Shown: piece after piece, positions 1-64,000 of the stretch
Position numbering within the stretch: position 1 is the first letter of the stretch
How the letters are laid out: the number at the start of each line of letters is the position of its first letter
NCBI GenBank assembly: GCA_023974075.1
Contig: JAMFTG010000211.1
Coordinates: forward strand, 27,501-91,500
DNA length: 64,000 bases
Reading direction: 5' to 3'
DNA from: Chaenocephalus aceratus
Lineage: Eukaryota > Chordata > Actinopteri > Perciformes > Channichthyidae
Program-made: the position numbers and the translations under genes
Notes under the pieces: generated by a model
What the model was told of the DNA's origin: nothing
Database searches by the model: none
Seen by the model: only the letters and a program-made list of their open reading frames with translations

Positions 1-894
1 GCTCTCTCTCCACAGCCTGCAGAGCCTCAATAAGAACACGTTGGGACACAAACACCCAGTCTGATTGTAGCTGTGCTGGGGGCAGCAGTACGTACTCCCT
101 GCACTGTGTTGTGACGTGTTGTCCACAGAGAGTGGAACACTTTGATCATGGTTAGCAGATGCAGGATCAGAACATTGTGGCAGCAGTGCAACATATTGGG
201 GCTTTAAGTAGCAAAACAAAGGGAGTGTTTCTCTTTGGTTCACTTGGTCTTTGAGAATGTGTCTTAGTCATCCTCCAAATGCAAACCTCTCGTTAGGTGT
301 GACATGAAGTCGTTCCCTTCCTGCTGGGTGACTGCCATGCTGGGAATACAGTCAGAGTCAGACGACTCTGTTCTGCAGTTTGCCTTCATTATAGTGTCAT
401 GCTCTGATTTCTACACTTAAAGCAGAGCTAAAGATTGGATTATTTCTATTATTATCGGTATTATTTGTTGTTAAATGTAGAAAGATGGTTAAAGTTATTT
501 CTCTTTTTATTGTTTTTTATTTATGGATAGGGTTGATAACTTTTAGTTTCTTAGAGCAGTTCATAATGCCACCTGATTATTAAAGACATCATTCTCAGCT
601 GCTGAATGAACCAAACTAAACCTCACTCCCTGAGAAGAGTGCTCCGAGTGAAGCTCTGAGAAGAGTGCTCCGAGTGAAGCTCTGAGGAAGAGTAGCTCCG
701 AGTGAAGCTCCGAGTGCAGCTCTTCCTCAGAGCTGCTCTGGCAGCCCATGTGCGTGTTTGTGTCCCAACCTGGAACTTGTGTCTGCGTCGTCCGAGGGGG
801 GGGGGCAGCAGGAAGCTGTGGACCTAAAGAGTCCTCCCTCGCTCTCACACCCTGCAGGAGCGAGCTCATGCAGCTCTGGGTAGCTTTGGCTTCA

Positions 895-932
<38 letters not shown>

Positions 933-974
933 GCCTTCCTGGTGAACCTCTCCCCCCCGCTGGGTGCTGTGTAG
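1..974 (+). other. intron of the alpha-actinin gene (5' part of gene lies outside the window)
   Basis: No alpha-actinin exon is visible here, although the first exon in the window starts mid-codon, so an exon must lie upstream of base 1. The stretch holds short imperfect repeats of a GAGTGAAGCTC-type unit at about 640-735, a poly-G run near 796-804 and a (CT)n run at 901-928. Confidence 0.6.
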
Positions 975-15904
<14,930 letters not shown>

Positions 15905-18698
15905 AGGAGGGCTGCACAAACCAGTGGGGGGGGGAGGGAGGGGGTGTAGAGGGTTACTCTGTGCGTAGAGAAGAGGCCAGAAAGTGAGCAATTGGAAGAA
16001 TTTGATTGGTGGTTGTGAGGTGCCCCTGCGTGTGCCGGTTTAGAAAGGATCAGGAGTGTTTGAGAATGAGCGTGTTGATTGGACTGTAGTTAGGTGGGCC
16101 GGGTCGAATGTTTTCCAAACGCATCAGAGTAATCCATTTGTTGTACAAGGTATTTGATGAACGGGCATATCCAGGGGCAGCTGGGGGACAGTTGCTCTGT
16201 AGTGCGGGTCCTTAGCTTCACCCTCTCTGCCTTTGTGGAGCTAAACTGGGGAGGGGGGGCACAAGCTAATTTGATACTTATGCTATTTTTTGTTTATTTT
16301 ATTATGATTTCTTTCTTCTTGTCAGCTGAGGGGGGGCAGGGTGGTGTGGGGTTTGATGTGGCGACTGGCGAGGTGTGTGTATTAGATCCTAGAGATATAT
16401 GCTGCGGGTCAGAAGGATGGGAGGGGGTGCTGACCAACCAGAGATGAAATGGCTTATTTACCCATAATTCCCACGTGGCTGGATAAGGTCACCTCTGACC
16501 TCAGCTCTTTTCCTCCTCCTGTCTTTGTTCATTTGGTGGGGCTGGTGATTGGTGCAGATTGGGGGGGGGGCGGGGCCCAGCGCTGTACATACTTTTTTTT
16601 CCAGTGCGACTCACGTCATACACAGTTCGAGTTGTTGAGAATAATTGATGGCAGGCTTTCCAGTAGAGGGACATATATTAAAAATACAAATAAAAACGCT
16701 GACACTTCAAAGCCAATGAGGCGACACAGAGCAGTTTCACCAGTGGGTAGGTTTGAGATTCCAGAAGTCTTTTTTTCTTCAGCTTTCTTTTTCTCTTTGC
16801 AATGGAAATAATGGTGGAAATAGTTGGTAGCCATGAAGTGGAGCCGTATGTTCCTAAAGGCCTCCCCTGTATAAATCCCATGACGAGCATCACCATAATT
16901 ATCAACAAATATTTGCTTCTGTGAAACTATTCTCCTCCCGGGGTGGGCTATAGGTGCTTATTTAAATAAAAACAATTATACATTTATATGATAGGTAAGA
17001 TCGTAGTGGTCAAAGTTAGTCCAGTTTTATATACAAGAAATAATGCAGAATTATATACACGTCATTTCATTGAGACATTGACTTCCTAGATTTGTAAGAG
17101 CTACCATAGCAACGCGCTGTGGAGCTCCCTTTAGACTTTTGGAACAATGGTGGAAGAAATCAAATAAATGTGCCTAATGGTGGCTCGAGCCTGTCCCTCG
17201 CTCTTACTCTCTCCTAAAGTCAGTCTCCCACTTCTTCCTGTTCTCTCCCCCATCCCTACACCCCTCATCTGTCCCTGAAGAAAGGGGAAATAAGATATAC
17301 CGCAAAGAAGGGAGAGGGAAAAGATCGGGGAGGGGTCTTTATGTAAACATTCCATTATGTGCAAGTAAAAAAATACTACAAAAGGAAATTATGTAAAAAA
17401 GAAAACTATGCAATCATAATGTGTTAATATCTGAGCTCTGGGTGTTGTGGGCATCAATCGGGCCCAAATCCAGGATAACTGAGTCCTCTAGTGTTTGTTG
17501 GCTGTTACGGGGGAGAGGAGGGGGAGACTCAGGGAGGGACAGACGGGGGAGGAACTGAGAAGAAAAGACTTGGACCAAAAGCTTGTTTCTCTACTTTCTT
17601 TCGCTTTTTTTCGCTGTGAGGTTGGAGAGAAATGAACTCTGGAATTGTGATTTTCCTTTTTTTGTACTCTTTAATATCAAACCTTATCTGCTGTACTGGA
17701 AACTGCAACGCCTTCTGTCTGTAATGATAAGTGAGTTTCACAAAGCACACATAAAAGTTTCCTTACAAAATACCTCTGCTCGTCCTGGAGTCTTATTTCT
17801 TGTGTCTCTGCCTGCCTGTGGATACAACTTCAGATATGTTGTCATTAAAAGTCAAAGCTGCAGAAACCAAACTAAATAATCCTATGAAAAGTTTGGTTTA
17901 AATTTCAAATTATTTTCAAATGTAAAAACTGCATACCTAGTTCTAATGACGTCACAGTTTTAAGCTCATGAGAATGTAGCCTCTAAGATTCGGTGTGGAT
18001 TTACATATTTAGTAGTGTTTGACCCTTTTTACATCGTATGTTAAAAGCAACCACAAAAACACATTTAGCCTCATCCCCATGACATAATCCTTTGTGAAGA
18101 TATTTCAGCAGATAACCAAAACATTTGTCATGTCGTCGATTTTTTAAGCTTTGAGCTTAGTCTGGTTGCAGATGTACTTGAAATGTAACCAAAATGTTTC
18201 AAAGTTAATTTGAGTGTAATAAAAATAGGGCTGTAAAACAATCCCTGCGGTGGACCTCTGAGGGCTTTGAGTCGGGGTAACGGAAGTGGGCAGTACCTGT
18301 GGAGGGAGGTCGGACCTGTAGTCCAGCAGCAAGTCCTCAAAAAAGGCTTTAGTTTTCGAGATACCCCTACCCGAGGTAGAACAAATGACAACAATGATTG
18401 TTCTTATCTTTAGGGTCTCCCATTAATGACATTGATTGTTGTCAAATTTTATTTTGGGGGGAAAAAATGTTTTTTGGGTTGTTCTTTAGAACTACCCCAA
18501 TCCCTGAAAAAGAGCCAAATTAGACCAGGCCGAATGGGAAAGGTGACTAGAAAGCCCATAACTTGAGAATGACCTCTCTTTTCCTCTTCAGATTTGCTGA
18601 GGTATGAACCAGGTGGCTGTCCTACATCACCAACCTCTCACAGAATTATGTGATTAATTGTATACTGTACTTTAAATTAAGGTTCCAGTTTCAATAAA
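15905..18698 (+). other. probable actn4 3' UTR and downstream flank
   Basis: Non-coding, without long ORFs. AATAAA signals occur at 16,965, 17,163 and 18,693, so the transcript end cannot be fixed. The last signal lies inside the foldback repeat that starts near 18,379, which makes the first two more likely. Confidence 0.4.
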
Positions 18699-18922
18699 AC
18701 CTGTACTATTTACACCTATGTTTTAGAGGCTTGCAATTTAGAACTAAAACACTTTATTGTATTGGGTTACTCTTATTTTGACTATTTGGCTCTTTTTCAG
18801 GGATTGGGGTAGTTCTAAAGAACAACCCAAAACACATTTTTTTCCCCCAAAATAAAATTTGACAATCAATTTTATTAATGGGAGACCCTAAAGATAAGAA
18901 AAATCATTGATGTCATTTGTTC
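18379..18922. mobile_element. foldback/MITE with about 140-bp inverted arms
   Basis: The left arm (18,379-18,520) and right arm (18,784-18,922) are near-perfect reverse complements. They share AAATTTTATTTTGG, TTAGAACTACCCCAATCCCT and AGGGTCTCCCATTAAT-type segments around a spacer of about 260 bp. No coding capacity. Confidence 0.85.
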
Positions 18923-19430
18923 AAGATTTATTTTTAAATATTGAAGTTAAAAGCATCAATCTGGTGCACTTTGAGAGCAAAATGGAGAGATCTATGGATA
19001 CCTCTCTCAACACCCATATGAAACAGAACTGTTAACAGATTTACTTTTTCTTTATGGATATTTTACAAATCACCCTTTTAAACTTTATTCTTGTTTTACT
19101 GTCATGTAGTATTTCATACCTGTTTTTCATTTATTCTCTTGTTTTTTTATAACTATAATGATCATGATAAACGTGTGCCTCGGAAATAATTGTTTACATT
19201 AATGGTGACCAAAACATTTGAGACCTACTGAGATAACACTGACAGTCCTTTAGCTCACCGAGTCTCTCAGTATGACAGGAGAGGACTCTCCTTATATCTT
19301 ATATATAATATATCTTATATATAAAAACTCCTTATATCTGTTAGCGTAGCTCGCTAGCACCAGAAGCTAACGACAGCGATCTCCAGTACCGGTGCGCTCT
19401 CTCTCTCGCTCGCGCACACAAAATGGCTCG

Positions 19431-19465
<35 letters not shown>

Positions 19466-19722
19466 CGAGCTTTAATGAAACACAGAGACCCAGACGTATT
19501 AGTACTGTATCATATTATTTTCGAATCAATAATTTTTCAAATTATGATTTTTTTTTTTTTTAATAAATATTTTTTCCTCCTGGTCTCTCGCGCCCCCCCT
19601 GGCATGCCTCTGCGCCTCCTACTTTGAGAACCACTGGGTTAAATGGATTCCTTGCGTCCCTCACTTACGTCGTTTCCCTGCGACTAGTCCCTCCCACCAG
19701 GGAAGCATGGAGAGACGCAAGA
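18923..19722. other. intergenic, repetitive fragments
   Basis: Holds a fragment (about 18,945-18,980, AAAGCATCAATCTGGTGCAC) shared with 62,722-62,757, a (CA)n run at about 19,433-19,461, and a poly-T run near 19,549-19,560. No gene seen. Confidence 0.6.
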
Positions 19723-20859
19723 GAGGCTTCTCAATACTCACATTTCCCCTCCTCGACTCCCCTCCTCGATACTTAGACCCGCCCACAGGCGATGCGAGCG
19801 GAGGACCGAGGAGGGGAACCGAGGAGAGAGGAAGGGAAGCAGCAGACGTTTAAAGAAATGAGAACTCCTCTCCTCTGAGCGGTCATATTAAAGCGACGTC
19901 CGTTCATTATTACGTGGCAACAGCTGCATCAGCTGTCGAGTGTGTTGTCATATTTTATAATCTCTGTTAGATCAGCTGAACATTGTTCCCCCACATATGT
20001 ACTTTGAATTCATTGAGAGTGCGGTATAATGAGACAATAACAGGCTACAGATGCGGACACACACACACAAATATATTTATATAAATATATGCAATTTAAA
20101 GTATGAGAGCACTCTCATAACGTAACACAATCAGAGACTGGATATATCCCCCCCTCTCTCTGGTCGCTGAAATGGGAATTGAAATTACGGGCCAAAAGTT
20201 GTATTTGCAAGTATTAAAAGTAAGCAGAGGACACCAAACCAACTGAGACCTGTCTGTCCGCCGCATCTGCGCACTGTACAACACACACCTACACACTGTA
20301 CAACACACACCGACACTGTACCACACACACCTACAGCTCCTAACGCATAATCAGGCTCCAGCCGTTGTGTATTTTATTATGTGAAGCAATAAATGGTCTT
20401 TAAAAAATATCGACTCTTTGTAGATATCTACTAAACTAAAGCAAATAAAGAGAGTAGGCCTGTTATACTGAGTGATATATATTCTACAAACTGCTCTGCT
20501 TTCTGCACCTCACAGCTGTTCTCTCTGTAAACATCGCGTTGCGATGAGAGCAGTTTCTAAAATAATATCCAGGGGTTGCATGCAGAGCTGTCATTGGCTG
20601 AGATAAGTCCGGCCGTGCGTCACGCCTCCACCGTTCCCGGAAATGCATCCGCGGAGGAGCCGTGGAGGAACCATCAGTGTATCCTCGGTTATAGCTCCTC
20701 CAGAGAGCCTCCTCGACGCTCGATCCTCGGTCCTCGGTGTGCATTTAGAGAAATGAGACGTCCTTCAAAATGGCGCGCTGAAATTCATTTCCGGGTCACT
20801 ACCGGAGGACCGAGGAGTCGAGGAGTTGAGGAGGGGAAATTTGAGTATTGAGAAGCCTC
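19723..20859. mobile_element. foldback element with GAGGCTTCTCAATACTCA termini
   Basis: The left end GAGGCTTCTCAATACTCA and the following CCCCTCCTCGACTCC match, inverted, the right end at about 20,811-20,859. The interior contains many GAGGA/TCCTC motifs and no transposase. Confidence 0.7.
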
Positions 20860-22248
20860 TAAGGAAACCACGAGAAGCAGGGAAATGAGTTTTGAGTCAC
20901 GTGAAGCGACGTCCGTTTGTGATGACCCCGCACAGCTGATCGTCTGACAGCAGCTCTGTCCCCGTTATTTTCACAAACACCCCCGCCACCCATTTACTGA
21001 CACAAACATTTGTATCATCTGTTGTAGACCCAAATAAATAAAATAAAATAAGAACTCATTTTCAAAAAAGATAAACGCCATTCTTAAAATGCATAAACGA
21101 ACATTAGTTGGATTAATATTGATTAGAGTGCACAATAGAAATAAAATAATCGAGAGAAGAAAAAGAGATATGTTATCTATCAAAACCCAGTTAGATTAAC
21201 ATTCATTGGATTGCACGCTTTGTTTGTTTGTGGATATGTAGCACATTAACATTTTAATAGCACTTAATGACTGAATGGAAATGACAATAAATGAAAATGT
21301 AAAACGAAAAAAGCGATCATGAAAATGTTTCCAAAAAATGAATAAAATGATTTTTGACCACGTTGTTGTTCAGATATATCACATATTTGTAACTAAATGA
21401 AACATTAATTGAAACGAAACACGGTATAAACTGAGGAGTGAGTCCCGTGAGGTTCATGTGTTTTCTTCACTCCGCTGGGAAACTGCTCTCATGTCAAGAA
21501 GCATCAGATCAGTGCATGCGCTGCATCGTCCAATCAGTGAGCGGTACACAGTAAGGGGGCGGGGCGAGTGTCTGAGGATTTCATCGAAGGATGGTCTGGT
21601 GGTTCCTCGATTATAGCTCCTCCATTATCGCTCCTCGATCCTCGCTCCTCCGTCACAAATAAGGCCATTGGAACGCTACTCAAGATGGCGCAGACAAATC
21701 AACTTCCGGTGAGACCGAGGAGCGAGGAAATGAAAAATAAGAGAAGTGAAACGCAGCCAGGGAAATTAGTTTTAAGAGCAATGGGACGTTGTTTCCTCAT
21801 GAGCGTCACGTGAAGCGACGTCCTTTGTGACGTCCTTTGTGACGACGCCGCACAGCTGATCGTCTGACAGCAGCCAGATCAGTGCATGCGCTGCATCGTC
21901 CAATCAGTGAGCGATACACAGTAAGGGGGCGGGACGAGTGTCTGAGTAGTTCCTCGATTATCGCTCCTCCGTTATCACTCCTCGGTCCTCCGGCAAACAT
22001 AAGGCCACTGGGATGCTACTCAAGATGGCGCAGACAAATCAACTTCCGGTGATGCCGCGGAGCGAGGAAATAAAAAATAACCGAAGTGAGACGCACCCAC
22101 TGAAGCGTCCCAGAAGCGTCTCAGCTCTGGGCTCTGCTAAAAATAGGATGCAAGTCTATTTGCGACTCGAGGCGTTGCATAGCGCCGGGCAGGAAGTGGA
22201 CCGGTCAGAGCATCCAGTCAATCCCCAAAATATACTCATTTTGCAGAC
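20860..22248. repeat. cluster of duplicated MITE fragments
   Basis: The block CAGTGCATGCGCTGCATCGT and what follows occurs twice as direct copies (about 21,508-21,750 and 21,877-22,085). A GAAGCGACGTCC block with GCACAGCTGATCGTCTGACA occurs at about 20,903 and 21,811. These resemble fragments of the preceding foldback family. No gene. Confidence 0.65.
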
Positions 22249-22254
22249 CCTATC
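22249..22254. repeat. target-site duplication CCTATC (left)
   Basis: Identical hexamer to 36,848-36,853, directly outside the AGTAGTAGTAATCATG terminus. Confidence 0.9.
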
Positions 22255-22389
22255 AGTAGTAGTAATCATGTTCCTTTCGTCAAAAAAGTGACAGGTGGTG
22301 TGACAGGTCACACCTCTCCCTACTTATGCAAATGAGCTAAGTCCCTTTGATGTCAGATTGGCGTGAAAGACCCCCCGGCGTGATTCTTT

Positions 22390-22740
22390 TGTTGTATCAA
22401 TTAAGATAGATAAGTATTTGACCCCTGACCCCGAGAGTGGAGTAATTGCCCCGCAATTAGATTAGCCCCAGGCACCCCCTTTGTGTATAGGTCTTTTATT
22501 GTATCAATTATGATAGTTAAGGTATTTGACCCCTGACCCCAAGAGTGGAGTAATTGCCCCGCAATTAGATTAGCCCCAGGCACCCCTTTGTGTATAGGTC
22601 TTTTGTTGTATCAATTAAGATAGTTAAGGTATCTGACCCCTGACCCCGTGAGTGGAGTAATTGCCCCGCAATTAGATTAGCCCCAGGCACCCCCTCTGTT
22701 GTATAGGTCTTTTTGATGTATTGAATAAGATAGTCTCTTT
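22390..22740. repeat. 108-bp subterminal tandem repeat, left arm (about 3 copies)
   Basis: Units contain TAATTGCCCCGCAATTAGAT and GACCCCTGACCCC. The same unit forms about 5 copies in the right arm. Subterminal location suggests a binding or replication array, which is inference. Confidence 0.9.
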
Positions 22741-22839
22741 GACCCCTCCCCCTCAGAGCCCTTTGTTGTCTAATCTAATTAGCCTTTGATGCCTACCCCT
22801 TTGATGTGTAATTTCACACTGATGAAAGCCTCTGTATAA

Positions 22840-23058
22840 ATGACTAGGCTACGACCATATAGAGATATGCTCAAAAATAAATTTAAAAAAGACAGACAAT
22901 TCAGCTTCCCAAGTCAACCGTCTGAAGCGCCAGTCAAGAAACGAATGCGACATCGGGGGGGTGGGTTCAGAGTACAGCCTCTTTCTGGTCATGTGTGTTG
23001 GAGGAGGGGCTCTGTAAGGAAGGTTGAAGGAACGAGCAGGATTTCTCCCCCGGTTTGA
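22840..23058 (+). pseudogene. gene 1 remnant of the palindromic element, left copy
   Basis: 72-codon frame starting MTRLRPYRDML. Residues about 29-36 (EAPVKKRM) match the GAPIKKRM motif of gene 2, and the DNA around it is nearly identical, so it is probably a decayed paralog of gene 2. Its 3' half resembles part of the TTAA-flanked MITE at 39,759. Not recognised otherwise; probably non-functional. Confidence 0.4.
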
Positions 23059-23101
23059 CTGCAAAAGACTCTGACTTTTCTCCAAGGGGCTCAGCCTACC
23101 C

Positions 23102-23145
23102 CTCAACATAACAAGCCCCACCTTTCCTCACCAGATCATTTAAAA
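23102..23145 (+). promoter_or_regulatory. shared promoter-like cassette, copy 1 left
   Basis: CTCAACATAACAAGCCCC followed by CTCACCAGATCATTTAAAA. TATA-like TTTAAAA at the 3' end. No convincing gene follows it. Confidence 0.6.
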
Positions 23146-24011
23146 ATGAGAACCCTACAAGGACATTATAGTTTTCAGCGTACTCTTTAGTTGTAGGTTT
23201 GTGAACTAATGTATAATTACTTTTATTAACTATAGGTTTTGCATCCATTAAAGTGTATCTTACAGTTCCTTTGTGAGTGAATTACGCACAAATCTGCAGA
23301 GTCTCACTAATATATATATATATATATATATATTCTTTATTTAACAGGTAAAAAAACTCATTGAGATTAAAATCTCTTTTCCACGAGTGACCTGGCCAAG
23401 AGGGACAGCATGTACAAAGTTACAACATATAAAACACAGACATGAAAGGCAGACAAATACAGCTGTAAAACACAAATAAAATGACACATTAGCCAGTCAA
23501 TATGCGAAGTAAAACAAACTATTAAAATCATTCAAAAACTGGCAACATTTAAAACGATTCCAGGATATCACTCACATCGACCAAAACTAAAAAAGTGTTA
23601 CACAGTGACTGATATTCTGTACGGGAGTTCACACCCGAGCTGCTGTAGGGAGTTGAGTATGTTATGGCTCTCGGGGTGGGTTAAGAGACAGATTCTTAGT
23701 TTTTGGACTGCCTCAGGGGGTTAACGAAATCTACTAAAAACAAAGTACTTCATGTAGGGAGTTGAGTATGTTATGGCTCTCGGGGGATGGTGGGTTAAGA
23801 GACAGATTCTTAGTTTTTGGACTGCCTCAGGGGGTTAACGAAATCTACTAAAAACAAAGTACTTCATTATCTACTTTTTTCAGCTTTTATACACAAAAGT
23901 GCAGGGAAGGTAGGCAGATTTAGAACACTGGGATAATACCCATAAAGAATGTGTGTTTCTGCTCCATTTCACTCCATGAAGCCTCCAGCTTGTACAGGGG
24001 CTCCGCCTCCA
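23146..24011. other. non-coding arm segment with duplicated block
   Basis: Contains a (TA)n run at about 23,310-23,332, a fish interspersed-repeat fragment (CTTTATTTAACAGGTAAAAA, about 23,336), and a 115-bp direct duplication (about 23,645-23,755 and 23,758-23,868). The duplicated block includes GTTAACGAAATCTACTAAAA, also present in altered form at 31,516 in the centre. Confidence 0.7.
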
Positions 24012-24054
24012 CTCAACATAACATGTCCCGCCCTCCTCACCAGATCATTTAAAA
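24012..24054 (+). promoter_or_regulatory. shared promoter-like cassette, copy 2 left (gene 2)
   Basis: ACTCAACATAACATGTCCCG then CTCACCAGATCATTTAAAA, 95 bp upstream of the gene 2 ATG. Confidence 0.7.
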
Positions 24055-24148
24055 GTAAGGGGATGGAAATAGACGAAAATAAATACGCTCAAACTAGATA
24101 ACAGGCCAGTCATTTCCAATCACCAAGGCACTTTTTCAAAAAAGAAAA

Positions 24149-24697
24149 ATGGCAAAGAGAAGCATAGATATGGGTTTAATCAGCGAGACGCCTGTGACAA
24201 CGTACAGCCATCAGTCCGGAGCGCCAATCAAGAAACGAATGCAATATATGTGCCGGGTTCAGACGCCTCCAGCCGAAGAACTTCATGAAGAATGGACTCT
24301 GAAAAATGGCGATGTTTGGGGTTATGTATTCAACTATATGGCGAATGAACTGCATTTCTACAATCTGAAGAATGGAGAAACGTACGGACCCCGCAGTGTT
24401 AAAGCGACACTGACCTCAACAGATTGGGCTGTGTTAACTCTGGTGTCTTCCAGAGATCTCCACGCAACCACGGTACCGGAAGAAGTAGTGCATCAAGAAA
24501 CCATAGTGGAACCAGCGGTGTACAAGATATTTGCAAAGAAAAGCAAAGAAACACAGACAGCATGCGAGATCAAAGAAGAGATTTCACCGCCGCCCCTCAA
24601 TGTGGAGGAAGAAAGAGTTATTTCCCCGCTGCCAGAAGTGAGAAGAGTCCTGACAAGCACCGTCTGGGAAACTAAAAGCGGACCATCGGGGCGATGA
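24149..24697 (+). CDS. gene 2 of the palindromic element, left copy (182 aa, unknown)
   Basis: Starts ATGGCAAAGAG with the shared cassette upstream. The protein has an N-terminal basic GAPIKKRM motif (possible nuclear signal), a central EEWTLKNGDVWGYVF / GETYGPRSVKATL region that suggests a small beta-rich domain, and an acidic, proline-containing C-terminal part. It ends at a TGA (24,695-24,697) followed in the same frame by about 83 further open codons (24,698-24,949). The right-arm copy differs by one residue and has the same TGA. Family not recognised. Confidence 0.75.
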   Translation: MAKRSIDMGLISETPVTTYSHQSGAPIKKRMQYMCRVQTPPAEELHEEWTLKNGDVWGYVFNYMANELHFYNLKNGETYGPRSVKATLTSTDWAVLTLVSSRDLHATTVPEEVVHQETIVEPAVYKIFAKKSKETQTACEIKEEISPPPLNVEEERVISPLPEVRRVLTSTVWETKSGPSGR

Positions 24698-24949
24698 TAT
24701 TACCGTGCAAGCCATTTGGAGACGCTGGGGAAGGACCCCTCTGATGATTTTGTTTTGGAGATTTTTAATTCTACATGTGGAGTATTTCAGACAGCAGTGC
24801 GGGTGCCATTGACTGCTTGGCTGACAATGATTGATGGAAAAGCTACAAAGCTTAAAGAACTTTTTAAACAGAGTCAGACATCGATGGACATTATACTGGT
24901 GAAAAAGAATCTCACCTTTACAGAGGACTCTGCCTCCCACTCAACATAA
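24698..24949 (+). other. in-frame open extension downstream of the gene 2 stop
   Basis: Same frame as gene 2, open from the TGA to TAA at 24,947-24,949, containing DDFVLEIFNSTCGVFQTAVR. It has no ATG of its own near the start. It may be a domain separated by a nonsense change, or reached by stop read-through. Confidence 0.5.
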
Positions 24950-24982
24950 CAAGTCACACCCTCCTCACCAGATCATTTTAAA
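24940..24982 (+). promoter_or_regulatory. shared promoter-like cassette, copy 3 left (small ORF)
   Basis: CTCAACATAACAAGTCACACC then CTCACCAGATCATTTTAAA, overlapping the end of the gene 2 extension and about 50 bp upstream of a 42-codon ORF. Confidence 0.65.
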
Positions 24983-25032
24983 CTAAGGACCCCTCAAAGA
25001 AAGACATTGTGTATTCTACCTATGTAAAAAGA

Positions 25033-25161
25033 ATGTCGGGGTTGTCTCTGTATCAAGAAGATGTGTTTAAAAATGAATTTTGTGAAAAATACCAACTGTA
25101 TGAGAGACGTCATAAAGACACTCATTTTAACCACAGTGTTTGTTCTCTACAAATGTTTTAA
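25033..25161 (+). CDS. small ORF of the palindromic element, left copy (42 aa)
   Basis: Starts ATG and follows the copy 3 cassette. The right-arm copy has a C-x2-C-H-x3-H-x2-H-x2-C cluster (residues 23-37), a plausible zinc knuckle. In this left copy the first two cysteines are Tyr and Arg, so it has probably lost metal binding. Unknown family. Confidence 0.45.
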   Translation: MSGLSLYQEDVFKNEFCEKYQLYERRHKDTHFNHSVCSLQMF

Positions 25162-25700
25162 GATTGTTACAAAATGTAAAAAATAAAAATAAAAGGTATG
25201 GAGACTAAATTAATTCAGGTGACTCTGGCTTTATTAGGAAAACAAACATATAATACAAATGGGTTAGGGGTTAAATGTAACCATCGTGGACTTAATAGTC
25301 TAACAAAATACTTTTATCTGAATACATATATATTTGAAATTATTTATTTATTATTTCAGTGGAACAATCCAGTTTTTGTTAACATTAACGCTTTCTTCTC
25401 TTTTTCTTGTGTTACTAAAATACTTTTAGACACACTTTGGCGTATGCAACACTTGTTCAGATAAACAAGGTTTTTTCTTTTCTGATAAACTTACATATTT
25501 TAGTTATTTTATGTTACCAAGATACTTTGAGATACACCCTGATGTACGCAACTATACTTTTCTGACTTTTTTCTGTAGAATCGTGACAAAACTATTACTT
25601 GTTCTTAAATGATGACCTATTGCTGGAGATGAGATGAAAAAGCTACAACGCTTAAAGAACTTTTTTCTAAAAACTCTCAATTCTATAATTGACTACCCCC
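25162..25700. other. non-coding arm segment
   Basis: A/T-rich with AATAAA-type signals near 25,183-25,195 and two diverged copies of a block of about 110 bp (GTTACTAAAATACTTTTAGA at 25,411; GTTACCAAGATACTTTGAGA at 25,513). Confidence 0.6.
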
Positions 25701-25746
25701 ATTCAACGCAATAAGCCCTACGCTCCACTCAGCAAATCATCTAAAA
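25701..25746 (+). promoter_or_regulatory. shared promoter-like cassette, copy 4 left (gene 3)
   Basis: TTCAACGCAATAAGCCCTA then CTCAGCAAATCATCTAAAA, with leader AAGGACCTCGCTAAGACGA and ATG 37 bp downstream. Confidence 0.7.
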
Positions 25747-25783
25747 CGAAGGACCTCGCTAAGACGACCGTTGTAAACTAGCC

Positions 25784-26281
25784 ATGGAGCAGAGAAAAGC
25801 CAAGACTCCCCCCGCGAGTTGCAGCCAGGAACAGAGTCCACCAGCAACACCACCATGTGGGAACCCCGAATCTTGCAATACTACTGCTGCTGATTTTGCT
25901 CCTTGGGCCAAAACGTCTCTGTTTATGGACACAGTGAAAGCGGTGTTGGTTGATATTGTGGAGAGGGTGATACATCGGTACAGAGAAGAAATATGCAACA
26001 GGTGCCAAGTCAGTCACCCCGGCCAGAGGCAACACGATTTTCTGAATGACATGTCCGATTTTTACTTCAGAAACAATTACAACGCGTTAATGAAAAGACT
26101 CTGGCTCACCGACTTCATTACTGAGATCGACCAGACTCTTAATGATAAAGACATTTTCACGGATGATTGGAGGATCCAAGGCGCTTCGGAGGCTTTTCTT
26201 CACAATCTCAAAAATTGCAGACGCCTCAAGGAGAGACTTGAAAAGATCCATGCCGAGTTGGATGGAGAAGAAGAAGACTAA
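25784..26281 (+). CDS. gene 3 of the palindromic element, left copy (165 aa, unknown)
   Basis: Starts ATGGAGCAGAG in a GCCATGG context. It has a Pro/Ser/Cys-rich N-terminal 40 residues, then a helical region with a possible metal site C-x2-C-x3-H-x5-H (ICNRCQVSHPGQRQH; ICNGC in the right copy). The C-terminal helix is charged and ends in an acidic tail. Likely a small regulatory or DNA-associated protein; function unknown. The right-arm copy differs at two residues. Confidence 0.75.
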   Translation: MEQRKAKTPPASCSQEQSPPATPPCGNPESCNTTAADFAPWAKTSLFMDTVKAVLVDIVERVIHRYREEICNRCQVSHPGQRQHDFLNDMSDFYFRNNYNALMKRLWLTDFITEIDQTLNDKDIFTDDWRIQGASEAFLHNLKNCRRLKERLEKIHAELDGEEED

Positions 26282-26352
26282 TAACCAGCAGTTGGATGGA
26301 GAAGCCAGGGACTTGTTCGATACATTGACTTTTTTCTTTGAGTAAAATAAAA

Positions 26353-26667
26353 ATGGGAAACTACTATGCAAAACGCTCTGTATATATTGATCATAATGTA
26401 GTCCTTACCCGTTTAATAAGTGTGATGATGGGGACGATTGAAAACAGAACGAGTAGTGACCCCTGTGTAAAAAGAATGGCTGAAGTTTGTAAACTAGAAG
26501 ACATTTTGGATATCGTTCGTTCTGGCAGTACTATTCCGGGTCATTGGGAAACGATTGTAAACGAAATATTTAAAGTGGTCCTGGAATCTTCATTTTCCGA
26601 AACATTCTGTAACATTATCTCAGAAATGAAACAAACATCAAAAGTGTATCATGTGCTCTCATTGTAT
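26353..26667 (+). pseudogene. gene 4 of the palindromic element, left copy, 5' part (split by hAT)
   Basis: ATG at 26,353 (MGNYYAKRSVYIDH), 105 codons, then interrupted by a hAT transposon inserted at CATTGTAT. The frame resumes at 31,038 for 49 codons. A GHWETIVNEIFKVV segment is loosely reminiscent of a Bcl-2 BH1 region, which adintovirus-like genomes sometimes encode. The resemblance is too weak to assign. Confidence 0.7.
26660..26667. repeat. hAT target-site duplication CATTGTAT (left)
   Basis: Matches 31,030-31,037. The uninserted right arm has this octamer once. Confidence 0.95.
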
Positions 26668-27026
26668 CAGTGTTAATTTCGTTAACGAAAACTATGACGA
26701 AAAATGTTCGTCAACGACCTTTTTTACATGACTAAGACGAGACGATGACGAGCTAAAAATAGATTCTTGATAACGAAAACTATGACGAAATGTAAATGTA
26801 GTTTTCGTTGACGAGACGAGACGAGACGAAGGTGTTAAGGGTGGACTATCGGACATTAAAAATGCAGGATATTATTTTCCTCCAATTGTCCGTCTTCTCT
26901 TTCAAAATGCATCCCTGTCATTGGTTGAATTATTTGGGATTCTGGGAATTTGCACACCTCACTCACCCCCGCCCACCCCAGCTTCACTGCAGCAGCACAG
27001 GTGGTGATGATATCCAAACAGTGAAG

Positions 27027-30005
27027 ATGACGGATTCAGCGAAAGCGCTTTTAGTTTTTGGTCGCAAAAAAAGAATAGATATATGGACCAACTTTCTTTA
27101 TAACTCAGTAGAAAATAAAACACACTGCACTGCAACTGCGGGAGAAGGAGAGACGCCATGTGGCTTCAAATTAGTTGGGAAGAATACGACTAACCTGAAG
27201 AGGCACTTGAAGGCGCACCATCCTGCTATTTATGCCACGGTAAGTTAGCTAACTGTAACGTTACATGATAAGTCGTAACTAACTCGTATGTGGTAACGCT
27301 AACTAAGCATATACATTTGCTAACGTTAAGTCTATGTTACTGGGCAGTCTGCATTGGCAAGTTGCCATTGCCAATGCAGACTGCTAGCTAGTCACTAGTT
27401 ACTAGAGGCAAATGTACTAACTATCTATGTTAGCTTAGCCTTTCTTGCAAACACGTTTTCAGTTTCCGGTAGCAAATGAATGATTCTGGCAAGTTCCAGG
27501 CTAATGTTGGCTGGGCTTGCATTGCAATAACTATCTAGTCACTGCAATTATTGTGTGTTTTTTAAGAGTACACGGCAATTTATTTGGAAAATACTTTCTT
27601 ATCTCTAAGGCCAGGTAGGCATATATAATAGGCTAGTTGTATTGTATTATCACATAATTAGAATCTTCAAAATCTAAACTTGATATTATTGATATATTAT
27701 ATTTTAATGATAATACTATTACCAAAGGCATATTTTAAAGGGATTAGCCTACATTTAATTAATTGGAATTCATCTGTAGGCATTGTAGTTCTGTATAGGG
27801 AGTAATTATGCAATCTTATTTTTCCTCACCTAGATCCCAGAGACGAGTACTCCAAAACAGCAACCTGGTGCAAAGAATAAACAGTCAACTATCCCAGCAG
27901 CGTTCTCTTCCTCAGGACCAAAATATAAAGCAGACTCGCTGGAACAAGGCACCAAAGAAAAGGTCATTGCCCAGTGGATTGGACGCACCGGTCTACCTGC
28001 CCGTACAGTTGAGGATGAGGATTTCATCCTTATGATAGAGACCTTCGATAAGAGGCTGAACATACCCAAAAAAACAAAAATAAACAACTTAGTTGACAAG
28101 CTTTACATTGACGAGAAACAAAAATTCAAAGAAAGACTCGCCACAGCACGTAAAGTAACAATTGGGCTGGACATATGGACAAAAAAAGGGTTTACAGCAT
28201 CATTCCTGGCAATTAGTGCATGTTACTTTTGCACTCAGGAGAATAAAGCGAAGCACATATTGTTGAGACTTGACCAGATCTCCCACCCACACACTGCAGA
28301 GTCTATAAAGACTTGTGTGGAACAATGCACAGAGGACTGGGGAATACCAAAACACAACATTTTGACAGTCATAACAGATAACGGAAGCAACATGGTTGCA
28401 GCATTCAAAAAAACTGTACAAGATGAGCCCAGCAGCTCTGAGGAAGAATCCCAGGAGAGTGATGAGGAAGACTCTGAGGTTGTCGAAGACCGAAGGTACA
28501 TTATTTTAGTTTGTAGCTGTTAATATTTTCAGTATTTTCAGTAGCAGGCTCAATGACATAGATCATGTCATTGAGCTGTGCTTGGTTATATTCTCTTTTA
28601 GCATTTATATTACTTTATTTACCCAGAGGGAAATTATTTTGCAGCAGTTGTGGTAAAAAGTAAGATAGTGCAAATATATAGACTTCAAGTATAAACTAAA
28701 TATTAGAGTATAAAAGATCAACAGTAACTTGGTACAAAACCAAATGTACAGCCAGAAATGTGACAGTGTAACGGTATGGATCATAATAAGTATAGATGTA
28801 AAGATGTGTGTTAATACGTTGTATATTGTATCGCATTGTGTTGCTCATGGCAATTACATTTCCTAGAGGATTAATAAAGTATTTGTCTTTTTCTCTGTGT
28901 TTGTTTATCTAGGTACGGAGCCATAGAGAGGACCCCCTGTGTTGTACATACACTGCAACTCGTGGTGAACATGATCCAGAAAGATTTGAGTGTCAAACCA
29001 CTCCTTGACAGAATACGAGTACTTGTCCGGCTCTTCCGCAAGTCGTCTGTGGCAATTCAGCGACTGCTAAAGCTGTGTGGACTCACTCTGGTCAAAGACT
29101 GCCCTACTAGATGGTCCAGCACATACCTGATGATATCACGCCTTCTCCAAGTGAAGGACTCCCTTGTTCAGGTAGCTGATGGAATGGGCTGGGACTGTCT
29201 ACTGCTAAGTGAGTGGCAGAAGCTCACTGCTCTCAGAGATCTGCTCCTCCCCTTTGCTGAGGACACCCAGATGCTCCAGAGTGACACAATGTCCTTATCC
29301 CTGGTGTTGCCCGCCCTCCTGGACCTGAATGCTCACCTCTCTGAGTTCCCTGAGGCCCAGGGTTCTTGCCACAGGGACCTAGCTTCCCTGTCACAGAAGA
29401 TGAAGGAAAACATGGGCCAACGCTTCAGCTGCTTTCTTGATCCCAGTGATACAAAATTCTCTCCCCTCATTGCTGCAGCATGCTTCCTCGACCCTACAGT
29501 CTCACCCGAAACACTCATTGAAAATGAGCATGACGACGTACAAATCCAGGAGCTTCTGAGAAAAGCAGAAGATTACATTGCTCAGATGGTGTCACCAGTA
29601 ATACGGGAGGAGGAGACTGATGAGGATGAAGAAGAAAGGAGAGAGGTACCACTACCAGAGACAAAGCGGCCGAGATTTAGATTCCTGTCAAAAGCAAGTG
29701 CAAGCCGGCCATCTAGATCTAGCCTCTCAGTCTCAAAGCCCTGTGTCAGGCAGGAAATGCTGAAGTTCAAGGAGCAGCTGTCACAGCCCATGAACAAAGA
29801 GACTGCTCTTGACTTTTGGGCTGCACAGGGTTCTGTTTATCAGAGCCTAAAACCTCTTGCCTTGGATCTTCTGGCAATGCCAGCATCTCAAGCATTTGCT
29901 GAGCGAGTTTTTAGCATCACAGGTGACCTCACTCGTGGCCGTCGAAATAGAGCAAGAGTCATTTTAGAGAGAAGTGCTTTCCTCAAACTGAATAGAGATC
30001 AGTAG
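27027..30005 (+). CDS. hAT transposase with BED zinc finger, 655 aa, three exons
   Basis: Exons 27,027-27,239, 27,834-28,495 and 28,913-30,005 (stop TAG), joined by GT-AG introns with consistent phases (0 and 2), give an uninterrupted reading frame. A BED zinc finger lies at about residues 20-65 (C34, C45, H60, H64/65). RNase-H-fold aspartates lie in GLDIWTKKG (D184) and VITDNGSNM (D253). The hAT C/H motif is TPCVVHTLQ (C301, H304), followed by CPTRWSSTYL and the C-terminal hAT dimerisation block (DLLAMPASQAFAERVFSITG). An acidic Ser/Glu/Asp-rich loop precedes exon 3. It catalyses cut-and-paste transposition of the surrounding element. Confidence 0.92.
27344..27384. repeat. perfect hairpin in hAT intron 1
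   Basis: 17-bp arms (GCAGTCTGCATTGGCAA and its complement at 27,368-27,384) with a 7-base loop. Confidence 0.85.
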
Positions 30006-31029
30006 GCTAAAAGGTTGTTAATGCTACTACGGATGTCTGTACTTTGTCTGTTACTTTATATGAGAGTGCACTACAGAGGTGGTTCCCTCTGATTGTTTAT
30101 AAGGCCAAGTTTATTCAAGGTTTATCTTATTCTATAGGTATGTACTGTATGCACTTTCAACATTTTTATTTTATTTGTAGGTACAGAAACGTATAATGTT
30201 AAGGTGAGGGATAGTTTTATACAACAATTTATACTTTATAATTTATACAAGTTACTGCTTTGCACTGCATCTTGTGAGGGATGACCCTCTGTTCTGACAA
30301 GTTACTGACACACCATTGATAAATGTAGAGAGTCTACAATGGACTACAGTTTGAGTCACTGAGCTAACTCAAGTCTGTAATTTTCGTGATCCAAAACTTC
30401 AGGTGTCATGTCATTGTTCATCATTTATTGCTCTGTTTTGGGCATACGTGTCTTCACTTTTATTGGAGGTTTCGGAAAATAAATATAAGAAGGCTAAAAA
30501 AAATAATGTTTTGGTTCTTGACTTGGAGTAAAGAACATTCCACTATGTTACCAGTACCACTTGTATCTATGTGTATGCACTATCCTTACCTTAGAGGATC
30601 AGCAAGGACAACACAACAGTATTGCACCAATGTGAGAGTCTAGGCTAGAGATATCAAACTAACTAAGTAAAGGGTTAAGAGAGTGAAATGTTGCTTTACA
30701 AATTTCAACACTTGATACGGTCACCTTGATTCCAATTTCAGATACCTGTATTTGCCTAACTGAATTGGTTTAAAGAGAGAAAACATTTTGACTTAAAGTT
30801 AACTAAAATGTAATTTTTCATCGACTAAAACTGGACTAAAACTAGACTAAAACGTTTTGAGTTTTCGTCGACTAAAACTAGACTAAAACGTTTTGAGTTT
30901 TCGTCGACTAAAACTAGACTAAAACTATAAAGGATAGAAATGACTAAAATGTGACTAAAACTAATAACCATTTTCGTCTAAAGACTAAGACTAAGACTAA
31001 CTCAAAAATAGCTGCCAAAATTAACACTG

Positions 31030-31037
31030 CATTGTAT
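31030..31037. repeat. hAT target-site duplication CATTGTAT (right)
   Basis: Second copy of the octamer generated by hAT insertion. Confidence 0.95.
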
Positions 31038-31187
31038 GCTCTGTTTGTAGATGTAATGCATCTGTGTGTTGAAAACAGCATACACGTGAATATTTTGACT
31101 GAAGTGAAAAAACTCCATCACGATATCTCCAGTAATATGGGGAATTCTAAGCTGGAGACTGTCCTGGGGATGCTACAATCAGTATAA
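31038..31187 (+). pseudogene. gene 4 left copy, 3' part after the hAT
   Basis: Resumes the gene 4 frame for 49 codons plus TAA. After about 9 residues the sequence leaves the inverted repeat, so its C-terminal (VENSIHVNILTEVKKLHHDI...) is unique to this copy and differs from the right-arm version. Confidence 0.7.
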
Positions 31188-32175
31188 CTATTGATTTTGT
31201 GTGTGAAAAAAATAAAAAAAGTGGTTTTTTTACATCTAAAAACTGTTGTCATCATTATAGCAAGGGGAGCGTGTCTGATACATGTGTATTACAGTCCTTC
31301 TTGTTGTGTTTTTCAGTGTTTTTCAGTGTTTTCTGTGTGTCTGTACACACAAAGCACACTTCATTATCTACTTTTCAGTTTTTTAAAAGAAAAGTGTATC
31401 TTTCGGTAACTTTCTCAGAGAATTTAAGCATAAATCTGTCAAATGTTCAAAACAGCCTTGTTTCACTGAAATACCCTCAAAATGAAATGACAAACTGCCA
31501 TTAAGAGTCAGAATCCTAACGAAATCTCCTCAAACAGAGTACTTTCTACAGATGAAGCCTCCCACTCAACGCAATATGTCCCACCCACTCAGCAAATCAT
31601 ATAAAACTAAGGACGACCGTTAAAAACTAGCCATGGATCTGAGAAAAACCAAGTCTGATGTAGCCTGCCCTTATTCTCACCAGGATAACGGATATGGGCT
31701 TAATGACTGGATGTTACAAAGTAGGGGAGAGGATGTTCCCGAAGAAGAGCTCTCCTCTATATCATATCCATGTAAGGTCTTTAGGACAAAAGAGGACCAT
31801 GATAACATGACTTATGAAGAATATCTTTCTTTAAAAGATGGTATTATAGATAACCTTTATAGAAACAGTATATCTCATACCACTCGCCAAGATCGCAAAC
31901 GACAATTAGCAGAAAAGAATAGAAAAAGTAAAGAAAAACGAAGAAAAAGCAACATGAAAAGGAGAAGAAAAATTAAAAGCAAACGCAGAATGCGAATGAA
32001 AAGAAAAGGGACCATAGGACGGAAAACTAAAAAGACAAAAAGAAGGAAGGTGAAAAGAAAAAGAAACAAAGTGAAGAAATTTAAACTAGAGGATGGTGTT
32101 GTAGAGCCATTACCGGATCATAATAATCTTATAGATCATCTCCCGCTAACCGACTGCTGCGAATGTGTTGAACAA
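31065..32175. other. unique centre of the palindromic element
   Basis: Between the inverted arms. It holds the end of left gene 4, a non-coding stretch of about 380 bp (31,188-31,564) and the basic-protein gene. Confidence 0.8.
31565..31606 (+). promoter_or_regulatory. shared promoter-like cassette, centre copy (basic protein)
   Basis: ACTCAACGCAATATGTCCC then CTCAGCAAATCATATAAAA. The leader and GCCATGG start context are almost the same as for gene 3. Confidence 0.72.
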
Positions 32176-32220
32176 AGATGCATTACATCTACAAACAGAG
32201 CATACAATGAGAGCACATGA
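31633..32220 (+). CDS. lysine/arginine-rich basic protein (195 aa)
   Basis: Starts MDLRKTKSDVACPYSHQDNG. Residues about 80-150 are an almost continuous Lys/Arg tract (KRRRKIKSKRRMRMKRKGT and similar), followed by an acidic/Cys C-terminal (LPLTDCCECVEQRC). Strongly basic proteins of this kind act as DNA-condensing core proteins in adenovirus-like and Polinton-like viruses. That role is inference. Its last 15 codons lie in the right arm and overlap, antisense, the end of right gene 4. Confidence 0.65.
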   Translation: MDLRKTKSDVACPYSHQDNGYGLNDWMLQSRGEDVPEEELSSISYPCKVFRTKEDHDNMTYEEYLSLKDGIIDNLYRNSISHTTRQDRKRQLAEKNRKSKEKRRKSNMKRRRKIKSKRRMRMKRKGTIGRKTKKTKRRKVKRKRNKVKKFKLEDGVVEPLPDHNNLIDHLPLTDCCECVEQRCITSTNRAYNEST

Positions 32221-32516
32221 TACACTTTTGATGTTTGTTTCATTTCTGAGATAATGTTACAGAATGTTTCGGAAAATGAAGATTCCAGGACCACTTTAAA
32301 TGTTTCGTTTACAATCGTTTCCCAATGACCCGGAATAGTACTGCCAGAACGAACGATATCCAAAATGTCTTCTAGTTTACAAACTTCAGCCATTCTTTTT
32401 ACACAGGGGTCACTACTCGTTCTGTTTTCAATCGTCCCCATCATCACACTTATTAAACGGGAAAGGACTACATTATGATCAATATATACAGAGCGTTTTG
32501 CATAGTAGTTTCCCAT
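32136..32516 (-). CDS. gene 4, right copy (126 aa, uninterrupted)
   Basis: Mirror of 26,353; carries the empty hAT target. After HLC it runs out of the repeat into the unique centre, giving a different, shorter C-terminal (STHSQQSVSGR) than the left copy. It overlaps the 3' end of the basic-protein gene tail to tail. Function unknown. Confidence 0.6.
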   Translation of the reverse strand: MGNYYAKRSVYIDHNVVLSRLISVMMGTIENRTSSDPCVKRMAEVCKLEDILDIVRSGSTIPGHWETIVNETFKVVLESSFSETFCNIISEMKQTSKVYHVLSLYALFVDVMHLCSTHSQQSVSGR

Positions 32517-32587
32517 TTTTATTTTACTTAAAGAAAAAAGCCAATGTATCGAACAAGTCCCTGGCTTCTCCATCCAACTGCTGGTTG

Positions 32588-33085
32588 TTAGTCTTCTTCT
32601 TCTCCATCCAACTCGGCATGGATCTTTTCAAGTCTCTCCTTGAGGCGTCTGCAATTTTTGAGATTGTGAAGAAAAGCCTCCGAAGCGCCTTGGATCCTCC
32701 AATCATCCGTGAAAATGTCTTTATCATTAAGAGTCTGGTCGATCTCAGTAATGAAGTCGGTGAGCCAGAGTCTTTTCATTAACGCGTTGTAATTGTTTCT
32801 GAAGTAAAAATCGGACATGTCATTCAGAAAATCGTGTTGCCTCTGGCCGGGGTGACTGACTCGGCACCCGTTGCATATTTCTTCTCTGTACCGATGTATC
32901 ACCCTCTCCACAATATCAACCAACACCGCTTTCACTGTGTCCATAAACAGAGACGTTTTGGCCCAAGGAGCAAAATCAGCAGCAGTAGTATTGCAAGATT
33001 CGGGGTTCCCACATGGTGGTGTTGCTGGTGGACTCTGTTCCTGGCTGCAACTCGCGGGGGGAGTCTTGGCTTTTCTCTGCTCCAT
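32588..33085 (-). CDS. gene 3, right copy (165 aa)
   Basis: Mirror of 25,784-26,281. The zinc-site region reads ICNGCRVSHPGQRQH here. Same length and start context. Confidence 0.75.
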   Translation of the reverse strand: MEQRKAKTPPASCSQEQSPPATPPCGNPESCNTTAADFAPWAKTSLFMDTVKAVLVDIVERVIHRYREEICNGCRVSHPGQRQHDFLNDMSDFYFRNNYNALMKRLWLTDFITEIDQTLNDKDIFTDDWRIQGASEAFLHNLKNCRRLKERLEKIHAELDGEEED

Positions 33086-33121
33086 GGCTAGTTTACAACG
33101 GTCGTCTTAGCGAGGTCCTTC

Positions 33122-33168
33122 GTTTTAGATGATTTGCTGAGTGGAGGGTAGGGCTTATTGCGTTGAAT
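33122..33168 (-). promoter_or_regulatory. shared promoter-like cassette, copy 4 right (gene 3)
   Basis: Reverse complement of the 25,701 cassette. Confidence 0.7.
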
Positions 33169-33723
33169 GGGGGTAGTCAATTATAGAATTGAGAGTTTTT
33201 AGAAAAAAGTTCTTTAAGCGTTGTAGCTTTTTCATCTCATCTCCAGCAATAGGTCATCATTTAAGAACAAGTAATAGTTTTGTCACGATTCTACAGAAAA
33301 AAGTCAGAAAAGTATAGTTGCGTACATCAGGGTGTATCTCAAAGTATCTTGGTAACATAAAATAACTAAAATATGTAAGTTTATCAGAAAAGAAAAAACC
33401 TTGTTTATCTGAACAAGTGTTGCATACGCCAAAGTGTGTCTAAAAGTATCTTAGTAACACAAGAAAAAGAGAAGAAAGCGTTAATGTTAACAAAAACTGG
33501 ATTGTTCCACTGAAATAATAAATAAATAATTTCAAAAAGTGCGCTTAAAAAGAACAAATGTATTCAGATAAAAGTATTTTGTTAGACTATTAAGTCCACG
33601 ATGGTTACATTTAACCCCTAACCCATTTGTATTATATGTTTGTTTTCCTAATAAAGCCAGAGTCACCTGAATTAATTTAGTCTCCATACCTTTTATTTTT
33701 ATTTTTTACATGTTGTAACAATC
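33169..33723. other. non-coding arm segment (mirror of 25,162-25,700)
   Basis: Differs from the left arm by a small insertion near 33,537-33,560 (AAAAAGTGCGCTTAAAAAGA region). No gene. Confidence 0.6.
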
Positions 33724-33852
33724 TTAAAACATTTGTAGAGAACAAACACTGTGGTTAAAATGAGTGTCTTTATGACATCTCTCACACAGTTGGTATTTTT
33801 CACAAAATTCATTTTTAAACACATCTTCTTGATACAGAGACAACCCCAACAT
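33724..33852 (-). CDS. small ORF of the palindromic element, right copy (42 aa, putative zinc knuckle)
   Basis: Mirror of 25,033-25,161 with the metal-ligand-like residues intact: C23, C26, H27, H31, H34, C37 (LCERCHKDTHFNHSVC). It has its own promoter cassette upstream. Short, and supported only by two-copy conservation and context. Confidence 0.5.
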   Translation of the reverse strand: MLGLSLYQEDVFKNEFCEKYQLCERCHKDTHFNHSVCSLQMF

Positions 33853-33901
33853 TCTTTTTACATAGGTAGAATACACAATGTCTTTCTTTGAGAGGTCCTT
33901 A

Positions 33902-33945
33902 GTTTAAAATGATCTGGTGAGGAGGGTGTGACTTGTTATGTTGAG
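33902..33945 (-). promoter_or_regulatory. shared promoter-like cassette, copy 3 right (small ORF)
   Basis: Reverse complement of the 24,940 cassette. Confidence 0.65.
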
Positions 33946-34187
33946 TGGGAGGCAGAGTCCTCTGTAAAGGTGAGATTCTTTTTCACCAGTATAATGTCCA
34001 TCGATGTCTGACTCTGTTTAAAAAGTTCTTTAAGCTTTGTAGCTTTTCCATCAATCATTGTCAGCCAAGCAGTCAATGGCACCCGCACTGCTGTCTGAAA
34101 TACTCCACATGTAGAATTAAAAATCTCCAAAACAAAATCATCAGAGGGGTCCTTCCCCAGTGTCTCCAAATGGCTTACACGGTAATA
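33936..34187 (-). other. in-frame open extension downstream of the gene 2 stop, right copy
   Basis: Mirror of 24,698-24,949; open in the gene 2 frame after the same TGA. Confidence 0.5.
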
Positions 34188-34736
34188 TCATCGCCCCGAT
34201 GGTCCGCTTTTAGTTTCCCAGACGGTGCTTGTCAGGACTCTTCTCACTTCTGGCAGCGGGGAAATAACTCTTTCTTCCTCCACATTGAGGGGCGGCGGTG
34301 AAATCTCTTCTTTGATCTCGCATGCTGTCTGTGTTTCTTTGCTTTTCTTTGCAAATATCTTGTACACCGCTGGTTCCACTATGGTTTCTTGATGCACTAC
34401 TTCTTCCGGTACCGTGGTTGCGTGGAGATCTCTGGAAGACACCAGAGTTAACACAGCCCAATCTGTTGAGGTCAGTGTCGCTTTAACACTGCGGGGTCCG
34501 TACGTTTCTCCATTCTTCAGATTGTAGAAATGCAGTTCATTCGCCATATAGTTGAATACATAACCCCAAACATCGCCATTTTTCAGAGTCCATTCTTCAT
34601 GAAGTTCTTCGGCTGGAGGCATCTGAACCCGGCACATATATTGCATTCGTTTCTTGATTGGCGCTCCGGACTGATGGCTGTACGTTGTCACAGGCGTCTC
34701 GCTGATTAAACCCATATCTATGCTTCTCTTTGCCAT
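34188..34736 (-). CDS. gene 2, right copy (182 aa)
   Basis: Mirror of 24,149-24,697; one residue difference (RVQM for RVQT). Cassette upstream at 34,831. Confidence 0.75.
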   Translation of the reverse strand: MAKRSIDMGLISETPVTTYSHQSGAPIKKRMQYMCRVQMPPAEELHEEWTLKNGDVWGYVFNYMANELHFYNLKNGETYGPRSVKATLTSTDWAVLTLVSSRDLHATTVPEEVVHQETIVEPAVYKIFAKKSKETQTACEIKEEISPPPLNVEEERVISPLPEVRRVLTSTVWETKSGPSGR

Positions 34737-34830
34737 TTTTCTTTTTTGAAAAAGTGCCTTGGTGATTGGAAATAACTGGCCTGTTATCTAGTTTGAGCGT
34801 ATTTATTTTCGTCTATTTCCATCCCCTTAC

Positions 34831-34873
34831 TTTTAAATGATCTGGTGAGGAGGGCGGGACATGTTATGTTGAG
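34831..34873 (-). promoter_or_regulatory. shared promoter-like cassette, copy 2 right (gene 2)
   Basis: Reverse complement of the 24,012 cassette. Confidence 0.7.
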
Positions 34874-35740
34874 TGGAGGCGGAGCCCCTGTACAAGCTGG
34901 AGGCTTCATGGAGTGACATGGATCAGAAACACACATTCTTTATGGGTATTATCCCAGTGTTCTAAATCTGCCTACCTTCCCTGCACTTTTGTGTATAAAA
35001 GCTGAAAAAAGTAGATAATGAAGTACTTTGTTTTTAGTAGATTTCGTTAACCCCCTGAGGCAGTCCAAAAACTAAGAATCTGTCTCTTAACCCACCATCC
35101 CCCGAGAGCCATAACATACTCAACTCCCTACATGAAGTACTTTGTTTTTAGTAGATTTCGTTAACCCCCTGAGGCAGTCCAAAAACTAAGAATCTGTCTC
35201 TTAACCCACCATCCCCCGAGAGCCATAACATACTCAACTCCCTACAGCAGCTCGGGTGTGAACTCCCGTACAGAATGTCAGTCACTGTGTAACACTTTTT
35301 TAGTTTTGGTCGATGTGAGTGATATCCTGGAATCGTTTTAAATGTTGCCAGTTTTTGAATGATTTTAATAGTTTGTTTTACTTCGCATATTGACTGGCTA
35401 ATGTGTCATTTTATTTGTGTTTTATAGCTGTATTTGTCTGCCTTTCATGTCTGTGTTTTATATGTTGTAACTTTGTACATGCTGTCCCTCTTGGCCAGGT
35501 CACTCGTGGAAAAGAGATTTTAATCTCAATGAGTTTTTTTACCTGTTAAATAAAGAATATATATATATATATATATTAGTGACACTCTGCAGATTTGTGT
35601 GTAATTCACTCACAAAGGAACTGTAAGATACACTTTAATGGATGCAAAACCTATAGTTAATAAAAGTAATTATACATTAGTTCACAAACCTACAACTAAA
35701 GAGTACGCTGAAAACTATAATGTCCTTGTAGGGTTCTCAT
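34874..35740. other. non-coding arm segment (mirror of 23,146-24,011)
   Basis: Carries the same 115-bp direct duplication, interspersed-repeat fragment and (TA)n run. Confidence 0.7.
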
Positions 35741-35784
35741 TTTTAAATGATCTGGTGAGGAAAGGTGGGGCTTGTTATGTTGAG
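35741..35784 (-). promoter_or_regulatory. shared promoter-like cassette, copy 1 right
   Basis: Reverse complement of the 23,102 cassette. Confidence 0.6.
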
Positions 35785-35827
35785 GGGTAGGCTGAGCCCC
35801 TTGGAGAAAAGTCAGAGTCTTTTGCAG

Positions 35828-36049
35828 TCAAACCGGGGGAGAAATCCTGCTCGTTCCTTCAACCTTCCTTACAGAGCCCCTCCTCCAACACACATGACCA
35901 GAAAGAGGCTGTACTCTGAACCCACCCCCCCCCCGATGTCGCATTCGTTTCTTGACTGGCGCTTCAGACGGTTGACTTGGTAAGCTGAATTGTCTGTCTT
36001 TTTTAAATTTATTTTTGAGCATATCTCTATATGGTCGTAGCCTAGTCAT
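35828..36049 (-). pseudogene. gene 1 remnant, right copy
   Basis: 73-codon mirror of 22,840-23,058, differing by length changes in a poly-C/G run near 35,926-35,934. Probably non-functional. Confidence 0.4.
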
Positions 36050-36164
36050 TTATACAGAGGCTTTCATCAGTGTGAAATTACACATCAAAGGGATAGGCAT
36101 CAAAGGCTAATTAGATTAGACAACAAAGGGCTCTGAGGGGGAGGGGTCAAAGAGACTATCTTAT

Positions 36165-36720
36165 TCAATACATCAAAAAGACCTATACAACAGAGGGGGT
36201 GCCTGGGGCTAATCTAATTGCGGGGCAATTACTCCACTCACGGGGTCAGGGGTCAGATACCTTAACTATCTTAATTGATACAACAAAAGACCTATACACA
36301 AAGGGGTGCCTGGGGCTAATCTAATTGCGGGGCAATTACTCCACTCTCGGGGTCAGGGGTCAAATACCTTAACTATCTTAATTGATACAATAAAAGACCT
36401 ATACACAAAGGGGGTGCCTGGGGCTAATCTAATTGCGGGGAAATTACTCCACTCTTGGGGTCAGCGGTCAAATACCTTAACTATCATAATTGATACAATA
36501 AAATACCTAAACACAAAGGGGCTGCCTGGGGCTAATCTAATTGCGGGGCAATTACTCCACTCTTGGGGTCAGGGGTCAAATACCTTAACTATCTTAATTG
36601 ATACAATAAAAGACCTATACACAAAGGGGGTGCCTGGGGCTAATCTAATTGCGGGGCAATTACTCCACTCTCGGGTCAGGGGTCAAATACTTTAACTATC
36701 TTAATTGATACAACAAAAGA
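36165..36720. repeat. 108-bp subterminal tandem repeat, right arm (about 5 copies)
   Basis: Same unit as 22,390-22,740. The period is a multiple of three, so one frame stays open through the array, which creates a 129-codon ORF that need not be coding. Confidence 0.9.
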
Positions 36721-36847
36721 ATCACGCCGGGTCTTTCACGCCAATCTGACATCAAAGGGACTTAGCTCATTTGCATAAGTAGGGAGAGGTGTGACCTGTC
36801 ACACCACCTATCACTTTTTTGACGAAAGGAACATGATTACTACTACT

Positions 36848-36853
36848 CCTATC
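36848..36853. repeat. target-site duplication CCTATC (right)
   Basis: Matches 22,249-22,254. Confidence 0.9.
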
Positions 36854-38805
36854 CCTCCGTAGTCTTTCAAGTAGGAGGATAAATGCCAGCGTTCTCCTCC
36901 GGTTTACAGGCACTGTGTACATTATATATATATATATATATATATATAGAATAATTATGATGATGAATGCATTTTTTTACCACGAAAATACAGCAACACA
37001 CCTTTTATTCATGTCGTTTATAACTGGAATATTACAATTATTATTAACTTTGTCTGCACAAAGTAACCTGTCCCGGAAATATGCCCAAATCAACAAAAAC
37101 TGCGAGCCGGCACGCAAGACGCTCCGCTTCTGAAACGCGCCCGGTGGGTTATGACCATAGTGTTTCTCAAACTCGAGTAAAGCTGCTCCAGAGCCACTAT
37201 TTCAAGCATACTACGTCATCACGTGCCGCCGAAGGACTGTTCCAATGTCCAGCATACTTGGAATTCTACCGAGCCCGACGTACTTCGTAGCGAGAAATTT
37301 CGAGGCTGCATATGTGTAGACTCCGCGGTCTTAAAATCCCCTCAATACTTTGCGCACTGACCAATTTCCAAATCTTTGGCCCTCCATTTAAGGCGGGGCC
37401 TCGCATATGGCGCACACCTGTTAGCCTGTTCCACCATTCTTCGTTTTCCGAGCTGTTCGGTTGCGCTGCTCCAGCAGCCTGCTAGCAAATTAGCTTACAA
37501 GCTAACTCAGCTGAAAAGGATCCAGAAACTTTACTTTTACTATAAAAAAAATGTGGAGATCACCGACGGCGATGAAATAAAGAGGACCGCGGCCAGGTAA
37601 TTTAGTGGGAATGCTGATACAGCATTCCAACTACGCACAAAATTATTTATTATTCCGCCGGGTTATTTTGCGCCTCTTCTTCTCCCGCATTCCACATCGC
37701 TGAAACTCCGTTCAAACATCAAAACGTTCAGCTCGGTCGGGAATCGATGGCTATTACTTTTCTTATTCATAACTTTCATAATTCCAGAGATACATCCCAT
37801 AATTCATCCCATTTTTAACATTGAAGTCAATGGAGAAACTCTTCAGACTTCTTCAAACAATCTTCATGCGACTTCAACAGCTAACTGTTCATTCATACTT
37901 TCACTCAGAAACGTCATTCCAACTTTAAAATGTTACACATCTTTCTGACATTATTCGTGTTACACAACTCTTAAATCTGATTCGTACGTTTAGAGATATT
38001 AAACATTGTTCAGACCTTGGTAAAGAGGCCTTCTTCAGATTTAGAGTGCGTTATGTCACAGCTAGAGTGGAGGACAGATTGAAATGTGCCTTCATATTTT
38101 TTTTTTTAAACCTGCCATAATTCCCAAACCCTACATTCCTGAGACATCATTCCTCATGAGAAATGTAGGAAAACATCTTGTAGCTTGAAAAATAAAAATA
38201 AATTTAGCAAAAAAATTAAACAAAATGCCTCTTGAGGGCATGAAGTGACAACAACTTTAAACATTTCTCCATTAAAGCCCATTGTAAATTCAGGCTGCTC
38301 TTTCCTCACAGCAGCAGCCGCACACCTTTAGTTAATCTGCCAAAAAGGCCACATTATTGACCCGAAAGTACACAAAAAGCACACTTCAGATGCTCAGGGT
38401 TCTTCAGATCCGATATCTGGTACGGTTCTTCAACAAAACGTTCATGTAAGAGGTTTATCTCTCATTCAGAACAATGCAAATGCTCTCCTCTCACTGATTA
38501 CTGCACATCACCACTGATTACTGCACACCTCGTTAGCTCAAATATAAACACCTGTGTCATGGAACACGATGAACAACTGACATGCTCAGAGCAGCAGACT
38601 TCAGATAATGGTTAACACAGCTCTACATCAAATCTGATGTTACGTAACGTGATGTTACGTAACGTGATGTTACGTAACGTGGTGTTACTATGGCAACGCA
38701 TCCCTCGCCATAAAACAGCAGCAGACTTCAGATAATGGTTAATGGCCCCTCTCCCTTGGACTCCGTCTAGCTTCCCTGGCCCAGACCCCCCTGCCGCGCG
38801 TGCAC
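36854..38805. other. intergenic, repetitive, no gene recognised
   Basis: Contains (TA)n at about 36,925-36,948 and three copies of a GATGTTACGTAACGT unit at about 38,634-38,680, with palindromic GTTACGTAAC cores. Short ORFs up to 74 codons show no recognisable family. Confidence 0.6.
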
Positions 38806-38847
38806 ACGCACACGCACACACACACACACACACGCACACGCACACAC

Positions 38848-38909
<62 letters not shown>
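38806..38909. repeat. (CA)n microsatellite
   Basis: About 100 bp of CA with CACGCA interruptions at the start. Confidence 0.97.
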
Positions 38910-38916
<7 letters not shown>

Positions 38917-39185
38917 GAGAGACAAACTAGGCAGAGGTGGAGGCCATGACAGCAACAAAGTGCAGTGGAAACAGACTTAGCGAATAAATCCTGACGTAAC
39001 ATTAATACATGAAACAAATGTATATTTCCATCAACATTTTCACATTCTTCTCCAGAACTAGATGTACTGTAAATGGCCAATATAAAAATAAAATATTTTT
39101 ACGCTTGGCTAATGTAGAAAAAGTTGCAGTTTCGATAAAAACTAAATGCAACAAAGTGCAGTGGAAACAGACATAGCGAATAATC

Positions 39186-39372
39186 AAGACAATGGTACTT
39201 GCGTACCATGCTGCGAATGGATCTGGCCCTTCCTACATCCAGGACATGGTTAAACCGTACACCCCAGCACGTGCACTCCGCTCTGTATCAACCAAACGGC
39301 TCGCTGCACCATCGCTGCGAAGGGGACCCAAGTTCCCATCAGCAAAAACACGTGGGTTTGCTATCCTGGAGT
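39186..39372 (+). mobile_element. L2-type LINE 3' fragment, 5' piece of a split copy
   Basis: Encodes the C-terminal LINE segment PARALRSVSTKRLAAPSLRR and on to TRGFAIL. It stops at CTATCCTGG and resumes at 48,605 (CCTGGCTCCAAGATGG...). The uninterrupted relative at 51,264-51,800 has this junction intact. Confidence 0.8.
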
Positions 39373-39626
39373 GGAGTGCACCAGATGGGCGTAAAAAAGT
39401 AGGGCTTAACTCTAACGTCGGGCTTAGCTACATCCGACGTAGTGATTCGAATTTACACCGAGTGCACCAAGCCTGACTAGTCTCGGGCGTAGCTGCGCCT
39501 GGTCTTAAGATGCGCGTCCACGTGAATACACGCAAAACAGTAATTGTTGCCAAGCAACGCCATTTTACCATTTTACAGACTCAGAGGACCGCAGAGAAGA
39601 GGGAATTCCCACAGCATCAGCGATGA

Positions 39627-39754
39627 CTCAAGAGGAATCCCAAATGGCCACACCCCGAAAGAGAAAGCCAGCGGAAACAGACGGAGAAAGAAATCGGTGC
39701 TGGAGGGCCAATGAAACTTGTCTTATAGCCCGACATGAAGTTGTGCGATGAACA
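39627..39754 (-). pseudogene. HARBI1-like transposase fragment, downstream piece
   Basis: Minus strand; encodes NVHRTTSCRAIRQVSLALQH and on to SVSAGF, the helix-turn-helix-like V..TT..R.V segment after the VGDM motif of Harbinger transposases. It continues the 40,134-40,434 piece across the MITE and ends in a stop after a diverged tail. Confidence 0.6.
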
Positions 39755-40133
39755 TTAAAGGTGGGGTAGGTAAGTTTGAGAAACCGGCTCGAGATCGCTA
39801 GAATTTGAAAATACACAACCGGAGAAAATCTGCCACTTCCTTATAGAGCCCCTCCTCCAACACACACGAAAGCGCACATGACCAATGAGGGCACGAGATA
39901 AGTTTGTGCCCCGATGGAAGGCTGACAGGCAGGTAGGCCATCCAGCCGGGCCGGCTAAACGGATTGGTTGTACTTTTTACAGTATTACGGCTTCTACAGA
40001 TGAACATTTTTTATGGATTTTTTGTCAAAGCACTTAAGATATTCATTGCTATCGGGATGTTAGAGCATTCCATGGAATATAACAAAAAGTGTATCTCGAG
40101 CCGGTTTCTGAAACTTACCTACCCCACCTTTAA
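39755..40133. mobile_element. TTAA-flanked MITE (piggyBac-type target)
   Basis: TTAA at 39,755 and 40,130 flank inverted termini AGGTGGGGTAGGTAAGTTT / AAACTTACCTACCCCACCT. The element is 371 bp and non-coding. It splits the Harbinger transposase at ATGATTAA. An internal segment (AGAGCCCCTCCTCCAACACA) is shared with gene 1 of the palindromic element (about 35,873-35,893). Confidence 0.9.
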
Positions 40134-40434
40134 TCATGTCTCCCACAGTATTTTTGAAAGGCCCCGTTCACGTAGAATCTGAGCGCAATCAGCACCTGCA
40201 AGGTTGGGGAGAGCGCAGCGTTTCGGTCTGATCCGTGCTGGAATTGAGGGGAGATCTCCTCGATTAAATCAAAAAGGGCTTGTCTGCCGAAACGAAACCT
40301 CTCTATCAGTTCACTGTCTGAATAGATGTCCAGTGGGTTTGTTCGATCACGGACGACTCTTTCTCTTCTTAATGCCCTTTCATTGTGAAGGAGTAGGTAG
40401 CACTTTCTCCGCGCCGTTCCTATGAGCTTGCTTT
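40134..40434 (-). pseudogene. HARBI1-like (PIF/Harbinger) transposase fragment
   Basis: Minus-strand reading gives ARRKCYLLLHNERALRRERV, RDRTNPLDIYSDSELIERFR and on to LQVLIALRFYVNGAFQ, diagnostic of Harbinger transposase N-terminal regions. A 1-bp shift breaks the following VGDM motif just before the MITE. It is truncated upstream by the retroviral insertion. Confidence 0.75.
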
Positions 40435-40705
40435 AAAAGAAGGAACACTCAAAACAACCAGGACGAGGGTTAAACAAAAATCTGTTTTAATCATAAAAGG
40501 TAATAATGCAATACCATATATAATACATTACCATACAAAGCCATATCATATGCGTAATGTCAGGAGTATGCCTACTCCTGGCCTTGTTCACGGGCTGCCA
40601 CGGCCTTCCGGTCCGGGCGGCGCGAGAAGAGAGGACGAACAACAAGCTGAATAGGCTTTCATACCAACAGAAACAAGAAGGGGTGGAGTTTACTCAGCCT
40701 CCACA

Positions 40706-40730
40706 CACACCCCCCCCCCCCCCCCCCCCC
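40706..40730. repeat. poly-C run
   Basis: About 22-24 uninterrupted C residues. Confidence 0.9.
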
Positions 40731-41270
40731 CACATTACAGAGACCTCAGATGTGTCTTAAAGGATATTTAAGATAACACAAATATTTCATCTCTCATATC
40801 TCCAACTTCTGGTTACACAAAATACAAAGTAATTAAACCCACACATATACTATTCAAGATATGTAGACTTCCCTGAAACATGACATACTCTTCCCCCACC
40901 TAGCACCATGTCCTGCATACATACACCTCCCCCATAGGGCAATAAAACCCTGTTTACTCTAAACAGCCCTTTGTTTATAGCCATTTTAGTCCTCACATTT
41001 ATGAAAGGATAAAACAGAGAAATCAATATAAAACACAAACACAGGTATTGTTTGAACAGTATTCACTTAACTGCTACTATTGATAATTACCAGAGAAACT
41101 CAAAGGGACCTCTTTTAACTCAAAACAGAACTCAAAATTAATTCTGCATCTTCCTTCTTCAAAAATAGCCTAAAAACACCCTTTTGATAAACAGGTAAAA
41201 GTCAAAGAAAAAGACTATTGCGCTAATCTACTTTTAAGAAAAAGGGAACATTGTTTCAGGAATCTATAAA

Positions 41271-41452
41271 AAACCTCTCTATATGGTAGAGGAAAAATGT
41301 ACTTTTTGTTCCTTCAACTATTAACACACAGGAATGTATAAACCCACACATATATTAGAGATGACATGATGCAATACACCTCCTATAGATGGGTGACATT
41401 AATATGCTGCCTCACTTCTTCGTTACAATATTTCACATCAATTTCCACAATT
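41271..41452 (-). repeat. LTR-like repeat, 3' copy
   Basis: Near-identical to 44,118-44,315 apart from a small deletion; preceded on the minus strand by a polypurine tract. Confidence 0.65.
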
Positions 41453-41629
41453 CCCTCTTTTGCACTCTTAAAAAAGAGTGCAACTTACACAAGGCACTTG
41501 AAACATAACTATTGTCACTCCTCTCCACTGTGTTCATCTCTCAACATTATATTTAGAGCCCTTTAAAGATTTGGAAACAGCCCTTCATAGCAATTTCTTA
41601 TGGCAGAAGGAGAGGGAGACCAAAACATG

Positions 41630-42436
41630 TCAAAAAACTGCGTCCTTGTCTGCTGAGTCTCCATACTCGTCCTCTCCCTCCGAGACACAGGCCAACAGTG
41701 TCATTTGATACGGAGAGGGAGAAGCAGCAAAAAAATTGTTCAATAAAAGTTCCTCAAAAAATTGAATATTAAAAGTTCCACACCGGCTATATCCACCAAA
41801 ATGGGATACAAGAACAAACTCCACACCAGCTATATCCACCTGTTTCAGCAGAGAGTGGAGTCCCCTGTGCTGTCCTGGCTTGCCGTGTCTTTGTCCCCCC
41901 GATCCGCTGACGGCGGCTCCTGGGCTGCCTGCTAGAGAGATGTCATCCTTCTCCTCCGGCTCGCTGATGGCGGCTTCCGAGTCGATGCTGAATAGATGTC
42001 CTCCCGATCTTCCTTCTCCGGTCCGATGATGATGCCTCCCGGCACAACTGCTGGATGGATTTCCTCGAGGTCCTCCCTCCCCGGTCCGATGATGATGCCT
42101 CCTGGGACGACTGCTGGATGGATGTCCTCGAGGTCCTTCTCCTCCAGTCCGCTGATGACAGCATCCGAGTCGACCTCCATGACGAGAGCCAGATCCATCC
42201 TGATGTCGTCTAGGGTCCTCGCAGGTGTTTTCCCGACCGCACACTGGCTCCAGTGGTACCAGTTGTCCCCCTTTCCTTGTAGGCGGACGGCATGGGATGT
42301 CCTCTGGGTCACTCGGTAGGGGCCGGAAAACCTGGGGTTGAGCCACTTTGTCCTGATGACAGTCCGCCTCCTGCGTCTCGGGTCCCCATTTTGGCGTCAA
42401 CAACCTGTGTGGAGAAATCTGATACAAATCCCTCAA
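41630..42436 (-). pseudogene. retroviral pol 3' end (integrase C-terminal) remnant
   Basis: In one minus frame (about 42,200-42,370) the sequence reads KWLNPRFSGPYRVTQRTSHA and on to GDNWYHWSQC. This is the integrase C-terminal SH3-like strand pattern (GPY...AV...W.H.S.C) of gamma/epsilon-type retroviruses. The frame then changes, and downstream a unit encoding EEKDLEDIHPAVVPGGIIIG is tandemly repeated. Frames are disrupted; not a functional gene. Confidence 0.55.
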
Positions 42437-44117
42437 GCCTACGCTAATTGTGCAGCTTCAGAATCTTAATACTTGGACTGTGCCAACTAAATAAGAACCC
42501 CAACATCTTTAGGTAAACTAAATAACATATTTCAATAGCTCTGAATTTCTGACAAGCATCTGTGTTTATTTTTAAATGAAATCCTTGAGATCCCATTAAA
42601 AATCTAAATATGATTTGAACTGCTAATGTTTCTGGTAAAGAAACACACTAATGTTATGGATTCAAAAACCACAATCACAATACTAACAAAGTGAATGGCT
42701 TCCTGGTGTTACTGCTTCTACCCGTCAGTGCTTAGATATTATCACGCTGAGAAAATGAATACAGAATTCCAACAAACTGTCCTCAAATGTCTTTCTATTA
42801 TAAATGTATGGTGAAATGTATAACAATAAAGTCTATGGCTTTTATTTCTTTACCAGGCTAGTTACATGATGTTGTCTAAATTACATTTTGTCTCATTACA
42901 TTACTATGTTTTAGCTTAACTGTAAATATGTTCTTTCTACATTTCAAACCTCAGTTACTTTAATACCTGTTGAAACATTAGTTGAAACATTACTCACAGG
43001 TCAACTTCTTCAGTATTCCATTCTGGACTTACATCTCTCTGGTAGCCCCTTGGCCACTGATTCTTTATCTGTGTTACCTGCTATAACTCAATCAATATTA
43101 GAGACATGTCAACATTCATCAAACAGCAACTTATCCCCATATATGGAGCAGGTCAATTCTAAAACTGTCAATCAATGGTCAGATTGAACAATCGAGTTGG
43201 GGCAGCAGGTTCCTTTCAGTCCCTAAATGAAAAATGTACATTGTGAAGTTTACACTCCCCCTTTTTTACACATTAACTCATGTGTAAACAAAATCCTGTA
43301 TGGGAAGAAAACCTTCAGGTCATAATGGATTATAAGACAATACCAAACATTTTTCCCAAATGTACATCCATTATTTCCACAGTAAACACTTCAGTGAAAT
43401 GAAGTGTTTCTCTCCCTCTTTCAGTCCTAAAAGAAACAGAATCCTCAAATGTCATAGTTTGAGTTTCACATTCTGCAAACTGCCACCTCTTGTGGGAGTG
43501 AAATATCATCAAGCAGATTAGAAACGGGTCACATGTGCGGTTTCCCCTTTTGTGGGATGTTAGGAAACCTCTCATTTCACACATTGTTATCACACAAAAA
43601 TAATGTGTTAGTCCAAAAACATGCTTGATTAGTCATTGTTTTAAATCATGCAGTTGCACTGATCAGATGCAGACATACACTCACTCACACTGTCAGGTTG
43701 TAAAGTCAAGTTTGGTCAGGTACACCTCAGAGTCAGTCATTGACAGTGCCTTCCCAAGTTACCCTGTCGGTCAGGGTCAAAGGTCAGTTGGTCTCAGTCT
43801 TTTTGGCCATGTGTCGTGCTCTGCAGAGACTCCGATCTTCCAGCACAGGCCAGCATCCTCCGTCTATAAAAATCTGTATATATGGAGCGCCATCATTTAT
43901 TAATTCACAATTCCAACTATAATGTTCAAGATATCTCTAACTTTTCATTGGAACAGCTGTTTTCCCACATTCCCTGAAAAGTGTTAGCCAAAAAATGTCA
44001 CTTCCTTATTGTACTACTACTGCAGTTCATTAACACCTAATCAATATCAACACGTCTACTAGATGTAATTCAGAAACTTGTGCACACAATTATTATCTTG
44101 AGTCAAACCTCTACTAC
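42437..44117. other. retroviral-remnant interior or unassigned sequence
   Basis: AT-rich; no recognisable pol, gag or env frames on either strand. It may be deleted or diverged internal sequence. Confidence 0.45.
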
Positions 44118-44315
44118 GACCTCTCTATATGGTAGAGGAAAAATGTACTTTTTGTTCCTTCAACTATTAACACACAGGAATGTATAAACCCACACATATA
44201 TTAGAGATGACATGATGCAATACACCTCCTATAGATGGGTGACATTAAAATGAACATACCAAAAATATGCTGCCTCACTTCTTCGTAACAATATTTCACA
44301 TCAATTTCCACAATT
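44118..44315 (-). repeat. LTR-like repeat, 5' copy
   Basis: Direct copy of 41,271-41,452; similarity ends sharply at 44,118. Confidence 0.65.
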
Positions 44316-45866
44316 GTTAAACATGTAAACAAGACGCCCTGCCATCGTTAATATCCTTCTTGCCTGTTTTACGTTACTATGGATACTAGTCTGTCTTTCC
44401 GATTTACGCCTGCTCCATACTCAACACACTCTCACTCCCTAAGCGTCCAATAGCGACGTTTGGTCAGTGTCCGTGGCGTCCAATTGTGACGCTCCTAGGC
44501 TCCTTCAGCGTCATAAAGGGACGCAAATAGCTTTCAACTGATTGCAATGTATTCCCATCTGCGTCGGGATTTGACGCTCATGGAAGCACGGCATTCGTTT
44601 GTGTCGGCTGCCCTTAAAGGTAATGTGAGCGTCCATTCCCATTGGATAACGGAGAATTGTACACCCGGATGTAAGTATTCCTCTTACTGTCGATTGATTT
44701 TACAGTGATATCTGCACTACACATCAACTAAAAAACACCAGATTATCCTTGTTAATTACACAACATTGATTGGCTTAAATTGTGTGCAATGCTTTTGTAT
44801 TTTTCCCCTTCGATTCGGAGAAACAAATATTTGTTCTGAGTAAAGGATGGCAGAAGACACTACACTACCCAGAATCCCCAGCTATCGTTTGGACTACACC
44901 ATGTGCTCTGTTTGACAAACCCCGTGATAGTCCTCAAGCTCTGTGATTGGAGAGTGTGCTCCGAGGGTTAAGCCGATTCTTGAACAGCACTTGAAATGGG
45001 ATGGAACCACGGCAGACTGTCCAAAACTGGATTTGAACGGGTCCATCGCGTCCCCCCTCCCCCACCCCGTCCCCAGAACTACACATGCTGGCTATTCTGT
45101 TTCGCAACAATGCAACATGTTCTCTATGGCACGTCTCTACTGGGAGTTGTAGTTTTAAAAGACGTTTTCGTATTTCCCATAATAAGAAGTTGCCAGTATT
45201 AAACTGTACATCCCTGGAGGTTTAGGGGACAGGAAACACTCACATTTAAAACATATAATTAATAAATGGGTGGAAATTGCTTGTGCCCATTATGGGCAGT
45301 ATTACTATATATACCCACATGCCAGCTAAGGTCAGAAGAGCTTTATTTAACAGCTGGTCTTATGTTTGTGACCCCTGTGATAACATTACATTACATTACT
45401 TTAATTGATAAGCCTGAAACATGCACTTGTCAAGGTTCAGAGGCACATTTTGCAAATATGGCAGCCATCGATCAGCTTAAGATAAGATATACTTTATTGA
45501 TCCCAAGTTGGAACATTTGTGTTACATCAGCATGTGTAACAGTTACATATGCAGTTGTGTTTATTTGAAAATCATTTAGTATAATCACACACATTCTGTG
45601 TTTTATATTCAACAATTCTGTGTTCTTTATTTATTGATTGTTCAATACCTGACAAGGCCGGAGATGAAATATCTACATATATCTTATAAGAGTATAATAC
45701 ATTATGTATAATATCAGTTAAAATAAGTGCTTCAACATAGTTAACATTGCTGGAGGTATGCACAAATATTGATAGATGTCTTGTAATGCACTATTGAGGA
45801 ACCTGCGACCCAAGTTTTTCATTCAGTGCAGAACTACACTATAGTTGTGTAGGCCTATATGATATG

Positions 45867-46897
45867 CAGTGTTGGGACTAACGCGTTACAAGTAACGCGT
45901 TACTGTAACGCCGTTATTTTTGGCAGTAACTAGTACTCTAACGCATTACTTTTTAAATTCAGTAACTCAGTTACCGTTACTACATGGTGCGTTACTCCGT
46001 TACTGCGTTAGTTTTTTTATATAGTCAACAGCCAGGCGAACAGAGATGAGAACTGTACTTAAGTACTTGAGTAAATGTACTTAAATACTTCCTGTGTCAC
46101 ATGCGGAGACGGGCTGTGGGCGTGTTTGTGTTGTTTACTAACAAGACTATCATGGCGGCGGCGGAGCTCAAGTCTAGTTTCTCCACCTGGAGATATTCTC
46201 ACTATTTCACTTTTGTCGAGCACAAAGAAAAGAATGTTTTAGTTAAATGTAAGTTGTGTCCTGGCGGGTCAAAGAGCCTATCTACTGCCCAAACCAGTCA
46301 TTCAAATCTCTTAAAACATCTGCAAAAACAACATGCTGGGACGAAGCTAGTAGCTAAGACCACAGAGACTCAGCCGACGCCACTCCACCTCCACCTGCAC
46401 CTAAGCAACAGCGGCTGGATTTTAACCGAGGGACTGCTAGCCAGGGAAAAGTCGATGAAGCCATTGCACGGTATGTTGTAGAACACATGCAGGCTATTGC
46501 TACAGTGGAGTCACCCGCTTTCAGGGAGCTAGTTAGCATGATAGCATGTCCGGGCGGCACACGGCATATGAAACGGAACACTTTTTCCAACTACCTGGAG
46601 AAAGAATATACAAAAATGTAAAGCCAGCTAATATCGATGCTATCCAGATTGCATATAATGCATGTCAAGTTGATCAACAGATTGTATTATTCTCCAATGC
46701 AATAACAGTACTGAAATGAAGGCTATAAGGGCATTAATATAATGGGAGCCCTTTTTTTAAGTAACTAAAACGTTACTTTTCACAGTAACGCATTACTTTT
46801 TGGTGTAAGTAATCAGTAAAGTAACTGAGTTACTTTTGAAATGAAGTAACTAGTAATGGTAACTAGTTACTGGTTTTCAGTAACTAGCACAACACTG
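45867..46897 (+). mobile_element. non-autonomous hAT element with BED-finger exon
   Basis: Termini CAGTGTTGGGACTAACGCG / ...CTAGCACAACACTG, with 8-bp duplication ATGATATG (45,859-45,866; 46,898-46,905) and GTTAC/GTAAC subterminal repeats. A related sequence without the insertion exists at about 50,510-50,545. Confidence 0.92.
46152..46481 (+). pseudogene. BED zinc-finger fragment of a hAT transposase
   Basis: ATG at 46,152; encodes MAAAELKSSFSTWRYSHYF and on to VKCKLCPGG...SHSNLLKHLQKQHAG, a C-x2-C...H-x4-H BED finger. The frame then becomes non-homologous; the catalytic part of the transposase is deleted. Confidence 0.75.
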
Positions 46898-48604
46898 ATG
46901 ATATGTCAATAAACCTTAGAAAATCTTGAAATCTTGAAAGGGATGTGCAAAATAGTCATTATATACAGTCTTTAATGAACTATTAGTAAAGAATAACGAG
47001 TAATGAATATACTTTATAGGGATCGTATTAATATCTAATAATAAAAATAATTAAATTCAATAACATGCTTTAACCACCAGGTGTCCCTTTATATGAGCTG
47101 TGCACCTTTATGGTGTAAATACAGCCTATCTACCAATTGGATCAAATATAAAAGTGAGCCGAATTAGTGTTGATACTGCAAGGAGACGTATTGTGTGAAA
47201 ATAAATGTAAGATGTTGTTTAATGGCTGATATATTTATGATCCACGTCACGTTTTCAGTTCCTCATGTTTGTCTAGAGGTCTTCTCATCAGGGCTCTATA
47301 AATACAGAACTACGAAAGATATGTAATATTTAATGCAGCCGAACCGTGTATTACAATGCCGTTATGTGATGACTTTCAAAGAGAAAAGCAAGCACACTCG
47401 GAATAAAGTATTTTTTTATTTTTTTTAAAAATGTTTTCGATCTGTTTCCGGTATTTGTTAACGACGATGTGCTGTGAGATGTGAGACTGGAATTGCACAG
47501 GGGGAAATAACGTAGGCTATCTTTAGATGCGGATTTTGTTAAACTAATATGTTTGCGCTGTGGACCAACACTATACATTACTATACAAGGGGGGTAGCAA
47601 TAAAGATAACACCATTAAACAGTTACACAACATAACAGAAATAATATCGATAGCAGCGTCCCTAGCAACCACCTTGGTAACAATGAAAACGTCGCGATTT
47701 CCTGAAGTAATCTTTGTAATAACTAGCAAACTAAAGATCATGTACATCCACTGCACACATAATCTGAAATAACAACTCATATTTCTCGCATCAAATGACA
47801 TCAAAACGCATTTTAATGGCCAAACTAACTTTAAAATAGGCATTTTCCACCGAGAATAAAACGAAGTTCGGCCATGTTTTCTTTTTCTGCAGGGAGAAAT
47901 TTGAAGATCATGTGACATAGACGCCAGCCATCGGAATGAATGGTGAAAAAAACGGGGTTTGTCAAACAGAGCACATGGTGTAGTCCAAACGATAGCTGGG
48001 GATTCTGGGTAGTGTAGTGTCTTCTGCCATCCTTTACTCCGAAAATATATGTGTTTCTCCGAATCGAAGGGGAAAAATACAAAAGCATTGCACACAATTT
48101 AAACCAATCAATGTTGTGTAATTAACAAGGATAATCTGGTGTTTTTTAGTCGATGAGTAGTGCAGATATCACTGTAAAATCAATCGACAGTAAGAGGAAT
48201 ACTTACTTCCGGGTGTAAAATCCTCTGTTATCCAATGGGAATGGACGCTCACATTACCTTTAAGGGCAGCCGACACAAACGAATGCCGTGCTTCCATGAG
48301 CGTCAAATCCCGACGCAGATGGGAATACATTGCAATCAGTTGAAAGCTATTTGCGTCCCTTCATGACGCTGAAGGAGCCTAGGAGCGTCACAATTGGACG
48401 CCACGGACACTGACCAAACGTCGCTATTGGATGCTTAGGGAGTGAGAGTGTGTTGCCATACTAGGCGTAAAAGTTACACCCGGGCGCAACGCATACAGGG
48501 CTTAAGTCTAAGTGGTGCACTAGTCATAACTTTAGTTTGGTCTTAACCTTCGGTTCTACGTCGGACGTAGAGTTACGCCCAGCTTATGCCCAGCTGGTGC
48601 ACTC

Positions 48605-48940
48605 CACTCCTGGCTCCAAGATGGTGGAATGAGCTCCCCATTGACATCAGAACAGCAGAAAGCTTACACACCTTCCGGCGCAGACTGAAAACTCATCTCT
48701 TTCGACTCCACTTCGAGCGATATAACTATTAACAAAGCACTTATATACTAATAAAGGACTGGCTTATCTAAAGCCAGTTGAGTAGCACTTGAAATGTTTT
48801 TGCTCTATGAAACCTGATGTACTTTATGATTCTGTTTTCTTGAAGTTTGTATTTTGTTGGTCGAACGCACTTATTGTACGTCGCTTTGGATAAAAGCGTC
48901 AGCTAAATGCAATGTAATGTAATGTAATGTAAATCCTGAC
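48605..48940 (+). mobile_element. L2-type LINE 3' end, 3' piece of the split copy
   Basis: Encodes APRWWNELPIDIRTAESLHT and on to THLFRLHFER, then the 3' UTR with GTCGCTTTGGATAAAAGCGT and a (TGTAA)n tail at about 48,909-48,933. Confidence 0.85.
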
Positions 48941-49119
48941 GTAACATGAAGCATGTGACTTAAACAGCTGAGGAGAATGTAACCTTCCTCACATTAATAC
49001 ATGAAACATGTCTTCCAAGTCCATCAACATTTCCACATTCTTCTCCCAACCTTTGAGATTTGACTGGTGTTTTTGTAACGCTTTAATGGCATCAGTTCAC
49101 AAGAGCGGCTGAAGAAATC

Positions 49120-49439
49120 CTACAGTCCAGCATGTATCTTGTTCTTCAATCCAAGGACTTTGGGGGAAAGTCTTTCACCATCCACTTGCAAGAGCACTTT
49201 CTGAATGAATTCATAGTAGTACCTTAGCTCTTTGAGGTAAGCCATGTTTAGTGTTCATGTTCTCCCAGCATGATGGCACAAGCTCGGGCTACAGATCCAA
49301 TGTTGTCCAGAATGATTAGTCCTTCAACAAAAATCCCAACGTCGTCATAATGTCCAGGTTCTCCACCCTCCTTGTTGGTGACATATATGCCCATGGTAGA
49401 TTTCTGCAGGTCTCTGGTGACGTCATCTCCTTCGATGTC
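49120..49439 (-). pseudogene. terminal-exon remnant of an expanded fish gene family (tentative)
   Basis: Minus strand after a plausible acceptor (TTTAAATATACAG at 49,440): reads DIEGDDVTRDLQKSTMGIYV, then HYDDVGIFVEGLIILDNIGS and IMLG. A deletion and frameshift follow, and it resumes AYLKELRYYYEFIQKVLLQV to KVLGLKNKIHAGL and a stop. This resembles the last exon of an uncharacterised protein family that I recall as multiplied in teleosts (I..VLEN...SAC.LLGLIY...KY...FE..QK..L.LD..KLS.KV..LKNKL). Function unknown. Confidence 0.5.
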
Positions 49440-49469
49440 CTGTATATTTAAAGAAAAAACATGTATTTA

Positions 49470-50130
49470 TTCAATATTCACCTTCTCTGGTCAGAACATT
49501 CCACTCTCACCAACGGTTACCAATCTGGGAGTTAAAATGGATCCTCACCTGACCTTTGAGGCCCACATCAAGCAAATATGCAAGACCTCTTTCTACCACC
49601 TGAGAAATATTGCGAAACTCCGCCCCACACTCAGTCTGCCAGATGCTGAAAAGCCTGTTCACGCCTTTGTCTCCTCCAGGCTGGACTACTGTAACGCACT
49701 TCTCATTGGGATTCCTAGCAAGAACATCCAGAAGCTGCAATACATCCAAAACACCGCTGCTAGGATCCTGATGAGAGTGCGGAAGTACGAACACATCACA
49801 CCCATCCTCAAATCACTGCACTGGCTCCCGGTCTCACTCAGGATTGACTACAAAATCACCCTCTTCACTCATCAGTGCATATATGGAAATGCTCCCTCCT
49901 ACATCAAGGAATTGCTCACCCCACAAACCTCCACGAGGAACCTACGTTCAGTAAAGGCAAACCTCCTCATCCCACCAAGGACAGAACTGAAGACCATGGG
50001 AGACCGAGCCTTCTGCTCCGCTTCTCCGAGAATATGGAATGTGCTCCCAAGCCAGCTGAGGACACCACAGACTGTGGAGGCTTTCAAAAAAGGCCTAAAA
50101 ACGCATCTTTTTAGAATAGCCTTTAACTAG
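49470..50130 (+). mobile_element. LINE (L2/CR1-like) reverse transcriptase C-terminal region
   Basis: Open frame encoding VTNLGVKMDPHLTFEAHIKQ, LDYCNALLIGIPSKNIQKLQ, HWLPVSLRIDYKITLFTHQC and WNVLPSQLRTPQTVEAFKKG. This is the conserved region after the reverse transcriptase core of L2/CR1-group LINEs, 5'-truncated. A different family from the 39,186/48,605 copy. Confidence 0.85.
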
Positions 50131-50880
50131 ATTTTTAAATCCCCCACATTATGCCATGCCGGCATGAATGTCACAGCTTTTATTATGTTGTTTTAACACA
50201 TTAAAGAATACTTTAGGTTAAGGTCTTCTTTTAAATAAGGAAAAAGCTTTGGGGGTATCTACAGATAAATATTAAGCCTGACAAAGTACTTAACGTCTAA
50301 TATATTGCTTTCCCGCAATGTTAACTATGTTGAAGCACTTATTTTAACTGATATTATACATATGAATTATACTCTTATGTATGTAGATAGTATAAGAAAT
50401 GTGCTGAATATGACAGTTTAATGGTGGAAGTACACACATATTGATAGATGTCTTGTAATGCGCTGTTGAGGAACCTGTGACCCAAGATTTTCATTCATTG
50501 CATACACCGTGTATATGATATATGATATGTCAATAAACCTTTGAAAATATTGAAAGGGATGTGCAAAATAGCCATAATATACAGTCTTTAATTAACTATT
50601 AGTAGAGAATAACGAGTAATGAATATACTTTATTACTCGTTTGCATTCATGTCAATTGCAGATACATGTTTAGTCTTCTCAAGCACCAACTATCAAATAT
50701 CTCTCCTGATTGTTGGCACTTGACAATCACCTTACTTGAATTTTACTCAGGTGTAACTAAAGTCTGCTTTCAGGGTTGTTTATATTTCACATCATTAATC
50801 AGAATCTGCAAAGTAACTCAAATAAATGTAGTGGAGTAAAATTACCAGGTTAACATCTGAATTGTAGTGGAGTAATAATT
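50131..50880. repeat. repeat related to the interior of the large TIR element
   Basis: About 50,315-50,640 aligns with 45,640-45,860 plus 46,898-47,020. It shares GATAGATGTCTTGTAATGC and GGGATGTGCAAAATAG and lacks the hAT insertion. Confidence 0.7.
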
Positions 50881-50890
50881 AATAATACCC

Positions 50891-51240
50891 ACAGGAGCAA
50901 GTTCAGGTGAAGTGTCTTGCCCAAGGACACACCGGCTTTACAGACGCAGCAGCGGCGGGTTTCACCCCTTGATCTGAAGATCATTGCAAAGCGCACTGCG
51001 CCACACCGTCCATCTTCACGCCTCGAAGTCATCGAGGCGCTTTTACAAATACACATTAGTATTATACATATACTGTGGACAATACCCACAGGAGCAAATC
51101 TGGGTGAAGTGTCTTGCCCAAGGACTCAACGGCCTGACGCAGTGGCGGCAGGAGCGGGTTTCGAACTGGAGTTCCCCAGCACCCCCCTTGATCTGATGAT
51201 CAGATGCACAGACCACTGCGCCACTGCGCCACCCGTCACG
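50891..51240. repeat. two tandem diverged copies of a fish interspersed repeat
   Basis: Both contain AAGTGTCTTGCCCAAGGAC and a GCGGGTTTC(G) box followed by TTGATCTGA and CACTGCGCCAC. No tRNA cloverleaf can be drawn. Confidence 0.6.
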
Positions 51241-51263
51241 ACAGAATTACAAAGTAACAATGA

Positions 51264-51800
51264 GCTGTCATGTTATTACATTGCATTTAGCTGACACTTT
51301 TATCCAAAGCGACTTACAATAAGTACATTCGACCAGGAAGACACAACCTTGAAGAAAACAGAATCATAAAGTACATCAGGTTTCAAAGAGCCAAACATTT
51401 CAAGTGCTACTCAACTGGCTATAGATAAGCCAGTCCTTTATTAGTATATAAGTGCTCTGTTAGCAGTTCTTTGTTAGTAATTCTATCGCTCGAGGTGGAG
51501 TCGAAAGAGATGAGTTTTCAGTCTGCGCCGGAAGGTGTGTGAGCTTTCTGCTGTCCTGATGTCAATGGGGAGCTCATTCCACCATTTTGGAGCCAGGATA
51601 GCAAACCCATGTGTTTTTGCTGATGGGAACTTGGGTCCCCCTCGCAGCGAGGGTGCAGCGAGTCGTTTGGCTGATGCAGAGCGTAGTGCACGCGCTGGGG
51701 TATACGGTTTAACCATGTCCTGGATGTAGGAAGGGCCAGATCCATTCGCAGCATGGTACGCAAGTACCAGTGTCTTGAAGTGGATTCATGTGGGTATATA
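51264..51800 (-). mobile_element. L2-type LINE 3' fragment (uninterrupted relative)
   Basis: Minus-strand reading encodes PARALRSASAKRLAAPSLRG, AILAPKWWNELPIDIRTAES and on to THLFRLHLER, with the same 3' UTR as 48,605-48,940. It serves as the empty-site reference for the Harbinger insertion. Confidence 0.85.
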
Positions 51801-51867
51801 TTAATGCTGCGCATTATGGACACAAGCGATGTTCACCCATTTAGTAATTATATGTTTTACATTTGAT

Positions 51868-52175
51868 AACACCAATGTGTTTAATACTGGCAACTTCTAA
51901 TTGTGGGAAAAACGAAAACGTTCAGTAGAGACGTCCCATAGAACATTTTGCGAAACACAATAGCCAGCATGTTTAGTTCTGGCATTCGATTCCAGTTTTG
52001 GATAGTCTGGCGTGGTTTCGTTCCATTTCAAACAGCTGTTTGACGCTCGGTGTAACCTTGGCGCACTGCCTCTCCAACATCCAATCCCAGAGCTTGAAGA
52101 TTAATCACGGGGACTGTAGTCCTAAACGATAGCTGGGGATTATGGGTAGTGTATTGTCTTCGGCCATCCTAAACT
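51868..52175 (-). repeat. inverted diverged copy of 44,870-45,205
   Basis: Shares GCCAGCATGTTTAGTTCTGG-type and CGATAGCTGGGGATTATGGG segments with the large TIR element interior, in opposite orientation. Confidence 0.7.
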
Positions 52176-52697
52176 CCTAGAGGCCTACGTCTGTTTCCGG
52201 TTATTTTTATTTTGAAATTCAGTTCCTGACGGACGCCAAAAAAGCCAGAGATTATGGAATTAAACCAATAAATAAAAGGCCAGTAGGAGCAGTCTGCAGA
52301 AGGGAGCAATTTCCATAGAGCCCCATGTTAAAATGAACAACAGCAGAAATAAACATGTTTACATTGTGGTTCAACAAAACATATTCTCTGTATAGTTAGA
52401 TTCCCCCTTCATGACTACTGTGTGGGGGGGGGGTGACTTGTTTTATAACGCAAACCTTTTAGTTATATTAGGTCTTAAAGTATTTGCATAAATTAGGGCG
52501 TGGTCACCTTGAGTGACAGGTCTCTACAGTGAGTGCTGCTTCTAGCTTTCTGTCTCTGCTAGCTCCGTTAGCTCAGTAAGCTCCAGGATGCAACAGGGGC
52601 GAGGCTGCGAGGCTGATGCAGTGAACACAACTTGAACTCGTTGATGTGTTTGTTGTGTCTGGTGGAGTATTCTTCATTTAAATATCGGACTTATCTT

Positions 52698-53095
52698 ATG
52701 GCTCTAAGGTTAAAACAGACCGTCCCTGAATGCAGTTTCTTCGGTAAGTGAAATTCAAGCACTTTATTTCTTAATGGTCTTTTTATTCAGCTAAGCTACA
52801 TCTGTGCTAACGATGGTATCCGTAGCATACAAGTTAAAACATATTAGAGAAGTGTAACACATTAAGAAGGATCTAACACACCTCTTTCATAAATAACACA
52901 CTTACTCTGCAAAAATGTCTGACAAAAAACAAATATGTTTTATGTTTCTTGTAATTTATGTTAGGAAAGGACATACATGAAGGACACAACTGCCTCACCG
53001 TTTTCTCAGAGGGGCAAGAAGAAAATGAAAAGCTGATATGTATGGTCTACGAGCCCTGGCTCAGCCTTTTAAGGTTACTTAAAATGTTTTCTTAA
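52698..53095 (+). CDS. possible two-exon short ORF (58 codons), unknown
   Basis: ATG at 52,698; exon 1 ends at 52,743 before GTAAGTG. Exon 2 starts at 52,965 after TTATGTTAG and is open to TAA at 53,093-53,095, giving MALRLKQTVPECSFFG then KDIHEGHNCLTVFSEGQ... Splice signals fit and the frame is kept, but the product is short and matches no family I recognise. It may be a 5' exon pair of a longer gene or a decayed exon of the 49,120 family. Confidence 0.25.
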
Positions 53096-53887
53096 TGTTC
53101 TAAAAATGTTTAGGACCCCTGTCAGTCAATCGTCCTAACTTTTCACCCCCTTACGGCGCCCCTGCTGGCAGGTGTGGTACAGGCCAGGGTGTGGAAACGC
53201 AGGTGGTGATGGTCGGGGCACAAGGAGCTGTGCTTCGGAGGACAGCGTTGGTGGCGGCCGCCTTGATGAGTCAAAGATTGGGCTCGCTAACTCAGCCCCG
53301 GGGTTTGCAGAGGTCAAGCTCGTGACATTAAGGCGTGCTGCTGCAACGGCAGGTGCAGGGTCGCCAGCAGCTGCATCGGCTGCAGTTCTTTCATCGCTAT
53401 TTCGTTTTAATAAATCCTTTTAAGCCAATTTCTGATATCCATTTTGTAATTCAAACAGAAATGGGAGTCTACAGAATGCACAATAAACAATAAACAAATC
53501 CAGAATAGGCGGCAGAGTGTGACGCTGTGATTGGTCTAAATGTGGACGAATCACAAATCACAACAGACACATTAATTTATTTGACGTAGCCTGCGATTTT
53601 TTTTTCAGTTACTATCTGACATCACATCATCGCCACCCCTGTTGGCGTGGCCTGGGCCTGGTGGTGGGGCCCAATGTGATATATTTTCATGGGGCCCAAA
53701 ATCCCTGGCGGCACCCCTGCCTGCCAGCATCCTCCTCCTCCTGCACTACAGACGCTACCTACCTACAAGTACTATTGGGCCAGCAACCGCTCAAAGACCA
53801 ACAGCCCCAGATGATCTTGGGGTTAATGAACCCAACCAGGTGAAACTGGATCGTTATCCAGGGAGCAGTGGCGGCCGGCCCATAGGC
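53096..53887. other. spacer with repeat fragments, no gene
   Basis: GC-richer patches (about 53,140-53,420; 53,640-53,830) contain short chance ORFs only. A GTGGCGGCCGGCCCATAGG motif directly precedes the retrotransposon primer-binding-like site. Confidence 0.5.
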
Positions 53888-53905
53888 TGGGGGCTTGTCC
53901 ATTCC
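53888..53905 (+). promoter_or_regulatory. putative primer-binding site (tRNA-Pro-like)
   Basis: TGGGGGCTTGTCC matches the 5' 13 bases of the classic tRNA-Pro primer site with one change. Confidence 0.4.
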
Positions 53906-54245
53906 GGTAAGGTAAGCTTGTGTTGGGAGTTAGTTCATTATTTGTGCGGAGTTTCCCCTGGTAGGTTGTAGCGACGGTTCCCTTGGGATCGTTGGGGGGG
54001 GTGTTTAATGTTGTGGTGAAAGTGGCTGAAGCCTCGGCTTGGGGGCATGGCCGTGGTCGCAGTATTGTTGCTAGCTTGCTAGTCGCTTTGCTGGGCCAGC
54101 GGTCTCCAGTGCAGAAGTACCCGCCGCAAGTAACTACATGAAGACTAGGGAGGAGATTAGTTAGCGGGTGTCGTAGTTAGTGGGGGAACTCCAATCATGT
54201 ATTTGTGCTTTCGTCTCAGTGTAAGCTCCGGTGTTGTGTGGTAGT

Positions 54246-55552
54246 ATGGCAGATGTAGACGCATTTATCAGGGCTCCGTCTCAGGAAGCCCTTGGCAATT
54301 TCTCAATGGAGCAGCTGCTCGTTATTGCTTAACATTTCTCGGTGGATATCGTCAGCGATAAGAGGCTAGAAAGCACTATAAAAGACTCTATTGTGTCGGC
54401 ATTAGGTGCAACGGGAGTGCCTCCGGCAGAGAAAGGAGGGGTGTTGTTAAAACCGCTGTTGCAGGCTAGTTCACTGTCCTTTGAGCAGCAGAAGGAGATG
54501 TTATTGTTGCAGCTGAGTCATGACAAAAGGAGGTATGAGATGGAGTTTGAAAAGGAAATTGCGGTGGAGCGGATGCGGCAGGAGACTGAGAAAGCCAAAC
54601 TGGATATGGAAGGACAACGTCTTTCTATGGTCAGAGATGGTGCGGTGTTGGGTGAGTGGCACGGTGAGCAGGTTCCCAGGTCTCAGGCCCGGTTCGATGT
54701 TAACAACTTGCGCTTGTTACCGCAATTTAATGAAAGTGATCCTGACACTTTTTTTTTGCTTTTTGAATGGGTAGCTAAGGCTAGGGATTGGCTGGATGCT
54801 GACTGTGCCCTGGTGCTTCAGTGTGTGCTCACAGGAAGAGCACAGTCCGCATATTCTGCGTTATGTCCGGAGGACATACAAACTCGTTCCTGAGGCTTAT
54901 CGACAGCGTTTTAGGTCCTTGGAGAAAAAACAGGGTCAAACATATGTGGAAATGGCGAGGGATTTGTCTGTTCATTTTAAACATTTGGTTAGCTGCTCTG
55001 GATATCACTTCTTTTGACAATTTGGGTGAACTCATGATTTTGGAACAGTTCAAAAACATTCTTCCTGACAATATTGCTACTTATATAACAGAACACAGAG
55101 TAACTTTGGCGTCCGAAGCTGCGGTGGCAGCGGATGAGTTTGTGTTACTTCATAAGGGGAGGTTCGGAGGGCGCGCGGGAGCTCTACCTGTTTTTGAAGG
55201 AAGTAGAAGGGCTGTTGATGTTGGTTCATTGGGGATGGATCCAAAGAAAGTGGCTTGGGAAAAATCTGAGGATACTTGTAACTATTGTCGTGAGAAAGGC
55301 CATTGGAAACCAGAATGTCCGGCGCTTAGAGCAAAATCCAAGGGAGGAAAATGTGTGGGTAAACCAGTTGCATTAGCTGTTCCGGTGAAAAGCTGCTGTG
55401 TTGACGAGGTGCTTACGGACCACTTATGGGGATCAGAGGTTTTGGCATCCTATGCTCCTTTTATAAGAGAGGGCTTGGTGTCATTGGTAGGTAGGAATGT
55501 CAGAGTTCCAATTACAATTTTGAGGGATACACCTGTATCCCTCAAAATTTGA
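54246..55552 (+). pseudogene. gag with SCAN-like capsid region and zinc knuckle, broken
   Basis: ATG at 54,246 (MADVDAFIRAPSQ); in-frame TAA at 54,330. Next comes a coiled-coil Glu/Lys/Arg-rich segment (about 54,470-54,620). A capsid segment with LLPQFNESDPDTFFLLFEWV breaks near 54,870 with a deletion plus frameshift. YKLVPEAYRQRFR, then ILPDNIATYITEHRVTLASE and AADEFVLLHK follow in other frames. CCHC knuckle CNYCREKGHWKPEC at about 55,277-55,318. The PEAYRQRFR...AADEFVL pattern is the SCAN-like fold from which vertebrate SCAN domains are thought to derive. Confidence 0.8.
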
Positions 55553-55811
55553 CTCCTTTATCGTTTTATCGTTGACTCCTTTATCGCCTTTGTCTGTGGA
55601 AAGTGACACTGGTGACACGGTTCGGAGTCGGGGGATGGGATTAGCGGTTTTCCCTGTTCCTGTTCATAAGATGTATCTTGACTGTGACCTTGTTAAAGGG
55701 GAGGTAGCTTTTGGTGTACGTCCAGCTTTTCCAATCGAGAGTATACATTTCATTCTGGGTAACGATTTGGCAGGTGGTAGAGTCTGGGCTGATGTTCCCT
55801 CTGTGTTGTGA
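55500..55811 (+). pseudogene. retropepsin-like protease remnant
   Basis: ITILRDT precedes the catalytic motif, but the expected DTGAS sequence is replaced at 55,531-55,549 by a short inverted repeat. The distal part (MYLDCDLVKGEVAFGVRPAF, HFILGNDLAGG) is recognisable in another frame. Confidence 0.7.
55516..55549. repeat. perfect 15-bp palindrome inside the protease
   Basis: AATTTTGAGGGATAC and its exact reverse complement separated by ACCT, followed by a short direct duplication (GACTCCTTTATCG twice). Confidence 0.95.
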
Positions 55812-55999
55812 GTCACTGGTGGTCTGATTGAGTCAGGATCTGAGAAGCGCTCTCCAGTGGTGCCAGATGTCACGGCCTCGTGTGTGATCACACGTGCTAG
55901 GGCCAAAAGGGATCATGACTTGCTACCAGATGGAAAGTCAACTGACACAGTGGAGGTTCCATCTTTGTCTGAGTTTTCGGTATTACTTAACACCATGAG

Positions 56000-57445
56000 G
56001 TGGGAGAGGAGCAACGTCAGGATTCTTCGTTGAAAGACCTTTTTGACTGTGTTGCGCCAGTTGCAGAGGGGGAAAACGCTTCAAGTGGATACATGTTGCA
56101 TAATGACCTGTTGTTTAGAAGATGGGTTCTTGTGGCTGTTGATGGTGGGGGAACTGAGGTTTTTCAGCTGGTGGTGCCAACTAAGTTTCGTCCTCTTGTC
56201 CTGAAAGTCGCACATGATGAGTGTGGACACTTTGGGGTTCGGAAAACATATTTGAACATCCTGAAACACTATTTTTGGCCATGTCTAAAGAGAGAGGTGT
56301 CGCAGTATATTAGAACATGTCATGTGTGTCAGCTAACAGGGAAACCAAACCAGAAGATCAAACCAGCACCACTACAGCCGATACAAGTGGTAAGTGAACC
56401 GTTTACACATCTCATTGTGGATTGTGTGGGCCCTTTACCATGTTCAAAGTCTGGTTGCAAATATCTGCTGACTGTGATGTGTCAAACCACTAGGTATCCA
56501 GTGGCTTATCCTTTGAGGTCGATTACAACTAAGGCTGTGGTTAAGGCTTTGTCGCAGTTTATTTCAATATTTGGTATTCCTAAGGTCATCCAGAGTGATC
56601 AAGGCTCCAATTTTTTGTCTCACATGTTTGCTCAGGTGTTGAAGCTTTTGAAGATTAAGAAGAACCAGTCAATAGCTTACCACGCTCAAAGCCAGGGTGC
56701 CTTGGAAAGGTTTCACCAGACATTGACATCCTTGTTATGTGCTAACTGTACTGAGCTAGATGGAGACTGGGAGGAAGGTCTCCCTTGGTTGATGTTGGCT
56801 GCAAGGGAGGCGGTACATGAAGGTACGGGGTTTAGCCCTAATGAGTTGGTTTTCGGACATGCTGTACGGGGTCCCTTGGCAGTGCTGAAAGAGGGTTGTG
56901 TTGACACTGAGTCACCACGGAGCTTGGTGGATTATGTGAATGGCTTCAGACGTCGTTTGGTTGTTGCTTTGAGTATGGCACGGGAAAAGCTGTCAGTAAT
57001 AATAATATATTTAATTTATATAGCGCTTCTCATCTGCCAAGACAAATCTCGAAGTGCTTCAAAGTAAGTGTCTCAAAGTAAAATGAAGAAGTTCTATGAC
57101 CGTCGTTCGGCACAACAGGAGTTTAATCCAGGTGACCAGGTTCTATCACTTATGCCTATTGTTGGTTCCCCATTTCAGGCTAAGTATTCAGGTCCGTACA
57201 CTATCATTGAGAAAACTTCTGACCTAAATGATGTTGTGGCAACACCAGAACGAAGGAAGACCAAACGCCTCTGTCATGTAAATCTTCTGAAACCCTACCA
57301 CAAGCGGGAGGGTAACACAGACACAGAGGTGGAGAAGGATAAAGTGCAGCCGGCTGTTGTGGTGACACATGGTTTGACGCATGAGGGAGATATAGTGCCC
57401 GAACCTGATGATAGTTTGCTCTGTGGTCTTTTGAGAAATTCGTAA
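56000..57445 (+). pseudogene. integrase of the Gmr1-like element (interrupted)
   Basis: HHCC zinc motif in HDECGHFGVRKTY...CHVC (about 56,212-56,330). Catalytic D,D,E in LIVDCVGPLP, VIQSDQGSNF and HAQSQGALERFHQ. GPY/F-type C-terminal module (FQAKYSGPYTIIEK...CHVNLLKPYHKR) at about 57,170-57,310. An insertion of about 70 bp at 56,993-57,066 introduces a stop. The frame is the same before and after, and a TAA at 57,443 separates it from RT. The 5' end is frameshifted from protease. Confidence 0.88.
56990..57066. mobile_element. short retroposon fragment inserted in integrase
   Basis: AATAATAATATATTTAATTTATATAGCGC... ending CGAAGTGCTTCAAAGTAA, a common fish interspersed-repeat end. Flanked by GTAA/AGTAA. 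Confidence 0.6.
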
Positions 57446-58822
57446 TCGCTAGATAATTTAGACGGGTTGTTGTCTCATTTGGCGGAATCAAGACGTGAGG
57501 AACTCTCAGCATTGGTACACAAATATCTGTGTCTGTTTGGAGACACTCCTTTGCAAACTGACTGGGCTGAGCATGATATTGAGGTTGGGGACGCTCAGCC
57601 GATTAAGCAACATTTTTATCGCATGCCACCAGTTAAGCGCAATCGGTTGGATGCAGAGATTAATTACATGTTGGAGAACAAAATTGCTGTCCCATCGGCA
57701 TCTAGTTGGGCGTCTCCATTTATTTTGGTGCCAAAGCAGGATGGGACACCTAGATTCTGTACTGATCTAAGAAAAGTGAATGCGGTGACAAAATCTGACT
57801 CTTTTCCTTTGCCACGGATGGATGACTGTATAGATCAGGTGGGGTCTGCAAAGTATGTTAGCAAATTCGATTTGCTTAAAGGGTATTGGCAGGTCCCCTT
57901 GTCTAAGCGGGCACAGGAAATAGCGGCATTTATCACACCATCTGGACTTTATTCATATCAGGTAATGCCGTTTGGGTTAAAAAATGCTCCTGCTACATTC
58001 CAACGTTTGATGCGCGTGGTGTCGGGTTTAGAGGGCTGTACGGTGTATCTAGACGATTTGGTCATTTGCATTGATACTTGGACTGCTCATGTTCAGCGCA
58101 TCGAGAGGTTGTTTGAACGGTTGGCGGAGGCACATCTGACTATTAATTTGGCCAAATGTGCCTTTGCAAAGGCCACAGTGACATACCTTGGCCATGTGGT
58201 GGGTCAGGGTTGTGTGGCTCCAGTTCTGGCCAAGGTCAGGGCAATATCTGAATACCCACAGCCCACAACCAAAAAGGAACTCCAGAGATGTTTGGGTATG
58301 GTGGGTTACTACAGGAGGTTCTGTGAACATTTTTCCACTACAGTGTTTCCTCTGACTGAACTTCTTAGGGCTAAGGTAAAATATACTTGGTCGGTCGACT
58401 GTCAGAGAGCGTTTGATAGTGTTAAGTCTCTGTTGTGCTCCTCTCAGGCGTTAGCGGCTCCATGTTTTCGTCGTCCATTTAGTCTCCAAGTAGATGCAAG
58501 CCAGGTGGGAGTCGGTGCGGTTCTGCTCCAGGTTGACAAGAGGGGGGTGGACAGTTACCAAAGGAATTATTCGGTGATTGAGAAGGAAGCGTTAGCACTC
58601 ATTTGGGCGTTGCAACATTTCACTGTATATGTGGGAGCAGGAGGACCAATTTTGGTTTACACAGATCACAATCCCCTGACCTTTTTGCATTCAATGAAGT
58701 GTCCCAACCAAAGGCTGACGAGGTGGTCTTTGTTTCTTCAGGCTTACAACCTTGATGTTAGGCACATTAGGGGATCCGACAATGTTATTGCTGACGCGCT
58801 GTCACGTGCTCCATGGCACTAA
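57446..58822 (+). pseudogene. reverse transcriptase - RNase H of the Gmr1-like element
   Basis: Uninterrupted 451-codon domain. RT motifs include RMPPVKRNRLDAEINYML, WASPFILVPKQDGTPRFCTD, KFDLLKGYWQVPL, PFGLKNAPATFQRLM and the catalytic YLDD. RNase H follows with FSLQVDASQVGVGAVL, EKEALALIWALQHF, YTDHNPLTFLHSM and NVIADALSR. It shares the integrase frame, so the natural product was a polyprotein. The domain is intact but the element is not. Confidence 0.93.
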
Positions 58823-59099
58823 GTAGTTGTTAGTTTGACCTTGATGTATATATATTGACTGTCATACTGTGATAAATCTTTCTCGCTCTGCCCATGTTTT
58901 TTAAAGTGCTTCTCAGATACTGGTGTTGCTAAAGGTGTGGCGGGGTGCTGAAGGCGAGGATTGCTGTGTGAAGGTGGTGTATGTCATTGGGGTTCTGAGG
59001 GAGTGCCATATGTGTGGTTTTGTTTTCCATGACTTTTTGCTTTGGTTTGGGATGGGGTTGGTTTGTGGGGCCGGTGGCCCTGGGGACACCGACTTTAAG

Positions 59100-59111
59100 G
59101 GGGGGGGGGGG
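59100..59111 (+). promoter_or_regulatory. polypurine tract
   Basis: TTTAAGGGGGGGGGGGGG directly before the 3' LTR TGAC start; primer for plus-strand synthesis. Confidence 0.8.
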
Positions 59112-59245
59112 TGACGACCCCTGCCTCACTATCTCTGGTGGTGGGTATGTGTGTGTGGCCCTTTAATGACTCTCCCTCTGTGTGTGCTCACGGGAATCGA
59201 GGACACCTGGCGGCTGGAGCTAGCCGGATAAAGGACTGGACCGGA

Positions 59246-59284
<39 letters not shown>

Positions 59285-59415
59285 CAGGAGGACGCAACGT
59301 GAAGGGCAGCCACGACCAGCTGACCTCTTGTTTCACCTGTTTGTGTCCTTCAGCAGCAGCCAAATAAACTCTCTTTTTCTATTCACGCCCTCGTTTCTGT
59401 CGCGCGTATATGTCA
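59112..59415 (+). repeat. 3' LTR of the Gmr1-like element
   Basis: Starts TGACGACCCC and ends GTCA (inverted TGAC/GTCA), about 304 bp. Contains a (CT)n run at about 59,251-59,281 and AATAAA at 59,363. The downstream boundary is inferred. Confidence 0.7.
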
Positions 59416-60106
59416 CGCCCTGGCTCAAGGACGGACAAAGGAAGGAGACCACACATGATTCATCCAATTGAAGTGCATTTATTTAAAGAAACTAAATTAA
59501 CTATGAAGTCAGTTAATCAGTAATGTGTGTAGCACAAACAAACCAAGGTCCAGTAGAGCCAAGCAACCCAAGAGGAGAGAAAGACTGACTGCTCAGGCAC
59601 CCATACTTGTAGCTGAGCAGTCAACCCAAATCAGGTGTCAGAAATCTCTCCTGATTTGGGGAGTGGCTAACCAGGACCTCTTCCCACATACAAAAGAAAA
59701 AGAAAAAATATATTAAAAAAAATATTTTTTTATTTTATTTTTAAGGTAAATATTATATAATTGGTATCAGTAAAATGTATAATCTACAATAAAATCTCGT
59801 TTAAAATTGTGTTACGACGACGTCTAAAGTTACTGATAAGTCACATGTTTCCTGCCTGGCCTTGCCCATGTGTCATTACCTTTATATATACAGTCTATGG
59901 TCATTACCCTCTCTCGTCTGGGCGGTAAAAAAGGAGCCCTCAACCAGTGCAACAGCAGCCACTAGTAGCTGACTGTTGCTATCTGTAAACTATGATGCCG
60001 AAACATAATTTCAGCCAATCAGCGTCATCAAATCTGATGGTCCAGTCTGTGAGTAGTTTGGACACTAGTGACTCGTATCCGGTGGGGTGACGCAGTACGG
60101 CAGTAG
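59416..60106. other. intergenic, no gene recognised
   Basis: AT-rich with a poly-A/T stretch near 59,695-59,745. Confidence 0.5.
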
Positions 60107-60508
60107 TTGATGAGGATGGCTTCATGTGCAGGTGGAGTCTCCAGACCTCGGTCCCCGCCCAATTCCGTTCAAGAGCTAATCTCCAATCCTTTCGAAAGGA
60201 GAAGTTTGGGAGATAAACTGTTGCTTAAAGACCTTGGACCGGACCAACACGATTTGTATATATCGCAGCAAGCTCGTGAAAAAGACAAAACGTATCAACG
60301 AGGCTTCTCACGTAGCTGGTACACCAGAAAGGCATGGCTAGCTGGATGCAAACAGGTAAATGCTGTCTTTTGTTTCCCATGCTTGCTCTTCAATCAGCCG
60401 GGGACAGATACGATCTGTTCAGAAACTAGACAAAAGTTAAACAAGTACAAACCACAGACTGTCTGTGTCATGGCGAATACAGTCGCTGGTTTATTTATGT
60501 CTGTATAG
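60107..60508 (+). pseudogene. hAT/ZMYM-type transposase N-terminal fragment (TTF-type zinc finger)
   Basis: Encodes ELISNPFERRSLGDKLLLKD, LGPDQHDLYI, RGFSRSWYTRKAWLAGCKQV and NAVFCFPCLLF, the N-terminal TTF-type zinc-finger region of ZMYM1-like hAT transposases common in fish. It loses homology after about residue 110; no catalytic domain follows. Confidence 0.7.
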
Positions 60509-60599
60509 GCCGTTGTTGTGAGTGTGGACATTCGGAGCATTTACAACGTTAGCTTAGCCAATCTCCATTTAGAAAACACGCATTTTAAAAGGTTTTTCG

Positions 60600-60750
60600 C
60601 CTGCCGTCTGTCTGCAGACTTGTCAAAGCGTTAATTCATGGTTTTTACTAACCGGTATCAGTATGTTGTTACTTCGGCATTATTTTGAAACGTGTATTAC
60701 AATTAAATCACGGTAAAATATGTTCATCTTGTTGTAGTTGTAGCCCCCTT
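60600..60750 (-). repeat. inverted fragment of the 8106-8724 MITE family
   Basis: Shares ACTAACCGGTATCAGTATGT, GTTGTTACTTCGGCATTATT and ACAACAAGATG-type segments with the reverse complement of about 8220-8335. Confidence 0.75.
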
Positions 60751-61059
60751 GCCAGCGATTCTCTCTCTAGTTTAGCATCCTCAGCCCGACTCAGCCTGGT
60801 TGTTCCTGGCCCTAGAACCACGATTTTATGGGTAACTAACAACTGTGAATTAGGACCCACTAGCCGGTACTAGCCCAAGTGGAAACGCAACCAAAAACGG
60901 GCCCCGCACGGCTCGGCACGCTTAAAGCGAGCTCCGCGCTGCAGTGGAAACGCGCCATTACATCACCAGAATACGTAATTTAAGGGGTCATTTCTCCCAA
61001 AAAACTTTTTTTTACTCACTATATCAACAGCCCCACCAAAAATATTTTCCACCAGCCGC

Positions 61060-61360
61060 CACTGCCAGGGAGATTGTTTTAGGAAATAAGCACACCTTTG
61101 CCACTGCATGGTACAACAACAGACCATGGCTTAAATATTCGTTAAAAGCAGACGCAGCCTTTTGTTTCCCCTGTAGACACTGTAAATACGTCTTCATCTG
61201 ATGCGGCTTTTACTGTCAAAGGTTTTTGCGACTGGAAACACGCATTACAGACTGATAAAGGACTGATAAGGCATGCCGCATCAAAAGATCACATTTTATG
61301 TGAGAGTTTGTGGAGAGAGAGACAGATACGCGAGGAAACAAATAAGGAAATTAGTACTTT
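61060..61360 (+). pseudogene. second hAT/ZMYM-type TTF zinc-finger fragment
   Basis: Encodes REIVLGNKHTFATAWYNNRP, WLKYSLKADAAFCFPCRH, then (frameshifted) SDAAFTVKGFCDWKHALQTD and LIRHAASKDHILCESLWRER. The C..C...W..H...H..S..H pattern is the TTF-type finger. Confidence 0.65.
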
Positions 61361-61448
61361 GGTGCAGATCAGCTGGCACGGAACCGTTATTACGTGTCAG
61401 CTGTCATTGATATTTTTAGCTTTTTTAGCTGTCAACCAACTCCCTCTC

Positions 61449-62037
61449 ATACCTCATTCACACCAACGGTGTTTCAGGGCCGGTTCGGAGCTTGAAAAGC
61501 ACCGGGTTTTCCTGTTCACACCGCAGCGGAGCAGCTTCTTAGCTCCGGAATCCGGTTCGTTTCAAGCACCAAAAAATTGTCCGGCTAGAGCAAAAGCACC
61601 GCATACGTCACGCTTACGTGGAGGCGGGGCAGGGGCGGGATCAACTCCTGAACAACAACATAAAGCCTGCGTTTTATCCAGCTTGTACACAACGATGGAG
61701 AAACTTAACAAGCAGCAGTGCTCCACTGAAGAGACCAGCTACCTACTGGGAATCTGGTCTTCCGAAGAGGTGCAGAGGAAGCTGGAGCACAATCGGCCAT
61801 TGTTGTTGTTGTTGTTGTTGTTGTTGTGTGAGCTGTGAGGGGTTTCCGCAGGTTTGGCTTTATGAAGCAGGCACGCAAACGGTTACGTCATGACGCAAAC
61901 GATGACGCAATGACGCAGCACCAGTCGGACTCTGGGCGGTGTGAAAAGAGCCGGAGCTAAACCGAAGAACCGGTTCTGAACCTGAAAAGCTCTAGCACGG
62001 AGCTTGAACCAGAGTTGCGTTGGTGTGAATGAGGTAT
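61449..62037. mobile_element. MITE with ATACCTCATTCACACCAACG termini
   Basis: The left end ATACCTCATTCACACCAACG is the reverse complement of the right end (62,018-62,037). About 590 bp, non-coding, with a (TTG)n run near 61,800-61,826 and inverted internal GAACCGG motifs. Confidence 0.85.
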
Positions 62038-64000
62038 CAGAGGTGACCACGGTTCACTCCACAGCATGTCCGAGGCAGGCAGTGGGCTCTTCCTATCGCT
62101 GTTTGAGTATACGCTGCTGCACAAAGATGCAGAGTTGGCCAAAACAACAAAATAATGTTCTAAGTTAGCTCGGCTGAGCGAAAGGATGCACCTGCAGTGC
62201 ATAGGAAAATAAACCATGCACAAGGCGGGCTAAACAGTTCATCGTCTCCGTCTCTACTATTTCTCTCCGAGTGCAGCGATGAGGAAGCTGCCATCCTTAA
62301 CAGTGTGCCTTGCTCGTGATTTACCAGTGTCTGTGCTGCCACGCACACAATGCTTCAAAGTGGTTTCTATGTTGCCCTTTATTTGTGTATGTATTTGCGA
62401 TAAGTGTGCGTCTTTACGCGATGCTGTTGGCCTTGCTGTTTGATATATATTGTGCAGCAGGCCCGCAGCACGTGACGGTGTTGTGTCCCCTCCCATGAAA
62501 ATCATATGCCCTCCCTTTAGATTTTTATAAGCGAGCTTTGGCTTGGGGGCCCCCCTCACTCTAGCGCGTTCTCACTACACACAACACGGAACCAACTTTT
62601 GTCTTATGTTAGCATAAGCACACATATTGTATAAATAAGCATGAAAACACAGTGGACCTAACCTCCTCTAGGGGGGTCCTCACCTCCTCTAGGGGGGTCT
62701 GGGGGCATGCTCCCCTGGGATGTTAAAAGCATCAATCTGGTGCACTTTGAGAGCAATAACTGAATTTAAGTCATTAACTAATGCAGCCTTAGATGACAAA
62801 GATCTGATGTTTAACAATCCACAATTAATTGTCTTGTTTTGTTGCATTAATGTACTTTTGGTGTTCACTTTTATGAGGTTTTTGTGTAGAATTCCTCTTC
62901 TTTGTATTTGGCTCGTTGGCCACTGGGTAGAGCTGGCGAGCAGGATTGGGAGTGTCTGTGGCGGAAAAAAAAAGAGATAATGCGTTCAGGGTCAGTGACC
63001 GTTGTTGTGACTTGCGCTGGCGTGGCTGTAGGGGACAGCGGACGATGGCAGGGGGCGCCAATCCCCAGGTCAGCAGACTGTCCCGATACCCCAGAAGAAG
63101 ATGGGTTTGATGTTAATAGTCAGGCACGAGGAGAGGAAAGCACTGTGTGTTGAATATTAGCGGACAACATCTGAGAACCTGCTCTGTTGAGAGGGGTCTG
63201 TCATTGAACTTCTGTTAGACAGCTATCATACTGAATACATATTTACTGTGAATGTATACAAAAATGTATGGCATATAGCTCTTCCATTTATCACATATTC
63301 TGACAATGTACTTAACCCCAAATAAAAGAACCCAATAAAAAGAGTTGTTAAATAATAGTGAAGCCACGTTGTAATAACAATAACTCATCTCTCTCTCGAG
63401 TTTTATTTTTGTGATTTGCCAAAAGCCACTGTGTCAAGTGTCCTACTTGGGTTGCCGTCTGGAGTTGTCCAATATGGCGGACCATCTCGCACATGCGCAC
63501 TGCAGATCGGGCAGAGCTGCAGATCGGGTAGTGACAGGGGCTGAAGTCGAATAGTCCATTTAGCTTAGGAACCTTCCTAACGGAGTGAAATGACCCGGAA
63601 GTACGTCAGTGGCAGCCATGATAAGTGCCGTTCAAATTCTCTAAATGAAAGGAAAGGAGGTTTCAAACTTCCTTTATAACCTCCTTTAGCTTAGGAACCA
63701 CTGGACCTCCCTCACCGAAAGGAGAGAAGAAAATGCTGCCCCACAATGCCTTGCGGCCGCAGCATTTGCCGTCACTCAACAGTCGGCCGTTCACGGAAAC
63801 AACTGATTATGACGGAGAAATTATATCATGAAAGTTACGGTGCTTATTAAGCTTTTTAAAACATAGGTGGTAAGTTACCAAAGTGCTTTGTTCTGAACGT
63901 TCATCAGTATTATAATCAAAGAGAAATATGAACGTTAGTTTTTACTGAAATTATCAAATAAAGTCAACATTTCAGTCTTTACTGAGCTGTGTGGGGTTTG
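62038..64000. other. intergenic, repeat fragments, no gene recognised
   Basis: Holds a tandem CCTCCTCTAGGGGGGTC pair near 62,660-62,700 and the 35-bp fragment shared with 18,945. Repeats with AGCTTAGGAACC and CTTCCTTTATAACCTCCTTT lie near 63,560-63,720 and resemble MITE ends. Short ORFs show no known family. Confidence 0.5.

What the first reader, a model, noticed from the sequence alone, without database searches (positions are those of the whole stretch)
22249..36853. Polinton-like element that is almost entirely a giant inverted repeat
Directly seen: termini AGTAGTAGTAATCATG in inverted orientation, exact 6-bp duplication CCTATC, two arms of about 4.4-4.7 kb carrying the same genes, and a unique centre of about 1.1 kb. 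Known: Polintons/Mavericks and adintoviruses have 5'-AG termini and 6-bp duplications, but as I recall their terminal repeats are usually around 1 kb or less. Inference: this is a non-autonomous, accessory-gene-only derivative whose terminal repeats expanded (as in poxvirus-type repeat expansion) or which arose by end-to-end duplication of one viral end. No core replication, integration or capsid gene is visible, so it would have to move in trans.
Basis: partly seen in the sequence, partly recalled or inferred. Interest (0 to 1): 0.92.

Follow-up and report, generated by a model that had tools for sequence, protein, structure and literature searches.

The report
Mirror-image satellite of fish Polinton viruses
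A stretch of fish DNA looks like a parasite of a virus-like mobile element, built as two mirror-image copies of the same few genes, and related copies elsewhere in the genome indicate that this mirror structure was itself copied and spread.

Summary
Element 22255-36847 has exact inverted AGTAGTAGTAATCATG ends, a 6-bp duplication (CCTATC) and arms of about 4.4 and 4.7 kb differing at 36 of 4,406 aligned bases, around a 1.1-kb unique centre; a hAT transposon sits in the left arm. The own genome shows it is not a one-off. All seven convergent pairs of exact termini carry 6-bp duplications (six perfect, one 5 of 6). One, C1:38.85M, is a Polinton with integrase and PolB, whose terminal repeat is about 96% identical to the window's ends. 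A 47-mer of the central gene has 330 hits; the 100 listed include 31 convergent pairs. One palindrome junction has 62 hits, so a palindrome was propagated as a unit. The window copy is a recombinant: palindrome-family interior, Polinton-type end on both arms with the same crossover, and a junction found once. Its arms share derived changes, including a premature stop, so they evolved in concert. Best reading: a non-autonomous Polinton satellite, an end-to-end duplicate made by snap-back (panhandle) replication and inserted by a helper's integrase. The mechanism is inferred; duplications, relatives and shared junction are shown.

The parts
22249..22254 (.). 6-bp target site duplication CCTATC, left
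22255..26667 (+). left arm of the palindrome (continues at 31038 after the hAT)
22255..23302 (+). outer about 1.05 kb of left arm: terminal repeat of the autonomous-Polinton type (96% to the right end of C1:38.85M over 1,053 columns); crossover zone about arm positions 930-1048
22385..22734 (+). tandem array, period 107 bp, 3.2 copies
23086..23145 (+). repeated promoter-like block (inference); its TCATTTAAAA-like core is at 23136, further copies at 24045, 24973, 25737, 31597 and, mirrored, 35750, 34840, 33912, 33132; also in helper-type ends L030, L031, L038
24149..24697 (+). gene 2, left copy; premature stop shared with right copy
25784..26281 (+). gene 3, left copy, 165 aa (right copy predicted all-helical at low confidence)
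26353..26667 (+). gene 4, left copy, interrupted by the hAT insertion
26668..31029 (+). nested hAT transposon (8-bp duplication CATTGTAT), Dimer_Tnp_hAT ORF at 28971-30005
31038..31062 (+). inner end of left arm
31063..32176 (+). unique centre: rest of gene 4, intergenic block, N-terminal part of gene 5
31633..32220 (+). gene 5 start (basic, NLS-like stretch by eye), truncated at the palindrome junction and running into the right arm
32160..32201 (.). palindrome junction gene 5 | reverse gene 4 (between 32176 and 32177); found once in the genome at up to 3 mismatches
32177..36847 (-). right arm of the palindrome
32202..32516 (-). gene 4, right copy, truncated at the arm end
32588..33085 (-). 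gene 3, right copy
34188..34736 (-). gene 2, right copy, same premature stop
36176..36720 (-). tandem array, period 108 bp, 5.1 copies
36848..36853 (.). 6-bp target site duplication CCTATC, right

Best explanation
The element is an integrated copy of a non-autonomous Polinton/Maverick satellite whose genome is an inverted duplication of one viral end. Shown: Polinton-type ends and duplications; a sibling with integrase and PolB and the same kind of terminal repeat; a palindrome junction shared by dozens of loci; helper-type terminal repeat on both arms; arms that share derived changes. Inferred: as in other protein-primed linear replicons, an incomplete or displaced strand snapped back on itself and was copied, giving a molecule with the same end, and so the same replication origin and integrase site, at both ends. 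Later rounds through a panhandle or hairpin keep the two arms alike. A helper Polinton supplies polymerase, integrase and perhaps capsids in trans. The window copy recombined with a helper within about 118 bp of shared terminal-repeat DNA, and was later hit by a hAT transposon.
For: 6-bp duplications at 7 of 7 convergent exact-terminus pairs, window included (6 perfect, one 5 of 6). C1:38.85M (15.5 kb between termini) carries rve (E 9e-13) and DNA_pol_B_2 (E 3e-21); its ends match the window's outer 1 kb at 92-100% per 100-base step on the left arm, except that its left end has no match at 901-1000. Gene-5 47-mer: 330 hits, reversed-pattern control 0; the 100 listed include 31 convergent pairs, 27 of them spaced 802-810 bp, and no pair within 5 kb in another orientation. 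Palindrome junction 44-mer: 62 hits, control 0; 38 of 62 have a listed complete-gene-5 hit on the same strand upstream, 37 of these at 696-711 bp. Inner arms within an element are closer to each other than to any other copy in the 3 elements testable: 0.78% vs at least 1.47%, 0.47% vs at least 0.89%, 1.88% vs at least 7.16%. Window arms share 16 private states in 3,085 usable positions, 11 derived by outgroup. The premature stop in gene 2 is in both arms and in 0 of 6 other arms (5 elements) covering it.
Against: No replication intermediate or particle was seen. Arm likeness could also come from gene conversion in the chromosome. Of three further 12-kb elements chosen for end checks, one had a perfect 6-bp duplication, one matched 4 of 6 and one 2 of 6. 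Full arms were read in only a few copies; most of the 62 junction hits are known by their centre alone, and 24 of 62 had no listed complete-gene-5 partner. 38 of the 100 listed 47-mer hits were unpaired in that list. The window junction is unique, so it is not the propagated one. Single-arm private changes (11 and 12, together 23) outnumber the 16 shared ones. In C13 only 2 are shared against 4 and 2 single.
Confidence: 0.75

Rival explanations
1. The palindrome is Polinton-derived and mobile, but the arms are kept alike by gene conversion between the inverted arms after insertion in the chromosome, not by extrachromosomal replication.
For: Inverted repeats in one locus are good conversion substrates (established knowledge); shared derived changes fit conversion as well. 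24 of 3,092 inner-arm positions still differ.
Against: The helper-type ends reach exactly to the duplication on both sides with the same crossover zone, and one junction has 62 hits, so that palindrome predates its insertions. Neither excludes some later conversion.
Confidence: 0.22
2. The window copy is an internal-deletion derivative of the high-copy palindrome (loss of the gene 5 C-terminal half and part of the right arm), not an independently formed palindrome. This is compatible with the best explanation.
For: Its junction lies within about 20 bp, on both sides, of the 62-hit junction; its inner arms are about 98% like that family's; C13, C17, C23 and C4 show other extents of right arm.
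Against: It carries a few bases of gene 4 that the high-copy junction lacks, and helper-type ends; a separate palindrome made from a one-armed parent fits equally well.
Confidence: 0.5
3. Assembly artefact or a chromosomal inverted duplication of a single ordinary insertion.
For: Long inverted repeats are often misassembled; no reads were available.
Against: 36 arm differences and a one-sided hAT, a duplication flanking the whole palindrome, and palindromic relatives on other contigs with other duplications.
Confidence: 0.03
4. A Foldback/Galileo-like DNA transposon with expanded inverted repeats, unrelated to Polintons.
For: Such elements also have very long, internally repetitive inverted repeats (PMC3573991, start of abstract seen in the search listing only).
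Against: 6-bp duplications, (AGT)-type ends, and an integrase/PolB sibling with the same kind of terminal repeat.
Confidence: 0.02

Closest known systems
Vertebrate Mavericks/Polintons (PMC8097293, passages read)
   Same: (AGT)-type ends, 6-bp duplications, inverted terminal repeats; same-genome sibling with integrase and PolB
   Different: Published intact elements: 12.7-24.6 kb, terminal repeats 46-1,447 bp (mean 402). Here arms of 4.4-4.7 kb, no core gene found, palindromic. 'Palindrom' and 'nonautonomous' occur 0 times in that paper's main text.
Adintoviruses (PMC11071296, passages read)
   Same: Retrovirus-like integrase plus type B DNA polymerase in the helper candidate
   Different: No PolB or integrase found in the window element; hexon, penton, OTU domain and chromodomain were not tested, in the window or the helper
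Adenovirus defective genomes with inverted left-end duplication (recalled, no call)
   Same: Two copies of one genome end in inverted orientation, replication by a protein-primed helper
   Different: Here integrated in the genome with a target duplication, and related palindromes at dozens of loci
Invertron-type linear plasmids, e.g. pAL2-1 (PMC1864894, passages read)
   Same: Terminal-protein-primed linear DNA; panhandle-shaped intermediates are invoked there to explain long inverted repeats beside insertions
   Different: There the inverted repeats are of flanking mitochondrial DNA, not the element; no 6-bp duplication in the passages seen
Virophages/satellites (recalled)
   Same: Would depend on a related virus; promoter-like block shared with helper-type Polinton ends
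   Different: No capsid genes found; no infection data

Membership tests
Polinton/Maverick | 5'-AG/(AGT) ends in inverted orientation | tested here: met
   motif as in PMC8097293
Polinton/Maverick | 6-bp target site duplication | tested here: met
   window perfect; 7 of 7 exact-terminus pairs, one with a mismatch; three more: perfect, 4 of 6, 2 of 6
Polinton/Maverick | inverted terminal repeats within the published range (46-1,447 bp) | tested here: not met
   arms about 4.4 and 4.7 kb against the range in PMC8097293
Polinton/Maverick | protein-primed PolB, rve integrase, capsid genes in the element | tested here: not met
   of six window ORFs given to Pfam only the hAT passes a cut-off; no window place among the listed PolB hits (91 of 144 candidates scored); capsid not tested beyond Pfam. 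So a non-autonomous derivative, not a complete Polinton
Polinton/Maverick | sibling in the same genome with same ends and core genes (needed for a non-autonomous derivative) | tested here: met
   C1:38.85M
Adintovirus | OTU-PolB plus hexon plus chromodomain integrase | tested here: not met
   no PolB or integrase found in the window element; hexon, OTU and chromodomain not tested
Defective (snap-back) viral genome | inverted duplication of one genome end of a known parent | tested here: inconclusive
   ends match a helper Polinton, but genes 2-5 were not found together in a core-gene Polinton read here; L030 holds a 34% gene 3 relative and an 80.7% DNA match to the stretch between genes 2 and 3
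Defective (snap-back) viral genome | replication only with helper | not testable with these tools
   none
hAT transposon (nested) | 8-bp duplication and hAT dimerisation domain | tested here: met
Foldback/Galileo | transposase of that class (P superfamily) | not tested
   only Pfam on six ORFs, which shows hAT in the nested insertion

The most novel reading that the evidence does not exclude
A heritable class of palindromic satellites of Polinton viruses in vertebrates: an inverted dimer of one viral end, with its own accessory genes and helper-like promoters, that multiplies as a palindrome through snap-back replication (so both arms evolve in concert), borrows helper ends by recombination, and has colonised dozens of loci in one fish genome.
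Probability: 0.5. Interest if true: 0.85.

Novelty: new variant of a known kind. Interest (0 to 1): 0.72.

Why it matters
Polinton replication is inferred mainly from gene content (my reading of the field, recalled). A palindromic satellite at dozens of loci, with arms that change together, would be a genomic record of the replication intermediate and an in-genome test of protein-primed snap-back copying. It also suggests that vertebrate Polintons carry parasites of their own, much as adenoviruses produce defective genomes and giant viruses host virophages, and that such parasites can become genomic families. The promoter-like block shared with the helper, and dN/dS below 1 for genes 2 and 5 in the comparisons between subfamilies (no significance test), raise the question whether these genes help the satellite.

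Tried and rejected
Viral contigs: no relative of gene 3. The 16-mer terminus gave 19 hits in IMG/VR, about what chance gives for a 16-mer in such a collection (my estimate, no shuffled control); not pursued. No Pfam or PHROGs match above a cut-off or with a convincing E-value for genes 2-5. Structure: gene 3 all-helical, mean pLDDT 59, no fold match at E 0.001; gene 2 relative mean pLDDT 34, useless. PDB sequence search for genes 3 and 4: nothing convincing. A PC4-like reading of gene 2 and a Bcl-2-like reading of genes 3 and 4 were considered from the sequence and not supported. Rfam: nothing at gathering threshold in the window. dN/dS (Nei-Gojobori, no test) against C1:10.16M: gene 2 0.36-0.50 in 4 of 5 comparisons and 0.68 for C17, whose gene 2 reads in two overlapping pieces; gene 5 0.14-0.41 in 4 of 4; gene 3 0.74-1.22; gene 4 0.44-1.33 on few changes. 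Within the subfamily the counts are too small: gene 2 of window vs C23 has 6 nonsynonymous and 0 synonymous changes, gene 3 of the same pair 2.05, gene 5 of window vs C17 0.72. Literature: no paper on palindromic or non-autonomous Polintons among the rows listed (20 of 21, 20 of 23, 20 of 49, 12 of 25 and 3 of 3 rows shown); the library holds open-licence PMC papers only.
Full report
What is there. The element spans 22255-36847 between copies of CCTATC (22249-22254, 36848-36853). Its ends are exact inverted copies of AGTAGTAGTAATCATG, which has no other exact match in the window. The arms are 22255-26667 plus 31038-31062 on the left and 32177-36847 on the right, with a unique centre of 1,114 bp. 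The aligned arms differ at 36 of 4,406 positions and by 7 gap blocks, one of which is the non-arm tail of the stretch given. Most of the length difference comes from a 107/108-bp tandem array with 3.2 copies on the left and 5.1 on the right. A hAT transposon (26668-31029, duplication CATTGTAT, dimerisation domain E 4e-7) interrupts gene 4 in the left arm only. Without it the element is 10,223 bp.

Genes. Gene 2 (24149-24697 and 34188-34736), gene 3 (25784-26281 and 32588-33085) and gene 4 (26353 onward and the truncated right copy) are in both arms; gene 5 starts in the centre (31633) and is cut at the junction. None has a Pfam match above a cut-off. A promoter-like block with a TCATTTAAAA-like core occurs 9 times in the element; the core alone also occurs 4 times in the 49.4 kb of flanks, and the whole block stands in the helper-type ends L030, L031 and L038. 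That it is a promoter is inference.

The genome. The window lies in G000:C211 of a 1.06-Gb assembly, a teleost by inference. The 16-mer terminus has 26 exact hits there, against 2 for the reversed control. They form 7 convergent pairs, the window included; 6 of 7 have a perfect 6-bp duplication and one 5 of 6. The unpaired hits were not resolved to whole elements, except C4, a 4.9-kb copy. Of the 7, C1:38.85M is a Polinton: rve integrase, DNA_pol_B_2, a P-loop ATPase ORF below cut-offs, terminal repeats of about 1 kb. PolB gave 134 match segments in the genome. C1:10.16M is a palindrome with inverted blocks of 95-97% over about 6.6 kb of each half, C22:30.8M has inverted blocks of 96-97% plus weaker ones, and C15, C17 and C23 are 6.4-7.3 kb elements with terminal repeats of about 0.9-1.4 kb. 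C13, with one exact end, is palindromic around gene 5 with a junction of its own.

A propagated palindrome. A gene-5 47-mer has 330 hits with up to 3 mismatches (control 0). Among the 100 listed, 31 convergent pairs account for 62 hits; 27 pairs are spaced 802-810 bp, the others 511, 776, 794 and 817; 38 hits have no listed partner (partners with mismatches are not in the list); no pair within 5 kb is in another orientation. The centre of one such copy, L080, shows arms ending inside gene 5 and a unique centre of 697 bp holding the rest of gene 5 and, by eye, a gene 4 fragment. The 44-mer across that junction has 62 hits (control 0). For 38 of 62 a listed complete-gene-5 hit lies upstream on the same strand, 37 at 696-711 bp and one at 294; the other 24 had none among the 77 exact hits entered, of 148 complete-gene-5 hits in all. 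The family's terminal repeat has 104 hits; the 100 listed give 26 convergent pairs: 12 of 4.4-7.3 kb, 3 of 8.9-9.8 kb, 6 of 11.6-12.5 kb as a full palindrome would be, 2 of 13.6-14.1 kb and 3 over 18 kb; one neighbouring pair is not convergent. End checks on three of the six 12-kb pairs: C15 perfect GAGGAT, C16 4 of 6, C140 2 of 6.

The window copy is a recombinant. In 100-base steps its outer 1 kb matches C1:38.85M and C7 at 88-100% on both arms, except that the C1:38.85M left end stops matching near 900 (left arm) or 1,100 (right arm). Over 1,053 columns the right end of C1:38.85M is 96.1% identical to the left arm. Other palindrome-family copies fall to about 72% at 1-100 and to about 50% or no match around 801-900; further in, only the palindrome family matches well. 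Both kinds are near identical over about arm positions 930-1048, the likely crossover. [quoted passage not shown]

Concerted arms. At 3,085 positions covered by at least 3 of 6 other arms (5 elements), the window's inner arms share 16 private states, with 11 private to the left and 12 to the right. By the C1:10.16M outgroup 11 of the 16 are derived, 2 ancestral and 3 unresolved. One derived change is a premature stop in gene 2, in both arms and in none of 6 other arms (5 elements) covering it. In all three elements with two readable arms, the arms are closer to each other than to any other copy. C13 shows shared changes more weakly: 2 shared, 4 and 2 single in 1,476 positions. The inner-arm divergence of 0.78% would mean about 0.8-4 million years at recalled rates of 1-5e-9 per site per year, if the arms were identical at insertion.

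How it most likely works. Protein-primed linear replicons start at both ends, and displaced strands can form panhandles (established for adenovirus, recalled; stated for invertron plasmids in PMC1864894, passages read). If a strand from one end folds back and is copied, the product carries that end twice and keeps two origins and two integrase sites; the genes of the other end are lost, which is the content seen here. Repeated passage through a panhandle would carry a new end, or a stop codon, from one arm to the other. That explains helper-type ends on both sides, arm-shared changes and one junction with 62 hits. The snap-back step itself is inferred, and conversion in the chromosome remains a rival.

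Place among known things. It meets the end and duplication criteria of Polintons but not their gene content, and its arms are about three times the longest published terminal repeat (PMC8097293). It is best called a palindromic non-autonomous Polinton derivative.

Noticed in passing
G000: C15:2495649/2505904, C6:21989633/21999174, C21:23796486/23806505: C-terminal PolB fragments lie in outward-facing inverted pairs about 10 kb apart, each around a gene-5 hit: perhaps a palindrome subfamily whose arms carry a piece of PolB.
   Followed up: no
G000: C13:17939868/17939991, C21:21498059/21498182, C283:163215/163931, C192:67363/68060: The palindrome junction occurs twice in opposite orientation within 0.1-0.7 kb, as if the centre itself had been duplicated symmetrically.
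   Followed up: no
junctions in C211, C13, C17, C16 (L041, L033, L042): Gene-5 breakpoints of four elements fall within about 25 bp of one another, a possible breakage or template-switch hotspot; C23 and C4 break elsewhere in gene 5.
   Followed up: partly
window 54803-58822: Long ORFs that read like gag, integrase and reverse transcriptase of an LTR retrotransposon (by eye only).
   Followed up: no
window 12699-13592: Minisatellite of 25-bp units, 93-98% matches.
   Followed up: no
window 5321-5929 and 11464-12128: Long CT-rich and CTGTGTGTCG tandem arrays, which make spurious long ORFs.
   Followed up: no
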